DNA of 64,000 bases, taken from NCBI RefSeq assembly GCF_001865575.2, contig NZ_CP017561.2, positions 1,550,001-1,614,000 on the forward strand. Direction: 5' to 3'. This document shows, one piece after another, positions 1 through 64,000 of this stretch; position 1 is the first letter of the stretch, and every line of letters starts with the position of its first letter. Source of the stretch: Paraburkholderia sprentiae WSM5005. GTDB taxonomy: Bacteria > Pseudomonadota > Gammaproteobacteria > Burkholderiales > Burkholderiaceae. The translations under genes were made by a program, and so were the position numbers. Below the pieces are notes generated by a model, which was not told the DNA's origin, did not search any database, and was given only the letters and a program-made list of their open reading frames with translations.

Positions 1-29
1 GATGCAACAAGTGCATTCGCTGCGCGTCG

Positions 30-1064
30 CTAATGAGGAAACTGTGACTCGCTATGACGCGCGCGCTCCAGATGCGCGGCAAAACTGACCGGATCGATAT
101 TGGCACCGCATAGCAGCACGCCCACGCGTTTGCCCTGCAAGTGCTCGCGCAGCGGGCCGAGCAGTGCGGCGGTGGCGGCTGCGCAAGCGGGCTCGACCGC
201 GAGCTTGAGCTGATTGAACAGGATCAGCATCGCCTCGCGCAACTGGTCGTCGGACACGGTCACGAGCCGATCGATATGGCGGCGGCACAGCTCGTAGCTG
301 TATTGCTCCGTATGCGGCGACATCAGCGAATCGGCGATGCTGTACATATGGCCCATTTTGACCGTATGGTTGGCGGCAAAACTCTTGCACATCACATCGG
401 AGCCTTCGGGTTCGACGCCGTACACGTGCACGTTCGGATTCGCGAGTCGCAGCGCGGTGGAGATTCCGGCCGCGAGTCCGCCGCCACCGATCGGCACGAT
501 CACCGCTTCGAGGTCGGGCGTTTGCGTCACCCATTCGTAGCCGAGCGTGGCCGAGCCGAGCACCGTGCGATAGCCGTTGAACGGATGCACGAAATAGCGG
601 CCTTCCTCGGCCTCGATGCCGCGCACCAGCTCGAACGCTTCGGCGAGATCTTCCGCATAGACGATCTCGGCGCCGTACTCGCGGCACAACGCGACGCGCG
701 CCGGATTGGCCGCTCTGAACAGCACGACCTTCGCACTGACGCCGAGCCGCATCGCCGCATAGGCGAGCGCCACCGCATGATTGCCGCCCGACACGCAGGT
801 GACGCCCGCGCTCTTTTGCGCCTCGTCGAGCGCGAGCAGGTTCGTGAATGCGCCGCGTGCCTTGAAGCTGCCGCCCGCCTGCAGCAGTTCGAACTTGAAA
901 TTGACGACCGTGCCGTGCAGCGACGAGAAGTCGAGCCGGTCGAACACCGGCGTGCGCGCGACCCACGGCGTCAACGCGAAGTGCTGCGCGGCGATGTCGT
1001 CGAGCGTGGGGATCGGCTCGCCGTCGATGGTGTGATCCGTGTGCTGCGGCAAGGCGCTGGACAT
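30..1064 (-). CDS. threonine dehydratase-like PLP enzyme
   Basis: This is a fold-type II pyridoxal-phosphate enzyme of the threonine/serine ammonia-lyase family, 344 residues. The PLP lysine lies in SFKARGA and the phosphate-binding glycine loop reads GGGGLAAG. The family deaminates L-threonine or L-serine to 2-oxobutyrate or pyruvate plus ammonia in the cytoplasm. There is no C-terminal ACT-like regulatory domain, so it resembles the catabolic or unregulated short form more than the biosynthetic IlvA. The frame stays open about 140 nt further upstream, but the ATG giving MSSALPQ at 1064 fits the family length best. It lies 86 nt downstream of argE on the same strand and may be co-transcribed with it. 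The exact substrate cannot be settled from sequence. Confidence 0.85.
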   Translation of the reverse strand: MSSALPQHTDHTIDGEPIPTLDDIAAQHFALTPWVARTPVFDRLDFSSLHGTVVNFKFELLQAGGSFKARGAFTNLLALDEAQKSAGVTCVSGGNHAVALAYAAMRLGVSAKVVLFRAANPARVALCREYGAEIVYAEDLAEAFELVRGIEAEEGRYFVHPFNGYRTVLGSATLGYEWVTQTPDLEAVIVPIGGGGLAAGISTALRLANPNVHVYGVEPEGSDVMCKSFAANHTVKMGHMYSIADSLMSPHTEQYSYELCRRHIDRLVTVSDDQLREAMLILFNQLKLAVEPACAAATAALLGPLREHLQGKRVGVLLCGANIDPVSFAAHLERARHSESQFPH

Positions 1065-1150
1065 GGCGGTCGCTCCGGAGTCGTCGATGTCGTTAAGACC
1101 CGTGGCGCGGCGCGCAGGTTCAGTGCTGCGCGCCGCTGCAACGAAATGGC

Positions 1151-2374
1151 CTAAGCGGCTTCGACCGACATGCTGTGGATGAACTTGCGCAAGAAGCGCT
1201 CGCACGCGACGAGCTGCTCGAGTTCGACGAATTCGTTCGCCTTGTGCGCCTGCTGGATGTCGCCGGGGCCGCAGACGATGCTTGGAATCCCCGCGTTCGA
1301 AAAGAGGCCGGCCTCGGTGCCGTACGCGACCTTGCGCTTGTCCTGATCGGCCGTCAGCGCACGCACGAGTTGCGTGATCGCGGCCTGTTCAGACGAATCG
1401 AGGCCGGGCGCCGCGGCGATCTTCGTGATCTCGATCGCGGCAGACGGATGCTCGCGCAGCATTTTCGGCAGCAGCGTTTCGCGCGCGTAGGTGTCGATGC
1501 GCGCGAAGATCTGCTCGGGGTCGAGCGTCGGCAGATTCCGGAATTCGAACTGGAACTGGCATTCGGCCGGCACCGTGTTGATCGCGTTGCCGCCCGCGAT
1601 CGTGCTGGTCTGCGCGGTGCTGAACGGCACGTCGTACAGTTCGTCGAACGGGCCTTGCTCGCGGAACCGGTCGGCCATGTCGCGGATGTAGCAGATCAGG
1701 CGCGCCGCGTACTCGATCGCGTTCAAGCCCTTCGGTGTCAGCGACGAATGCGCGGCCTGGCCTCGCACGCAGCACTGATACGCGTTGATGCCCTTGTGCG
1801 CGATGATCGGGCGCATGCCGGTCGGCTCGCCGACGATGCAACCGTCGGGCTTCACGCCGCGCTTGATCAGATCGGCGATCAGAAGCGGCGCGCCGACGCA
1901 GCCGACTTCCTCATCGAACGACAGCGCGAAGTGGATCGGCTTCGCGAGCTTCGCGCGCTGCATGTCCGGCACGAGCGTAAGTGCGGCGCCGATGAAGCCC
2001 TTCATGTCGCAGGTGCCGCGGCCATAAAGCTTGTCACCGCGAATCTCGGGTTTGAACGGATCGCTGTCCCATTGCTGGCCGTCCACCGGCACGACATCCG
2101 TGTGGCCCGACAGCACGACGCCGCCGTTCGTGTCGCCATCGTGCGCGGGAATCGTCGCGAACAGGTTCGCCCATTTGCCGCCTTTGCCGTGCGTGAGCGT
2201 CGCGTCGATACCTGCCGCGCGCAGTTCGTCGCGCACCGTTTCGATCAGACCGAGATTCGGATTGCGGCTCACCGTGTCCATCGACACCAGACGGGTGACC
2301 CAGGGCAGCGATGCGGGCGAAGCCGGGGAGGTGGACGACTGCGGCGATTGCGCTGTTTCAGCGACGTGGGACAT
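1151..2374 (-). CDS. argE: acetylornithine deacetylase ArgE
   Basis: This is a 407-residue M20-family metallopeptidase that matches acetylornithine deacetylases, which release ornithine and acetate in arginine biosynthesis. The metal-binding signature is visible as SGHTDVVPVDG, then GRGTCDMKGF, then the catalytic glutamates in FDEEVGC and the later metal ligand in YGTEAGLF. The dimerisation insert lies in the middle third. The N-terminus starts with a Ser/Pro/Ala-rich stretch of about 22 residues before PWVTRLVSMDTVSRNPN, as in Burkholderia homologues. The upstream neighbour on the same strand is mfd, 163 nt away, and the downstream neighbour is the dehydratase-like gene. A related M20 enzyme such as succinyl-diaminopimelate desuccinylase is less likely. 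Confidence 0.88.
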   Translation of the reverse strand: MSHVAETAQSPQSSTSPASPASLPWVTRLVSMDTVSRNPNLGLIETVRDELRAAGIDATLTHGKGGKWANLFATIPAHDGDTNGGVVLSGHTDVVPVDGQQWDSDPFKPEIRGDKLYGRGTCDMKGFIGAALTLVPDMQRAKLAKPIHFALSFDEEVGCVGAPLLIADLIKRGVKPDGCIVGEPTGMRPIIAHKGINAYQCCVRGQAAHSSLTPKGLNAIEYAARLICYIRDMADRFREQGPFDELYDVPFSTAQTSTIAGGNAINTVPAECQFQFEFRNLPTLDPEQIFARIDTYARETLLPKMLREHPSAAIEITKIAAAPGLDSSEQAAITQLVRALTADQDKRKVAYGTEAGLFSNAGIPSIVCGPGDIQQAHKANEFVELEQLVACERFLRKFIHSMSVEAA

Positions 2375-2537
2375 GACATGACTCCAGCGTTTTATGTCTA
2401 TCGATCATATCCCAAATCGCATTTTCGTCAGGTCTCGCCCACAGCCGGGCGCGCGTTGGCGCAGCGCAGCATCGATGCGAAAAACGCCGGACATCCCCAC
2501 GTTTTCCGCCGTATTCGCGAACCTTGGTGCGCAGCGC

Positions 2538-5500
2538 TCAACGCGCAGGCGTCGCCGTGGCCTTGCCGCGGCTCGGCGAACCGAGCGCGCGCAACGTCTC
2601 CTTGACCGTCGCGACGCGCACCGCGAGATCGGGGCTGCGCGTTTCGATACGCAGCTTGTCCTGTCCCGCGAGTTTGATGTGCTTGTGCTTCTGCACCATC
2701 TCGATGATCCGCATCGCGTCGACCGGCGGGTTCGGGATGAACTGCAGGCCGATCACCGCTTCGCCCGCATCGATCTTCGAAATGCCGAGCGGCTTCGCGG
2801 CGAGCCGCAGACGATGCGTCTCCACCAGCGCATGCGCTTGCGGCGGCAGCTTGCCGAAACGGTCGATCAGCTCCTCGTGGATGCCGTCGATCGAATCGTC
2901 GTGTTCGCAGTTCGCGAGGCGCTTGTAGAGCGACAGACGCTCCTGCACGTCGCCGCAATAGTCCGACGGCAGGATTGCCGGCGTGTGCAGATTGATCTCG
3001 GTGGTCGCGGCGAGCGGCGCGGTGAGGTCCGGCTCCTTGCCGTTCTTGAGGGCCTTCACCGCGTCGTTGAGCATGTCGGTATAAAGCTGGAAGCCGATCT
3101 CCTGAATCTCGCCCGACTGTTTGTCGCCCAACACCTCGCCGGTGCCGCGAATTTCGAGGTCGTGCATCGCGAGATAGAAGCCCGAGCCGAGTTCCTCCAT
3201 CTGCTGGATCGCTTCGAGCCGCCGTTGCGCCTGCTTGGTGAGCCCTTGCGGATCGTGCACGAGCAGATACGAATACGCCTGGTGATGCGAGCGTCCGACG
3301 CGGCCACGCAATTGATGCAATTGCGCGAGACCGAACTTGTCGGCGCGATGGATCAGGATCGTGTTCGCGCTCGGCACGTCGATGCCGGTTTCGATGATCG
3401 TCGTGCACAACAGCACGTTCGCGCGTTGCGCGACGAAGTCGCGCATCACGCGTTCCAGTTCGCGCTCGTGCATCTGGCCATGCGCGACCGCGATGCGCGC
3501 TTCGGGCACCAGCGCTTCGAGCATATGCCGGCGATTCTCGATCGTCTCGACTTCATTGTGCAGGAAGTAGACCTGGCCGCCGCGCTTCAACTCGCGCAGC
3601 ATGGCCTCGCGAATCACGCCGTCTTCCTCGCGCCGCACGAAGGTCTTGATCGCGAGCCGCTTTTGCGGCGCGGTCGCGATCACCGAGAAGTCGCGCAGTC
3701 CTTCGAGCGCCATGCCGAGCGTACGCGGGATCGGCGTCGCGGTCAGCGTCAGCACGTCGACTTCCGCGCGCAGCGCCTTCAGCGCTTCTTTCTGGCGCAC
3801 GCCGAAGCGATGCTCCTCGTCGATGATCACGAGCCCGAGCCGCTTGAACTGCACGTCCGACGACAGCAGCTTGTGCGTGCCGATCACGATGTCGACCGAG
3901 CCTTCGTTGATCTGCTGGATCGCCGCGTTCACTTCCTTGGTCGACTTGAAGCGCGACAGCTCGGCGATGCGCACTGGCCAGTCGGAGAAGCGGTCGCTGA
4001 AGGTTTGCGTGTGCTGCTCGGCGAGCAGCGTGGTCGGCGACAGCAGCGCGACCTGCTTGCCGCCCATGACCGCGATGAACGCCGCGCGCAACGCGACCTC
4101 GGTCTTGCCGAAGCCGACGTCACCGCACACGAGCCGGTCCATCGGCTTGCCGCTCGTCATGTCGCCGATCACGGCTGCGATCGCCGCGGCTTGGTCCGGC
4201 GTCTCCTCGAAGCCGAAGCTCTCGGCGAACTTCACATAGTCCTTCGGTTCGAGCGCGAACGCGTGGCCCTCGCGGGCGGCGCGGCGCGCGTACAGATTGA
4301 GCAGCTCGGCGGCGGTGTCGCGGATCTGCTGCGCGGCCTTGCGCTTGGCCTTTTCCCACTGGCCCGAACCGAGCGAATGCAGCGGGGCGCTCTCCGGATC
4401 GGCGCCGCTATAGCGCGAGATCACGTGCAATTGCGCAACCGGCACATAGAGCTTGCTGTCGCCCGCGTATTCGAGGTGCAGGAACTCGGTTTCGCCTTCG
4501 CCGAGGTCCATCGTCACGAGACCCATGTAGCGGCCGATACCGTGCTGCGAGTGCACGACCGGATCGCCGAGCTTCAGCTCGGACAGATCGCGTACCATCG
4601 AATCGACGTTGCTCGCCTGTTCCTGGCGGCGACGTCCCGCGCGGCGCGCGAGCGGCCCGTACAGCTCGGTTTCGGTGATGATCGCGATGCCGTCGCCCGG
4701 CACCGCGAAGCCGTTCGCGAGCGGCGCGACGCCGAGCGAAAAACGTGCGTCGCCGGCGAGCCAGTCGGCGAAGCTGTCGGCCGAGGCCGGCTTCAGCTGG
4801 TTGTCGGTGAGCAGTTGCAGCAGCGTCTCGCGGCGGCCCGCCGATTCGGCGGCGAACAGCACGCGGTTCGGCGTCGCGCCCAGATACGCGCGCAGCGACG
4901 AGACGGGGTCGTCGGCGTGACGGTCGATGGCGAGGTTCGGCAAAGCGATCGACCAGGCGCCGCCGCCGTTGGTGGAGAGCACGAGCCGTGCGAACGGTTT
5001 CGCGAACGTGAAGAAATCCTCATCCGACAGGAACAGCTTCCGCGGTTCGAGAATCGGCCGGTCGCGGTCGTGCGACAGGAAGTTGAAGCGCTGCTTCGTG
5101 TCGTTGGTGAAGCGCCGGATCGCCGCGTCCAGATCGCCGACGAACGCGAGTTGCGAACCGTCGGGCAGGTAATGGAAGAGCGTGGCCGTCTCCGCGAAGA
5201 ACAGCGGCAGATAGTATTCGATGCCCGCCGACGGCACGCCGTTGCCGATGTCTTTATAGATCGACGCGCGACTCGGATCGCCCTCGAAGGTCTCGCGCCA
5301 GCGGCTGCGGAATGCGGTGCGCGCGGCTTCGTCGAACGGGAATTCGCGGCCCGGCAGCAGACGTACGTCCTTGACCGGATAGAGGCTGCGCTGCGTGTCG
5401 GGGTCGAACGCGCGAATCGAATCGACCTGGTCGTCGAACAGGTCGATCCGGTAGGGCAGCGGTGAGCCCATCGGGAACAGATCGAGCAGCGAGCCGCGCA

Positions 5501-6020
5501 CGCAGTATTCGCCGGGACGCACGACCTGACTCACGTGCTCGTAGCCGGCGAGCGTCAATTGCGCCTTCAGCTTCGCTTCGTCGAGCCGCTCGCCCTGTGA
5601 GAACGAGAACGTGTAGGCGGCCAGAAACGATGCGGGCGGCATCCGGTACAGGGCCGTCGTGGCCGGCACGAGCAGGATGTCGCAGCGGCCTTCGCCGAGA
5701 TCGTGCAGCGTCGCGAGACGTTCGGACACGAGATCCTGGTGCGGCGAAAACGTGTCGTAAGGCAGCGTTTCCCAGTCGGGCAGCAGACGCACCCGCGCAT
5801 CGGGCGCGAAGAAGCCGATTTCTTGCGACAGCCGCTGCGCGTCGACCGCGCTTTCGCAGACCACCGCAAGCAGCGGCATCTTCTCGCGATACGCGAGATG
5901 GTAACGGGCGATCAGCAGCGCGTCGGACGAACCGCGCGTGCCGTCGAAGGCGAAACGCTGGCCGGCCTTGACGAGCGCGACGGGCGGGGAGGACTGCGAG
6001 GTTGCGGCGATGTCTGGCAT
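2538..6020 (-). CDS. mfd: transcription-repair coupling factor Mfd
   Basis: Mfd is a large ATP-driven translocase that removes RNA polymerase stalled at DNA damage and recruits UvrA. At 1160 residues it has the usual full length. Visible in order are the UvrB-homology module with [14 protein letters not shown] near residue 75, the RNAP-interacting region around [19 protein letters not shown], then the RecG-like helicase motifs: Walker [14 protein letters not shown], the DEEH box in [11 protein letters not shown], and [19 protein letters not shown] motif VI follows, and the C-terminal TRCF domain closes the protein. I chose the ATG at 6020 (MPDIAAT); a GTG at 6050 in the same frame is an alternative, and neither has a clear ribosome site. 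ispD is divergent, 121 nt away. Confidence 0.95.
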
Positions 6021-6141
6021 AAAGGAGAAAAAGGGCGGCTCGGGGCTCACGCGACGGCCAAGTTTACGCGTGTACGGGCGTGGATGCGAAGGACCTATTA
6101 TAAAATCCGTCCTTTACTTTGACCTGGCGGCATCCGCACTC

Positions 6142-6855
6142 GTGACTTCCCGTCTCTTCGCCCTGATTCCGTGCGCGGGCACCGGCAGCCGTTCCGGTGC
6201 CGCGATGCCCAAGCAATACCGCACTGTCGCCGGTCGCGACATGCTGCATTACTCGCTTGCCGCATTCGACGCGTGCAGCGAATTCGCACAGACGCTCGTC
6301 GTGATCGCGCCCGACGACCAGCACTTCGACGCCCGCCGCTTCGGCAATCTGCGCTTCGCGGTGCGGCGCGTCGGCGGGGCGTCGCGCCAGGCGTCGGTGC
6401 TCAATGGTCTGCATGCGCTCGCCGAGTTCGGCGCCCGCGACGACGACTGGGTGCTCGTGCACGACGCGGCGCGCCCGGGCATCACGCCGGCGCTGATCCG
6501 CACGCTGGTCGGATCGCTGAAGGACGATGCGGTCGGCGGCATCATGGCGTTGCCGGTCGCGGACACGCTAAAGCGGATCGACCGCGCGTCGGTCGATGGC
6601 CGCATCGCCCGCACCGAAGCGCGCGACGGCTTGTGGCAGGCGCAGACGCCGCAGATGTTCCGCATCGGCATGCTGCGCGAGGCGATCCTGCGCGCGCAGG
6701 CCGACGGCCACGATCTGACCGACGAGGCGAGCGCGATCGAATGGGCGGGCCATGCGCCGAAGCTCGTGCAAGGCAGCCTGCGCAATTTCAAGGTGACGTA
6801 TCCCGAAGACTTCGATCTGGCCGACGCGATCCTGAGCCGCACGGCCGGTTCGTGA
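6142..6855 (+). CDS. ispD: IspD, MEP cytidylyltransferase
   Basis: 2-C-methyl-D-erythritol 4-phosphate cytidylyltransferase is the third step of the non-mevalonate isoprenoid pathway. The 237-residue product shows the nucleotide-binding signature [11 protein letters not shown] followed by PKQY near the N-terminus, VHDAARPG in the centre, and QTPQMF towards the end, all diagnostic of IspD. The start is GTG ([13 protein letters not shown]), because the longer frame upstream overlaps the mfd leader and encodes nothing recognisable. ispF follows 82 nt downstream, the usual ispD-ispF arrangement, so the two are very likely co-transcribed. Confidence 0.95.
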
Positions 6856-6937
6856 CGCGTGGCCGTGGGCCGTTAGAACGATTTGGAAAGGCTTTAAAGA
6901 AGCTTTAATTGCTTCAGCACTCGAGGACGTGACGCAC

Positions 6938-7417
6938 ATGGATTTCAGAATTGGGCAGGGCTACGACGTGCATGCGCTGGTGCCGGGACGCGCGTTGATC
7001 ATCGGGGGCGTGACGATTCCGTACGAGCGCGGGCTGCTCGGCCACTCGGACGCGGACGTGCTGCTGCACGCGATCACCGACGCGCTGTTCGGCGCCGCCG
7101 CGTTGGGCGACATCGGCCGACATTTCTCCGATACCGACGCGAAGTTCGCCGGCGCCGACAGTCGCGTGCTGCTGCGCGAATGCGTGGCGCGCGTGAAGGC
7201 GGCGGGCTTTGCGATCGGCAACGTCGATAGCAGCGTCATCGCGCAGGCGCCGAAGCTCGCGCCGCATATCGAAGGGATGCGCGCAAATATCGCGGCGGAC
7301 CTCGGCGTGCCGATCGAGCGCGTGAACGTGAAGGCGAAGACGAACGAGAAGCTCGGCTATCTCGGCCGCGGCGAGGGCATCGAGGCGCAGGCCGCGGTGT
7401 TGTTGATCAGGAGCTGA
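6938..7417 (+). CDS. ispF: IspF, MECDP synthase
   Basis: 2-C-methyl-D-erythritol 2,4-cyclodiphosphate synthase is the fifth MEP-pathway enzyme. The 159-residue product has the zinc-binding GYDVHAL at the N-terminus, the [11 protein letters not shown] motif with the second metal ligand, and the C-terminal [21 protein letters not shown] block. It begins at ATG 6938 with a GAGG about 11 nt upstream. A GTG three codons earlier is in frame but sits almost on top of that ribosome site. It forms an operon with ispD. Confidence 0.95.
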
Positions 7418-7450
7418 CGGCTCTTGTGTGAGGGTGATCGACGGTGTCGC

Positions 7451-7999
7451 TTACAGCGTCGCGCCGCCGATCGCCCGATTGCTCGGACATAGCTCGTCCG
7501 TTTGCAGGCCGTCGAGGATGCGCAGCACTTCTTCGGGGTTACGGCCCACGTACAGATTGTTGACCGACACGTGCTGGATCGTGTTGTCCGGATCGACGAT
7601 ATAGGTCGCGCGCAGCGCGACTCCCGCTTCCTTGTCGCGCACGCCGAGCTGGTCGATCAGCTCGCCTTTCACGTCGCCGAACGAGTAGTGGTTGAGCCTG
7701 TCGAGATCCTTGTGCTCGCGGCGCCAAGCGAGCTTCACGAATTCATTGTCGACGCTGCCGCCGAGCACGACCGCGTCGCGGTCCTCGAATTCCTTGACGA
7801 GCTTGCCAAACTCGACGATTTCCGTCGGACAGACCAGTGAAAAATCCTTCGGATAGAAGTAGATGATTTTCCACTTGCCTGGAAACGACTGCTCGGTGAT
7901 CGCTTCGAACGCCGAGACGCCGTGTTCCTCATGGTGGTTGAAGCCCGGCTTGGCGGCGATGACGGTGAACGCTTCGAGTTTATCGCCAACGGTTTTCAT
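7451..7999 (-). CDS. ahpC: AhpC-type 2-Cys peroxiredoxin
   Basis: A cytoplasmic thiol peroxidase that reduces hydrogen peroxide, organic hydroperoxides and possibly peroxynitrite. The 182-residue product has the peroxidatic cysteine in DFSLVCPTE and a resolving cysteine in DELCPSN near the C-terminus. The short C-terminal tail ending in GATL resembles the actinobacterial-type AhpC that partners with AhpD rather than the enteric AhpCF type. No ahpD or ahpF lies beside it: the downstream neighbour is the convergent ispF, and the gene upstream of it belongs to the EnvZ-like kinase. The reductant is therefore not identified here. Confidence 0.85.
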   Translation of the reverse strand: MKTVGDKLEAFTVIAAKPGFNHHEEHGVSAFEAITEQSFPGKWKIIYFYPKDFSLVCPTEIVEFGKLVKEFEDRDAVVLGGSVDNEFVKLAWRREHKDLDRLNHYSFGDVKGELIDQLGVRDKEAGVALRATYIVDPDNTIQHVSVNNLYVGRNPEEVLRILDGLQTDELCPSNRAIGGATL

Positions 8000-8074
8000 G
8001 CTTGAGCTCCTTCGGAAGTCGCAAGAACGGCATGGTTCGCATGGCGGCTGCGCGCCGTGCCGTGGGTCGTCGGC

Positions 8075-9424
8075 TCACGCGCCTTTCGCGAGCGGAAACT
8101 CGATCGTCACCTCGAGCCCGGGCCCGGGCGAACGGTTGCGCAGCCGCAGCGCGCCGCGATAACGCGCGACCAGCCGCTGCACGATCGCCATGCCGAGCCC
8201 GGTGCCGTTGGCCTGGGTGCGCGCCGAATTCACGCGATAGAACGGCCGCGTGACGAGCGCGAGCTGGTCTTCGGGAATGCCGGGGCCTTCGTCGACCACC
8301 GTGAGTTCGACGCGCGAATGCGACACGCGCGTTTCGAGGATAACGTGTGGCACGCCATCGTCTTCGCTGCCCCCGTACTTGCGCGCGTTCTCGAGCAGAT
8401 TGCCGACCACGCGCCGCATGTCGGTTTCATCGGCCTCGATCACCGCCGACGGAGCGAGCCGCGTGATCAGTCGCATGCTGTCCTCGCTTTGCATGCGCGC
8501 GGCGAGTTCGCTCGCGATCACCGAGAGGTCGACCGGCTCCGGCACGCGCTGCACCGGACGCGCGTAGTCGAGGAAGCGGCCGATGATCATGTCCATCTGC
8601 TCGATGTCGTCGACCATCGCGTCCTTGGTGGCCTGGTCGGACGGGCTCATTTCGGTCTCGAGCCGCAGCCGCGCGAGCGGCGTGCGTAGATCGTGCGAGA
8701 TGCCCGCGAGCATCAGCGCGCGATCCGCCTCGAGCTGCTCGAGGTCGCGCACCATCTGGTTGAAGCTTCGATTGGTTTCGGCCGCGACCCCCATGCCGCG
8801 CTCGGGCAGCGGCTCGGGCGATTGCCCCGAGCCGACCCTGCGCGCGGCCATCGCGAGACGCGCGAACGGCCGGTTCACCAGACTCGTGATGAACGCCGCG
8901 CCGAACAGCGACAGCGCGAGCGCGAACACGCCCCAGCCGGCCCATTGCAGGCCGGTCGCGTTGTCGAGCTGATCGCGATCGAGTGCGACCCAGTAATCGT
9001 CGTCGTCGATCTTGAAGCTGATCCATACGCCGTTGATGTCGTTCACGCTCTGCGCGATCACGGTGTCGTCGCCGAGACGGCCGCGGATGTCGTGCTCGAT
9101 CAGGCGATTGAGCGATTCGTCGGGTTGGAGTTTGTATTTGTCGGTGGCTTCGCGCGGGTACACGCGCACCCCTTCATTGCTCTCCAGATCCTGCAGCAGC
9201 GCGCGCCGCAGGTCGGGATCGGAATAGAGGAGTGCGGTGCGCGTGAGCTTGACGATCGCGACGAGTTGCAGCGCCACGCGCTGCGCGCGCGGCTCCCGTT
9301 CGATCACGCGAAAGCTCTGGAACCACGCGGCCAGACTGACTGCGATCAACAGCGCGATCAGCAGAAAGGTCCGCCAGAAAAGGCCGCCGAACGCGAGCGT
9401 CAGGAGGCGCCGGTCGATCCGCAT
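8075..9424 (-). CDS. envZ: EnvZ/RisS-type sensor histidine kinase
   Basis: An inner-membrane sensor kinase of 449 residues that pairs with the response regulator encoded just upstream. The order is: a first membrane helix (about residues 15-38), a periplasmic region of about 130 residues, a second membrane helix (FALALSLFGAAFITSLV), HAMP, a phosphoacceptor helix with GISHDLRTPLARLR, an N-box (NLLENARKYGG), and G-boxes (DEGPGIP, GTGLGMAIV). The HDLRTPL phosphatase/kinase motif is EnvZ-like. The name follows the OmpR partner; in Bordetella the equivalent pair is RisA/RisS. The gap from the regulator is 43 nt, so the pair is an operon. Confidence 0.85.
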   Translation of the reverse strand: MRIDRRLLTLAFGGLFWRTFLLIALLIAVSLAAWFQSFRVIEREPRAQRVALQLVAIVKLTRTALLYSDPDLRRALLQDLESNEGVRVYPREATDKYKLQPDESLNRLIEHDIRGRLGDDTVIAQSVNDINGVWISFKIDDDDYWVALDRDQLDNATGLQWAGWGVFALALSLFGAAFITSLVNRPFARLAMAARRVGSGQSPEPLPERGMGVAAETNRSFNQMVRDLEQLEADRALMLAGISHDLRTPLARLRLETEMSPSDQATKDAMVDDIEQMDMIIGRFLDYARPVQRVPEPVDLSVIASELAARMQSEDSMRLITRLAPSAVIEADETDMRRVVGNLLENARKYGGSEDDGVPHVILETRVSHSRVELTVVDEGPGIPEDQLALVTRPFYRVNSARTQANGTGLGMAIVQRLVARYRGALRLRNRSPGPGLEVTIEFPLAKGA

Positions 9425-9467
9425 GGGCCCTTCTTATGTGACACAGAAACGAAAACGGAGCACAAAC

Positions 9468-10202
9468 TCAGGCTGCACCGTCGGGGATGAACACGTAGCC
9501 GAGGCCCCACACGGTCTGAATGAAGCGCGGGCTGCCCGGATCCGGCTCGATCAGCTTGCGCAGACGCGAGATCTGTACGTCGAGGCTGCGGTCGAACACC
9601 TCGTATTCGCGGCCGCGTGCGAGTTCCATCAGCTTTTCGCGCGACAGCGGCTGACGCGGATGACGGGCGAACACCTTCAGCACCGAGAACTCACCGGTGG
9701 TCAGCGGAATTTCCTGGCCGGCCTTGGTCAATGTGCGGGTGGCGAGATTGAGCGCGAACTCGCCGAACTCGAACACCTCGGTGGTCTCCGACGGCGCACC
9801 CGGCAATTCGGACGGCGACTGACGACGCAGCACCGCGTGAATGCGCGCGACCAGTTCGCGTGGATTGAACGGCTTGGGCAGGTAGTCGTCGGCGCCCATC
9901 TCGAGGCCGACGATGCGATCGACATCTTCACCCTTGGCCGTCAGCATGATGATCGGCGTACGGTCGTTGCTGCCGCGCAGGCGCCGGCAGATCGACAGGC
10001 CGTCCTCACCGGGCAGCATCAGATCGAGCACCAGCAGGTCGAAGCGCTCGCGTACCCAGAGCTTGTTCATCGACGGCGCATTTTCGGCGACGTAGACGTT
10101 GAAGCCCTGCTCGCCGAGATAGCGGCGCAGAAGATCGCGCAGGCGTGGATCGTCGTCGACGACGAGGATTTTCGAAGGGTTTTTGGTTTCCATGGTCGGC
10201 AT
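9468..10202 (-). CDS. ompR: OmpR-family response regulator
   Basis: A 244-residue response regulator with a receiver domain (acidic pocket in VVDDDPR, phosphoacceptor Asp in LLVLDLMLPGEDG, conserved Lys in PKPFNP) and a C-terminal winged-helix DNA-binding domain ending in the typical TVWGLGYVF. It is nearly identical in layout to OmpR/RisA of beta-proteobacteria, which control porins and stress or osmotic responses. The start may be the ATG at 10202 or the internal METKN start nine nucleotides later; neither has a strong ribosome site. Three GGTTACA repeats lie just upstream (10229-10262), a plausible autoregulatory region. Confidence 0.9.
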   Translation of the reverse strand: MPTMETKNPSKILVVDDDPRLRDLLRRYLGEQGFNVYVAENAPSMNKLWVRERFDLLVLDLMLPGEDGLSICRRLRGSNDRTPIIMLTAKGEDVDRIVGLEMGADDYLPKPFNPRELVARIHAVLRRQSPSELPGAPSETTEVFEFGEFALNLATRTLTKAGQEIPLTTGEFSVLKVFARHPRQPLSREKLMELARGREYEVFDRSLDVQISRLRKLIEPDPGSPRFIQTVWGLGYVFIPDGAA

Positions 10203-10228
10203 CTTAGCGCGATTAGAAAGTGGTGCGC

Positions 10229-10269
10229 GGTTACACCATTTCTGGGGTTACAGTCGGTTACAAAATTTA
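10229..10269. promoter_or_regulatory. three GGTTACA repeats, candidate OmpR sites
   Basis: GGTTACA occurs at 10229-10235, 10246-10252 and 10256-10262, spaced 17 and 10 bp. The third copy reads GTTACAAAATTTAC. From memory this is close to the reverse strand of the E. coli ompF F1 OmpR site (GTTACAAAAGTAAA). The cluster lies 27-67 bp upstream of the ompR start, where autoregulation would act. The binding role is inference. Confidence 0.45.
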
Positions 10270-10429
10270 CCCGCGGCGTGGCGCGACGTAAAGTATGCGC
10301 GTTTAGACTCCTTTACTGAATGCGGCTGTTCGGTGGATACTTCACTCGACAAAACTCTCGTACCCGGCTGTTACCGGGGTTTGTACACGCATCTGAGGTC
10401 GCCGGTTGCCGCGCCACGAAGGGAACAAC

Positions 10430-10756
10430 ATGAAGGGAGGGGTTTGGCCAACTGTGCGCTTGAGCGTGATTGCACTGGCGGTAGCCGGTACGCTCGCAGG
10501 CACACTGGGCCCGACGCTCGCCCATGCGCAGCCGTCCTCGGACCGAGCGGCGAGCGAGCATGCGTCCCGCTCCGGCAATAGCAGAGTCAGCCGTCATAAT
10601 ACGAGCATCGATCGTCCTGCCTCTGAGGTGATGCTGCGTACCGCCGTTCCCCCCGATCTCGATCAACGTCGCCGCGACGGGCATATGACGCCCGAAGAGC
10701 GTCGGCTGTTGCGGCAACACATCGAAGATGCCGTGCGCGAGTTGTACAAGCGTTAA
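10430..10756 (+). CDS. small secreted or periplasmic protein, unknown function
   Basis: A 108-residue product with a clear Sec signal peptide: MKGGVW, then a hydrophobic segment (LSVIALAVAGTLAGTLG), then a cleavage-like AHAQ near residue 34. The mature part is hydrophilic and rich in Ser and Arg, ending in a charged helix (MTPEERRLLRQHIEDAVRELYKR without domain match). The start at 10430 is preceded by GGGAAC. It lies divergent from ompR and 138 nt upstream of the DUF1501 gene. I do not recognise a family; the C-terminal helix hints at a small periplasmic binding or chaperone-like protein, but that is only a guess. Confidence 0.65.
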   Translation: MKGGVWPTVRLSVIALAVAGTLAGTLGPTLAHAQPSSDRAASEHASRSGNSRVSRHNTSIDRPASEVMLRTAVPPDLDQRRRDGHMTPEERRLLRQHIEDAVRELYKR

Positions 10757-10894
10757 TGTCCGCGCGCATCGTCGCGTGAAAGAATCCTGTTGCGCGTTCA
10801 GCGACAACTTCCAGATCCGATATTCGACGTGTGAATGGTGAGCCGCGGCCTGATGTCCGACCGGCGTGGCAGCGTATTCGGAACGAGGTGCAGC

Positions 10895-12115
10895 ATGAAA
10901 CGACGCAGCTTTCTTTCGATGAGCGCGGCCGCCGGCGCGTCGCTGTGCTTGCCTCGCTCATTCGGCGCGTCGAGCGCGGTGGACGCGATGGATGCGCAGT
11001 GGCGGAATGCGTCGCGTGCGCCGGTTGTGCCGGGGCGCGGTGACGACAGGCTGCTGATCCTGATCGAACTGAAAGGCGGCAACGACGGCTTGAACACCGT
11101 GATCCCGTTCGCCGATCCCGCGTACTACGCGCTGCGCAAAAACATCGGTATCCAACGCGAGCAGATGCTTCAGCTCGACGAGCGCACCGCGCTGCATCCC
11201 GCGTTGCAGCCGCTGATGCCGCTATGGCGCAGCCGGCAGTTCGCGATCGTACAGGGCCTCAGCTACGCGCAGCCGAACCTGTCGCATTTTCGTTCGATCG
11301 AGATCTGGGACACCGCGTCGCGCTCCGATCAATATCTGCGCGACGGTTGGCTCACGCGCGCGTTCGCGATGCGTCCGGTGTCCGCCGGTTTTGCGGCCGA
11401 CGGCGTCGTGATCGGCAGCGCCGAAATGGGACCGCTCGCGAATGGCGCGCGCGCGATCACGCAGCGCAATCCGGCGCTCGCCCCTATTCTCGACGTCGAA
11501 AACGACATGCCGAAAGCGGCCGATCCTCTGCGCCCAGTGCAACCGCAACCTCGGTTGCAGACGGTGTTTCCGGGCGGCACGTTTGGCAACTCCATCAAAA
11601 CGGCGATGCAGTTGCTGGCGGCTTCAGACGCGCCGAAGGTAAGCGCCGCGGGACCCGCGTCACGAGAGCAGCCATTGAGCGGACAGAGCGTGGCCGTGAT
11701 CCGGCTGACGCTCAACGGTTTCGATACGCACCACAACCAGCCGGGACAGCAGGCCGCGTTGCTCAAACAGCTTTCGGAAGGGATGGTGGCGATGCGCGCC
11801 GCGCTCGTCGAGTTCGGCCGTTGGAACGGAACGCTCGTGATGACCTATGCGGAGTTCGGGCGGCGTCCGCGCGAGAACGAGAGCAACGGCACGGATCATG
11901 GCACGGTAGCGCCGCACTTCGTGATGGGCGGTCGCGTGCGGGGCGGTTTGTATGGCGTGCCGCCGATGCTTGCGCGGCTCGATGGACAGGGCAATCTGCC
12001 GGTCGGCGTGGATTTTCGTCAGCTTTACGCGACCGTGCTCGGGCCGTGGTGGGGGCTGGACGCGTCGGCGATTCTGCAGCAGCGGTTCGAGCCGCTGCCC
12101 TTGCTGCGGGCGTGA
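10895..12115 (+). CDS. DUF1501 family protein with Tat-like signal
   Basis: A 406-residue exported protein. The N-terminus MKRRSFLSMSAAAGASLCLP has an arginine pair followed by a hydrophobic core, as in twin-arginine signals. The mature part carries the DUF1501 features: LLILIELKGGNDGLNTVIP near the start, a central LTLNGFDTHHNQ, YAEFGRRPREN, and NGTDHGTVAPHFVMG towards the end, a layout related to alkaline-phosphatase-like or sulfatase-like folds. DUF1501 genes are commonly paired with a DUF1800 gene; none is adjacent here. The start at 10895 is chosen over an upstream in-frame ATG at 10835 because it sits directly before the signal sequence. Its biochemical role is unknown. Confidence 0.8.
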   Translation: MKRRSFLSMSAAAGASLCLPRSFGASSAVDAMDAQWRNASRAPVVPGRGDDRLLILIELKGGNDGLNTVIPFADPAYYALRKNIGIQREQMLQLDERTALHPALQPLMPLWRSRQFAIVQGLSYAQPNLSHFRSIEIWDTASRSDQYLRDGWLTRAFAMRPVSAGFAADGVVIGSAEMGPLANGARAITQRNPALAPILDVENDMPKAADPLRPVQPQPRLQTVFPGGTFGNSIKTAMQLLAASDAPKVSAAGPASREQPLSGQSVAVIRLTLNGFDTHHNQPGQQAALLKQLSEGMVAMRAALVEFGRWNGTLVMTYAEFGRRPRENESNGTDHGTVAPHFVMGGRVRGGLYGVPPMLARLDGQGNLPVGVDFRQLYATVLGPWWGLDASAILQQRFEPLPLLRA

Positions 12116-12152
12116 GCGGCTCGGCGCGAATCGGCGCGCCTGGCTGTCGGGA

Positions 12153-12989
12153 CTACTTCGCGCGCCAAGCGATCCAGAGCTTGCGGATCGGCGTCAATGC
12201 GATGCGTTGATGCAGCACGTGATAACCGTCGCGCTCGATTTCGTCGAGCAACGCCAACGCGAGCGCGGCCAGCGCGAGCAGCGTGCGCTGCACGCGCCGC
12301 GCGTCGGCGGGTACTGCGGCGAGCGCGGTTTGCACCGCATCGCGCGCGCGCTGCGTTTCGAAGCGCATCAGTTCGGTGAACGCGTCGGTGTATTTGCGGT
12401 TGATCAGATCGGCGGCGGTCACGTTGAAGCGCTGCATCTCGTCGATCGGCACATAGATGCGGCCGTGACGCGCATCGTTGCCGGTCTCGGCGACGAACTG
12501 CGCGAGCATCAGCGCCTCGCCGAGCGGCGCGGACCACTCCGACGCTGGCGCGGCACCGTAAGCCAATCCCGTTGCCGCGGCGCGTGACACCAGCGACGCA
12601 AAATTGCCGCCGACCCCTCGCACATAGCGCCGCAGGTTCGGATAGTCGAGATAGCGTGCCTGGTCGAGATCCATCTCGAAGCCCGCAAGCAGTTCCTGCA
12701 GAGCCGGATATTCGTCCCGCGCGTCGGGCAGATAGGCCGCCAGCGCCTTGGACACGGGATGCGACGGCGAGCCCGCGGCGAGCCCGGCGATTTCTTTGTG
12801 CCACCACGCGAGCTTGGTGCGGCCGACCGCGGGATCACTCGTTTCCTTGACCGTTTCTTCGAGCTCGCGACGCAACGCGAAGAGCGCCGTCAACAGCGGC
12901 TGACTCGCTGCGCGCGCCCGGCGAAGCGCATAGTAAGTACTCGATCCTGGGGGTGCCGCTTTCTGCTGGCAATAGTCGTCGAAATTCAC
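12153..12989 (-). CDS. squalene/phytoene synthase-fold protein, atypical
   Basis: A 278-residue member of the squalene/phytoene synthase superfamily. The fold is recognisable from FALRRELEETVKE near residue 40, KLAWWHKE, YVRGVGGNFASLV, ALMLAQFVAETGNDARHGRIYVP, and a C-terminal PIRKLWIAW. In true enzymes the first Asp-rich motif reads like DDxxDE; here that segment is EETVKE, so the magnesium-diphosphate ligands are largely lost. The second motif keeps one acidic cluster (ETGND). This pattern resembles the non-enzymatic NDUFAF6-like branch (complex I assembly) more than HpnC/HpnD. There are no hopanoid genes nearby. It is convergent with the DUF1501 gene. Confidence 0.75.
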   Translation of the reverse strand: MNFDDYCQQKAAPPGSSTYYALRRARAASQPLLTALFALRRELEETVKETSDPAVGRTKLAWWHKEIAGLAAGSPSHPVSKALAAYLPDARDEYPALQELLAGFEMDLDQARYLDYPNLRRYVRGVGGNFASLVSRAAATGLAYGAAPASEWSAPLGEALMLAQFVAETGNDARHGRIYVPIDEMQRFNVTAADLINRKYTDAFTELMRFETQRARDAVQTALAAVPADARRVQRTLLALAALALALLDEIERDGYHVLHQRIALTPIRKLWIAWRAK

Positions 12990-13219
12990 GGGATGAGATT
13001 GTGGGGAAGGGCTGGCGAGAAGGGCGCCGGCGTTCGTCGCGGCGCTTTTCTCGACGAGCCGAAAATTGTAGCATCGGCGCCGCGCGCGCAGATACCGCCG
13101 GGTGCAGACAAGCGCGAATCAATCGGTTAGAATCTCGCGCTTACGCTTTCGGGCACGTGTTTAGCGCGCCCTGGGAGTGCCAGGACAATCGGGCGCGACG
13201 CATCGCGGCGTACCCGGCT

Positions 13220-13306
13220 GCGAGGGTGGCGAAATTGGTAGACGCACCAGGTTTAGGTCCTGACGCCCGCAAGGGTGTAGGGGTTCGAGTCCCCTCCCTC
13301 GCACCA
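13220..13306 (+). tRNA. tRNA-Leu (anticodon UAG)
   Basis: An 87-nt tRNA including an encoded CCA. The acceptor stem GCGAGGG pairs with CCCTCGC, the anticodon loop TTTAGGT gives TAG, a long variable arm typical of leucine follows, and the T-loop reads GGTTCGAGTCC. An intrinsic terminator follows within 25 nt. Confidence 0.97.
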
Positions 13307-13327
13307 CTTATCGGTAGTCAAGAAAAA

Positions 13328-13360
13328 CCCCGTCAGATCTTCGGACCGACGGGGTTTTTT
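13328..13360. terminator. intrinsic terminator after tRNA-Leu
   Basis: CCCCGTC (13328-13334) pairs with GACGGGG (13348-13354), followed by six T and preceded by five A, so it can work in both directions: for the tRNA and for anything arriving from the right. Confidence 0.85.
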
Positions 13361-13424
13361 CTTTCTTGCGCGGTGGCTGGAAGGCCGCCGTGTTGCCCGC
13401 GGCCCTTCATTGCGAACGCGTCAC

Positions 13425-13712
13425 TCAGGCGCCCGGCGTTCCCGGGGCTTCCTGCGAGCCCGGCAATTCCGCCTGCGCGGCGCCTTCGAGGAAACGGCGC
13501 GTCGACTCGAATGCCTGCAGCATCGGGTCCGGCCACGGCGTTTGGAGCATCACCGCCTGATGATTTTCAAATGCCGACGACAGCAGTTTCGCCAGCTCGG
13601 GCGAACGAAGATGACGCAGCACGACGCTGACCGCGATCGCGGTCGCCTGGCTCGCGCCGGCGGTCTGAAGTTCCGAAGCGGTGAGTGCCGCGACCTGTTT
13701 GTTGATATCCAC
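13425..13712 (-). CDS. conserved hypothetical protein
   Basis: A 95-residue soluble protein, MDINKQVAALTASELQTAG onwards, with two predicted amphipathic helices and a low-complexity Gly/Pro/Ala/Glu tail. It has no signal peptide and no membrane segment. The composition matches the surrounding genes, and the reading frame has no competing longer frame. I do not recognise a domain. It lies 120 nt upstream of, and on the same strand as, the end of no known operon; the MarR-type gene beyond it has its own start. Confidence 0.55.
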   Translation of the reverse strand: MDINKQVAALTASELQTAGASQATAIAVSVVLRHLRSPELAKLLSSAFENHQAVMLQTPWPDPMLQAFESTRRFLEGAAQAELPGSQEAPGTPGA

Positions 13713-13832
13713 TGAGACGTCCCCGGATGGAAAATAGGGTGAAGGCGCGTTGGCCGAATGCTCAATTTTGACACGCGTGGCCCGATGCCGAGATACGGCG
13801 CCTTTTCAATCGCGGATTCGCCGCGCGCGTTG

Positions 13833-14282
13833 TCACTCCTGCGGGCTCAGGGTGCTGATCACCTTGTCGAGCGCCGCGCCGAACGCGGCCCTTTCTTCTT
13901 CGTCGAGACAGTCGAACATATCGCCGTTCCACTTACGCGCGATCGGCATCACCTTGCGATAGAGCGCGCGTCCTTCCGGCGTCAGCGAGACCAGCACCAC
14001 GCGGCCGTCCGCCGCGCTCGCCTCGCGCTGCACGAGTCCCCGCCGGATCAGCGCTTCGGCCGCGCGACTCGCCTGGCTTTTGTCGAGATTGGCATGGCGC
14101 GCCAACGCCATGATCGAGAACGGTCCGAACGATCCCACCGACGCAATCACCCGCGCTTCAGGTAGCGTCACGCCGAGCTTTGCCGCGTAGCGCGCGCTGA
14201 TGCCGCGCTCGGCCAGTTTGTTCAGCACATGCAGACGATACGTGAGGAACTGCTCGAGCCCGGCTTTGGCGGAGTCCTTCAT
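13833..14282 (-). CDS. MarR-family transcriptional regulator
   Basis: A 149-residue winged-helix regulator. The MarR core is visible: ISARYAAKLGVTLPEARVIASVG, then the recognition helix region LARHANLDKSQASRAAEALIRRGLVQRE and the beta-wing DGRVVLVSLTPEGRALY. The ATG at 14282 (MKDSAKAG) gives the standard family length; the frame remains open upstream into the glycerate kinase leader but codes nothing recognisable. It follows glycerate kinase on the same strand after 62 nt, so it may be co-transcribed and could respond to a related metabolite. The ligand is unknown. Confidence 0.85.
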   Translation of the reverse strand: MKDSAKAGLEQFLTYRLHVLNKLAERGISARYAAKLGVTLPEARVIASVGSFGPFSIMALARHANLDKSQASRAAEALIRRGLVQREASAADGRVVLVSLTPEGRALYRKVMPIARKWNGDMFDCLDEEERAAFGAALDKVISTLSPQE

Positions 14283-14344
14283 GGTCACCCCGTAATGAGT
14301 GGAACGGTCGTGGGCTGTGATTGTTGCCGCAACCGTTTCGCGGG

Positions 14345-15490
14345 TCAACGCACGCCGTACTTCAAGCGCGTCAGCTGCTCGGCCTCGTTGGCGAGCAGGC
14401 GCGCCGCGTCGCGAATCGCGACGTCGAGCGTGATCGGTCCCGGCGCCGGCGAAAAGCAGCCGCTGAAGTATTCGGCAAGCCGCGGGAGCGCGGCGGGGTC
14501 GACCGCGCCGGACAGCAGCGTGGCGGGCACGCCCGCGGCCCGTGCATGCGCGCACGCGACGAACGGCGCTTTGCCGTGCAACGTCTGCACATCGGAGCGG
14601 CCTTCGCCGGTGACTAGCCAGTCGGCGCCGGCAAGCGCGGCGTCGAGGCCGATTTGCCGCGCGACCGTTTCCGCGCCCGGCTCGAACCGCGCGCCGAGCA
14701 TGTGCAATGCGAAGCCGAGACCGCCCGCCGCACCTGCGCCCGGCAGGTCGCGCGCGGTACGGCCGAGCGCGGCTTCCAGCAGATCGGCGAAGCGTGCGAG
14801 CGCCGCGTCGATCGGCGCGACCTGGTCAGGCGTCACACCTTTTTGCGGACCGAAAATCGCGGTCGCGCCGTGCTGCCCGGTCAGCGGATTGTCGACATCC
14901 GACATGCCGACGAACTGCGCGTCGGCAAGCCGCGCGTCGAGCAGCGACGCATCGACCCGCGCCACGTGCGCAAGCTGCTCAGGCGTGGCTTCGAGCACGT
15001 TGCCTTGCGCGTCGAACAACTGCAGGCCGAGGCCGGTCAGGAGGCCCGCGCCGCCGTCGTTCGTGCTGCTGCCGCCCAGCGCGACGAAAAAGCGCCGCAC
15101 GCCCGCATCGAGCAGCGCGCGAATCGCCTCGCCCATCCCGCGCGTGCTGCGCGCCTCGACCGGCACGCCCATGCCGACCGGGTCCGTAATGCCGACGATC
15201 TCCGCGGTTTCGATGATGGCGCTGCCGTCCGCGAGAAGCGCTGTCAGCGCTTCTCGCGTCGGACCGGCCGCGCCGCGCACGTTGAGCGTGCGACGCTCGC
15301 CGCCGCTCGTGAGCATGGCGTCGAGCGTGCCTTCGCCGCCGTCGGCCATCGGGCAGATGCGCACGCTCGCATCGGGGCGCGCGCGCTGGATGCCGGATGC
15401 GATCGCCTGCGCGACCTGTTCCGCGCTGAGCGAGCCTTTGAATGAATCGGGAGCGATGACGACGACAGGCGAGGGCGACGAATTCGGCAT
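14345..15490 (-). CDS. glycerate kinase (GlxK/GarK type)
   Basis: Glycerate 2-kinase family, 381 residues, phosphorylating D-glycerate with ATP to feed glyoxylate, glycine or glucarate carbon into glycolysis. Diagnostic segments are VVIAPDSFKGSLSAEQVA at the N-terminus, CPMADGGEGTLDA, GGSSTNDGGAGLL in the middle and WLVTGEGRSDVQTLHGKAP. The start at 15490 (MPNSSPSPVVV) is the only one that places the N-terminal motif correctly. It precedes the MarR-type regulator gene. Sequence alone does not separate the GarK and GlxK isoforms. Confidence 0.9.
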   Translation of the reverse strand: MPNSSPSPVVVIAPDSFKGSLSAEQVAQAIASGIQRARPDASVRICPMADGGEGTLDAMLTSGGERRTLNVRGAAGPTREALTALLADGSAIIETAEIVGITDPVGMGVPVEARSTRGMGEAIRALLDAGVRRFFVALGGSSTNDGGAGLLTGLGLQLFDAQGNVLEATPEQLAHVARVDASLLDARLADAQFVGMSDVDNPLTGQHGATAIFGPQKGVTPDQVAPIDAALARFADLLEAALGRTARDLPGAGAAGGLGFALHMLGARFEPGAETVARQIGLDAALAGADWLVTGEGRSDVQTLHGKAPFVACAHARAAGVPATLLSGAVDPAALPRLAEYFSGCFSPAPGPITLDVAIRDAARLLANEAEQLTRLKYGVR

Positions 15491-16028
15491 GGTGTCTCTG
15501 GCAGGTTTGAGTCGTTGCAAGCGGTTGCTGGAGCGGATCGAACGACTGGCTGCGGGGGCCGGCTCGACCGAGTGCGTTAGCTTATCAGCATGGGGGCGTC
15601 GGCTGAATATGTCGAAAGGCATAGGCGGGATCGCCGCCGCCACGCGTCGGCGGGGGCGGGCGTAGGCGATCGTTTGCGCGAACCCATGCGTTGCATGACG
15701 CAAAAGCGCCGGAGGAAAGCGCGGGTGCCAACCGGATAGCCAGGCCAACGGCGAACCGCGCTCCCTGTGCCAAAACTACCCGAAAATGGCCCTCAAAACG
15801 CCTGGAATGCAGCGGAAACTGGATGCAATCGTCGAATCCCGGTTAGGCGCGCGAATAGTTTGCTAAAATATTCGGCTCTTTGGACTCAACCGTGCTGCCG
15901 GCGGCCTGCAAGCCCGCGGCGCAGGTGCGTGATCGATGCAAGCGGCGCAAATCGATGCGAAGCGACATCGACGGGCAGCACGGAGAAGATAACTGATTCG
16001 CTCGAATAATTTTAGGACGATTGAAGCC
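15491..16028. promoter_or_regulatory. intergenic region with candidate tig promoter
   Basis: About 540 bp without a convincing gene. It separates divergent glycerate kinase and tig. An extended -10 element, TGC followed by TAAAAT, lies at 15861-15869, giving a leader of about 150 nt before the tig ATG. No good -35 hexamer is spaced with it. No repeat or RNA gene was recognised. Confidence 0.35.
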
Positions 16029-17375
16029 ATGGCTAACGTTGTTGAAAACCTCGGCAAGCTCGAACGCCGCGTGACGATTTCCCTGCCGAAGGATGCCGTG
16101 CAGAAGGAAGTGGATTCGCGTATCCGTCAACTCGCGAAGAACGTGCGCATGCCGGGTTTCCGCCCGGGCAAGGTGCCGCTCAAGATGGTGACGCAACAGT
16201 ATTCGGGCCAGGTGGAAGCCGAAGTGCTGAGCGACAAGGTCGGCAAGGAATTCTTCGACATCAGCCGTGCCGAGAATCTGCGTGTCGCGGGTCAGCCGAG
16301 CTTCGCGCCGAAGGTCGACGCCGCGGAAGGTAGCTACGCATTCGACGCGACTTTCGAGGTGTACCCGGAAGTCAAGCTGGGCGACGTCGCCACGGCTGAG
16401 ATCGAGCGCACCACGACCAGCATCAGCGAAGCGGAAATCGACCGCACGTTAGATATCCTGCGCAAGCAGCGCGTGCACTTCCACGCTCGCGGCGAAACCG
16501 GCGAGCACGGCGACGGCGGCACGGATACGGCCGCGAAAGAAGGCGACCGCGTGACGGTCGACTTCGTCGGCAAGCTCGACGGTGAAGCATTCCAGGGCGG
16601 TAGCGCCGAAGACTTCGGGTTCATCCTCGGCGAAGGCCGCATGCTGCCGGAATTCGAAAAAGCGGCCATCGGCCTGAAGGTCGGCGAAGCGAAGGAATTC
16701 GACCTGAAATTCCCGGACGACTACCACGGCAAGGACGTGGCAGGCAAGACGGCGCAATTCACGATCACGATGAAGAAGATCGAATGGCCGCATCTGCCGG
16801 AAGTCGACGCTGAATTCGCGAAGTCGCTCGGCATCGAAGACGGCGATCTGACCAAGATGCGCGCCGAAATCAAGGACAACCTCGAGCGTGAAGCGAAGCG
16901 CCGCACGCAAGCCATCGTCAAGAACCAGGTGATGGACGCACTGCTGAAAATCGCGGAACTGGAAGTGCCGAACGCGCTGATCGAACAGGATCAGGAACGC
17001 CTCGTCGCGATGGCTCGCCAGGATCTGGAGCAGCGCGGCGTGCCGAACGCGAAGGACGCGCCGATCCCGGCCGAAATGTTCAAGGAGCAGGCCGAGCGCC
17101 GCGTCAAGCTGGGTCTCGTGCTGGCCGAACTCGTGAAGGCGAACGAACTTCAGGCGAAGCCGGAGCAGATCCGTGCCGAAGTCGACGAATTCGCGAAAAG
17201 CTACGAAGACCCGAAGGAAGTCGTCCGCTGGTATTATTCGAACCAGCAGCGCCTTGCTGAAATGGAAGCGTATGTCGTTGAAGCCAACGTCGTCGAGTTC
17301 GTCCTCAGCAAGGCCAAGGTGACGGACAAGGAAGTGAGCTTCGAAGAACTGGCGAGCGCAACGGCGCAAGCGTAA
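16029..17375 (+). CDS. tig: trigger factor
   Basis: The ribosome-associated chaperone and peptidyl-prolyl isomerase, 448 residues. The N-terminal ribosome-binding domain contains [11 protein letters not shown] (the GFRxGxxP signature near residue 43). The FKBP-like PPIase domain spans about residues 165-245 ([21 protein letters not shown], then [14 protein letters not shown]). The C-terminal helical arms follow. It heads the conserved tig-clpP-clpX-lon run, in its usual order. An intrinsic terminator follows before clpP. Confidence 0.97.
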
Positions 17376-17386
17376 GCGCTGCTGCA

Positions 17387-17433
17387 ACGGCGTGCCGGCT
17401 GTCGGAGCGACCGACGGCTCGCACGCCGTTTTT
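17387..17433 (+). terminator. intrinsic terminator after tig
   Basis: ACGGCGTGC (17387-17395) pairs with GCACGCCGT (17421-17429), followed by a run of five T. This separates tig transcription from clpP. Confidence 0.75.
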
Positions 17434-17570
17434 GTGTGCCGCGTCAATGTGTGTCGTAACGGATCCGGTCGTGCGGCGCATACATGAGACGGGACTTGAA
17501 TACGGGGTCGTCGCACCAACCTGTGTCCAGCAGCTAATATTCGGAATATTTCCAGACAAGGATCCATTGC

Positions 17571-18224
17571 ATGACCTTTCGCGCCCAAATGCTGGACACG
17601 TTGACCTCCCTGCCGTCCCGGGATCTCGAAGCGCAGGCACTCGGTCTGGTGCCGATCGTCGTGGAAACGAGCGGCCGGGGCGAGCGTTCGTATGACATTT
17701 ATTCGCGCCTGCTGAAGGAACGCATCGTGTTTCTCGTGGGCGAAGTGAACGACCAGACGGCGAATCTGGTGGTTGCGCAGATGTTGTTTCTCGAAAGCGA
17801 GAATCCGGACAAGGACATCTACTTCTATATCAACAGCCCAGGCGGCTCCGTGTCGGCGGGTATGGCGATTTACGATACGATGCAGTTCATCAAGCCGGAC
17901 GTCTCGACACTGTGCATGGGGCTCGCGGCGAGCATGGGCGCGTTCCTGCTCGCGGCCGGCGCGAAGGGCAAGCGTTTCGCGCTGCCGAATTCGCGCGTGA
18001 TGATTCACCAGCCGCTCGGCGGCGCACGCGGTCAGGCATCGGACATTGAAATCCAGGCACGTGAAATCCTTTACCTGAAGGACCGGCTGAATCATCTGCT
18101 CGCGCATCACACCGGTCAGCCCGTCGAGCGTATCGCGCGCGACACCGACCGCGACAATTTCATGTCCGGTGATGACGCGCAGGCGTACGGCCTCGTCGAC
18201 CAGGTCGCGCACAAGCGTCCCTGA
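17571..18224 (+). CDS. clpP: ClpP protease subunit
   Basis: The tetradecameric serine protease that works with ClpX and ClpA; 217 residues. The catalytic Ser lies in [10 protein letters not shown], the His in MIHQPLGG, and the Asp in ARDTDRD. The N-terminal [11 protein letters not shown] before the [15 protein letters not shown] segment is typical of beta-proteobacteria. clpX follows 199 nt downstream; the gap holds no terminator that I can see, so read-through is likely. Confidence 0.97.
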
Positions 18225-18423
18225 TCGGGTACGGGTTTGCCCCGCTGCGTCGTCCCTGTTGCGGCAAAACCGTCATTGGGTCGGTTGTGAATGTTCAAGT
18301 TCCTTCCGTCCGGGCGTCTACGGCAAGCGCCGTTATCGTGCTCACTAGCCCCGCCGCGCCCAAACTGCGTGACGGGGGCAAACGGCGTATTATGTAATTC
18401 GGTGTCCGGAGGCTCACACATTT

Positions 18424-19695
18424 ATGGCGGACAAGAAAGGTTCTAACAGCGAAAAGCTGTTGTATTGCTCGTTTTGCGGCAAGAGCCAGCATGAGGTCAA
18501 GAAACTGATTGCTGGTCCGTCGGTGTTCATCTGCGATGAATGCATCGATCTATGCAACGAAATCATCCGCGACGAGGCTGCAGGCGCGGGCATCGAGGCA
18601 GGCCTGTCGAAGTCTGAGCTGCCGACTCCGCAGGAAATCCGCGAAATTCTCGACCAGTACGTGATCGGTCAGGAACGCGCGAAGAAGATCCTCGCGGTCG
18701 CGGTCTACAACCACTACAAGCGCCTCAAGCATCTCGACAAGAAGGACGAAATCGAACTGTCGAAGAGCAATATCCTGCTGATCGGCCCGACCGGCTCCGG
18801 CAAGACGCTGCTCGCGCAGACGCTCGCGCGCCTTCTAAACGTGCCGTTCGTGATCGCCGACGCGACCACGCTGACGGAAGCCGGTTATGTCGGCGAAGAC
18901 GTCGAGAACATCATTCAGAAGCTGCTGCAGAATTGTAACTACGAAGTGGACAAGGCTCAGCGCGGCATTGTCTATATCGACGAAATCGACAAAATCAGCC
19001 GCAAGTCCGACAACCCTTCCATCACGCGCGACGTGTCGGGCGAGGGCGTGCAGCAGGCTCTCCTGAAGCTAGTCGAAGGTACGATGGCGTCGGTGCCGCC
19101 GCAAGGTGGCCGTAAGCATCCGAACCAGGACTTCATCCAGGTTGATACGACCAACATCCTGTTTATCTGCGGTGGCGCGTTCGACGGCCTGGAGAAGGTC
19201 ATCGTCGATCGTACCGAGAAGACCGGCATCGGTTTCGGCGCGAGCGTGAAGAGCAAGCAGGACCGCGATGCCGGCGAAGTGCTGCGCGAAGTGGAGCCGG
19301 AGGATCTGATCAAGTTCGGCCTGATTCCGGAGCTGATCGGCCGTCTGCCGGTGGTCGCCACGCTTGGCAAGCTCGACGAAGCGGCGCTGATGAAGATTCT
19401 CGTCGAACCGAAGAATGCGCTGGTCAAGCAGTATCACAAGCTGTTCAGCATGGAGCGCGTCGAGCTTGAGATCCGTCCGGCCGCCTTGCAGGCCGTGGCG
19501 CGCAAGGCGATCCGCCGCAAGACCGGTGCGCGGGGCCTGCGTTCGATCTTGGAACAGGCGTTGCTCGAGGTGATGTACGACCTTCCACAAATGAAAGGTG
19601 TCAGCAAGGTCATCATCGACGACAACGTTATTGACGGCGACGGCAAACCGCTGCTGATCTACGAAGACGCGCCGAAGGTCGCGGGTTCGAACTGA
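18424..19695 (+). CDS. clpX: ClpX unfoldase
   Basis: The AAA+ substrate-recognition and unfolding subunit of ClpXP; 423 residues. It has the N-terminal C4 zinc finger (CSFCGKSQ ... CDECIDLC), Walker [13 protein letters not shown], Walker [11 protein letters not shown], the pore loop region GYVGEDVE, the sensor motif RGLRSILE and the IGF-type ClpP-contact loop region (KTGIGFGA). The length is standard. It is followed by an intrinsic terminator and then lon. Confidence 0.97.
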
Positions 19696-19719
19696 TCGGC
19701 TTTCGAGTTCTGCAAAAAG

Positions 19720-19748
19720 GCCGTTCATGGCGACGTGAACGGCTTTTT
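19720..19748 (+). terminator. intrinsic terminator after clpX
   Basis: GCCGTTCA (19720-19727) pairs with TGAACGGC (19736-19743), followed by five T. AAAAA precedes the hairpin. Confidence 0.85.
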
Positions 19749-19785
19749 CGTTTATCGTGTGGTCAGGCTGGTTGTTCTCAACTAT

Positions 19786-19815
19786 GGAGTCACTGAACCT
19801 TCGGAGTCACTGAAC
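19786..19815. repeat. 17-bp tandem direct repeat upstream of lon
   Basis: GGAGTCACTGAAC occurs at 19786-19798 and again at 19803-19815, with a 17-bp period, about 80-110 bp before the lon start. It could be a local duplication or a pair of same-face binding sites. Confidence 0.6.
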
Positions 19816-19833
19816 TTTTCCCACACGCGGAGG

Positions 19834-19863
19834 CTTGCAATATTTTCTGCTGGCCTCACCTAT
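19834..19863 (+). promoter_or_regulatory. candidate sigma32-type promoter of lon
   Basis: CTTGCAA (19834-19840), a 13-bp spacer, then CCTCACCTAT (19854-19863) resembles the heat-shock consensus CTTGAA with CCCCATNTA. lon is a classic heat-shock gene. The match is partial. Confidence 0.4.
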
Positions 19864-19896
19864 CGAACGAACTGATTCCACTCATGGGGAAATGAA

Positions 19897-22317
<2,421 letters not shown>

Positions 22318-22383
22318 GGCTCGAAGCGCATGAGAATGCGCTGACGCCGGTACTCTGCAGCACTGCTGCTTGCTGAAGTAGAC

Positions 22384-22413
22384 AACCCGCGGTCAAGGCC
22401 GCGGGTTTTTTTT
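22384..22413 (+). terminator. intrinsic terminator after lon
   Basis: AACCCGCGG (22384-22392) pairs with CCGCGGGTT (22399-22407), loop TCAAGG, followed by a run of T to 22413. Confidence 0.9.
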
Positions 22414-22632
22414 GCCCGCACGACTCGGTCGCTGAGTCGCATCGCCAGTCTTTCCGCTGCAACATACTGTGACGAAAGCGCCCCCTCTAAGACCCCCTGA
22501 TCAGGCTCAACCCCGGTTGACATAAGGGTTTCGGCCGCTTCTAATGAGGCGGCCTGGCGTTAGCGCCGGCCGCGTGGCGGGAGTGCTGGAAAGCACTGTC
22601 TGGGTTGCCAATAACTATTCACGGGGGTTTGA

Positions 22633-22905
22633 ATGAACAAGACGGAATTGATCGATCACATCGCACAACAAGCCGACATTTCCAAGGCCGCGGCCGGCCG
22701 TGCGCTGGATGCAGTCATCGCGGGTGTCAAGAGCACGTTGAAGAAGGGTGGATCGGTCACGTTGGTCGGCTTTGGCACGTTCGCGGTCGGCAAGCGCACA
22801 GCGCGCACCGGACGCAATCCGCGCACGGGCGCTGCGATCAAAATCAAGGCAGCGAAAGTTCCCAAATTTAGGCCTGGCAAAGCGCTGAAGGATGCGCTAA
22901 ACTAA
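22633..22905 (+). CDS. hupB: DNA-binding protein HU
   Basis: A 90-residue histone-like protein that bends and compacts DNA as a dimer. It has the standard layout: [19 protein letters not shown] helices, the VTLVGFGTF core, and the flexible DNA-binding arm [14 protein letters not shown] ending in [19 protein letters not shown] precedes the ATG. In E. coli and most Burkholderia ppiD follows; here a tRNA-Val and unrelated genes follow. Confidence 0.96.
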
Positions 22906-23006
22906 TTGGCTTGCTGCATCAGGAATTGCATAGTCCGATTGCATGAACGATTCATGTGGAGAGCGGCAGCACGACAGAAAGCACATCAAGCACTGAATCA
23001 CGAAAC

Positions 23007-23082
23007 GGGTGCTTAGCTCAGTTGGTAGAGCGGCGCCCTTACAAGGCGTAGGTCGGGAGTTCGAGCCTCTCAGCACCCACCA
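23007..23082 (+). tRNA. tRNA-Val (anticodon UAC)
   Basis: A 76-nt tRNA with encoded CCA. The acceptor GGGTGCT pairs with AGCACCC, the D-arm reads AGCTCAGTTGGTAGAGC, the anticodon loop CTTACAA gives TAC, and the T-loop reads GTTCGAG. It marks the break in core gene order and is a possible integration site. Confidence 0.97.
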
Positions 23083-23139
23083 GTTTCGCGATTTTCTGTT
23101 GTCCAAGGCAGTCTGAACAAGGCTGTTGCAGTACCCGGA

Positions 23140-23172
23140 AACCCGCACGGCCATCGGCTCTGCGGGTTTTTT
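23140..23172 (+). terminator. intrinsic terminator after tRNA-Val
   Basis: AACCCGCA (23140-23147) pairs with TGCGGGTT (23161-23168), followed by T to 23172. Confidence 0.8.
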
Positions 23173-23254
23173 CTTGCCCGCGGACAGTACAAAGATGGCC
23201 ACGGTCGGCTATTAGAATCCGCGCTTTTATCGTCGTATTTTCCGTTATATGTTT

Positions 23255-23660
23255 TGTCTTTTGTCAGCCCCCGTCAACGATCCATTGTCCGCAATCGTCG
23301 GCATGGCCACCGTGACGCGCAACCTGTGCTTCGGTTTCACTTCATCGGTATTTCCGAGCGCCCGTATGTGTTCGCGCGGCGTATCTCGACGCTCGACCAG
23401 CTAACTGACGGTCGCGTCGCATGGAATGTGGTGACGTCGTATCTTCCCGCCGCGATGGGGAATCTTGGCGTGTCGCAGCCTCGCTGCACGTGACCGGCGT
23501 TGCGCGTACGCGGACAAGTCGGCGCCTTTTTTTGACGTGCCCGGCGTGCACCATGTCGAGTCGCTAGGCTCACGAACGCCCCTGCTATTCCCGACCGGGG
23601 CGCCGAGTCGTGGAGTAACGTTCTGCGCCGAGCACAAGCGCGCAAAGCGGGTCCGCGCGG
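23255..23660 (+). pseudogene. decayed NtaA/SoxA-type flavin monooxygenase
   Basis: Pieces of a bacterial luciferase-like (LLM) monooxygenase of the nitrilotriacetate/dibenzothiophene type appear in different frames. DPLSAIVGMATVTRNLCFGF begins near 23279. A shift near 23345 leads into ERPYVFARRISTLDQLTDGR and then WNVVTSYLPAAMGNLG, ending at about 23475. A third fragment near 23510-23620 reads FFDVPGVHHVE ... TPLLFPTGAPSRG, like the family's conserved PQRTPVLFQAGAS region. The N-terminus, the C-terminal third and internal blocks are missing. The remnant sits directly downstream of tRNA-Val. The assignment rests on recognised motifs only. Confidence 0.65.
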
Positions 23661-23890
23661 TCGTCATGACGGTCGCGGCAGTGCCGGCGAGCATGCTACC
23701 GGGCGCGTGCGGCACGTCTGCTGACATCGACCGCGTCAAGTCTTATGACCGTCCCAGTGGTGTTTTCAATGTCGATGGGTTGCGGCGCAGAACCGATGGC
23801 CTGTCGGTCCAACTGGTGCGGTCCGTCGCGTTGGGCGATCACGCCGATCAGCAAAGCGCTCATCCGAGTAAGTGAGCGGTAAGTCTGCCA

Positions 23891-23930
23891 GTCCTAAAGT
23901 CAATTCTGTCTCATCCCACGACTTTAGGAC
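23891..23930. promoter_or_regulatory. perfect 11-bp inverted repeat before mipA-like gene
   Basis: GTCCTAAAGTC (23891-23901) and GACTTTAGGAC (23920-23930) are perfect inverted copies separated by 18 bp and end 5 bp before the GTG start. The right arm contains the likely ribosome site AGGAC. This could be an operator for the neighbouring OmpR-type regulators or an RNA hairpin masking the ribosome site. Confidence 0.6.
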
Positions 23931-23935
23931 CGACA

Positions 23936-24754
23936 GTGAATAAAAGACTTCGCCGCAGACATCATTTGCTTCTGGCCGTCGCATCGGTCGCCCTGTATTC
24001 GGGCTCCGTCCGGGCCGATGACGACGGCGCCGAGTCGCGCAACCCGGACGACTCCGGACTGACCGTTCTGAGCAACGCGACGAACGTCACACATTGGGGC
24101 CTCGGTGTGGCCGCCGGAATCGAAGCGGCGCCTTATAAAGGCTACGGCACGAAGTACACGCCGATTCCGCTGCTTTTCTTCGACAACAAATGGGTGCACG
24201 CTTTCGGCACGTCGGCCGATCTCAAGCTCGGCAGCTGGGCAGGCGTCAGTGTCGCGCTGCGTGGACATTTCGCAATTGGCGACGGCTATAAAGGCTCGGA
24301 TGCGCCCATTCTGAACGGCATGCAGGACCGCAACGGAGCTTTCTGGTATGGTCCCGCGCTGGCGTGGCACACCGCATTTGGCACGCTGTCCGGCGACTTT
24401 CTCGAAGGCGGCAACAAAGGCCAGAGGGCCGCGATCGACTTCGGCAAAGTATTCGACTACGGCAGATTCTCGATCGAGCCGCACGCAGGTGTGGAATGGT
24501 TGAGCAGCAAATATGTCGACTACTATTACGGCGTGCGACAGTCCGAAGCGCGCGCCGGCCGGCCCGCCTACACAGGGAAGTCGACCTACGACATGTCCCT
24601 CGGCACCCGAGTGGATTATCACTTCACCCGGCATCAAGGCGTGATATTCGACGTCGGTATATCGCATCCCGGCGGCGGCATTACCGACAGCCCGCTGGTC
24701 GGAAAGCGCTATATCCCTGAGGTCAAGATCGGGTACCTCTATCAATTCAACTGA
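23936..24754 (+). CDS. MipA/OmpV family outer-membrane protein
   Basis: A 272-residue beta-barrel protein of the MipA/OmpV family, in which members serve as scaffolds for murein enzymes or as outer-membrane proteins induced by stress or antimicrobials. It has a signal peptide of about 27 residues (basic start, LLLAVASVALYSGSVRAD), then WGLGVAAGIEAAPYKGYG, FFDNKWVHAFG, and the barrel strands ending in the aromatic VKIGYLYQFN, as expected for an outer-membrane C-terminus. The start is GTG at 23936, in line with AGGAC just upstream. The response regulator gene follows after 11 nt, so the four genes to 27681 look like one operon, and this protein is a likely output or co-sensor. Confidence 0.82.
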   Translation: MNKRLRRRHHLLLAVASVALYSGSVRADDDGAESRNPDDSGLTVLSNATNVTHWGLGVAAGIEAAPYKGYGTKYTPIPLLFFDNKWVHAFGTSADLKLGSWAGVSVALRGHFAIGDGYKGSDAPILNGMQDRNGAFWYGPALAWHTAFGTLSGDFLEGGNKGQRAAIDFGKVFDYGRFSIEPHAGVEWLSSKYVDYYYGVRQSEARAGRPAYTGKSTYDMSLGTRVDYHFTRHQGVIFDVGISHPGGGITDSPLVGKRYIPEVKIGYLYQFN

Positions 24755-24765
24755 GCGGAATTACT

Positions 24766-25488
24766 ATGTCGCGAGTTGCACTGATCGAAGACCATGCACG
24801 TCTCGCCGCGATGGTTCGCCAGGCCCTCTCGTCCGCCGGAATCGAGACTGATCTGTTCGCCACGCTATCCGAGGCCCGGTACGGCGTCACCCGGGCCGAG
24901 TATGCGGTGCTGATCATCGACCGTGGCTTGCCCGACGGCGACGGCCTGACGTTTCTGCGAAACCTGCGGGCAGCCGGCCAGATGACGCCCTGTCTGATGC
25001 TGACCGCTCGAGACGCGCTGCACGACCGCGTGGATGGACTCGAAAGCGGCGCGGACGACTACGTGACCAAACCGTTCGCGATGAGCGAACTGGTCGCGCG
25101 AGTACGCACGCTGATGCGCCGGCCTGTCGTGCTGACGGCGTTGTGCGCGTGGTTCGCCGACATCGAGGTCGATCCCCAGGAACGCGCGATCCGCTGCGGT
25201 GAGCAAACGCTGCCGCTCGCGCCCGCCGAACTGCAGATCATTCTGCATCTCGTCAGGTCCAAAGGCGGTACCGTTCGCCATTCCGCGCTCGAACATGCCG
25301 CTTGGGGACTCGGCGAAGCCGTCACCCCGAATGCACTGGAAGTGACCGTACACCGCCTGCGCAAGAAACTGGCCGCGATCGGTGCAGCGACGCGCATCGT
25401 CAACGTGCGCGGCGCGGGGTTTTCGTTGCACCATACCTCCGCACCCGCCAACGTTCCTCACCATCCGGCGTCTGGACGGAGCGACTGA
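24766..25488 (+). CDS. OmpR-family response regulator (intact receiver)
   Basis: 240 residues. The receiver keeps all catalytic positions: acidic pair in LIEDHARL, phosphoacceptor Asp in LIIDRGLPDGDG, Thr in MLTARD and Lys in YVTKPFA. A winged-helix effector domain follows (RSKGGTVRHSALEH, then VTVHRLRKKLA, RIVNVRGAGFSLH), with QseB/PmrA-like length. It overlaps the next regulator gene by one nucleotide (TGATG), indicating translational coupling. It is probably phosphorylated by the kinase two genes downstream. Confidence 0.9.
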   Translation: MSRVALIEDHARLAAMVRQALSSAGIETDLFATLSEARYGVTRAEYAVLIIDRGLPDGDGLTFLRNLRAAGQMTPCLMLTARDALHDRVDGLESGADDYVTKPFAMSELVARVRTLMRRPVVLTALCAWFADIEVDPQERAIRCGEQTLPLAPAELQIILHLVRSKGGTVRHSALEHAAWGLGEAVTPNALEVTVHRLRKKLAAIGAATRIVNVRGAGFSLHHTSAPANVPHHPASGRSD

Positions 25489-26309
25489 TGAAACCACGGA
25501 TTCTCGTCGTCGATGACGACCCCGACTGTCGCGACGCGTTGCGCACGTGCCTACAGTCGAACGGTTTCGACGTGGCCGTCCTGTACGAGCCCGCGCGCGT
25601 GCTCGAGCGCCTTGAGCTCGAACGCCCGGCGTTGATCGTGATGAAAAGCGGTCCGTCGTTCGGCGGCGGCCTCGCCACATTGCGCATGCTGCGCGAGCAT
25701 CGCGACGACATGCCGGTCATCCTGCTCGCCGAACCGGACGACGTCGTCGAACGGATTGTGGCGCTGGAATGCGGCGCCGACGATGTCCTGTCGCGACCGT
25801 TCAATGTGAAGGAAGTGCTGGTCAGGATCCGGTGCGTACTCAGGCGTGTCATGGACGAACCGCTGCACAGCCCAGTCCATCGCCAGCCGTTCCGGTTCGG
25901 CGGCTTTGAATTGAACTTCGCTTTGCGCACGCTCTCGTTTGAAGGCCGTCCGGTCCCGTTGCAGCAAACAGAATACGCAGTGCTTCATCTTTTTACGACC
26001 GCGCCGGACCGGGTGCTGTCGAGAGAATTCATTGCACACTGCATTCACTCCAATGCGCGGGACCAGCTTCCCGTCGTGGGTCTGTGGATACACCGTCTGC
26101 GTCGACGGATCGAAATGGATCCGTCGTACCCGAAGCTGATCCAGACGGTGCGCGCAAGAGGCTATGTTTTCCACCCTTGGGCCACAGACGATGCCACGAC
26201 GGGCGCACTTCTTTCGCCGCCTCACGGCACGCTACAGCGCTCGGCTTCTACCCGGACCGACTATCCGCTTGCCACCCACCAGCCGGCCATCCGATCTCGG
26301 CAGGCCTGA
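25488..26309 (+). CDS. OmpR-family regulator with degenerate receiver
   Basis: 273 residues. The first acidic motif is intact (ILVVDDDPD), but the phosphoacceptor position is replaced: the segment that should read LDLMLP is VMKSGPS, putting Lys where Asp belongs. The Thr position is Ala (ILLAEPDD) and the conserved Lys is Arg (LSRPFNV). The winged-helix domain is complete (FGGFELNFALRTLSFEG, then LWIHRLRRRIEMDP, TVRARGYVFHP). A Ser/Thr/Arg-rich tail of about 35 residues follows. It therefore probably works without phosphorylation, perhaps as a heterodimer partner or anti-regulator of its neighbour. Start by coupling to the previous stop. Confidence 0.87.
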   Translation: MKPRILVVDDDPDCRDALRTCLQSNGFDVAVLYEPARVLERLELERPALIVMKSGPSFGGGLATLRMLREHRDDMPVILLAEPDDVVERIVALECGADDVLSRPFNVKEVLVRIRCVLRRVMDEPLHSPVHRQPFRFGGFELNFALRTLSFEGRPVPLQQTEYAVLHLFTTAPDRVLSREFIAHCIHSNARDQLPVVGLWIHRLRRRIEMDPSYPKLIQTVRARGYVFHPWATDDATTGALLSPPHGTLQRSASTRTDYPLATHQPAIRSRQA

Positions 26310-26322
26310 ACCACTCTCTACC

Positions 26323-27681
26323 ATGCTCAATCGATGGCTTCGAAGTTTGTCCGTCCGTGTCTGGGTGACGAGCGTTGCCGCGCTCGCTGTCAGCCTTGCG
26401 GTGCTGTCCGCCGTCGTCGCCTACGCGTTCAATCACTTTCCCGAACAGATGCTCGGGAGGCACGAGCAGATCGAAAACGCCGTCAAGATTGCGGACGGCC
26501 TGAAGTTCGACGCGTCGGGTCGCCCGGTATCGATACGGCTTCCGGATAAGACTGCGTGGCTTTTCGAGGTCGTGCCGGCCGAGCTCAAGTACCGAGTACT
26601 GGATGCGCAGGGCAACGTGCTGCTTTCATCGAATTCTGCCGAGCGCGACGCGCCCTGGAGCGTGGCTGATCTGGAGACGATCGCCGGCGGCGTTCAACGC
26701 GTTCACATCGACGGGAAACCGTACGACATCATGACGCTGCGCGTCCCCCATGGCAACGCTGTGTTCTACGTTCAGACCGCAATGAGCAGGCGTCTTCTCA
26801 ATGCCATCATCAGCCAGAAAATCACGCCAATCCAGATCATTGTCCCGGTGACGATTCTCGTGGCAATGGTTACCTTCGGCCTCACGCTGACATTGACGGT
26901 TTATTGCGTGCTCCGCCCGCTGCGGGAAGCATCGAAGGCTGCAGCGTCGATCACGCCGCGCAACCTCAAGACACGTCTTTCGCTGACAGGGATACCGGGT
27001 GAGATCACGCCGCTTATCCATGCGTTCAATGACGCGCTAGGCAGATTGGAGAATGGTTTTGCCGTTCAGCAACAGTTTCTCGCATCTGCCGCCCACGAAC
27101 TTCAAACGCCGCTCACGCTGATTCGCGGGCAGATAGAACTGCAACCGGACATTGAAGACAAGGACCTGCTGCTACGCGAGATCGACATGATGGCGCGTCA
27201 GGTGCGGCAACTCCTGCATCTGGCGGAAGTGAGCGAATCGCAGAACTTTACGTTCGGCAACGTCAATAGCCTTGACGTCGCGCAGGACGTGGTGGCCTAT
27301 CTTTCGCGCAAGGCCGACGCACGACAGATCAAGCTTGAACTCCATTCGGCGGGCAACGGACCATCGATCTGGGCGGACCGCAGCGCGCTGTTCATCCTCA
27401 TCAAAAACATTCTAGAGAATGCGATTAACGTAACGCCAGCGAACAGCACGGTGTCGGTCCTCGTCGACGACGTTTCGGTGCAGATTCGCGACGAGGGGCC
27501 CGGGATCAAGGACGAACATCTGCCATTTCTTTTCAAGCGTTTCTGGCGCGCGCCCGATTCGCGGCACGATGGCGCTGGGCTGGGTCTGGCCATCTGCAAG
27601 GAGATCGCTTTGGCCCACGACTGGCGGCTAACTGTCAGTAGCCTGCGCCTCGGCACCTGCTTTGTCGTCCGGTTCTGCTGA
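26323..27681 (+). CDS. sensor histidine kinase of the MipA-linked system
   Basis: 452 residues. Membrane helix 1 spans about residues 12-34, followed by a periplasmic domain of roughly 135 residues. Helix 2 (IIVPVTILVAMVTFGLTLTLTVY) leads into HAMP, then a phosphoacceptor helix with AAHELQTPLTLIRGQ. The N-box is NILENAINVTP, and the G-boxes are RDEGPGIKDEH and HDGAGLGLAICK. The ATG at 26323 lies 13 nt after the second regulator's stop; a longer frame upstream overlaps that gene and was rejected. The stimulus is unknown; the co-encoded MipA-like protein suggests an envelope signal. Confidence 0.88.
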   Translation: MLNRWLRSLSVRVWVTSVAALAVSLAVLSAVVAYAFNHFPEQMLGRHEQIENAVKIADGLKFDASGRPVSIRLPDKTAWLFEVVPAELKYRVLDAQGNVLLSSNSAERDAPWSVADLETIAGGVQRVHIDGKPYDIMTLRVPHGNAVFYVQTAMSRRLLNAIISQKITPIQIIVPVTILVAMVTFGLTLTLTVYCVLRPLREASKAAASITPRNLKTRLSLTGIPGEITPLIHAFNDALGRLENGFAVQQQFLASAAHELQTPLTLIRGQIELQPDIEDKDLLLREIDMMARQVRQLLHLAEVSESQNFTFGNVNSLDVAQDVVAYLSRKADARQIKLELHSAGNGPSIWADRSALFILIKNILENAINVTPANSTVSVLVDDVSVQIRDEGPGIKDEHLPFLFKRFWRAPDSRHDGAGLGLAICKEIALAHDWRLTVSSLRLGTCFVVRFC

Positions 27682-27771
27682 ACTGACGCTGCAGCAGATG
27701 CAACGTTCGCGCGCTCAATGTCATGACTTGCCGGCGCGCCCACACGGATGCACGCCGGTCTGCCTGGAAGC

Positions 27772-28926
27772 TCAGAAGCTATGGCGCACACCCACACTGA
27801 CCTGCGTCTGGCTGTTAGTACCCGAAGGAATGCCGGTGTCCGTTATTTCCGCGTAGGAAAGGCTGAGGCCGTTGCCTCCGGAGACGTGTTGATAGGCTGC
27901 CTCGGTGTACAGCAGCGTCCTCCTGCTCAGGTCGTAATCGACCTCCATCGTGACCTGCTGATTATGCAACGTTGCGCTCGTAGCACCGGAAAGGTGTTCA
28001 GTCGTCAAAGTGTAGCCGGCGCCAAGGCTCAGCGCGTGCGTGAGCGGGTAATGTCCGTAAGCGCTGTAGTTATCGAAGCGGAGGTCTTCTCCGGCGCTCA
28101 CACCGAGCAAGTTGCCGCTGGCGAGCGAGAGGTATGTGGAATGTGTATACAACAGACCGGCCGTCCCGCCGCCGATGTCGAAACGGGCACCCGCGCCCAG
28201 CACGGTCTGATCGCTCGCGGCGATGGCGTACCCCATGTTCGAATTCACCGCACCGGCGGCGTTCGCGCTCGCCGGATTCGTTGCGCTCATATAAGCCGCT
28301 GCTACATGGACCGGACCGTGGTCATAGCCCGTGCCGACGCTCACGAGACGGTTGTTCTGAAACTGGCCAGCCGCGTTGGAAAAGGCATACATGCCGCCGA
28401 AATGCCAACCGCCAATCAACGGACTTTCATATTTCACGGCGTTGCTGACCGTGTAGCTGCCGCCCACCGTATCGTTGTCATACACGTGTGCCGATGTGTT
28501 TCCACCAAACGTGCAGTAGGCCGAGACAGGGCATAGATAATCGGTGACGGACGTGTACTGCTTGCCGAGAGTCAATGTACCCCAGCGGTCATCCTTGAGG
28601 CCGACCCATGACTGTCTTGAGAACATGTAGCCGCTGATGGAACTAGCGCCGTTATTGATGCCGAATTGACTTTCGAGATCGAAGATGGCGTGCGTGCCGC
28701 CGCCAAGATCCTCGCTGCCTTTGATGCCCCAGACCGTGGTGTTGTTGGCGGAATTCGCCAGCGCCCATGCGGGGCCGGCTTTACCGCCTGCGGTCTTTTC
28801 GCTGTTGGTGAACTGGACGCTTTCGTCCAGCGTACCGTATAGCGTCACGCTGCTTTGGGCATGAGCGACGGATACGAGTGCGCCCGCAACGGCGGTCGCC
28901 GCCAAATGTTTGATTTTGATGGACAT
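27772..28926 (-). CDS. Gram-negative porin (OmpC family)
   Basis: A 384-residue trimeric-type general porin. Signal peptide MSIKIKHLAATAVAGALVSV with AHAQ cleavage, then the hallmark QSSVTLYGTLDESVQF, WGIKGSEDLGGGTHAIFDLE, FSRQSWVGL and GTLTLGKQYT, alternating strands, and the C-terminal VSVGVRHSF ending in Phe. It diffuses small solutes across the outer membrane. It contains two cysteines in a loop (LCPVSAYCTFGG), unusual for these porins. It is convergent with the sensor kinase gene. A role in amide uptake is possible but only from position. Confidence 0.92.
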   Translation of the reverse strand: MSIKIKHLAATAVAGALVSVAHAQSSVTLYGTLDESVQFTNSEKTAGGKAGPAWALANSANNTTVWGIKGSEDLGGGTHAIFDLESQFGINNGASSISGYMFSRQSWVGLKDDRWGTLTLGKQYTSVTDYLCPVSAYCTFGGNTSAHVYDNDTVGGSYTVSNAVKYESPLIGGWHFGGMYAFSNAAGQFQNNRLVSVGTGYDHGPVHVAAAYMSATNPASANAAGAVNSNMGYAIAASDQTVLGAGARFDIGGGTAGLLYTHSTYLSLASGNLLGVSAGEDLRFDNYSAYGHYPLTHALSLGAGYTLTTEHLSGATSATLHNQQVTMEVDYDLSRRTLLYTEAAYQHVSGGNGLSLSYAEITDTGIPSGTNSQTQVSVGVRHSF

Positions 28927-29062
28927 GACTAGCGTAATTACGTTTTAGTTAATAAGGAATCCGGTGTAAACGGGGCAGGCATTGACTTACATCTCACGAT
29001 TTTTCGATCATTCGCCGCACCACCGGTCTATCGGCGGCGCGGCGCTTTCCCGGTGTCAGGCT

Positions 29063-30079
29063 TTAGCTTGCGAGCAGCTCACGCAGTGCGTTGTGGAGCA
29101 CCTCGATATCGACGGGGCTGGTGCCCGGGCCGCCCGCGAAGTGCCCCCAGATCGAATCGACCACGACCAGCTTTGCATGCGGCATATGCTTGACTTCAAA
29201 TTCGCTGTCTTCCGGCGGGAAGTAAAGATCGGTCTTGCAAGGCATGACGATTGCCTTTGCGCGAATCGACGAGAGCGCCTTGACGAAATCGCCTTGGTAA
29301 AGCTCGTTATTGCTGATATCGCCGTTTTGCCACGTCCACAGCATGCCGAGCAGATTGTTTGCGTCCTTCGACAGCAGCCAACCCTCCCAAAAACCGACGA
29401 GAAAGTCTTCCAGCGAGGAATAGCCGAGCTTCTCGAGATCGAACTTCTCGCGATAAAACGCTTGCGACAATCCCCATCCCGCATAAACTCGTGCCGCCGC
29501 GCGCAGCCCTTTTTCGGGCTGCGTTTCGTACCAGCCGTCAAGAAATGCGGCGTCGGCGGTGAGCGCTGCCTTGACGCCTTCGAGGAATACAAAGTTGTGC
29601 CTTGAGCATTTCGACGATCCCTGGAACGGCAGAATTCGCTCGACCATGTCCGGATACATCGCACCCCAATGGAACGTTTGCAACGCACCCATCGACCAGC
29701 CCGTGACGAGCGCGATCTTCTCGATGCCGAACAGCTCCGTGACCAGCCGCCATTGCATGCGCACGTTGTCATACGCGGTCACGTTCGGGAAGCGCGCCTT
29801 ACTGTATGGAGCAGGCGTATTGCTCGGGGACGATGAAAGTCCGTTGCAGAACATGTTCGGCACGATGATGAAGTACTTGCGCGGATCAAGTCCCTTATCG
29901 TCGCCAATCAGCCATTCATTCTCGTAATGCTGCCCCGAATACCACGTCGGGTAGATAATCACATTGTCTTTCGCAGCGTTGAGCGTCCCATACGTCTTAT
30001 AGGCCAGTTTTGCGTCGGGGATACGTAACCCGCATTGGAGCTCGATATCGCCGAGAGAATAGATCTCGTAGTCCGACAT
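29063..30079 (-). CDS. alpha/beta hydrolase, MetX-like fold
   Basis: A 338-residue alpha/beta-hydrolase resembling the homoserine O-acetyltransferase (MetX) family. The N-terminus has LAYKTYGTLNAAKDNVIIYP, the nucleophile elbow is GWSMGALQ, the acid is in CKTDLYFPP and the histidine in WGHFAGGPG. The family includes both acyltransferases and plain hydrolases. It is the second gene after the NCS1 permease on the same strand (79 nt gap), transcribed away from amiE. The context suggests processing of an imported amide or related ester or amide, but no substrate can be named. It is not a methionine-pathway gene by context. Confidence 0.75.
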   Translation of the reverse strand: MSDYEIYSLGDIELQCGLRIPDAKLAYKTYGTLNAAKDNVIIYPTWYSGQHYENEWLIGDDKGLDPRKYFIIVPNMFCNGLSSSPSNTPAPYSKARFPNVTAYDNVRMQWRLVTELFGIEKIALVTGWSMGALQTFHWGAMYPDMVERILPFQGSSKCSRHNFVFLEGVKAALTADAAFLDGWYETQPEKGLRAAARVYAGWGLSQAFYREKFDLEKLGYSSLEDFLVGFWEGWLLSKDANNLLGMLWTWQNGDISNNELYQGDFVKALSSIRAKAIVMPCKTDLYFPPEDSEFEVKHMPHAKLVVVDSIWGHFAGGPGTSPVDIEVLHNALRELLAS

Positions 30080-30158
30080 GTTGATACATTCCTTATGAAA
30101 GATACATCGAGGTGGGCGCGGCCAAGCGTCCGCTCAGGCCTTCTCGCGCCGATAATCG

Positions 30159-31487
30159 TCAAGCGCGATCGGTAGCCACGCCCGCTTTCTTCGTAACCTG
30201 CGCGATCAAGCCGTAGACGATTGCGCTCACTACGAACGCCGATACGGCTGTCGAGAATTCGGGAATCTGTTTTTCCACCGCATACGCTGCCACCGATCCT
30301 ATCGCCCACGCCGCGAACGCTTGAGCGCGCCACTCGCGGTCAATGCCGGCGCGGGGACGGGCCAAATACAGGTCGACGATCACGATTGCCCCGATCGGCG
30401 GGACGATGATGCCCAGCAAAGAGAGCCAGGGAATGAACAGCGCCCAGACGTTGGTTGTGGCCACGGCAATGCCGATGGCGGCCAGGATGACTGCGGCCGT
30501 GCGCATCTTGATGCCGACGATCCTCGACCAGCCGACGGCGGAGTTATAAAGACAGTGTGCACAAACGGAGCCGAGGCTGCAAAAGAGGAAAACGACTGCA
30601 GCCGCGCTCAGCCACGTGTGATGCTGATTCAGCATGTATCCAAACATGTTGTCCATCGCGAACGGTTGCGGATCCGGCAACGCGAGGGCCGCCGTCATGA
30701 TGCCGCCCATCAGCATCGCGTAGCAGTTCGCGAACGGAAAGGCCGTGAACGTCGCGATCCATGAATCGCGACCATTCTTCGCCCAGCGATTGAAGTCGGC
30801 CGAGACTGTGCCGGCATCGACAAAAAGACTGATCACGATTGTCAATCCAACGCCGAATGCCATCGACGATGCCGGGTGGGTGCCGGTATAAGCAGACACC
30901 GCATGCCATCCCGCATGTTGGGCCGCATCGATTGCCACCCAGGTCCCGAGCACTAGAAAGAGCGGCACCGAAACCATGCCGAGCCAGTGCAGCCCGCGGA
31001 TGCCTACGAAGGTGACCGCAAGATAGAGCACGCCCGCGATCAACGTCATGGCGAGGTAGTTCGCGCCAGACGATGAGTGAATAAGATTACCCGTAATGCC
31101 GGTCTGTACCGCGTACCAGCCGAGCAGCAGGCTTGAAAGCAAGCCCGAAGCCAATGCATAGCCCTTGCGCCCGAAGACCTGACTTGCCAACAGGGCGAAG
31201 TTGAATCCGTGCTTCGCTCCCAGGCCGCCAAGCAAGCCAACATAAGCGAACATCAGGAGGTTGCCGGTGATCATCGCGCTCAGCGCACGCCCGAAACCCA
31301 TTCCCGCGACCAGAATCGAGCCCGTCATCGCACTCGTGATGATCATCGGAAAACTGACCCACACGGTTGCAACCGAGGTCACACTGCGCCGCGCTGTTTT
31401 GGGGACGGGAGCGTGCTCGTACTCTTCGCCGAGCACGTGGTCAAGCGCCGTTTCTCTGCCGATGCCTACTGATTGTGGAGATGACAT
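30159..31487 (-). CDS. NCS1-family permease (CodB-like)
   Basis: A 442-residue inner-membrane transporter of the nucleobase:cation symporter-1 family, with about twelve hydrophobic helices. Markers are TSVATVWVSFPMII, GLGAKHGFNFALLASQVFG, GWYAVQTGITGN, and VDAGTVSADFNRWAKNGRDSW near residue 240. NCS1 proteins take up cytosine, allantoin, hydantoins and similar small nitrogen compounds. The start is ATG 31487 (MSSPQSVG) preceded by GGGAA. A longer frame runs back through the leader and was rejected because it crosses a terminator hairpin. It is divergent from amiE and shares that operon's antitermination-type leader, so it is probably the amide permease of the locus, replacing the AmiS channel of Pseudomonas. 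Confidence 0.88.
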   Translation of the reverse strand: MSSPQSVGIGRETALDHVLGEEYEHAPVPKTARRSVTSVATVWVSFPMIITSAMTGSILVAGMGFGRALSAMITGNLLMFAYVGLLGGLGAKHGFNFALLASQVFGRKGYALASGLLSSLLLGWYAVQTGITGNLIHSSSGANYLAMTLIAGVLYLAVTFVGIRGLHWLGMVSVPLFLVLGTWVAIDAAQHAGWHAVSAYTGTHPASSMAFGVGLTIVISLFVDAGTVSADFNRWAKNGRDSWIATFTAFPFANCYAMLMGGIMTAALALPDPQPFAMDNMFGYMLNQHHTWLSAAAVVFLFCSLGSVCAHCLYNSAVGWSRIVGIKMRTAAVILAAIGIAVATTNVWALFIPWLSLLGIIVPPIGAIVIVDLYLARPRAGIDREWRAQAFAAWAIGSVAAYAVEKQIPEFSTAVSAFVVSAIVYGLIAQVTKKAGVATDRA

Positions 31488-31540
31488 GACGTAGTTCCCA
31501 ATGGGGCCAAGCCGCCGTCGCGCGAGCCTGAGCCGTGACC

Positions 31541-31584
31541 AAAAAAAAAGCCCACCAGGCGCCTTTGCAGGCTGCGCGGTGGGC
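31541..31584 (-). terminator. leader terminator before NCS1 permease
   Basis: On the minus strand, GCCCACC pairs with GGTGGGC (plus positions 31578-31584 and 31550-31556), followed by nine U (31541-31549). It lies about 55 nt upstream of the permease start, inside the transcript, so it must be bypassed for expression. Confidence 0.85.
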
Positions 31585-31618
31585 TCTGTTGCCTCTTGCA
31601 TTCGTCGCTGTTGACGAA
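31582..31618 (-). promoter_or_regulatory. twin-hairpin ANTAR-type target before permease
   Basis: Minus strand: hairpin P1 is TTCGTC-AACAGC-GACGAA (31618-31601). Seven nucleotides later, P2 is GGC-AACAGA-GCC (31593-31582), each with a 6-nt loop. The 3' arm of P2 overlaps the 5' arm of the terminator, so the two are mutually exclusive. The same design is present before amiE. Confidence 0.65.
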
Positions 31619-31638
31619 AGGATGTGTTGCTGGACCGA

Positions 31639-31667
31639 AGCATCTGGCAACGAAAAAGGACTGTCAA
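31639..31667 (-). promoter_or_regulatory. sigma70-like promoter of permease operon
   Basis: Minus strand: TTGACA (31667-31662), 17-bp spacer, GATGCT (31644-31639). A start near 31632 would place the twin hairpins about 14 nt into the transcript. Confidence 0.5.
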
Positions 31668-31765
31668 GTCATTTACCATTTCATCATGTTTCATTCAACG
31701 AGTAGCCTGTATCGCGGTTCTCAACCGTCACGTTGCAGCCAAGGCGAGAGACGAATTCTGATTCC

Positions 31766-31794
31766 TTGACAAGCGTTCGCTTGTTTCGTACGCT
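31766..31794 (+). promoter_or_regulatory. sigma70-like promoter of amiE operon
   Basis: TTGACA (31766-31771), 17-bp spacer, TACGCT (31789-31794); predicted start near 31801, 15 nt before the first hairpin. The -10 is weak. The layout matches the divergent promoter. Confidence 0.5.
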
Positions 31795-31815
31795 TGAGCG
31801 CAATGAATGTATCTC

Positions 31816-31859
31816 CTTGTCGCCAACATTGTCGGCAAGAGCGAAAAGGCAATAGAGCC
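31816..31859 (+). promoter_or_regulatory. twin-hairpin ANTAR-type target before amiE
   Basis: P1: CTTGTCGCC and GTCGGCAAG (31816-31824, 31831-31839) pair with one C-T mismatch and close a 6-nt loop AACATT. After 8 nt, P2 is GGC-AATAGA-GCC (31848-31859). P2's 3' arm is also the first three bases of the terminator stem. AmiR, encoded at the end of this operon, is the expected ligand. Confidence 0.65.
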
Positions 31860-31895
31860 CGAACAGACTGATGAGTCTGCTCGGGCTTTTTTTTT
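31857..31895 (+). terminator. leader terminator before amiE
   Basis: GCCCGA (31857-31862) pairs with TCGGGC (31881-31886), with an inner CAGACT/AGTCTG stem and GATG loop, followed by nine T. It lies 30 nt before the amiE ATG and downstream of the promoter: an attenuator, matching the known amiE regulation by AmiR antitermination in Pseudomonas aeruginosa. Confidence 0.9.
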
Positions 31896-31924
31896 GTTTC
31901 CCGACTCAACCCGGAGAGAAAGCA

Positions 31925-32962
31925 ATGCGTCATGGTGATATTTCGAGCAGCAACGACTGCGTTGGTGTAGCTGTCGTCAACTACAAAATGCCGCGCCTTC
32001 ATTCGAAGGCTGAGGTACTCGAGAACGCGCGCAAAATCGCCGACATGGTGGTCGGCATGAAGCAGGGTCTGCCCGGCATGGATCTCGTCATCTTCCCCGA
32101 GTATTCGACGCACGGGATCATGTACGACCCGAAGGAAATGTATGAAACGGCTGCCACCGTACCCGGTGCCGAGACCGAGATTTTCAGCGCGGCGTGCCGG
32201 AAAGCCAATGTGTGGGGTGTGTTCTCGCTGACCGGAGAGCAGCACGAAGAACATCCAAGCAAGGCACCGTATAACACGCTTCTGCTCATTAATAACCATG
32301 GCGAGATCGTCCAGAAGTATCGGAAGATCATGCCGTGGACACCGATCGAAGGCTGGTATCCCGGCGACCGTACGTATGTGTCGGAAGGACCGAAGGGAAT
32401 GAAGATCAGCCTCATCATTTGCGACGACGGCAACTACCCGGAAATCTGGCGTGACTGCGCGATGCGCGGCGCCGAACTGATCGTGCGCTGCCAGGGTTAT
32501 ATGTATCCGGCGAAAGAGCAGCAGGTCATGGCCGCAAAGACGATGGCGTGGATGAACAATGTCTACGTCGCAGTGGCGAACGCCACCGGTTTTGATGGTG
32601 TCTATTCGTACTTCGGCCATTCGGCGATCGTCGGTTTCGACGGTCGCACGCTTGGCGAGTGCGGAACGGAAGAAATGGGTATCCAGTATGGCGAACTGTC
32701 TGTCAGCCTGCTGCGCGACGCACGCAAGAACATGCAGTCGCAAAACCATCTCTACAAGCTGGTGCATCGCGGCTATACCGGAAAGATCAATTCGGGCGAG
32801 GACGTCCACGGTGTAGCGGCATGTCCTTACGAGTTCTACACCAAGTGGATCAATGACCCCGAAGGCACGCGCCGCGAGGTCGAAGCCATCACGCGCTCCA
32901 TGCCGGGGACCCCGGAGTGTCCGATCGAAGGCATTCCGCACGCCGATCCGCAACACCGCTAA
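31925..32962 (+). CDS. amiE: aliphatic amidase AmiE
   Basis: Cytoplasmic nitrilase-superfamily amidase hydrolysing short aliphatic amides such as acetamide and propionamide to acid plus ammonia. At 345 residues it is the length of P. aeruginosa AmiE and near-identical over long stretches as I recall it ([11 protein letters not shown] start, [19 protein letters not shown]). The catalytic triad is visible: Glu59 in FPEYS, Lys in KYRKIMPW (about residue 134) and Cys in [14 protein letters not shown] (about residue 166). The ATG at 31925 is preceded by GGAGAG; an in-frame ATG at 31871 lies inside the leader terminator and was rejected. It heads the amiE-AAA-VWA-amiC-amiR operon. Confidence 0.95.
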
Positions 32963-33006
32963 CACGGCTGGCGCCGGGAAACCGGCGCACCGATCGACAA
33001 GGAACG

Positions 33007-33822
33007 ATGCCGATGAAGGATGTCCTCGCGCAATACCGATTGGCGACGGAGCGTTATTACCGGCCGATTGGGCAAGAGATCGAACTATTCGCCGCGGCAC
33101 ACGCGCGGCGCATGCCGATCATCCTGAAAGGCCCGACCGGATGCGGCAAAACGCGCTTCGTCGAGCACATGGCGGCAAGCCTGAACAAGCCCCTCATTAC
33201 GGTCGCATGTAACGAAGATACGACCGCTTCCGATCTCACCGGTCGCTTTCTGCTGCGCGGCGATAGCACTGAATGGCATGACGGACCGCTAACCACGGCG
33301 GTCCGTTATGGTGCGATCTGCTACCTTGATGAAGTCGTCGAGGCGCGTCCCGATACGCTGGTTGTCATTCATCCACTGGCGGATGATCGCCGGGTTCTGC
33401 CGCTCGACAAGCGTGGCGAATTGATTCACGCGCATCCCGACTTTCAGTTGGTCGTGTCATACAACCCCGGATATCAGTCGTTCGGCAAGGAGCTTAAGGC
33501 TTCGACGCGGCAGCGCTTCGGCGCGATCGATTTCCAGTACCCCGACGAGGCGGCCGAGACCGATGTGGTCGCTCATGAGGGCGAAGTCGATCGCGACATC
33601 GCGCTCAAACTCGTGCGTATTGCAACTCAATCGCGCGAGCTCCGCGGTCGAGGCCTGGCTGAGGGCATATCCACGCGCATGCTCGTGCACGCATGCGGCC
33701 TGATTCGAGGCGGAATCGACGCTCATGCGGCCTGTGCGCTCGCCATGACGCGCCCGCTCAGTGACGACGATGAAGTGCAGAGCGCGCTCGACGGCTTTGT
33801 CCGCGCGCAATTCGGAGCTTGA
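33007..33822 (+). CDS. CbbQ/NirQ/NorQ-type MoxR AAA+ ATPase
   Basis: A 271-residue MoxR-group AAA+ ATPase. Walker A GPTGCGKTRFVEH starts near residue 42, followed by ACNEDTTASDLTGRFLL, Walker B in ICYLDEVVEARPD, sensor-1 in VVSYNPGYQS and the CbbQ_C-like tail. This subfamily acts with a VWA partner to activate or mature enzymes such as Rubisco and NO reductase. It sits between amiE and the VWA gene. In P. aeruginosa the corresponding slot holds amiB, a ClpX-like ATPase, so this may be a functional replacement. The ATG at 33007 follows AAGGAACG. The client is unknown; the amidase or a membrane transporter are candidates. Confidence 0.87.
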   Translation: MPMKDVLAQYRLATERYYRPIGQEIELFAAAHARRMPIILKGPTGCGKTRFVEHMAASLNKPLITVACNEDTTASDLTGRFLLRGDSTEWHDGPLTTAVRYGAICYLDEVVEARPDTLVVIHPLADDRRVLPLDKRGELIHAHPDFQLVVSYNPGYQSFGKELKASTRQRFGAIDFQYPDEAAETDVVAHEGEVDRDIALKLVRIATQSRELRGRGLAEGISTRMLVHACGLIRGGIDAHAACALAMTRPLSDDDEVQSALDGFVRAQFGA

Positions 33823-33827
33823 TTCCG

Positions 33828-35582
33828 ATGCCCGCGGAACGGATGGGTAACGAAAGCGGGTCGGCGATGCAAGGCGTCGTCGACGCATCGTTCACCGCAG
33901 CGACGCGGATGCTTGAATGCTATGCAGCCGGATTCGGGCAGTGGGATGTCGACGCAATGGAGGCGCGAAAAGAACCTGCGCCGACACGCGTCTGTGTGCA
34001 GACCGAGCGGCTCGACGAACTCGGCGGCGGCGCATTACGAACGTCGATCGGCGAAGGTGGCGTGATCCGCGTTGCGCCAGCCGTCGATGAGGGCAGCGAG
34101 CGCTCTGGCGCGGCGCGCCTATATCAAGCTTCGGTGGCCCATGCGCTGGCGCATTTGCGCTATTCGCGTCCCGCTTCGCCGATCGGCAAGCGGGGAGCGT
34201 TAAGGATTGCGGTGGCGTCGTTGATCGAGGATGCTCGTGTCGAGCGCTTGTTGATGCGTGATTACCCGGGCCTGCACAGCTTGTGGGGTGCGTTTCATAC
34301 GGCATCGGGCGAACTCGGTATGTTGACCTTCTCGTCACTGGCGGCTCGCCTGGCGCGCGCGTTGCATGATGTCGGCTACGAGGATCCGAACGAATGGGTC
34401 TGTAAAGGCCGGAGACTTTTCGACGCCATTGCCGCGCATCACGACGATATGGCCGCCTGTCACGAAGTTGCCGACATACTGGCCGTTGACCTTGCGCAGA
34501 TGCGCGTGAGGTTCGATGTATCGTCGTACCGCACTGAGCCGCGGTACCGCGACGACAACAGTTATTTGTGGACGACCGAGTCGGAACCGGTGCATGCACG
34601 AATGGAACCGGCCCCCGATGCGACCGACCGGACCATGGCGCGGCCGAACGCGGCGGACAACATGCGCCTACTCGACAATCCGCCCATCGAGACTGAAGCC
34701 TGGCGTGCTTATAGATATCCAGAGTGGCACTCACGAGTAGGGCTCCTTTTACCCGATTGGACCTGCGTCTACGACCGCGCGCCGGCCGCGGAACCTCTGA
34801 GCGAGAGCGAGCGTGCCGACGCTGGACTACTCGCCGTCCGGCGAGCGTTGCCATCCGGTTGGCAGCGATCGCCCACGCGCCTTCGCCGCCGATCCGAAGG
34901 TCCTGAGCTCGATCTCGACGCGCTCATCGATGATCGCATCGCCCGACGCATGGGTGCGGCCGGCGATGGAAGAATCTTCGAACAAAAGCGGCGCACGCCG
35001 CCAAGCATGTCCGTACTGTTTCTGCTCGATTTGTCCACGTCGACAAACGACAGAATCGGCGTAACACAACAGACCGTGCTCGATATCGAAAAAGAGGCCG
35101 CTGCGACGATCGCGTCCGCGCTGGAGCCGACGGCCACACGCGTTGCACTGCACGGGTTTTCGTCAAACGGGCGTCACGATGTCCGATACACGCGAGTCAA
35201 GGATTTCGACGAACCGTTTGGCAAAGCGCAGCGAGAGCGGCTGCTAGCACAGAAAGGCGCATTGTCGACACGCATGGGCGCGGCGTTGCGACATGCGGCA
35301 GCGCAGTTCGATGAAGAGCAAAGCGAGGCGAAGCTATTGGTGCTCGTCACTGACGGCGAGCCGTCGGACGTGGATGTCCACGACTCCATGCATCTGATCG
35401 AAGACGCCCGCCACGCGGTATCGGCTCTATCATCGCGCGGGATCTTGCCGTTTTGTTTCGCATTCGATCGCGATGGGCACCGGTATGTCCGGACCATCTT
35501 CGGTCCCGGCCATTACCTCGTACTGAATGGCGCCGGGAACCTCGCCCAGCAGGTCAGCAAGGTGCTCGCAAGCTTGAGGTGA
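33828..35582 (+). CDS. CbbO/NorD-type VWA-domain protein
   Basis: A 584-residue protein with a C-terminal von Willebrand factor A domain. The MIDAS metal site is visible as LLDLSTSTND near residue 405 and the later VTDGEPSDVDVHD. The N-terminal half contains ALAHLRYSRPAS and IEDARVERLLMRDYPGL, as in NorD and CbbO. It is the expected partner of the AAA ATPase immediately upstream. The start is ATG 33828, 5 nt after the ATPase stop; a TTG at 33819 overlapping it is the alternative. No membrane segment is apparent. A probable activase complex inside the amidase operon. Confidence 0.85.
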   Translation: MPAERMGNESGSAMQGVVDASFTAATRMLECYAAGFGQWDVDAMEARKEPAPTRVCVQTERLDELGGGALRTSIGEGGVIRVAPAVDEGSERSGAARLYQASVAHALAHLRYSRPASPIGKRGALRIAVASLIEDARVERLLMRDYPGLHSLWGAFHTASGELGMLTFSSLAARLARALHDVGYEDPNEWVCKGRRLFDAIAAHHDDMAACHEVADILAVDLAQMRVRFDVSSYRTEPRYRDDNSYLWTTESEPVHARMEPAPDATDRTMARPNAADNMRLLDNPPIETEAWRAYRYPEWHSRVGLLLPDWTCVYDRAPAAEPLSESERADAGLLAVRRALPSGWQRSPTRLRRRSEGPELDLDALIDDRIARRMGAAGDGRIFEQKRRTPPSMSVLFLLDLSTSTNDRIGVTQQTVLDIEKEAAATIASALEPTATRVALHGFSSNGRHDVRYTRVKDFDEPFGKAQRERLLAQKGALSTRMGAALRHAAAQFDEEQSEAKLLVLVTDGEPSDVDVHDSMHLIEDARHAVSALSSRGILPFCFAFDRDGHRYVRTIFGPGHYLVLNGAGNLAQQVSKVLASLR

Positions 35583-35713
35583 GCGGCCGATGCTACTGGG
35601 ACGGTGCCGAACATATGCCGGCTTTTTTTGGTCGGAGACAATGACGTATCGGGTCGCGCGGCGCCCGGTTATTCTGGATCAGGCGAACCAGGCAATTACA
35701 GGCGCGTAAAAAC

Positions 35714-36871
35714 GTGGCAAATACCGAAACGATCAAAGTGGGCGTTCTGTTTTCCGAGACGGGTGTGATGTCGGCGATCGAGTCGTCGCAGCTTTACGGA
35801 ACGCTTTTCGCAATACGCGAGATCAATGAGGCAGGGGGCATCGGAGGGCGCGAACTCGTGCCGATCCACCATGACCCCGCCTCCGATCCCGCGAAATATC
35901 GCATGTTTGCGGAACGGCTCATTCTGGCAGAAGATGTTCAGGTCATTTTCGGTTGCTATATGTCGAGCGCGCGAAAGGCCGTATTGCCGATTGTGGAGCG
36001 CTGCAATCGGCTGCTTTTCTACGCCACGCTCTACGAAGGCTTTGAGTTCTCCGATAACGTCATCTATACCGGTGCAGCGCCCAATCAGAACAGTGTGCAG
36101 TTGGCCGATTTCATGACGTCCAACTTTGGTGCGCGCGTCTATCTCGTCGGATCGAATTACATCTATCCCTACGAGTCGAACCGCATCATGTCTGACCTCG
36201 TGTCGCAATACCGGGGTGGCGTGAAGTTGGGCGAACGGTACGTCCGCCTTGGTGCCACGGAAGACGATTTCGCCGCAATCGTCGAAGACATTCGCGCGGC
36301 ACGGCCTGATTTCATTTTCTCCACGGTGGTCGGCGACGCAACGCGGCACTTTTATCGCGCCTATGCGCGAGCCGGCCTCGATCCGGCATCGATGCCGATC
36401 GCGAGCCTGACGACCTCGGAAGTGGAAGTCGCCCAAATGGGCACGGACGTCGCCGAAGGTCACTTTACTGCGGCGCCTTACTTTCGCTCGATCGACTCTG
36501 CGGGCAATCTTGCCTGTCTGGAGAAATTCGGCCGGATGTTCGGCTCCGAAACGATTCCGAACGCGAGCTGGGAGGCGGCGTACTTTCAAGTTCATCTTTT
36601 TGCGCAGGCCATGCGGGCCGCCGGCTCGCCCGAGCTTGAAACGCTCATGCCGGAATTGCTGCGCTGCGAACTGGACGCGCCGCAGGGACGCGTCAAGATC
36701 GATCCGTCGACTCACCACACGTATCTGAATCCGCGTATCGGCCGGGTCAATGGCGAGGGACAATTCGACGTTGTGTGGCAAGCCGTCGCCCCTGTACGGC
36801 CGGACCCGTATCTCGTCGCGCATACGCTCGGCGACTGGATGGGTTCAACGATGAGCTGGAGCAGTGAATGA
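35714..36871 (+). CDS. amiC: AmiC-type cytoplasmic amide sensor
   Basis: A 385-residue type I periplasmic-binding-protein fold that, like AmiC of P. aeruginosa, has no signal peptide and is therefore a cytoplasmic ligand sensor. Matching landmarks are GVLFSETGVMSAIE, DPASDPAKYR, FGCYMSSARKAVLPIVE, ATLYEGFEFSDNVIY, APNQNS, and the SLTTSEVEVAQMGTDVAEG block, then WEAAYFQ and DAPQGRVKID. It is expected to hold AmiR inactive until an amide binds. The start is GTG 35714. Its last codons overlap amiR (ATGA), ensuring coupled translation. A weak 4-bp hairpin with seven T lies at 35606-35629. Confidence 0.9.
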   Translation: MANTETIKVGVLFSETGVMSAIESSQLYGTLFAIREINEAGGIGGRELVPIHHDPASDPAKYRMFAERLILAEDVQVIFGCYMSSARKAVLPIVERCNRLLFYATLYEGFEFSDNVIYTGAAPNQNSVQLADFMTSNFGARVYLVGSNYIYPYESNRIMSDLVSQYRGGVKLGERYVRLGATEDDFAAIVEDIRAARPDFIFSTVVGDATRHFYRAYARAGLDPASMPIASLTTSEVEVAQMGTDVAEGHFTAAPYFRSIDSAGNLACLEKFGRMFGSETIPNASWEAAYFQVHLFAQAMRAAGSPELETLMPELLRCELDAPQGRVKIDPSTHHTYLNPRIGRVNGEGQFDVVWQAVAPVRPDPYLVAHTLGDWMGSTMSWSSE

Positions 36872-37509
36872 ACGACGAAGAGGAAGCCGGCCGAGGCGTG
36901 CCGGCGCCGGCTCTCCCCATCTCTCACTTGCTGATGGATTTGCGGTCACTGCGCGTGTGCGTGTTTCATCCGCACGACCGCGACGGTGCGCAGCTTACCC
37001 AGCAGCTGCAGCGCATCGGCTGCCACGTGCAGGCGTTCTGGCCGCCGCTGGCTTCCGCACCGGCAGGCACCGACGTCGTTTTCTTCGCCTTGTTTCCGGA
37101 CATCCTGGACCTCATTGACGATTGGTGCACGGACGACGACGCACCACCGTCGATTGCCGTTCTCAACTATGAGAACCCGACGCTCATCGAGGCGATGCTG
37201 CACATCGACGCAAAAGCCGTCGTTACGTCGCCCATCCGGTCGTTCGGTCTCCTCAGTGCGCTCGTCCTTGCACGCGAGCTCGGGCGGGAGCGCAGGAAAC
37301 TGCGCAAGCGCATCATGCGTCTCGAAGAAAAGCTCGGTAGCGCGCGCAAAGTCGCGGAAGCACAGGAGATACTCTGCCGCCAGCGCGGCGTCAACAAGGC
37401 CGAGGCCTATCGCATCATGCGCGAGCAGGCGATGGCCAAGCGGATGACGGTAGAGGACATCGCTTCCGCGCTTATCAACGCGAACGACATTCTGTCGTCA
37501 GGCCGCTGA
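36868..37509 (+). CDS. amiR: AmiR-type ANTAR antiterminator
   Basis: A 213-residue RNA-binding regulator. The N-terminal pseudo-receiver (about residues 22-140) lacks a phosphorylatable layout. It is followed by a coiled coil rich in Arg, Lys and Glu (RERRKLRKRIMRLEEKLG) and the C-terminal ANTAR domain (AQEILCRQRGVNKAEAYRIMRE, then AMAKRMTVEDIASALI). It resembles P. aeruginosa AmiR, which binds the amiE leader RNA and prevents termination when released from AmiC. It overlaps amiC by 4 nt. Its likely targets are the two leaders at 31541-31618 and 31816-31895. Confidence 0.9.
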   Translation: MNDEEEAGRGVPAPALPISHLLMDLRSLRVCVFHPHDRDGAQLTQQLQRIGCHVQAFWPPLASAPAGTDVVFFALFPDILDLIDDWCTDDDAPPSIAVLNYENPTLIEAMLHIDAKAVVTSPIRSFGLLSALVLARELGRERRKLRKRIMRLEEKLGSARKVAEAQEILCRQRGVNKAEAYRIMREQAMAKRMTVEDIASALINANDILSSGR

Positions 37510-37669
37510 CGCAGCGCCTGACGCGGCAACGTGATTCCGCCCCGGCGTGCGCGTTCGCTAGATCGCCGTGCGCGCAGCCGTGCCCGAGGCTGCAATCCGT
37601 CAGTCGTCATGTCGCGCACCGCGCGGTAACACGCCGTGTAGCCAGCGCCCTTCAGCCGACGCTTTGCCT

Positions 37670-38584
37670 TTACTGCGTGGTCTGCGGTGTGACCAGATTC
37701 AACGCCATGCGCGCGGCCGTGGTCCGAGTCTCCACGCCCAGCTTTGCGAAGACGTGTTCCAGGTGTTTGTTGGCCGTGCGCGGGCTCATACCGAGGATAT
37801 CGGCGATATCGCGATTGGTCTTGCCGACAGCGACCCAATACAGCACATCGGCTTCGCGAGGGGTCAGCCGGAACGCCTGCATCAACGCGGCGGGTCCGGG
37901 CGAACCGGGCTTGGACTGGATCACCAGCAGTTCCTCGCCGTGAGCGCCGCGACGCGGTCGGCTGACTATCAGTTGTTCCGTTGCGGTCAGCAACTCGAAC
38001 GGTCCGACCTCGGGCGCCCGCAGCGCCTCCTGGAGCCAACTGCACAATGCCGCCGGCAAGCGACCCTGGGCGTCGAGCGAGCCGCGTAGCCGCGCCTGGG
38101 CAAGCGGCGTCAGCCAGAGCACTTCGCCGCTGGGGCCCACGGCGACCACAGCCTGGCCGGCCGCATCCATCGCCGCACGGGTCTGCACGACCTGGCGCGA
38201 ATTGCGCAGATGCGACGCGATGCGCACCATCACTTCCGCGGGACGGATCGGCTTCGTGATGTAATCGACACCACCCGCCTGGAAGCCCTGCAGAACATGC
38301 TCGGTCTCCGTCAGCCCGGTCATGAATATCACCGGAATCGGACGGGTCTCGAGGTCTTCCTTGAGCCGTCGACAGGTCTCGAAGCCGTCGATACCGGGCA
38401 TCAGCGCATCGAGGAGAATCAAATCCGGCGGCAAGCGGCGCGCGCGATCCAATGCCCCGGCGCCGTCGGTTGCCACCAGCACCGTATAGCCCGATTTGTC
38501 GAGCAGGCTGTGCAGGATGGACAGGTTTTCGGGCGCGTCGTCAACAATTAGAACGACATCGCGAAGCGGATCGGGGCGTAGCAT
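37670..38584 (-). CDS. LuxR-family response regulator
   Basis: 304 residues. The N-terminal receiver (acidic DD in VLIVDDAPEN, Asp in LILLDALMPGIDG, Lys in YITKPIRP) is intact. A linker of about 85 residues resembling a PAS module follows, then a C-terminal LuxR helix-turn-helix (FRLTPREADVLYWVAVGKTNRDIA, then LGMSPRTANKHLEHVFAKLGV). The ATG at 38584 lies 44 nt inside the end of the hybrid kinase gene, so the two are co-transcribed and translationally coupled. It is the likely output regulator for the fused permease-kinase and may bind the inverted repeat at 42320-42374. Confidence 0.9.
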   Translation of the reverse strand: MLRPDPLRDVVLIVDDAPENLSILHSLLDKSGYTVLVATDGAGALDRARRLPPDLILLDALMPGIDGFETCRRLKEDLETRPIPVIFMTGLTETEHVLQGFQAGGVDYITKPIRPAEVMVRIASHLRNSRQVVQTRAAMDAAGQAVVAVGPSGEVLWLTPLAQARLRGSLDAQGRLPAALCSWLQEALRAPEVGPFELLTATEQLIVSRPRRGAHGEELLVIQSKPGSPGPAALMQAFRLTPREADVLYWVAVGKTNRDIADILGMSPRTANKHLEHVFAKLGVETRTTAARMALNLVTPQTTQ

Positions 38585-41500
38585 CGGAGTGGGCCTGCAA
38601 GGTTCGGTCAAGGTGTCGCACATATTCAGCCAGATCGAAGCGCTCGACGTGCGCGCGCAAAACGCCGGTGAAAACGCCATAGGACGGGTCGAGCTGGTCG
38701 ATTTCCTCGAGCTTGTCGAGGATGCCGCGCACGTACCCAAGGCTGCCCAACTCGTGCAGACTGCGCAGCAGTTCGGGGCCGGGCAGCGCCGCCTTGGTCG
38801 GCAGGGGCGAGGGCGCGGCGGCGAGTGACAGGTCGACCGACGGTGTCTGCGCCGCTACAGCGGACGTTGCCGGGACCCATCGCAGGTCAAGGCGCTCGCG
38901 GATCAATTCGAGCAGTTCCACCACATTGACAGGCTTCACGAGAAAATCCTCGTTGCGAATGCCCGCGGCGTTTTTGCGGCCCTTGTCGAAGGCATTGGCG
39001 GAGACGACGATGATCGGCGCATTGCTCATCAAGTTGGCGCGAAACAGACGCGCGGTTTCCCAGCCGTCCAGCAGCGGCATGCCGATATCGAGCAGAATCA
39101 GGTCGGGCGCGAACGACGAGACGGCCTTCAGTGCCTCGAGCCCGGAGCTTGCTTCCTGAACCTCGAAGCCCAGCGGTTCGAGCAACTTGACGTGCAGCTC
39201 ACGGTCCACCCGTTCGTTGTCTACCACCAGCACCCGCCGCGTCGGACCGGCGTAGCCGCCTATGGGCAGTTTCGGGACGGCTTGAACCGGCTGCGGCTCG
39301 CGTACTTCCGGTAAGAACAGCTGGACGCGAAAGGTGCTTCCGCGGCCGATCTCGCTGTCGACGGTGAGGGTGCCTCCCATGACGTCAGCGAGCATTTTGG
39401 CGATGGTCAGGCCTAGCCCTGTGCCATTTTCCGAGCCGCCCGGGACATTGCCGCCGCGCTGGAACGGCAAAAAGATGCGAGTCAAGTCATCGGCATCGAT
39501 GCCCATGCCTGAATCGATGATTTCGAAGACCGCCATCTCCCGGCGGTATTGCAACCGCAGCGTAACGTTGCCGCGATCGGTGAACTTCACCGCGTTGCCC
39601 AGAACGTTGATGAGGATCTGGCCCACCCGCTTTTTATCGGCGCGCACCGCGCAGGGCAAATTGGGAGGAGCTTCGTAATGGAAGGCGATGCCTTTTGCGC
39701 TTGCCTGCAAGCTCACCATGTCGGCCAACTGCGAGACGAATTCGGGAAAACGGACTTCCTCGAATTCCAGCGTCATTTTGCCGGTCTCGATTTTGGCGAT
39801 ATCGAGCAACCCGTCGATCAACGATACAAGGTGTTCGCCGCTGCGGCGGATCACCGCCAGCGCGAGATGGTGGTGTGGGGGAATGGACATATCCTGCTCG
39901 AGCATCTGCGCATAGCCGAGAATGCTGTTTAGCGGCGTGCGCAGTTCGTGGCTGATGCCGGTAACGTAGCGGCTCTTTGCCAGATTGGCTTTTTCGGCTG
40001 TCTGCTTGGCACGCTGCAACTGCGCATCGGTGCGCTGATGGGCGTCGATTTCCTCGAGCAGCAGATGCGTCTGCCGATTCGATTCCTCTTGCGCAACGCG
40101 CCGGCTTTCGGACGTCAGCACGCTCCACCAACAACCAATCCCGCTCGCGAGCGCCAGTACCGCAAACAGTTTCAGGAATGCCGTGCGCAGCAGCACATCA
40201 ACGGCCGGCGAGAGTTGGTCGACAAGCACCGACTCCTGCGTATAGATCAGGCCGAGAATGGCGGCCATGATCATGGTCACCAGCAGGAACAGCAGCAGGT
40301 ATTGGCCGATGCGGGTATTGAAACGGGTTGACAGGGCCTTGGGCAAAAGCCAGCGTATCGTCGCACTGGTTTGTTCGGATAGCCGTGCGCCCGGTTTGCA
40401 CATGTCATGGCAGCGCGCATCCACCGTGCAGCATAAAGAGCAGATGGAACCTTCATAAGCCGGGCAGTGCGCCATGTCTTCAGTTTCGTACGCCTTGTCG
40501 CAAATGCAGCAACGAATCGACTGATAGCCTTTGCCCAGTGGAACCCCGGCGAACGCAACCGGTTGGCGCGCGATGTAGTATTTGCCACCGGTCGCCCAGG
40601 CAATCGCCGGCGCGGCAATCAGAGCGGTGGTGAGCGCGATCAGCGCCGAAAACGCGTGGGCGGTCTCCCCCAGCACGTGAGTAAACGCCAGCACCGACAG
40701 CGACGAGGCAATCAGTGTCGCGCCGACGCCCACCGGATTGACATCGTACAAATGCGCGCGCTTGAACTCGATGCCCTTTGGGCTCAGGCCAAGCGGTTTG
40801 TTGATCACCAGATCAGCCACTACCGCACCGACCCAGCTGATCGCGATATTCGCATACAGCCCGAGTACTTGTTCGAGCGCGCGGAATACGCCCAGCTCCA
40901 TGAGCATGAACGCGATCAGCACATTGAACACAAGCCACACCACGCGACCCGGGTGGCTATGCGTCAGCCGCGCGAAGAAGTTCGACCATGCGAGCGATCC
41001 CGCGTAGGCGTTGGTCACATTGATCTTGAGTTGCGACAGGACGATGAAGAACGTGGTGACCAACAGCGCGCATTCCGGCGAACCGAACAAATACTTGTAC
41101 GCAACCAGGTACATCTGGGTCGGCTCGACCGCGCGGTCGGGCGACACGCCATGCCGAATCGCGAGCACCGCGAGGAAAGACCCGCCGAGCAGCTTGGCTA
41201 CGCCGAGAACGATCCAGCCTGGGCCGGCGCTCAGCATGCTCAAAGTCCAGCGGCGCTTGTTGAGCGAGGTCCGCTCGGGCAGAAAGCGAAGAAAGTCGAC
41301 CTGCTCTCCTACCTGCGCGATCATCGAAGTGAGCACCGTCGTGGCGGTGCCGAACATCAGCAGGTCGAAGTGTCCATGCCCGCCGGCGTTGCCGCCGAAG
41401 CTGGGCAACGCTCGCAATAAGCCCGGCTCTTTCCAGATCACGGCCGCATAAGGCAGCATCAGCAACACGAGCCACAGTGGCTGGGTGACGGCTTGCAGGC

Positions 41501-42050
41501 GGCTGATCAGCGTAATGCCGTGGGTGACGAGCGGGATCACGATGACTGCGCAGATCAGATAACTCAGTGAAAGGGGAATCCCAAAGTACAACTGCAACGC
41601 CATCGCCATGATGGTGGCTTCCAGCGCGAAGAAAATGAACGTGAACGACGCGTAGATCAGCGATGTGACGGTCGAGCCGATGTACCCGAACCCGGCGCCG
41701 CGGGTCAGCAGATCCATGTCGACGCCGAACTTCGCTGCGTAATAGCTGATCGGCAGGCTCGTCAGAAAAATGATCGCGCCGACAAGCACGATGGCCCAAA
41801 GCGCGTTGGTGAAGCCGAAACTGACGGTGATCGAGCCGCCAACCGCTTCGAGCGCCAGAAACGAGATCGCGCCAAACGCCGTATTGGCTACCCGGAACTC
41901 GGACCACTTGCGAAACGTGCGTGGCGTGAAACGCAGCGCATAGTCTTCGATGGTTTCGTCGGCGACCCAGGTGTTGTAATCGCGCCGCACCTTGATGATG
42001 CGCTGCACGGGTGTTGCGCGGGGGACCGCGGGTTCGGGAGACTGGTTCAC
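38541..42050 (-). CDS. NCS1 permease-fused hybrid histidine kinase
   Basis: A protein of about 1169 residues joining a transporter to a two-component kinase. Residues about 50-500 form a complete NCS1-type permease with about twelve helices (DYNTWVADETIEDYALRFTP at the entry, then MDLLTRGAGFGYIGS, INVTNAYAGSLAWSNF). A cysteine cluster with nine Cys follows at about 514-552 (RCCICDK ... HCPAYEGSICSLCC ... CHDMCK). Two more membrane helices precede the phosphoacceptor helix GISHELRTPLNS at about 700. N-box NVLGNAVKF, G-boxes and a receiver at about 937-1050 (Asp in LILLDIGMP, Lys in FLVKPVN) come next. A C-terminal helical tail of about 115 residues ends the protein. GTG 42050 is my start; an ATG at 42116 is possible. 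It is divergent from the urt/fmd operon. Confidence 0.88.
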   Translation of the reverse strand: MNQSPEPAVPRATPVQRIIKVRRDYNTWVADETIEDYALRFTPRTFRKWSEFRVANTAFGAISFLALEAVGGSITVSFGFTNALWAIVLVGAIIFLTSLPISYYAAKFGVDMDLLTRGAGFGYIGSTVTSLIYASFTFIFFALEATIMAMALQLYFGIPLSLSYLICAVIVIPLVTHGITLISRLQAVTQPLWLVLLMLPYAAVIWKEPGLLRALPSFGGNAGGHGHFDLLMFGTATTVLTSMIAQVGEQVDFLRFLPERTSLNKRRWTLSMLSAGPGWIVLGVAKLLGGSFLAVLAIRHGVSPDRAVEPTQMYLVAYKYLFGSPECALLVTTFFIVLSQLKINVTNAYAGSLAWSNFFARLTHSHPGRVVWLVFNVLIAFMLMELGVFRALEQVLGLYANIAISWVGAVVADLVINKPLGLSPKGIEFKRAHLYDVNPVGVGATLIASSLSVLAFTHVLGETAHAFSALIALTTALIAAPAIAWATGGKYYIARQPVAFAGVPLGKGYQSIRCCICDKAYETEDMAHCPAYEGSICSLCCTVDARCHDMCKPGARLSEQTSATIRWLLPKALSTRFNTRIGQYLLLFLLVTMIMAAILGLIYTQESVLVDQLSPAVDVLLRTAFLKLFAVLALASGIGCWWSVLTSESRRVAQEESNRQTHLLLEEIDAHQRTDAQLQRAKQTAEKANLAKSRYVTGISHELRTPLNSILGYAQMLEQDMSIPPHHHLALAVIRRSGEHLVSLIDGLLDIAKIETGKMTLEFEEVRFPEFVSQLADMVSLQASAKGIAFHYEAPPNLPCAVRADKKRVGQILINVLGNAVKFTDRGNVTLRLQYRREMAVFEIIDSGMGIDADDLTRIFLPFQRGGNVPGGSENGTGLGLTIAKMLADVMGGTLTVDSEIGRGSTFRVQLFLPEVREPQPVQAVPKLPIGGYAGPTRRVLVVDNERVDRELHVKLLEPLGFEVQEASSGLEALKAVSSFAPDLILLDIGMPLLDGWETARLFRANLMSNAPIIVVSANAFDKGRKNAAGIRNEDFLVKPVNVVELLELIRERLDLRWVPATSAVAAQTPSVDLSLAAAPSPLPTKAALPGPELLRSLHELGSLGYVRGILDKLEEIDQLDPSYGVFTGVLRAHVERFDLAEYVRHLDRTLQAHSDATPRSASRCRSNC

Positions 42051-42319
42051 CAAATTGTCCGGAATCGGGCTGTGGTTAAAGCGAAGCAGCCAAGAGTTGC
42101 AAGGCGCATGCCACATGTACGCGGCGCGTGATGCAGTCATCAGCGTGCAGCACTCCGCGCGAGCGCGCACGCGCGGCGCAGACTCAAAGCGGTGCGCGAC
42201 GCATCCCAAATGTCGCATTGGCGCACCGCCACAGCGCGCCCCGTCACGTTGATCGCCAGGCCGTGGCCTACGCCACGCTTGCCCGCGTCGAGCATAGCGA
42301 TGTGTGCCCGACCTGCCGA

Positions 42320-42374
42320 TACGTCATTTGACGTAGGCCTGCGCATGCGCCACGCAGGTAAGTCAAATGACGTA
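42320..42374. promoter_or_regulatory. 55-bp inverted-repeat operator candidate
   Basis: A perfect palindrome TACGTCATTTGACGTA lies at 42320-42335. A second copy lies in inverted orientation with one mismatch at 42359-42374 (TAAGTCAAATGACGTA). An inner CCTGCG/CGCAGG pair (42338-42343, 42353-42358) adds to the symmetry. The element lies between the divergent kinase gene and the urtA-like gene. A LuxR-type dimer site is likely, but the binder is inferred. Confidence 0.6.
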
Positions 42375-42526
42375 TTCCGACCGGAAATTCGGATCCCTAT
42401 TCTGCGTCAGCCGCTCAACGACCAAAGAGCCGCCGTGTCCGCGCCATGCAGGCTGGCGCGCGCACTTCGCGTCACGCCGGGCTCGCCAGCCAGACCTGAA
42501 ACCCACGCAGACAAGGACCTTGAAAA

Positions 42527-43822
42527 ATGACACAACGCTTCGACGACAACGGCGACGACCAAGCTGGCGAATCATCCGCCCGCGCAGTGCAACTCGCTTC
42601 TCCGGGCCGCCGCAAAGTCGCACTGACACTTGCTTCTCTGCCGCTTGCGATGATGGTCAAGCCATCGTTCGCTGCTGCTCCGCCGACTTCGCAAGTCAAC
42701 ACGACGGGCAGGGCGATCACGGATACGACGGTGACGGTCGGTCAGCTGCATTCGTCGACCGGCACGATGGCGATCAGCGAGACCGGATCGATCCGCGCCG
42801 AACGCCTCGCGATCGAACAGATCAACGCGATGGGCGGCGTGCTTGGCCGCCAGATCAAGGTGATCCGGGAAGACGGCGCCAGCGACTGGCCGACCTTTGC
42901 CGAAAAGGCGACCAAGCTGCTCGAAAGCGACAAGGTTGCCACGGTGTTCGGCTGCTGGACCTCAGCGTCGCGTAAAGCCGTGCTGCCGGTCTTCGAAAAA
43001 GACAATGGCCTGCTGTACTACCCGACCTTTTACGAAGGCCTCGAGCAGTCGAAAAACGTCTTCTATACCGGCCAGGAAGCGACCCAGCAAGTGCTGGCCA
43101 GCCTGAGCTGGTTCGCCAAGGAGAAGAAGGCCAAGACTTTCTATCTCATCGGCTCCGACTACATCTGGCCGCGCACCTCCAACAAGATCGCCCGTAAGCA
43201 CATTGAAAACGTGCTGCATGGCGAAGTGGTCGGCGAAGAGTACTACCCGCTCGGCAATACCGAGTTCGGTTCGCTTATCAACAAGATGAAGTTCAAGAAG
43301 CCGGACGTGATTTTCGCGGACGTGGTGGGCGGCAGCAATGTCGCGTTCTACAAGCAACTGAAGGCTGCCGGCGTGACAGGCGACAAGCAGCTGTTGCTGA
43401 CCATCTCGGTGACCGAAGATGAGCTGCTGGGTATCGGTGGCGAAAACTTCGAGGGCTTCTACTCGTGCATGAAGTATTTCCAGAGCCTGGACAACCCTGC
43501 CAACAAGAAATTCGTTGCGGCGTTCAAGGCCAAATATGGCAAGGACGCGGTGATCGGTGACGTGACTCAGGCCGCGTACCTCGGCCCATGGCTCTGGAAG
43601 ATGGCCTGCGAGAAAGCCGGCAGCTTCGACGTCAACAAGGTCGTGGCGGCTTCGCCGGGTCTGGAGTTCAAGGATGCGCCAGAAGGCTACATCAAGGTTC
43701 ACCCGAATCACCACCTGTGGAGCAACACGTTGATCGGCCAGGGCCAGCGCGATGGTCAATTCAAGGTTGTCTACAAGTCGGACTTGATTGAACCGAATCC
43801 GTTTCCGAAGGGCTATCAATAA
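42527..43822 (+). CDS. urtA: ABC transporter substrate-binding protein, urea/amide type
   Basis: A 431-residue periplasmic binding protein of the UrtA/FmdD family, for urea or short-chain amides. A long leader with GRRKVALTLASLPLAMMV precedes AAAPP, which could be a Tat- or Sec-type signal. The mature part begins TVTVGQLHSSTGTMAISE and includes FGCWTSASRKAVLPVFE, YYPTFYEGLEQSKNVFYTG, GSDYIWPRTSN, and VHPNHHLW near the end. It is a paralogue of the AmiC-type protein but exported. Formamidase downstream favours formamide or related amides over urea, as in the fmd cluster of Methylophilus. The 476-nt upstream gap carries the inverted repeat. Confidence 0.87.
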   Translation: MTQRFDDNGDDQAGESSARAVQLASPGRRKVALTLASLPLAMMVKPSFAAAPPTSQVNTTGRAITDTTVTVGQLHSSTGTMAISETGSIRAERLAIEQINAMGGVLGRQIKVIREDGASDWPTFAEKATKLLESDKVATVFGCWTSASRKAVLPVFEKDNGLLYYPTFYEGLEQSKNVFYTGQEATQQVLASLSWFAKEKKAKTFYLIGSDYIWPRTSNKIARKHIENVLHGEVVGEEYYPLGNTEFGSLINKMKFKKPDVIFADVVGGSNVAFYKQLKAAGVTGDKQLLLTISVTEDELLGIGGENFEGFYSCMKYFQSLDNPANKKFVAAFKAKYGKDAVIGDVTQAAYLGPWLWKMACEKAGSFDVNKVVAASPGLEFKDAPEGYIKVHPNHHLWSNTLIGQGQRDGQFKVVYKSDLIEPNPFPKGYQ

Positions 43823-43941
43823 AACTGAGCATCATCGCCGGCGGCGGCCATGGTTGGCGCCGGCGGGAATCGCAAGTCGATATTGCACTTTTCGATGTTC
43901 AACACCGCCTGCTCGAACGCAGGCCGCGCAGGGGATTGACC

Positions 43942-44859
43942 ATGGCTTGGTTCTCGCAGTTCGGCGCGATCGTCGCTATGCAGGGCTTCAACGGCCTCTC
44001 GGTATTCAGCGTCTTGCTGCTGATGGCGCTCGGTCTGGCTATCATCTTCGGGCAGATGGGCGTGATCAATATGGCGCATGGCGAGTTTTTGACGATCGGC
44101 GCCTACACGACTTATGTGTTGTCGGCCTTGACACACAAATATGCGCCGGCACTGCAACCTGTCTATTTCTTTGCGGCCATCGTGGCCGCGTTCGCGGTTG
44201 CTTTCGCCTTCGGCTACCTGGTGGAATGGCTGCTGATTCGCCATCTATACCGGCGTCCACTCGACACCCTGCTGGCGACCTGGGGCCTGTCGCTTGCCAT
44301 GCAGCAAACGTTTCGTTCGGTGTTCGGCTCACAGGAAGTCAGTCCGGATCTTCCGCAATGGCTAATGGGTTCACTATCGCCCTATCAGGGCCTCGACATC
44401 CCGATCAACGGCCTGATGGTGATGGTCCTTACCGTGATGCTCACGGCGATCCTGCTGCTGTTTCTGTATAAATCGCATTGGGGTGTGACGGTGCGGGCTA
44501 CCACCCAGAACCGGATCATGGCCGGCGCCGTCGGGATCAACACCGGCAAAGTCGACCGCCTGACCTTTGCGCTCGGATGCGGGATTGCCGGCATAGCAGG
44601 CGCGGCCTTCACTACCGTGGGCTCGACGGGTCCGACAAGCGGTTCGCTGTATATCGTGGACACCTTCCTGACCGTGGTATTCGGCGGCGCGCAAAGCCTC
44701 TTCGGCACGATTGCCTCCGCGTTCTCGATCGCCCAGACCCAGTCAACCACAGAGTTCTTTCTGTCTGGCTCAATGGCGAAAGTGCTGACCTTGTCAGCCG
44801 TTATCGTCATTTTGATGCTACGTCCGCAAGGTCTTTTCGCACCGAAAGTGCGGCGCTAA
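43942..44859 (+). CDS. urtB: ABC permease, UrtB type
   Basis: A 305-residue inner-membrane permease of the branched-chain amino acid/urea family (LivH-like). About eight hydrophobic helices; markers are LGLAIIFGQMGVINMAHGEFLTIGAY, TLLATWGLSLAMQQ, and the coupling region RATTQNRIMAGAVGINTGKVD near residue 195. The start is ATG 43942; a TTG six nucleotides upstream is not needed. It forms the channel with the next gene product. Confidence 0.9.
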   Translation: MAWFSQFGAIVAMQGFNGLSVFSVLLLMALGLAIIFGQMGVINMAHGEFLTIGAYTTYVLSALTHKYAPALQPVYFFAAIVAAFAVAFAFGYLVEWLLIRHLYRRPLDTLLATWGLSLAMQQTFRSVFGSQEVSPDLPQWLMGSLSPYQGLDIPINGLMVMVLTVMLTAILLLFLYKSHWGVTVRATTQNRIMAGAVGINTGKVDRLTFALGCGIAGIAGAAFTTVGSTGPTSGSLYIVDTFLTVVFGGAQSLFGTIASAFSIAQTQSTTEFFLSGSMAKVLTLSAVIVILMLRPQGLFAPKVRR

Positions 44860-44882
44860 CTGTTCGATCGCAGGAGAAAGCA

Positions 44883-46028
44883 ATGAATTCGGGATCTCTC
44901 AAGTGGCTGGGTGGGCGCTCCGGTGTGATGGGGTTCGTCTGGCTGGGTCTTCTGATACTGGTGCTGCTGCCGTTGACGCTGGACATTTTCAGGCTGAACC
45001 TGGTGGGCAAATACCTCACCTACGGGTTCGTGGCGATAGGACTGACGCTGTGCTGGGGCTACGGCGGGATCCTCAGCCTGGGGCAGGGCGTGTTCTTCGG
45101 TCTGGGCGGCTACTGCATGGCCATGTTCCTGAAGCTGGAAGCATCGGATCCGGTCAGTACGAAGATCCAGTCCACGCCGGGAATTCCAGACTTCATGGAC
45201 TGGAATCAGATTACCCATCTGCCGCTGATGTGGGAACCATTCAGGCACTTCTGGTTCGCTATCGCCGCGGTGCTGGTGATACCGGCTCTGCTTGCGTTTG
45301 TCATCGGTCTCGCCATGTTCAAACGACGCGTCGGCGATGTGTACTTCGCGATTGTGACTCAGGCGATTGCCGCCATTCTGTCTATCCTGATCATCGGGCA
45401 GCAGGGGCTGACCGGTGGCGTGAACGGTATAACCGATCTGCGCACGGTGCTCGGCTGGGACATCCGCACGACTTCGGCGCACTACGTCCTGTACTTCGTC
45501 AATGCCGGCCTGCTGTTCCTGTGCATCGCGTTTGGCAAGTTTCTCCTGTCGAGCAAGCTCGGCAAGCTGCTGGTGGCGATGCGCGACAAGGAGGAGCGGG
45601 TACGTTTCTCAGGCTATGACGTTGCGGCCCTGAAGATCTTCGTGTTCTCGGTCGCCGCCGTGTTCTCCGCCATCGGCGGCGCGATGTTTTCGCTGCAGGT
45701 CGGCTTCATGTCTCCGTCGTTCGTGGGCATCGTTCCGTCGATCGAGATGGTGATCTTTTGCGCCGTGGGGGGCCGCACATCCTTGTTTGGTGCAGTCTAC
45801 GGCGCGTTGCTGGTGAATTTCGGCGAGTCGTATTTTTCGGAATCGTTCCCACAACTGTGGCTATTCCTGATGGGGGCGCTCTTCATCGGTGTGGTGATGT
45901 TCTTCCCGAATGGCCTCGCTGGTCTTTATGAAAGTCATGGCAAGCAACTGCTTGCACGCTTATCGGTGAGCGGCTATCTGAAGCGTCGCGCGCTCGTGAC
46001 GCTGCCGGCTTCCGATCCCGAGGCCTGA
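44883..46028 (+). CDS. urtC: ABC permease, UrtC type
   Basis: A 381-residue permease (LivM-like) with about ten helices. It shows GFVAIGLTLCWGYGGILSLGQGVFFGLGGY near the N-terminus, GQQGLTGGVNGITDL, the coupling motif MRDKEERVRFSGYDV, and VGFMSPSFVGIVPSIEMVIF. The UrtC signatures with the long SDPVSTKIQSTPGIPDFMDW loop favour the urea/amide branch over the amino-acid branch. The ATG at 44883 is preceded by AGGAGAAAG; 23 nt separate it from urtB. Confidence 0.9.
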   Translation: MNSGSLKWLGGRSGVMGFVWLGLLILVLLPLTLDIFRLNLVGKYLTYGFVAIGLTLCWGYGGILSLGQGVFFGLGGYCMAMFLKLEASDPVSTKIQSTPGIPDFMDWNQITHLPLMWEPFRHFWFAIAAVLVIPALLAFVIGLAMFKRRVGDVYFAIVTQAIAAILSILIIGQQGLTGGVNGITDLRTVLGWDIRTTSAHYVLYFVNAGLLFLCIAFGKFLLSSKLGKLLVAMRDKEERVRFSGYDVAALKIFVFSVAAVFSAIGGAMFSLQVGFMSPSFVGIVPSIEMVIFCAVGGRTSLFGAVYGALLVNFGESYFSESFPQLWLFLMGALFIGVVMFFPNGLAGLYESHGKQLLARLSVSGYLKRRALVTLPASDPEA

Positions 46029-46059
46029 CGCAGGTCTATCCGCAAAAACAGAGAACACC

Positions 46060-46803
46060 ATGGCTAAAAAAGATTTCGTACTATCGGTCGAGGATCTGAC
46101 GGTTTCGTTCGACGGCTTCAAGGCCGTGGACGGGCTGAACCTCTATGTGGACCGCAACGAAGTGCGTGTCGTGATCGGACCGAACGGAGCGGGCAAGACC
46201 ACGGTACTCGACCTGATCAGCGGGAAGACGCGAGCCACCAGCGGCAGCATCAATTTCAAAGGCCTGGAATTGACGAAGATGAGCGAGCACATGATCGTGC
46301 GCGCCGGGATAGGCCGCAAGTTCCAGACTCCTTCGATATACGAAAACCTCACGACGTACGAAAACCTCGAAGTGTCGTTTCCGCGTGGGCGCAGTGTGTT
46401 CGGCGCCATCGCTTTCCGCCGTACCGCTGACGTGGATGAGCGAGTGCGCCAGATTGCGGAGGAAGTGTTTCTCACCGAGATGCTGGATCAAACGGCTGAG
46501 TTACTGAGTCACGGGCAGAAACAGTGGCTCGAGATCGGCATGTTGCTGATGCAGGATCCTGAACTGATGCTTCTCGATGAGCCGGTTGCGGGCATGAGCG
46601 TGTCGGAGCGCGAAAAGACCGCCGAATTATTGTCGCGGGTCGCCAAAAATCGGTCGGTAGTCGTGATCGAGCACGACATGGAATTCGTCAAGAACATCGC
46701 ACACCGCGTCACCGTGCTGCATCAGGGCAAAGTACTGGCCGAAGGAAGCATGGAGGCCGTGCAGTCCAACCCGAAAGTGATCGAAGTGTATCTCGGGCAT
46801 TGA
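46060..46803 (+). CDS. urtD: ABC ATPase, UrtD type
   Basis: A 247-residue LivG-like ATPase. Walker A GPNGAGKTTVLDLISG, then the Q-loop region GIGRKFQTPSIYENLT, signature LSHGQKQWLEIGMLL (the unusual SHGQKQ form typical of UrtD), Walker B LMLLDEPVAGM and H-loop VIEHDMEFV. It energises import through the UrtBC channel together with the next ATPase. Confidence 0.93.
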   Translation: MAKKDFVLSVEDLTVSFDGFKAVDGLNLYVDRNEVRVVIGPNGAGKTTVLDLISGKTRATSGSINFKGLELTKMSEHMIVRAGIGRKFQTPSIYENLTTYENLEVSFPRGRSVFGAIAFRRTADVDERVRQIAEEVFLTEMLDQTAELLSHGQKQWLEIGMLLMQDPELMLLDEPVAGMSVSEREKTAELLSRVAKNRSVVVIEHDMEFVKNIAHRVTVLHQGKVLAEGSMEAVQSNPKVIEVYLGH

Positions 46804-46856
46804 AGCGCGATCGCGTAGCGCCCGAACGGCAACTTGGCATTCAAAAGGAACAGTTT

Positions 46857-47546
46857 ATGTTCAACGTTACAGGACTGGTCGCGGGCTACGGTCAGAGCGA
46901 AGTGATCCATCAACTCGATCTGAGCGCGGCCACCGGCGAAATCGTCGCCGTGATGGGCCGCAACGGCATGGGTAAAACGACCTTTTTCAAATCGTTGATG
47001 GGCATTCTCACGTGTCGTGCGGGCAAGGTGGAAGTGGCCGGTGTCGACGTCGCAAAACTGCCGCCGTTCGAGCGCGTCGCGCGAGGGATTGCGTATGTGC
47101 CGCAAGGCCGGATGATCTTTTCGACGCTCACCGTGCTCGAAAACATCAAGACGGGCTTGCCGAAAGCGGCGCGGGGCAGGGTGCCGGCGGAAATCTTCGA
47201 TCTCTTTCCTGTTTTATACGATATGCGCGATCGCCGCGGCGGGAATTTGTCGGGCGGGCAGCAGCAGCAACTTGCCATCGCGCGCGCGCTGGTCACCAAT
47301 CCAAAAGTACTGTTGCTCGATGAGCCTACTGAAGGCATTCAGCCCTCCATCATCAAGGACATTGCCCGCTCGCTGAAAGAGATTCGGGATCTCAGGCAAC
47401 TCACCATCATCGTTTCGGAGCAAGTGCTGAGTTTCACGATGGAAATTGCCGACCGTCTGCTGGTGATCGAGAAGGGCCGCTTCGTCCACGAAGATGGCCG
47501 CGACGAAGTCGATATCGCGAAGATCAGCGGCTACCTCTCTGTTTGA
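46857..47546 (+). CDS. urtE: ABC ATPase, UrtE type
   Basis: A 229-residue LivF-like ATPase. Walker A GRNGMGKTTFFKSLMG, Q-loop region VPQGRMIFSTLTVLEN, signature LSGGQQQQLAIARAL, Walker B VLLLDEPTEGIQPSI and SEQVLSFTMEIADR replacing the classic H-loop region. The ATG at 46857 is preceded by AAGGAACAG; an in-frame upstream ATG at 46800 lies in the urtD stop region and is not preferred. Confidence 0.92.
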   Translation: MFNVTGLVAGYGQSEVIHQLDLSAATGEIVAVMGRNGMGKTTFFKSLMGILTCRAGKVEVAGVDVAKLPPFERVARGIAYVPQGRMIFSTLTVLENIKTGLPKAARGRVPAEIFDLFPVLYDMRDRRGGNLSGGQQQQLAIARALVTNPKVLLLDEPTEGIQPSIIKDIARSLKEIRDLRQLTIIVSEQVLSFTMEIADRLLVIEKGRFVHEDGRDEVDIAKISGYLSV

Positions 47547-47613
47547 CGTCCCAACGGATGCAAGACAAGGCGGGCGTTTATCGCACGCTGCTTACTGGAA
47601 AGGAGTGAACACG

Positions 47614-47868
47614 ATGCTGGGTTATATGTACTACAACCGCTTCGGCCATGCCGGCTTTACCGACAGGCATAAAGGCCGCAGTGTAGCCGGCGTGCAGACC
47701 TGTGCGGTTTGCCTGCTGCGCTTCGATGCACGCGGCGGCACCTTGCCTGACGGTACGGTGCTGGAAAAAGCCGAATGGACCGCCAAAGTATGTACGCAGA
47801 TCAAGGACGACACGGTCAATGGCGGCTACCAGGCCGGTTGCGCCGCATGCGTCTATCGCGCAGCTTAG
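47614..47868 (+). CDS. small cysteine-containing protein of the fmd locus
   Basis: An 84-residue protein that starts at MLGYMYYNRFGHAGF with an excellent AAGGAG ribosome site nine nucleotides upstream. Five cysteines are arranged as CAVC, VCTQ and CAAC, resembling a small metal-binding fold. It has no signal peptide and no membrane helix. It lies between urtE and formamidase, 67 and 54 nt away, so it is probably part of the operon. I do not recognise a family. Its position next to formamidase and FmdB suggests a maturation or regulatory role, which is only inference. Confidence 0.65.
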   Translation: MLGYMYYNRFGHAGFTDRHKGRSVAGVQTCAVCLLRFDARGGTLPDGTVLEKAEWTAKVCTQIKDDTVNGGYQAGCAACVYRAA

Positions 47869-47922
47869 ATCGAGCCCGCCCGCCGTCACCGCCAACACGT
47901 TCTGATACCACGGAGAGACTAC

Positions 47923-49101
47923 ATGCAACATTTCACGATCAAGCCAGGCGTGCCGCTTGCCGAACAAGCGGAACTGGGCCATAACCGCTGGCATCCGGAT
48001 ATTCCGTTCCTGTCGACCGTTAAGCCCGGTGAAGAGATCATCATCGAGTCGCTCGACTTTCTGGACGCGCAAATCAAGGACAACGACAGCACTGACGATG
48101 TGCGCGATATCGACCTGACTCGCGCACATCCGCTTACCGGTCCGTTCCATATCGAAGGAGCGGAGCCTGGCGACCTGCTGGTCGTCGATCTTCTCGATAT
48201 CAAACCGATCACGCCGGTGGGCTTTTCCGGCGTGTTCGCGAAGAGCAACGGCGGCGGTTTTCTCGGCGACTATTTTCCGGATGCGGCCAAGGCGATCTGG
48301 GACCTGAAAGGGCTGTACGCCACTTCGCGCCATATCCCGGGTGTGCGCATCGCCGGGTTGACGCACCCGGGCCTGATGGGCTGTCTTCCATCGACCGAAT
48401 TGCTGGCCGAGTGGAATCGCCGTGAGGCGCCGCTGGCGGAGCTGGGTCTTGCAAAACCGCCGGAGCCGTCGACCGCTGTGCTGCGCGGCGTACGCGGAGC
48501 CGCCTTTGACCGGATGGCGAAAGAGGCGGCCCGCACCGTTCCCCCGCGCGAGCATGGCGGCAATACCGACATCAAGGATCTCTCGAGCGGAACCCGGATC
48601 TTCTTCCCGGTTTACGTCAAGGGCGCGGGCTTCTCGATGGGCGATCTGCACTTCTCCCAGGGCGACGGCGAAATCAGTTTTTGCGGCGCGATTGAAATGG
48701 ACGGCGCGACCCATGTCGGCTTCGACCTCATCAAAGGCGGCATGGCCAAGTACAACCTCAGCGCACCGGTTTTCATGCCTAGCCCGATCAGGCCGCATTA
48801 CGACCGATGGCTGACCTTTGAAGGAATCAGCGTCGAGAACGGAAAGAACTATTACATGGACGCTACGGTCGCCTATCGCCAGGCTTGCCTGAAGGCTATC
48901 GACTACCTGAAGCAGCATGGATTTACCGGGCCGCAAGCATACATGTTGCTCACCGCGGCGCCGGTTGAAGGTCGCATTGGCGGCATCGTCGATATTCCGA
49001 ACTGCTCGGCCACGGTGTCATTGCCACTCGCAATCTTCGAGAAGAACATTGCACCGACCGGAATGCTCAGCGAGCGCGCGTTCTGGGGCCACAGGGACTG
49101 A
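47923..49101 (+). CDS. fmdA: formamidase FmdA
   Basis: A 392-residue member of the acetamidase/formamidase family that hydrolyses formamide (and some short amides) to formate and ammonia in the cytoplasm. It is unrelated in fold to AmiE. Markers are NRWHPDIPFLSTVKPGEEI, the acidic stretch DSTDDVRDIDLTRAHPLTGP, EPGDLLVVDLLDI, PGLMGCLPS, GGNTDIKDLSSGTRI, FSMGDLHFSQGDGE and PNCSATVSLPL. The start at 47923 is preceded by GGAGAG. It is the metabolic endpoint of the UrtA-E import system upstream. Confidence 0.92.
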   Translation: MQHFTIKPGVPLAEQAELGHNRWHPDIPFLSTVKPGEEIIIESLDFLDAQIKDNDSTDDVRDIDLTRAHPLTGPFHIEGAEPGDLLVVDLLDIKPITPVGFSGVFAKSNGGGFLGDYFPDAAKAIWDLKGLYATSRHIPGVRIAGLTHPGLMGCLPSTELLAEWNRREAPLAELGLAKPPEPSTAVLRGVRGAAFDRMAKEAARTVPPREHGGNTDIKDLSSGTRIFFPVYVKGAGFSMGDLHFSQGDGEISFCGAIEMDGATHVGFDLIKGGMAKYNLSAPVFMPSPIRPHYDRWLTFEGISVENGKNYYMDATVAYRQACLKAIDYLKQHGFTGPQAYMLLTAAPVEGRIGGIVDIPNCSATVSLPLAIFEKNIAPTGMLSERAFWGHRD

Positions 49102-49201
49102 CGGGCAGGTCCAGAGTCAGGGCGGCGGAGTGGGCGGCTCCGCCGCGAGACGCGCAGCAATGCGCGTCCGATCTTTTTACGACTGAAGGGGAGTACGTAA
49201 C

Positions 49202-49495
49202 ATGCCGCTTTACGACATGCGTTGTCCGTCATGTGGGGGAATCTTCGAGAAATTGCTAGCGGTGTCCATGCGCGACAATGTTCTCGACTGTCCCTATTGC
49301 GAGCAACGCGTTGCGCCCGAGACGATGATCACGGCACGCAACGTGCAACTCAACATCACCGAACGGTGGAGGCCGCAAAGTCAGGCCGAGCAATTGACGG
49401 GAGCCGGCGTGCAAGGGCCCGGAACACGCGCCGAGGCGGGACGCGCGAGTGTGTTGCATGTGTGCAAGGGCGGCAATTGCAGCCTTTGCGGCTAA
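49202..49495 (+). CDS. fmdB: FmdB-family zinc ribbon protein
   Basis: A 97-residue FmdB/regulatory-type zinc ribbon. The N-terminal CPSCG (residues 8-12) and CPYC (about 30-33) pairs form the zinc site in the usual FmdB spacing. An extra C-terminal pair, GNCSLCG, ends the protein. FmdB was first named from the formamidase locus of Methylophilus, where it was proposed to regulate fmdA. The GGGGAG ribosome site precedes ATG 49202. The last gene of the operon. Confidence 0.87.
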   Translation: MPLYDMRCPSCGGIFEKLLAVSMRDNVLDCPYCEQRVAPETMITARNVQLNITERWRPQSQAEQLTGAGVQGPGTRAEAGRASVLHVCKGGNCSLCG

Positions 49496-49873
49496 CGGCG
49501 TAGCTGGACACCGGCCTGCAGCACGAGGCCAATCTCGCATATGGGTGGGTGAAGCTCAGCGAGACCTACACGAATGGGTTCGTCGAAGAGGCGCGGCGCA
49601 AATCGCGCCGACACCGTTGGTGCCCCGTTCCTCAACGAACCAGAAGCGCCACTAGCCATGGGCTCGCGCGAGCTCAATCGTGCAACCGGCCGGGACATCA
49701 CCCCTGGATCGCAGCCAGTTTGATTAACTAAGCTTCACGTTTGCGATGTGTAATCGCGCTGACCGGCCAGATATCGTGATGGCACGCATTCGTGTCGTTG
49801 GGCATCGGGCTCGCAGAGTCGATGACGACGGCGGTTTGCGATTTCTTAAAGTCGCGATAACCTGGAGCTCGAT
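49496..49873. other. non-coding gap after fmdB
   Basis: About 380 bp without a convincing gene. A short open stretch (49504-49590) encodes TGLQHEANLAYGWVKLSETY, which might be a scrap of an outer-membrane receptor, but I cannot support it. No terminator or repeat recognised. Confidence 0.3.
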
Positions 49874-50194
49874 ATGAACAGCCGATTCAAACTAACCTCA
49901 ATCATCGCCTTGATGGTAATTAGCGTATCCGCGAGTGCAGCGGAAAAATTCTCGGCAGAGGAATGTCACTCGTATCCCTTTGTAGCGACCAAAGCGGGGT
50001 TAACACATCGCGACATCATCCGGGAATTGTCGGAGCTCGAATCGGTTGGATACCAACCGGCCAGAAACGATCCGGAGTATCCGAACCAACTCGAGCAGGC
50101 GGAGGCGCGCCTGCATGCCAAGTTCGTTGCCGATTGCGCCCCGGCAACGCAGACGTCCGCAAAGGGGAATCAGGACACCGCGGCAAGCTCCTGA
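49874..50194 (+). CDS. DUF4148 small secreted protein
   Basis: A 106-residue exported protein. The signal peptide (MNSRFKLTSIIALMVISVSASA, AEK cleavage) is followed by the DUF4148 core, GLTHRDIIRELSELESVGYQPARNDPEYPNQ without gaps in the family pattern, and two cysteines (ECHSY, DCAPA). DUF4148 proteins are small, abundant in Burkholderiaceae and often stress induced; the function is unknown. ATG 49874, no operon partner visible. Confidence 0.78.
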   Translation: MNSRFKLTSIIALMVISVSASAAEKFSAEECHSYPFVATKAGLTHRDIIRELSELESVGYQPARNDPEYPNQLEQAEARLHAKFVADCAPATQTSAKGNQDTAASS

Positions 50195-50420
50195 CCTGTT
50201 GGCTCGGCCCACGCCCGCGCCAACTGCCTGGCGAGCTGCTTTCCGAGTAAGGATCGCGAGATTTAGTCCTCCGAATTCGATTCGCGCTACGCCTGGCCTC
50301 CGAAGATTCCGATTTCAGGGTCTGCACATCGCTGCGTCGCCGCCCACGGCATGACCTTTCTGTCACGCATCGTCATCGGCGAGGCGCGCTGCCCGAACCC
50401 TATCCGAAAGGAGCATTGCA

Positions 50421-51491
50421 TTGGTAACGAAAGAAAAAAAATCTGACAGCGACCACGACGATCCCGATCGCTCGCGACGAAAGTGGATGGTTGGCGGCGG
50501 CGTGGCCGCAGCCGGCATGTTGCTGTCAGGCGTCGCGCAGGCTCAGAAGTCGACCGGCGGCGCTGCGACGATGGACGGGCTGCCCGTGCCGGTACCGCCG
50601 GCGGATAAGACGGCCGGGCCGATCGTCGCTGGCCGGGATTCCAGGTTGCAGGGACGCGTTGCGGTCGTCACCGGAGCGGCCCGCGGAATCGGTCGCGCCA
50701 TTGCGGTCGAGTTCGCGGCAAATGGAGCGGACGTCATTGCGCTCGACATCTCGGGACCGGTCAGTCCCGCCTCTGATGCAGCACCCGCCACGCCGCAAGA
50801 GCTGGCTGAGACGGTCAGCATGATCCACGCGTATGGGCGCCGCGCCGAAGGTATTCGCGCGGACGTCCGCGACCCGGGCGCGTTGCGCGCCGCCGCTAAT
50901 CGCATCGAACAGCGTTACGGAAAGATCGATATCGTGGTAGCCAACGCCGCCATTCAGTACTGGAAGCCGCTTCTGGATCTAGAGGATACCGAATGGACGG
51001 ACGTCATCGACAATAACCTGAACGGGACCGCGAATACTATCCGGGCATTCGCACCCATGATGGTGAAGCGCAACTATGGCCGCATCATCGTGGTGTCTTC
51101 GATGCAGGGACGGCACGGTACGAAAGACGCAGCCAGTTATGCGGCGTCCAAGTGGGGCATCTTTGGACTGATGAAGTCGGCGGCCCTCGAACTCGGTCGC
51201 TACAACATTACAGTCAACGCCGTGGTGCCGGGGCTCGTCGCCACCGCGTTGACGCTGTACGAAAAGCGACTGACCGAAAGCGTCGGTGAGACCGGCTACC
51301 ACAAAACGAACGGTTTCCTGACGCCGCAGGAGGCGTGGGACCGCCGCGCGGCAACGATGCCGCTTGGAGTCGGGTGGGTGCAGCCGGAAGACATCTCGCC
51401 TGCGGCGGTCTATCTTGCCTCGGATGCCGCCGCGATGGTCACCGGCTCCGAAATCGAAGTGACGGGCGGCGACAGCGCGAAAAGCCTATAG
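50421..51491 (+). CDS. SDR oxidoreductase with Tat signal
   Basis: A 356-residue short-chain dehydrogenase/reductase carrying an N-terminal twin-arginine signal: SRRKWMVGGGVAAAGMLLSGVAQAQ around residues 18-42. The mature domain has the NAD(P) site VVTGAARGIGRAIA, ANAAIQ, and the catalytic SSMQ ... YAASK, ending with VTGSEIEVTGGDS. SDRs are normally cytoplasmic; export through Tat is unusual and implies prefolded cofactor binding. The TTG start at 50421 follows AAAGGAG at proper spacing. The substrate is unknown. Confidence 0.82.
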   Translation: MVTKEKKSDSDHDDPDRSRRKWMVGGGVAAAGMLLSGVAQAQKSTGGAATMDGLPVPVPPADKTAGPIVAGRDSRLQGRVAVVTGAARGIGRAIAVEFAANGADVIALDISGPVSPASDAAPATPQELAETVSMIHAYGRRAEGIRADVRDPGALRAAANRIEQRYGKIDIVVANAAIQYWKPLLDLEDTEWTDVIDNNLNGTANTIRAFAPMMVKRNYGRIIVVSSMQGRHGTKDAASYAASKWGIFGLMKSAALELGRYNITVNAVVPGLVATALTLYEKRLTESVGETGYHKTNGFLTPQEAWDRRAATMPLGVGWVQPEDISPAAVYLASDAAAMVTGSEIEVTGGDSAKSL

Positions 51492-51684
51492 CGGGATAAC
51501 AACGGTCCAACCGGCGCAGCTGCCGCTCGCGTATATCCGGCACAGGAAAGATAACAAGAGATAGGGGGGGGCTCACGCATAGGCGGGCTTGTGACTGACT
51601 CCGGCAAGCTAGATTTGTGTTGACTAATGTTTTGAAGTTGACCGATAGTCACTGCCGAAAAGTCCGTTACTTCCAGGCCCGTGC

Positions 51685-52431
51685 GTGAAAGACACAACCC
51701 ACTCCCGCTCATCGCGCGCTGACCATGTTTACTTCAGCGTGCGCGACGATATCTTCGAGATGCGCCTGCTGCCCGGCGATCGTATGACCGAAGGCAGTAT
51801 CGCCGAGCGCTTCGGCGTTTCGCGCACGCCGGCGCGCGAGGCGCTGCAACGGCTTCAAAGCGACGGTTTGATGCGCGGCTATGTGCGAGGCGGCTGGGAA
51901 GTCGTGCCGATCGACTTCAAGCGCTTCGAAGATCTGTACGAAATGCGCAAGCTGATCGAGACGTTTTCGGTCAGCCGGCTCTTTGGGGTCGACGGCACCT
52001 TGTCCGCGACCGCCTTGCAGATGCTCGACCGGCTCCACCGTATCTGGAACGTTCCTCACACGCAGCGGGTTCGCGACGGCCGGCAACTGGTGTCGCTCGA
52101 CGAAGCCTTTCACGAGGCGCTGGTCCTCGCCGCCGGCAACGCCGAGCTGAGCGCGGCCATGCAGCGCGTGACCGACCGCATCCGCTTGGTGCGGCGGCTC
52201 GATCTCGTTTATGGCGATTGCATCGACGACACTTACGACGAGCACATTGCGATTCTCTCGGCCATCCGCGATCTTGCGGCGGACCGTGCGGTCGCGTTGC
52301 TGGGGTCGCACATACAAGGGAGCCGGGCGGAGGTACGCACGCTCACGACCGAGCGCCTGCAACGCGCCCGCACCGCATCGGAGCCTCACAGCGCTCCCTA
52401 TGCACCACCGAGGTTGCGCGGCACCATCTAG
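51685..52431 (+). CDS. GntR-family (FadR subgroup) regulator
   Basis: A 248-residue transcription factor. The N-terminal winged helix has LLPGDRMTEGSIAERFGVSRTPAREALQRLQSDGL; the C-terminal FCD-type helical effector domain has MRKLIETFSVSRLF, DEAFHEALVLAAGNAEL and DEHIAILSAIRDLAADRAVALL. GTG start at 51685. It precedes the MFS-ABC-amidase operon in the same direction and is its likely regulator, with a remnant gene between. Confidence 0.87.
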   Translation: MKDTTHSRSSRADHVYFSVRDDIFEMRLLPGDRMTEGSIAERFGVSRTPAREALQRLQSDGLMRGYVRGGWEVVPIDFKRFEDLYEMRKLIETFSVSRLFGVDGTLSATALQMLDRLHRIWNVPHTQRVRDGRQLVSLDEAFHEALVLAAGNAELSAAMQRVTDRIRLVRRLDLVYGDCIDDTYDEHIAILSAIRDLAADRAVALLGSHIQGSRAEVRTLTTERLQRARTASEPHSAPYAPPRLRGTI

Positions 52432-52558
52432 CAACACGGATTCGAGCGCCTCGATTGCTCAAGCGCCTTCTGCACGCGAGCTTTGCCGGGACTCTATCCG
52501 TTGGCATGGTTCTCGCATATGCATTGGCCATGTATACAAGCAAGCCCCTGTGCCGCCA

Positions 52559-52931
52559 ATGCCATCCGAATTCCTGAACCCGAGCCGCGCAACCCGCGGC
52601 ATGGCGGTCGCGCCCCACGCGCTCGCCGCGGCCGCGACGATCGCGGTCGTCTATCCGCACATGAACAGCATCGGCGGAGATGGCTTCTGGTTGATCTCGC
52701 GTCGTTGGCTGCTGGGCCGCACCTGGGGCCAGTCGACCGACACGCTCAAGCTCGAAGCGCGTTTCGCGCCGGACACCGTCGCGCGGCTCGTAGCGCTCGG
52801 CCACGACGTCGAGACGATGCAGGCCCTATGACGAGGCAATGGGACATGCCGGCGCGATCGTTCGGTATCCAGATGGATTGATCGAAGCGGGCTACGATCC
52901 GCGCAGTGACGGGGCAGCCGCGGGCTGGTAG
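52559..52931 (+). pseudogene. internally deleted gamma-glutamyltransferase
   Basis: The reading frame starts MPSEFLNPSRATRGMAVAPHA, runs into AAATIAVVYPHMNSIGGDGFWLIS (the N-terminal signature of gamma-glutamyltransferase-like enzymes), then jumps to family C-terminal sequence LEARFAPDTVARLVALGHDVE. A one-base shift near 52825 then gives DEAMGHAGAIVRYPDGLIEAGYDPRSDGA up to a TAG at 52931. The family is normally more than 500 residues, so most of the gene is deleted. It sits between the GntR regulator and the ABC/amidase operon, suggesting it was once part of that pathway. Confidence 0.7.
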
Positions 52932-53042
52932 ACGCACACGCGCGCTTTTTTCAATCAGATTGCAGGTCCGGCCCTCGCGGCCCGGAGGACGCTGCACGCC
53001 TGCCGGTCGCCGGCAGTCATTTGCTCAGTAAATGGAGTCACC

Positions 53043-54356
53043 ATGACCACACGCTTGCAATCTTCGTTGCAACCTGTCGCATCGGCGGAACTCGGCACCA
53101 CTTCGTCGGGCGCGATCCATAACCGCTGGCTTCAGCTAGCCTTGGGTCTCGTCTGCATGATGGCGATTTCGAGTCCGCAGTATGTATGGACACTGATGAC
53201 CAAACCGCTCGCCGCAAAACTCGGCGTAGCGCTGCCTGAACTGCAAGTCACGTTTTCGCTGCTGATCATCTTGCAGACGTTTTTCTCGGCGTTTCAGGGC
53301 AAGCTGATCGACCGCTTCGGGCCGCGCATGCCGATCTCGATCGGGACCGCGATGGCGGGCCTGAGCTGGGTGCTGGCCTCACAGGTGCATAGCGCGCCGA
53401 TGCTCTATCTGACCTACGGTGTGATCGGCGGACTGGGCACGGGCATTGTGTATGTCGGCGTAGTGGGACTGATGGTGCGGTGGTTTCCGACCAACCGCGG
53501 CTTCGCGGCCGGCGCGGTCGCGGCCGGCTATGGCATGGGTGCGATCGTCACGACGTTTCCGATTGCCACGTCGCTGCAGGCACGCGGCGTCGAAGCCACG
53601 CTGTGGATGTTCGGCATTGCCTTCGCGGTGGTCGGTCTGCTGGCTTCGCAGGGCCTACGTGTGCCGCCTTCGCACGACGCCGCCGCCGCCGCCGCTTCCG
53701 CGAGTTCTATTTCCACACGAACGGTCGCGAATTTTCGCCCGTCGCAGACACTGAAGACGCCGCTCTTCTGGCTGATGTTCGCGATGATGACCATGATGTC
53801 CACGTCAGGTCTCATGGTCACCTCGCAGATGGCCACCTTCGCCGCCGACTTCGGCGTGACCAAGGTGCTGGTGTTCGGCATGGCTGCGCTACCGCTGGCG
53901 TTGACCATCGACCGCTTCACGAACGGGCTCACGCGGCCGCTGTTCGGCTGGGTGTCGGACAAGGTGGGGCGCGAGAACACGATGTTCTTCGCGTTCGCGC
54001 TCGAAGGCGTGGCCATGGCGCTGTGGCTGCTCACGCGCGATGACGCCGTGCTGTTCGTACTGCTGTCGGGCGTGGTGTTCTTCGGCTGGGGGGAAATCTT
54101 CTCATTGTTTCCGGCGACGCTGACGGACACCTTCGGCACCCGTCACGCCACCGAGAACTACGGCTGGCTTTACATCTCGCAAGGGATTGGCTCGATTTTC
54201 GGCGGCCCGCTCGCGGCATTGCTGCATCAGCACGCGGGCAGTTGGGAGCCGGTGTTCTCCACCGCGATCACGCTCGACATCGTCACCGCACTGCTGGCCA
54301 TTGCCTTGCTCAAGCCGATGCGCCGCCGCTTTCTCGCCGCGCAGCGGGGCGTTTGA
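53043..54356 (+). CDS. MFS transporter (OxlT-like)
   Basis: A 437-residue major facilitator with twelve hydrophobic helices. The first half contains the DRFGPRMP loop, GGLGTGIVYVG and RWFPTNRGFAAGAVAAGYGMGA; the second half starts after a Ala/Ser-rich loop near residue 215 and contains GWVSDKVGREN and ATENYGWLYISQGIGSIFGG. Oxalate/formate-antiporter subgroup by feel. First gene of the operon with the ABC transporter and amidase. Its substrate is probably a small organic anion. Confidence 0.87.
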   Translation: MTTRLQSSLQPVASAELGTTSSGAIHNRWLQLALGLVCMMAISSPQYVWTLMTKPLAAKLGVALPELQVTFSLLIILQTFFSAFQGKLIDRFGPRMPISIGTAMAGLSWVLASQVHSAPMLYLTYGVIGGLGTGIVYVGVVGLMVRWFPTNRGFAAGAVAAGYGMGAIVTTFPIATSLQARGVEATLWMFGIAFAVVGLLASQGLRVPPSHDAAAAAASASSISTRTVANFRPSQTLKTPLFWLMFAMMTMMSTSGLMVTSQMATFAADFGVTKVLVFGMAALPLALTIDRFTNGLTRPLFGWVSDKVGRENTMFFAFALEGVAMALWLLTRDDAVLFVLLSGVVFFGWGEIFSLFPATLTDTFGTRHATENYGWLYISQGIGSIFGGPLAALLHQHAGSWEPVFSTAITLDIVTALLAIALLKPMRRRFLAAQRGV

Positions 54357-54408
54357 CGCCGCCCGCCGTCTGCCGCAATGCACACCGAACCGTCGTCGAG
54401 GAACAAAC

Positions 54409-55185
54409 ATGTCAGTTCAGCTTGCGTTACGCAATATCCGTAAATCGTTTTCGAACAAAGTCGGTTCGGTCGACGTCCTCGGCGGCCTGACCTTCGATAT
54501 TCACGAACGCGATTTCGTCAGCATCATCGGGCCGTCGGGCTGCGGGAAAACCACCGTGTTCAACGTGATCGCCGGTCTGCTCGAGGCGGATAGCGGCGAG
54601 ATTATCTATCGCGGGAAAAGCGTCGACGGCTTGCGCGGCAAAGTCGGCTACATGATGCAGCGCGATCTGCTGCTGCCGTGGCGTACCGTGCTGCAAAACG
54701 TGCTGATCGGACCGGAATTGTCACGTATGCCGGCTGCCGAGGCGCACGACATGGCGATGGAATACCTCAACACGTATGGTCTCGCGGGCTTCGAACATGC
54801 TTATCCCCGCATGCTGTCGGGCGGCATGCGTCAGCGCGTCGCGCTCATCCGCACGCTGATCAACGATCCCGACATCATCCTGCTGGACGAGCCGTTCTCG
54901 GCGCTGGACTACCAGACACGCCTGTATCTGGAAGGCGTGTTGATGGAAGCTGTCGACACGTTCCACAAGACAGTGGTGCTCGTCACACACGACATCGACG
55001 AAGCGGTCGCCTTGTCCAGGCGCGTGGTCGTGCTCGGCGGCCGGCCTTCGCAAGTCAAGAAAATCTATGACATCGACATCGCCGCGCGCTCGCCGATCGG
55101 TGCGCGCAGCGACCCCAACTTCGCGGGTTATTTTCATGCGTTGTGCGGCGAGCTCGATATTCAGACGGAGGTAAAGGCAGCATGA
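54409..55185 (+). CDS. ABC transporter ATPase (SsuB/TauB-like)
   Basis: 258 residues. Walker A GPSGCGKTTVFNVIAG, Q-loop MQRDLLLPWRTVLQN, signature LSGGMRQRVALIRTL, Walker B IILLDEPFSALD, H-loop VTHDIDEA. This is the nitrate/sulfonate/taurine-type ATPase class. It overlaps the permease gene by 4 nt (ATGA). The ATG at 54409 lies 53 nt after the MFS stop. Confidence 0.92.
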   Translation: MSVQLALRNIRKSFSNKVGSVDVLGGLTFDIHERDFVSIIGPSGCGKTTVFNVIAGLLEADSGEIIYRGKSVDGLRGKVGYMMQRDLLLPWRTVLQNVLIGPELSRMPAAEAHDMAMEYLNTYGLAGFEHAYPRMLSGGMRQRVALIRTLINDPDIILLDEPFSALDYQTRLYLEGVLMEAVDTFHKTVVLVTHDIDEAVALSRRVVVLGGRPSQVKKIYDIDIAARSPIGARSDPNFAGYFHALCGELDIQTEVKAA

Positions 55186-56036
55186 CGCAGTCCGTTTCCA
55201 TCGATAAATCCGCACCGGCACGGCGCGCGCCGAAGGCTCGCGGGCGTTACGCACTCGACAGCGGCTTGGGCCGCTCGCTGTTGCAACTGGCGGCCGTGGT
55301 TGCGTTCTTCGCCATCTGGGAGGGTGCGGCGCGCCTTGGCTGGGTATCGAATTTCCTCGTCGGCTCACCGTCGAAAATTCTTGCGGCGCTCGTGCGCGAC
55401 ATCGAATCGCAGCAGCTTTTTATCGACACCGGTTATACGCTTTTCGAAGCCATTCTCGGTTTCGTGTTCGGCACGGCGGTCGGATCGGTGTGCGGGCTCG
55501 CGCTGTGGTATTCGCCGTTCGTCGCTCGGCTGATCGAGCCATTCATCGTCGCGATCAACAGTGTGCCGAAGATCGCTTTCGCACCGATCGTCATTCTATG
55601 GTTCGGCACGGGGCTGATCTCGAAGGTCGCGCTGGCCATTTCGCTGACAGCGATCGTCGCGCTGATCGCCGCCTATGAAGCGGCCAAAGACGCCGATCCC
55701 GATTTGCAGGCGCTGCTTGTCACGCTCGGCGCGAACAAGAACGATGTCTTCATGAAAGTGGTGGTGCCGTTCACCCTGCCTTACGTGATCTCCACCTTTC
55801 GCATCAACGTCGGCTTCGGTCTGGTCGGCGCGGTAGTGGGCGAATTCATCTCGTCGGAGAAGGGCCTCGGACACATGATCTTCACGGCGTCGAGCCTGTA
55901 CGACCTCAACACCGTGTGGGCGGGCCTGTTCGTCCTGATGGCGATCGGCTTCGTTCTGTACTTTTTGATCGACCTGCTCGAGCGCAAGCTGCTGCCGTGG
56001 CGGCAGGCGTCGAATACCACCACGCTCAAGGTCTAA
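55182..56036 (+). CDS. ABC permease (SsuC/TauC-like)
   Basis: 284 residues, about six membrane helices. FAIWEGAARLGWVSNFLVGSPSKIL follows a basic cytoplasmic lead-in; the coupling helix region is EAAKDADPDLQALLVTLGANKNDVF and the FISSEKGLGHMIFTASS block is typical of this class. Coupled to the ATPase by overlap and to the binding-protein gene 41 nt downstream. Confidence 0.92.
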   Translation: MTQSVSIDKSAPARRAPKARGRYALDSGLGRSLLQLAAVVAFFAIWEGAARLGWVSNFLVGSPSKILAALVRDIESQQLFIDTGYTLFEAILGFVFGTAVGSVCGLALWYSPFVARLIEPFIVAINSVPKIAFAPIVILWFGTGLISKVALAISLTAIVALIAAYEAAKDADPDLQALLVTLGANKNDVFMKVVVPFTLPYVISTFRINVGFGLVGAVVGEFISSEKGLGHMIFTASSLYDLNTVWAGLFVLMAIGFVLYFLIDLLERKLLPWRQASNTTTLKV

Positions 56037-56077
56037 CGCATTTCCGGCAGTCCCACCATTTCATCTTAGGACAGACG

Positions 56078-57058
56078 ATGGCACGAACCGCAATAAAGGC
56101 GCTGAGCGCGCTGAGCACCGCGTTAATAGTTGGCGTTGCAGCCGTTTCGACACCGGCGCTGGCAGCCGGCAAGAAAGTGACAATCTCACAGGCGTTCCAG
56201 TCGATGCTGTATCTGCCGCTCTATGTGGCGATCGACGGTGGCTTCTTCGAGAAGCAAGGACTCGACGTCGACAAGCAGACGGCGGGCAGCCCGAGCGCGG
56301 CGCTCTCCGCCGTATTGTCGGGCAGCGCCGATTTCTCGCTGCACGGGCCGGAGTGGACGGCCGTGGCGGCCGAGAAGGGCGCGGACGTCGACGTGATCGC
56401 CAATGTCGTGAACGGCGCGGCGGTATGGATCGCGGTTGCGCCGGACGTGAAGTTCAGCGGCATCAAGGATGTGAAGGGCCAAGTTGTCGTGGCGGGACAG
56501 ATGCCGACTACGAGCACGTCGCTGTTCTTCAAACTGCTGAAGGAGAACGGCATGTCGCAGAGCGACGTCAAGCTGGTTCAGGTGCCGCTCGGCTCGGAAA
56601 TTGGACCGCTGGTCGCCGGCCAGTCGAAGATCGCGGTGATGTATGAGCCGGGTCTCGATCAGGCCGTCGCGAAGGGCATGAAAGTCGTGCTCGGCTTCCC
56701 GAAGCTCTATGGCGAGTACGCGTTCTCGTCGATCTCCGCCAAACGCAGCGTCGACCCCGATGCGGCCGCGCGGTTCGTGAAGGGGCTGCAGAACGCGCTG
56801 GTCTACATGCAGGGCCATCCTGCGCAGACCGCGGCGATCGCTCGCAAGGAATTTCCCACGCTCGATCCTGTGGTAGTCGATGCAGCCGTCAAGCGCATGC
56901 TGGACGAAGGCGTGTATCCGAGAAACGTCGGCATCACGCCGAAAGCGCTGACCGTCGCGATGGACACGCAGATCGCACTGGGCAACCTGAAGCAGCAACC
57001 CAACTACGATAGGTTCATCGTTCAGAGTTACATTCAGCCGGCGCTTGCCGCGAAATGA
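56078..57058 (+). CDS. ABC substrate-binding protein, NMT1/SsuA-like
   Basis: 326 residues with a clear signal peptide (MARTAIKALSALSTALIVG, cleavage near ALAAGKK). The mature protein starts KVTISQAFQSMLYLPLYVAIDGGFF, then QTAGSPSAALSAVLSGSADF, as in aliphatic sulfonate or thiamine-precursor binding proteins. Periplasmic. It overlaps the amidase gene (ATGA), so import and amide hydrolysis are tightly coupled. Confidence 0.92.
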   Translation: MARTAIKALSALSTALIVGVAAVSTPALAAGKKVTISQAFQSMLYLPLYVAIDGGFFEKQGLDVDKQTAGSPSAALSAVLSGSADFSLHGPEWTAVAAEKGADVDVIANVVNGAAVWIAVAPDVKFSGIKDVKGQVVVAGQMPTTSTSLFFKLLKENGMSQSDVKLVQVPLGSEIGPLVAGQSKIAVMYEPGLDQAVAKGMKVVLGFPKLYGEYAFSSISAKRSVDPDAAARFVKGLQNALVYMQGHPAQTAAIARKEFPTLDPVVVDAAVKRMLDEGVYPRNVGITPKALTVAMDTQIALGNLKQQPNYDRFIVQSYIQPALAAK

Positions 57059-58428
57059 CACCGTTTGCCGACGCTTCCATGACCACGTTCGCTGCTTCTT
57101 CCATCCCCCCGATTCCCACCATTGCCCGGATTCGCGCCGAGATTGCGTCGGGCGACGCCGGCGTCGAGCAATACGTCGCGCGCGCCTATGACGCGGCGTG
57201 CGAATCGCAGGCGTCATTGCATGCGTTCTGCTATTTGCCGGAGGCTGCGCCGATCAATGCCGCTGATGCGACGGCCCCGTTGGCGGGCGTGCCTGTCGCG
57301 GTGAAGGATGTTCTGGATACCGCCGACATGCCGACCGAATTCAACTCACCCGCCTACAAGGGCCGACGCCCTGAGCGCGATGCGTGGGTGGTGGCGCGTC
57401 TGCGTGCGGCGGGAGCGTCGATTATCGGCAAGACCGTGACCACCGAATTCGCGTGGCGTCAGCCGGGTGCGACCGTCAATCCATGGAATGGCGCGTTCAC
57501 GCCGGGTGGTTCGTCAAGTGGCTCTGCGGCGGCGGTGGCGGCGGGCATCGTGCCGCTCGCGCTCGGCACGCAGACCCAAGGCTCGGTGATCCGACCGGCG
57601 GCGTATTGCGGCATCGTCGGGTTCAAGCCGACTTACGGCGCGATCGCGCGCACGGGCGTGTTGCCGCTCGCGTGGTCGCTCGATCACGTCGGCATCTTCG
57701 CGACGCGCGTCGCCGATGTGGCCTACACACTGGCGCTGGTTGCCGGCGCCGATGCAGCCGATCCACACGTCTCGTGCGTTCCGCACTCTGCAGCGACGGC
57801 GCGCGGCACTCGGACGCGGCGTATCGGCGTGCTGTCGAGACAGGCCGGCGGCGAAATCGAGCCGGCGCAGCAGGCCGCGCTGGACAGGCTCGCGGCCCAG
57901 CTCGCGCGAGACGGCGCGGAGATCGTCCCGGTCGATCTGCCGGCCGAGATTTTCGAAACGCCCGCGTATGCGTTGAAACTGATGTCCGTGGAAGCGGCGG
58001 TCGCCCACGGCGAACTCGTCGATCGCACGCCCGAGCTCGTGAGCCCGGCAATGCGCGGTCTCGTCAACGACGGGCGCAAGCTGCCCGCCACCGCATACGC
58101 CAGCATCAAGGCGGCGCAGATGCCGATGGCGCGTCGCTTTCACGACTGGCTGACGCGCACGATGGCGCTCGACGCGCTACTGGTCGCGCCGGCCACCGGC
58201 GAGCCGCCGCGCGGCCTCGACTACACGGGCGACGCATCGTTTTGCGCGCCGTGGACCTTCCTCGGCGTGCCGGCCGTGACCGTGCCGGCGGGGTTCGGGC
58301 CGGCCGGCTTGCCGCTTGGCGCGCAACTGGTGGGCGCCGCTCACGGCGACCTGGATTTGCTGATGCTGGCGGAATGGGTCGAAGCGCGCACAGGTTGGCA
58401 AACGGCCGTGGCACAGCGGCGAGCTTGA
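57055..58428 (+). CDS. amidase-signature family amidase
   Basis: 457 residues, Ser-cisSer-Lys amidase, a different family from AmiE and FmdA. The Lys lies in VAVKDVLDT (about residue 83), the signature is GGSSSGSAAAVAAG (about 150) and the nucleophile region is QGSVIRPA (about 177). It lacks a signal peptide, so it hydrolyses an imported amide in the cytoplasm. The last gene of the MFS-ABC operon, with the GntR regulator upstream. The GatA-like alternative is unlikely since no GatBC is present. Confidence 0.9.
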   Translation: MTPFADASMTTFAASSIPPIPTIARIRAEIASGDAGVEQYVARAYDAACESQASLHAFCYLPEAAPINAADATAPLAGVPVAVKDVLDTADMPTEFNSPAYKGRRPERDAWVVARLRAAGASIIGKTVTTEFAWRQPGATVNPWNGAFTPGGSSSGSAAAVAAGIVPLALGTQTQGSVIRPAAYCGIVGFKPTYGAIARTGVLPLAWSLDHVGIFATRVADVAYTLALVAGADAADPHVSCVPHSAATARGTRTRRIGVLSRQAGGEIEPAQQAALDRLAAQLARDGAEIVPVDLPAEIFETPAYALKLMSVEAAVAHGELVDRTPELVSPAMRGLVNDGRKLPATAYASIKAAQMPMARRFHDWLTRTMALDALLVAPATGEPPRGLDYTGDASFCAPWTFLGVPAVTVPAGFGPAGLPLGAQLVGAAHGDLDLLMLAEWVEARTGWQTAVAQRRA

Positions 58429-58506
58429 ATGCGGTGGCAGACTGGGGCATCGAGATCAAGGCGGCCGATGCCCATGTCGCGGCAGGCAATGACTGAACGC
58501 TATCTC

Positions 58507-58532
58507 GCCCAGCGCTCTGTGGAGCGCTGGGC
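58507..58532. terminator. 11-bp perfect hairpin between convergent genes
   Basis: GCCCAGCGCTC (58507-58517) pairs perfectly with GAGCGCTGGGC (58522-58532) around a TGTG loop. There is no T-tract on either strand, so it is a hairpin that may stop or protect transcripts of the convergent amidase and porin genes rather than a classic intrinsic terminator. Confidence 0.45.
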
Positions 58533-58573
58533 TCAAACGTCATCGTTTGTCGTGCGTGCGATAGCTCGCCGCC

Positions 58574-59734
58574 TTAGAAGCGATGAATCATGGCGACGCG
58601 ATAGACCATCTGGTTCTCGCTGCTAGACATACCGGCCGCGGCAGGGATATCAGCAAAGTCGAAGTCAGTGCCGGTGTGCGCGCTGACGACGTGCTGGTAG
58701 GCACCTTGTGCATAGACCGACGTGCTCTTGCTCAGATCGTAGTTAAGCGTGAGACCCAATTGATGCCACTTGGGAGTAAAGGAACCGCTGGTGGAGTGAA
58801 GGTGTGCGACCGTAAACGTGTAAGCCGCTCCGAGCCACAGGTCCGGTCGGAAGAAGTACTGCTCGTTTGCTTCGAAGTTGTCGAATTTCCAGGAATTCCA
58901 TGTCCCGCCGGAGGGCCCGTTGTTGGACGTGAAATACGAATTGGAAGTCGGGTCGTACACGTCGACGTGCGAATAGGCGAGTCCGGCCAGCGAATGCGCA
59001 AAGCGGTAAGTCGCGGCCACGCCGATGTCCTGCTGCGATGAGGCGGCAAACAGCGTGTCGCCGGAAACGGCGCCGCTGGCGTTTGCACCGGGGTTGTCGA
59101 GCTTAAGATAGGAAGCCGCCGCCGTTAAGCCACCGTTCTGGTAGTTCAACGTCGCGCCCCAGGTGCGGTTATTCGCGAACCCGCCCGCCTGGTTGCTAAA
59201 ACCGTACATCGCTTCGCCAGTCAGGCCGCGGTATGTCGGGCTCACATACTTGACAACGTTGTTGACGCGGAAATCCCAGTCTGCGTTGTCGTTGTCGAAC
59301 GGATGCGCGTTCACATCGCCAGCATAATTTCCGGCCGCAGTGAGGCCGCCGAAGCCAAGCTCGTCGACGCTCGTATCGTACTGACGGCCGAACGTGACGG
59401 TGCCGTACTGATCGGACGACAATCCTACGTACGCCTGCCGGCCGAATAGACGCCCGCTCTGGCCTGCCTGTCCACTGTTTGTATCGAAGCCGCTTTCCAG
59501 CTTGAATACCGCCTTCAGACCGCCACCGAGATCTTCCTCGCCTCGCAAGCCCCAACGGCTCCCGTACGTGTCACCGCTTTTCATTTGATACGTGGCGTGT
59601 CCGTTTGCGTTGCTCGTGAAGTTGAGGCCCTCATCGAGAAGCCCATAGAGTGTCACGCTCGATTGTGCGTGCGCGACGCCGGTGACCAGCGTCAACGAGG
59701 CGACAGCTGCCCACGTCAAATTCGTCTTTTTCAT
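58574..59734 (-). CDS. Gram-negative porin (OmpC family)
   Basis: 386 residues. Signal MKKTNLTWAAVASLTLVTGVAHAQ, then SSVTLYGLLDEGLNFTSN, RWGLRGEEDLGGGLKAVFKLESGF, GRLFGRQAYVGL, GTVTFGRQYD, and the C-terminal Phe in YRVAMIHRF. A general diffusion porin of the outer membrane, separate from the other at 27772-28926. It may serve uptake for the neighbouring transport operon. Confidence 0.93.
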   Translation of the reverse strand: MKKTNLTWAAVASLTLVTGVAHAQSSVTLYGLLDEGLNFTSNANGHATYQMKSGDTYGSRWGLRGEEDLGGGLKAVFKLESGFDTNSGQAGQSGRLFGRQAYVGLSSDQYGTVTFGRQYDTSVDELGFGGLTAAGNYAGDVNAHPFDNDNADWDFRVNNVVKYVSPTYRGLTGEAMYGFSNQAGGFANNRTWGATLNYQNGGLTAAASYLKLDNPGANASGAVSGDTLFAASSQQDIGVAATYRFAHSLAGLAYSHVDVYDPTSNSYFTSNNGPSGGTWNSWKFDNFEANEQYFFRPDLWLGAAYTFTVAHLHSTSGSFTPKWHQLGLTLNYDLSKSTSVYAQGAYQHVVSAHTGTDFDFADIPAAAGMSSSENQMVYRVAMIHRF

Positions 59735-60075
59735 TTTGACTCGCTATTTAAGGATTGTCCGCATGATGTTGCCAGGAGCCGCAGAGACTGCCTACGCAAT
59801 TTCGCTCGCTCGGCTCCAAAGGCGAAGCCAGTCTAGGCAGCGAGAATTGCTACCGTTCACAACAAAATGAAATCGAGCATTCAGTAAAGTTGAACAAGGC
59901 GCGTGAGTTGTTCTCGGCGGGGAAAGTGCCGGCAGACAGACGTGTTGCGGTGGCGCAAGCCGTTGTATTTGGCTACCCCCCGCTTGACTTGTTTTTTTTA
60001 GCGTTGGTGTCGGCACGAAGCAAAACTAAAAAAGGCTTCATCAACGTGGAGCGGGCACTTTAGGGGAAGCGAGCA
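59735..60075. other. intergenic region between porin and LysR genes
   Basis: About 340 bp containing the divergent promoters. A split inverted repeat (GGAGCCG near 59771 with CGGCTCC near 59810, and CTGCCTA with TAGGCAG further in) is visible near the porin side. No gene recognised. Confidence 0.3.
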
Positions 60076-61035
60076 ATGATGCATCCATCGTTCAACCATG
60101 GGCATTGCGTCATGAATCAGCTTCAGGCTATGCGCGTCTTCACCCGTGTGGTCGGCCTCGGCAGTTTTAATCTGGCGGCCAAGCAGCTTGGCGTGTCAGC
60201 GGCATCGGTCACGCGCAGCATTGGCTTGCTGGAAGCTCATCTGAACACACGCTTGATCAACCGGACTACGCGCACGCTGTCGCTAACGGAGGCAGGTCGC
60301 GATTATCTCGAAGGCTGTCGCGTGATTATCGAGCAGTTGGACGAAATGGAAACGTCCCTCGTACAGTCGACCCGGGAGTTGCGCGGGGCGCTGCGGATTG
60401 CAAGCGTGGCAACCTTCGCTGACGGCGGACTCGTACGCCTGGTTGCCGCCTACCGCGAGTTGCATCCTGGCGTGTCTTTCGAGGTAACGACTTTCGATGT
60501 CCATATCGACATGGTCGAAGGTGGCTTCGACGTCTGCTTCTCGGACGATCCTGGGCTATTCAGCTCAGCGCTCGTTTGCCGGCCACTTCTGCGCATCCCA
60601 CAGGTTGTCGTCGCATCGCCTCAGTACCTGTCCAGGCACGCCACGCCGATTGCCCCCGCGGATCTGACCCGACACACGTTGCTGTACCGGTCGGGAAGCG
60701 GGGCGCGCTGCTGGGAGTTCGTGGATCGTAGCCAGGTGTCACGCGTCACCGCATCTGCCGGGATTGCGTCGTCCAGCTATGCGATGCTGAAGTCCGCATC
60801 CATGCACCACTTGGGAATCGCTTTGTTACCCCGTTCGATCGTCGAACCGGAATTGCAACGCGGCGCATTGGTCGAGCTATTCGAACAGTTCAATGTCGGC
60901 AGCGGCGCGAGAAATCTTTGCGCGTTGTATTCGTCGCCTGGGCTGTTGTCGAGGAGGGTGCGAAGCTTCGTAGACTTCGCGGTGGACCACTACCGCGCAA
61001 TGGATCGCACGTCATCGCTCAAGGCGGTTGCTTGA
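60076..61035 (+). CDS. LysR-family transcriptional regulator
   Basis: 319 residues. The N-terminal helix-turn-helix reads AMRVFTRVVGLGSFNLAAKQLGVSAASVTRSIGLLEAHLNTRLINR; the C-terminal substrate-binding domain has LRGALRIASVATF and HHLGIALLPRSIVE. Start 60076 is supported by AGGGGA eight nucleotides upstream, though the family usually starts at the internal ATG 60112 (MNQLQAM). It precedes an RND pump gene in the same direction after 328 bp and may control it. Confidence 0.87.
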   Translation: MMHPSFNHGHCVMNQLQAMRVFTRVVGLGSFNLAAKQLGVSAASVTRSIGLLEAHLNTRLINRTTRTLSLTEAGRDYLEGCRVIIEQLDEMETSLVQSTRELRGALRIASVATFADGGLVRLVAAYRELHPGVSFEVTTFDVHIDMVEGGFDVCFSDDPGLFSSALVCRPLLRIPQVVVASPQYLSRHATPIAPADLTRHTLLYRSGSGARCWEFVDRSQVSRVTASAGIASSSYAMLKSASMHHLGIALLPRSIVEPELQRGALVELFEQFNVGSGARNLCALYSSPGLLSRRVRSFVDFAVDHYRAMDRTSSLKAVA

Positions 61036-61363
61036 ACTTCGAGCCACCGTCTTTCAATGAGGCTTTGCGGCAAGCTCCGCACTGCACGTGAGAACTGCGC
61101 GTCCAGCCGGCTGGGTGAAAGTTATCTAACTCGCAAAGCCCCGCAGCGGGCAGCAATGCGCACAAGTGTCCCCGATCTCTGCGGTGCTGCGTCGAGCTTT
61201 CGTCCATGCGAGTCTCGCTAACTAAAAGTTCCTTAATGTTCGAGGTAGAACACTGTTAGCGCCCTACGTCGAGAATCCCCATATAAACATGCGTGCCATG
61301 CATCAGGCGCATACCGATGCCTGCGCGCGATGACCATGCGCTTTCCTGAATGGAGCTGTTCCA
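61036..61363. other. intergenic region before RND gene
   Basis: About 330 bp with no convincing gene, repeat or terminator. Presumably it holds the RND gene promoter. Confidence 0.3.
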
Positions 61364-64000
61364 ATGTTGAAACTGGTCAGGCTGGCGTTGACGCGGCCCT
61401 ATACGTTCGTCGTGCTCGCGATGCTCATTCTAATTCTGGGCCCTTTATCGGCATTGCGCACACCGACGGACATTTTCCCCGACATACGCATTCCGGTGAT
61501 TAGCGTCGTATGGAGCTATACGGGACTTCAGCCTGACGACATGGCGGGTCGAATCGTTACTTACTACGAGCGCACGCTCGGTACGACAGTGAACGATGTT
61601 GCGCATATTGAATCGCAGTCGTTCACGGGCTACGGCATCGTCAAGATATTTTTCCAGCCAACGGTCGACATCCGGACCGCGACGGCCCAGGTCACATCGA
61701 TCTCGCAGACTGTGCTCAAGCAGATGCCACCCGGCACGACTCCGCCGCAGATTCTCAACTACAACGCATCGACTGTTCCCGTATTGCAGTTAGCGTTGAC
61801 AAGCGACACACTCGACGAGCAGCAACTCGCCGACTACGCGACAAACGCGATTCGCCCGCAATTGCTGAGTGTGCCGGGCGTCGCGATTCCGACGCCATAC
61901 GGCGGAAAGACGCGCGAGGTGCAGATTGACCTCGATCCCAAAGCGTTGCAGGCGAGAAAGCTGTCGGCAGAAGACGTCGCCGCGGCGCTTGCCCGGCAAA
62001 ACCAGATCATTCCTGTCGGCACGCAGAAGGTTGGTGCATTCCAGTACAACGTCAAGCTGAACAATAGTCCGGTGGACCTCGAGGAGTTGAATGCGCTGCC
62101 CGTGAAAGTAGACGGTGACGCGACAATCTACATTCGCGATGTTGCGCATGTACGCGACGGATATCCGCCGCAAACCAACATTGTCCGCGTTGACGGCCGC
62201 CGCGCGGTGCTGATGAGTATCCTGAAGAACGGGTCCGCTTCGACACTCGACATCATTTCTGGCGTCAAGGCGAAACTGCCGCTCGTCGAAGCTTCGCTTC
62301 CCCCGCAATTGAAGCTGGTCACGATGGGCGACCAGTCAAAGTTCGTCAAGGGTGCCGTGAGCGGCGTGGTGCGTGAAGGCGTCATTGCCGCGGCCCTCAC
62401 GTCCGCCATGATCCTGCTCTTCCTCGGCAGTTGGCGCTCGACCCTCATCATCGCGGCGTCGATTCCGCTAGCCTTGCTTGCGGCAGTGGCGGCGCTTTCG
62501 GCGATGGGCGAGACGCTGAACGTGATGACGCTAGGCGGGCTCGCGCTGGCAGTAGGAATACTTGTCGACGACGCCACGGTCACCATTGAGAACATCAATT
62601 GGCACCTGGAACAGGGGAAAGATGTGCAGCGGGCGATCATGGACGGCGCGCAGCAGATCGTCACGCCAGCACTGGTTTCATTGCTGTGCATCTGCATCGT
62701 GTTCGTTCCGATGCTGTTGCTCGACGGCATTGCGCGGTTCCTTTTCGTGCCGATGGCGGAAGCCGTGATGTTTGCGATGATCGCTTCGTTCATTCTGTCG
62801 CGCACGTTTGTGCCGATGATGGCACAGTACCTCCTCGCCCCTCATGCGTCGGGCGGGCATTCAAGCGGTGAACTCGCGGCGATAATCGAATCTCACGGCA
62901 GCATGTCCACAAGCCCAACGTCGCGCAATCCGTTTGTACGTTTCCAGCGCGGCTTCGAGCAATGCTTTGTGCGCGTGCGAAACGTTTACCGCGTGCTTCT
63001 CGGCCTTGTGCTGACGCACCCGAAGCGCTTTGTGGTCGGCGTACTGGCCGTCGTATGCGTGTCTTTCCTGCTTTCACCGTGGCTCGGACGGAACTTCTTT
63101 CCCGACATCGACGCGGGCGAGATCGCCTTGCATGTTCGCGCGCCGGTTGGGACACGCATCGAAAATACGGCAAGTATTTTCGATCACGTTGAAAACACCA
63201 TTCGCCAGGTTATTCCGCCGGATCAACTCGGCAGCGTGGTGGACAATATTGGCCTGCCAGTCAGCGGTATCAACCTGACATACAACAACAGCGGCACCAT
63301 CGGCTCGCAGGATGGCGACATCATGATCGCGCTGCGTGAGAATCATGAGCCGACGGCGGGATATGTGAAAAGGCTACGCGAAGTGCTGCCCGCAGCGTTT
63401 CCGGGTACGACCTTCTCTTTCCTGCCGGCGGACATCGTTAGCCAGATCCTGAATTTCGGCGCACCGGCACCGATCGATCTGCAAGTCGCCGGGCCGGACC
63501 AGGCCGGGAATCATCGATACGCGAACGAACTGTTGCGACGTGTGCGGATGATCTCCGGTATTGCCGATAGCCGTATCCAGCAGGCGGTCACTTATCCGCA
63601 GTTCACCATCGCGGTGAATCGCTCTCACGCGGGACGACTGGGCATTAGCGAGGAGGATGTGACGAACTCCGTCGTAGCAACGCTCGCCGGTACGAGCCAG
63701 GTGGCGCCCACGTACTGGCTCAATCCAACGAACGGGGTTTCGTATCCGATCGTCGCGCAAACCCCCGAATACTGGATGGCATCGCTGTCCAATCTCGAGA
63801 ACCTGCCGATAACGGACTCGAGCGGCAGGTCGCAATTACTGGGCGGTGTCGCGAGCATCTCGCGCGGCGTTGGCAGCGCGGTGGTATCGCATTACAACAT
63901 CGAGCCGCTGTTTGATATTTATGCCACTCCGCAGGGCCGCGATCTGGGTGCGGTCGCGAGCGACATCGACGGCATCGTGCGTGCCACAGCGAAAGATGTG
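61364..64000 (+). CDS. RND efflux transporter permease, partial
   Basis: The first 879 codons of an RND pump, cut by the window end. It starts MLKLVRLALTRPYTFVVLAM, then TPTDIFPDIRIPVISVVWSYTGL, the transmembrane block LGGLALAVGILVDDATVTIENINW with the paired Asp of the proton pathway (near residue 405), and LGRNFFPDIDAGEI starting the second periplasmic half. This is a drug/metal-type inner-membrane pump that needs an adaptor and an outer-membrane channel; neither is upstream in the window. Substrate unknown. A Ser/Gly/His-rich loop lies near residues 488-515. Confidence 0.93.
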   Translation, partial: MLKLVRLALTRPYTFVVLAMLILILGPLSALRTPTDIFPDIRIPVISVVWSYTGLQPDDMAGRIVTYYERTLGTTVNDVAHIESQSFTGYGIVKIFFQPTVDIRTATAQVTSISQTVLKQMPPGTTPPQILNYNASTVPVLQLALTSDTLDEQQLADYATNAIRPQLLSVPGVAIPTPYGGKTREVQIDLDPKALQARKLSAEDVAAALARQNQIIPVGTQKVGAFQYNVKLNNSPVDLEELNALPVKVDGDATIYIRDVAHVRDGYPPQTNIVRVDGRRAVLMSILKNGSASTLDIISGVKAKLPLVEASLPPQLKLVTMGDQSKFVKGAVSGVVREGVIAAALTSAMILLFLGSWRSTLIIAASIPLALLAAVAALSAMGETLNVMTLGGLALAVGILVDDATVTIENINWHLEQGKDVQRAIMDGAQQIVTPALVSLLCICIVFVPMLLLDGIARFLFVPMAEAVMFAMIASFILSRTFVPMMAQYLLAPHASGGHSSGELAAIIESHGSMSTSPTSRNPFVRFQRGFEQCFVRVRNVYRVLLGLVLTHPKRFVVGVLAVVCVSFLLSPWLGRNFFPDIDAGEIALHVRAPVGTRIENTASIFDHVENTIRQVIPPDQLGSVVDNIGLPVSGINLTYNNSGTIGSQDGDIMIALRENHEPTAGYVKRLREVLPAAFPGTTFSFLPADIVSQILNFGAPAPIDLQVAGPDQAGNHRYANELLRRVRMISGIADSRIQQAVTYPQFTIAVNRSHAGRLGISEEDVTNSVVATLAGTSQVAPTYWLNPTNGVSYPIVAQTPEYWMASLSNLENLPITDSSGRSQLLGGVASISRGVGSAVVSHYNIEPLFDIYATPQGRDLGAVASDIDGIVRATAKDV

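Follow-up and report, generated by a model that had tools for sequence, protein, structure and literature searches.

We examined the ami locus of Paraburkholderia sprentiae WSM5005 in a stretch of 64,000 nucleotides (hereafter the window). Two divergent operons, one headed by the amidase gene amiE and the other by an NCS1-type permease gene, each lie behind a leader with two hexaloop hairpins (P1 and P2) and an overlapping intrinsic terminator. We consider it likely that AmiR switches both operons through these attenuators, with a changed contact to the fourth base of the RNA loops. Judging from sequence comparison, the way in which this base varies with ANTAR residue 160 (EutV numbering, here and below for residues 142 to 177) is a probable natural change of the RNA-recognition code.

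Genes and outward-facing leaders of the ami locus

On the forward strand, we identified the aliphatic amidase gene amiE (31925..32962; NF009802, 707 bits, cut-off 427), an AmiB-like AAA ATPase of the CbbQ/NirQ/NorQ type (33007..33822; AAA_5 and CbbQ_C domains) and a VWA-domain protein, the likely partner of the ATPase (33819..35582; PF00092). They are followed by amiC (35714..36871), whose product, related to binding proteins of the UrtA type (PF13433; TIGR03407 at 333 bits, under its cut-off of 492.75), is likely to sense amides. This gene lies directly upstream of amiR, with a four-base overlap. AmiR (36868..37509) combines AmiR_N and ANTAR domains (116.7 and 39.1 bits, both above the curated cut-offs), and its closest counterpart among the four named loci compared was that of Paraburkholderia podalyriae (97% identical). 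The reverse strand holds the NCS1-type permease gene (30159..31487; PF02133, and NF008241 at 205 bits, under the cut-off of 326) and a gene for a MetX-like alpha/beta hydrolase (29063..30079; NF005757, 550 bits, cut-off 332). The permease open reading frame as listed begins at 31694, upstream of the leader, and runs through it; the start compatible with the leader is the ATG at 31487 (442 amino acids).

Within the 437 bases from the permease start (31487) to the amiE start (31925), each operon has a promoter-like site and an attenuator, which face outward. On the amiE side (forward strand), the promoter-like site (31766..31794) consists of TTGACA (31766-31771), a 17-nt spacer and the -10 box TACGCT (31789-31794). 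It is followed by P1 (31816..31839, loop AACATT), P2 (31848..31859, GGC-AATAGA-GCC, -2.8 kcal/mol alone) and the terminator (31857..31895), made of a hairpin (31857-31886, -21.6 kcal/mol) and nine T, or U in the RNA. On the permease side (reverse strand), the promoter-like site (31639..31667) has TTGACA (31667-31662), a 17-nt spacer and GATGCT (31644-31639); P1 (31601..31618, loop AACAGC), P2 (31582..31593, GGC-AACAGA-GCC, -3.0 kcal/mol alone) and the terminator (31541..31584; hairpin 31584-31550 at -24.5 kcal/mol, then nine U) come after it. The -10 boxes are poor in both promoters, and the linker between P1 and P2 measures 8 nt in the amiE leader and 7 nt in the permease leader. The 3' arm of P2, GCC (31857-31859 for amiE, 31584-31582 for the permease), is also the start of the 5' arm of the terminator; P2 and the terminator are thus predicted to exclude each other, as they do in ANTAR leaders already published. 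This common layout had been described in an earlier, sequence-only reading of the window, down to the TTGACA with a 17-bp spacer, the six-base loops, the linkers of 7-8 nt, the P2 sequence GGC-AAYAGA-GCC, the nine U and the sharing of the P2 arm, and direct reading of the sequence confirmed it and its coordinates. The P2 stems of only three pairs, also remarked on there, are the rule across our leader alignment.

Published ANTAR targets are defined by two hairpins with six-base loops and stems of at least three pairs, by A1 and G4 in both loops and by a second hairpin that overlaps an intrinsic terminator. Both leaders have all of these features (loops AACATT, AATAGA, AACAGC and AACAGA) except G4, which is A in all four loops. 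In the amiE P1, a C-U mismatch lies below the closing C-G pair and the minimum-energy fold adds two pairs within the loop, giving a tighter loop than a hexaloop, so its hexaloop is assigned by comparison with relatives.

We searched for such leaders with a scanner that requires two hairpins with A-starting hexaloops and an overlapping terminator and that is blind to loop base 4. At a score of at least 28, it returned 48 matches in 1.58 Mb of AmiR-type loci (including some stretches counted twice) versus 1 in block-shuffled sequence. TTGACA was present 20-110 nt upstream of the P1 loop in 29 of 79 scanner matches, a set that takes in every match scoring at least 26 and hence a few doubtful or repeated ones, compared with 24 of 1580 random 90-mers.

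Covariation was assessed in 55 aligned leaders, which were picked partly for their stems, so that the test is inflated and not fully independent: 87.4% of the pair cells were standard, 10 of the 11 pairs changed on both sides, and double-change cells numbered 141, against 42.7 in shuffles. Controls with a slid structure fell far below the true leader structure, and one of the five measures, the number of further pair types, showed no excess (28 vs 28.1 in shuffles). The closing C-G pair of P1 and A1 were invariant across the 55 leaders; the pair beneath that closing pair was non-standard in 29 of them. Covariation in P1 and P2, proposed earlier as a check on the leaders, was therefore found, with the reservation on how the leaders were chosen. 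A covariance model of the family scored the amiE leader at 36.1 bits and the permease leader at 30.0 bits within the window, where the next site reached 13.3. Across the 7.8 Mb of the genome, no more than three sites scored at least 30 bits (next 23.7): the two leaders and, at 39.6 bits, the one that goes with a second AmiR system, which lies on another contig; since all three were seed members of the model, the telling point is the absence of other sites.

These searches also bear on whether the leaders could be plain terminators or genes for small RNAs that take no part in antitermination, a reading to which we give very little credence. An Rfam search at low thresholds returned only sub-threshold matches to unrelated families at the same places (the best at 21.6 bits, cut-off 50), and such weak matches would fit that reading, but AmiR loci of several families conserve the two-hairpin anatomy, and the genome has nothing comparable elsewhere.

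Proposed shared control of the amidase and permease operons

We found the divergent layout at four distinct loci among those compared (the window, L055, L035 and L087; L numbers denote loci), and both leaders were present in all four. The hosts include P. podalyriae (L055) and P. silvatlantica (L056, which coincides with L035), and P. aromaticivorans carries one copy on a plasmid (L087). Four further genomes have permease and MetX on the same strand as the ami genes, in two cases behind leaders: L183/L152 and L189/L069 (L152 and L069 lie on the same contigs as L183 and L189, respectively) have the order leaders, permease, metX, urtABCDE, amiE, ATPase, VWA, amiC, amiR, with one extra open frame in L183 that separates the permease from the last leader. 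The remaining two (L162 and L163) have the order permease, metX, amiC, amiR, leader, urt genes, amiE, ATPase, VWA; the detected leader is behind amiR and hence the permease genes are not downstream of it. In other genomes, the leader precedes urtA or amiE.

The number of leaders also varied. L183 carries three GGC-A-loop-GCC boxes in series (forward strand, 317, 476 and 817), each with a terminator-like stem and the middle one with no clear P1, and the permease of L189 has two full leaders ahead of it, spaced by about 480 bases (reverse strand, 6732 and 6249). Several urt operons of relatives have such leaders, unlike the urtABCDE operon of the window with its formamidase-like gene (42665-49059, forward strand), for which we found no convincing leader (the best site just upstream scored 7 bits).

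The presence of permease and MetX genes with ami genes and leaders in other genomes makes shared control well supported at the sequence level, and with it the earlier proposal that a single AmiC-AmiR pair would switch both operons as one regulon: both leaders of the window are A4 and that of the second AmiR system is G4, the divergent loci L055, L087 and L035 keep both leaders, and those of L183 and L189 precede the permease, MetX and urt genes. We infer that the permease and MetX genes are old neighbours of AmiR. The pair probably split from a longer ami cluster along with a leader in this clade, so that import and hydrolysis would stay under one switch.

It seems improbable to us that the amiE leader is the sole target of AmiR and that the permease leader answers to another ANTAR protein or is a plain terminator. 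The genome does have four ANTAR matches (one being L001), the P1 hairpins of the two leaders have different stems and loops that diverge in their 3' half, and the permease genes of L162 and L163 are not behind a detected leader. However, A4 occurs in both loops of both leaders; the other AmiR-like proteins of the genome are L054, with Lys149/Glu160 and a G4 leader of its own, and L111, with Ser149/Glu160 and Thr172; and in L183 and L189 the leaders precede permease and MetX within the ami cluster. Control of both operons by the AmiR of the window remains our preferred reading.

Loop base 4 and ANTAR residue 160

Characterised ANTAR targets carry A1 and G4 (PMC3369931), and the main published target search retained both bases. 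In the EutV-RNA structure, G4 stacks on Tyr164, bonds to Arg142, Lys149 and Glu160 and is described as the sole base-specific contact; binding is about 60-fold weaker in E160A and about 8-fold weaker in R142A (PMC8934654). Asn173 and Arg177 make backbone contacts, and a triple mutant combining their changes with R175A lost binding. Mapping through a PDB alignment placed AmiR A159, Q166, K177, Y181 and M189 at EutV R142, K149, E160, Y164 and M172. The AmiR of the window thus has Ala159/Gln166/Lys177 in place of the G4-bonding set Arg142/Lys149/Glu160, and residues identical to EutV at Tyr164, Arg168, Met172 and Arg175. At EutV Asn173 and Arg177 it has Ala and Thr; the AmiR of Pseudomonas aeruginosa has Lys and Pro there, so these positions vary within AmiR.

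We collected 134 AmiR open reading frames in 133 loci (E <1e-9), of which 95 had Met172, and 69 of these could be paired with a leader. The link between base 4 and residues 149/160 was proposed first and more genomes were added after; the focus on residue 160 came later. With Glu160, P1 base 4 was G in 40 of 41 pairs and A in one; with a non-acidic residue (K, R, A, I, N or H), it was A in all 22; with Asp160, it was split (2 G vs 4 A). In the 33 rows added after the link was proposed, Glu160 went with G in 14 of 15, non-acidic residues with A in 13 of 13 and Asp with A in 4 of 5. P2 base 4 was A in all 28 rows without Glu160, and G, A and T in 23, 17 and 1 of the 41 rows with it. Some loops differ at base 4 alone: AACATT with Lys160 and AACGTT with Glu160 (L150), AATATT with Asp160 and AATGTT with Glu160 (L088). 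A shift of the loop register was ruled out because loops identical except for base 4 occur in both classes.

Before counting, we dropped L056 (same place as L035), L115 and L116 (Thr172 class, P1 base 4 G), L175 (a chance-like match) and L193 (AmiR absent from the stretch; G4, which fits the rule), and L169, which repeats L067, was counted once. Entries for L039, L046, L048 and L052 were set by eye and not by the scanner, and for L039, L040, L041, L067, L068, L069, L135, L136, L137, L152 and L155 the leader was joined by hand to an AmiR elsewhere on the same contig.

Column 160 ranked first of the 186 AmiR columns by raw mutual information and also by z; for column 149 the two ranks were 14th and third, respectively. 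In a likelihood test of dependent evolution, column 160 was again first (of 163; LR 21.2, p 0.0003), with columns 149 and 142 twelfth and thirteenth. Over all rows, coding the residue as acidic or as Glu160 gave LR 18.8 to 21.2 (p 0.0009 to 0.0003); removal of seven doubtful rows gave LR 26.1 with the Glu160 coding and 15.9 (p 0.003) with the acidic one. The AmiR tree, a quick build with long branches and many weak forks, required at least three changes between acidic and non-acidic 160, six between Glu and not Glu, and five in P1 base 4. An independent-pairs sign test yielded 2 pairs on starred branches and 6 on all branches, too few for significance.

A4 thus tracks an ANTAR residue whose EutV counterpart contacts base 4. 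The sequence-only reading had called the loops a lineage-specific variant of the A1/G4 target: the variant stood, with A4 in four of four loops, and its restriction to one lineage did not, as A4 is also found in other families. The change of the base-4 contact probably arose more than once in AmiR evolution. A fuller account, towards which we lean with some reserve, is that residue 160, helped by 149, sets base 4 (Glu for G, a non-acidic residue for A), that this setting flipped several times and that orthogonal pairs coexist without cross-talk. Two simpler rules failed. Residue 149 as sole determinant was rejected on Ile149 or Thr149 with Glu160 and still G4 (L138, L053, L052) and on Lys149 with Asn160 and A4 (L154), and treating Asp160 like Glu160 failed in 4 of the 5 later rows.

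Alternatively, AmiR would control both operons with base 4 relaxed, and A4 and residue 160 would have drifted by shared ancestry with the code unchanged. The mixture of G, A and T at P2 base 4 in Glu160 systems fits this account, as do the few independent switches on the tree, the one Glu160 row with A4 in P1 and the mixed Asp160 rows; actinobacterial ANTAR RNAs also have G4 in a majority only (>50%; PMC8164766). Against it, P1 base 4 hardly varies inside either the Glu or the non-acidic class, and column 160, a known base-4 contact, comes out best of the columns tested with and without correction for descent. We hold such relaxation to be rather unlikely and favour the changed contact.

Some genomes carry both classes. 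That of the window has the A4 system described here and the G4 system L054 (loops AAAGAC/ACAGAA), and the L035 genome likewise has L048, with Lys149/Glu160 and, by eye, the P1 loop AAAGGC. The change of code may insulate paralogous AmiR systems within one genome. The exception among Glu160 rows was L155/L188, with Lys149 and Glu160 yet the loop AACAAA (A4); this leader precedes tubulin-like genes and may answer to another regulator. In L188 (reverse strand, 3581-7493), the ANTAR-type leader is followed by two tubulin-like genes (Tubulin_2) and, after these, by a second gene each for the AmiB-like ATPase and the VWA protein.

Finally, no leader was found at the 26 other Met172 AmiR loci, two of them duplicates and some near contig ends or lacking the far upstream part. 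Among the 35 AmiR open reading frames with Thr at position 172, we found no leader in 33 and candidates only at L115 and L116; the RNA target of this class may therefore differ. In EutV, replacement of Met172 by Ala abolishes RNA binding.

Proposed switch and comparison with characterised systems

By default, the leader RNA would fold into the terminator and transcription would stop ahead of amiE and of the permease gene. An amide bound by AmiC would release AmiR, whose ANTAR domains would bind the P1 and P2 hexaloops; P2, once held, would withhold its 3' arm from the terminator, and both operons would be transcribed. The protein-RNA contact would be altered in this lineage, with A4 for G4 and Gln and Lys for EutV Lys149 and Glu160, and would keep this AmiR off the G4 leader of the second AmiR of the genome.

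The amiE/AmiC-AmiR system of P. aeruginosa is similar in its amidase operon, AmiC sensor, ANTAR protein AmiR and two-hairpin leader overlapping a terminator. It differs in A1 and G4 in both loops, as its leader is described in PMC3369931, vs A4 here, and in the Lys149/Glu160 of its AmiR (1qo0), vs Gln and Lys; the window also adds a second, divergent permease-MetX operon with its own leader. Enterococcus faecalis EutV and the eut leaders share the dual hexaloop motif before terminators, the use of several leaders by one ANTAR protein, and Tyr164, Arg168, Met172 and Arg175. EutV differs in its need for G4, which Arg142, Lys149 and Glu160 hold (PMC8934654); the AmiR of the window has other residues at these three positions and also at Asn173 and Arg177. 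In Klebsiella oxytoca, the nasF leader, bound by NasR, likewise has two stem-loops with a closing C-G pair and hexaloops; NasR differs in carrying its NIT sensor domain within the same protein and in G4 vs A4, and its SELEX preference is for A1 and G4 (PMC7496416). Actinobacterial ANTAR RNAs also have dual hexaloop stem-loops in which position 4 is not always G, and differ in that they are described as controlling translation as well as transcription; the available part of that study gives no link between base 4 and a protein residue (PMC8164766). Our literature search, mostly outside subscription journals, found no report of an AmiR-controlled NCS1 permease, nor one that links A4 in ANTAR targets to a residue of the protein.

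If the residue and the base do change together, searches that demand G4 would miss whole regulons such as the ami locus. Base 4 and residue 160 would then form a two-letter code, testable by swaps, and would offer naturally insulated antiterminator-leader pairs for gene circuits. Shared control would also place the permease and the MetX-like hydrolase in the amide regulon.

Beside the ami genes, the window encodes a 1225-aa protein (38541-42218, reverse strand) with an NCS1-permease-like N-terminal part (NF008241 on residues 61-560, E 1.8e-7, far under the cut-off) fused to a hybrid histidine kinase; we would guess that it is a transporter-kinase sensor for a nitrogen compound. Its gene adjoins that of a LuxR-type response regulator, and L087 has a relative (53%) next to urtA.
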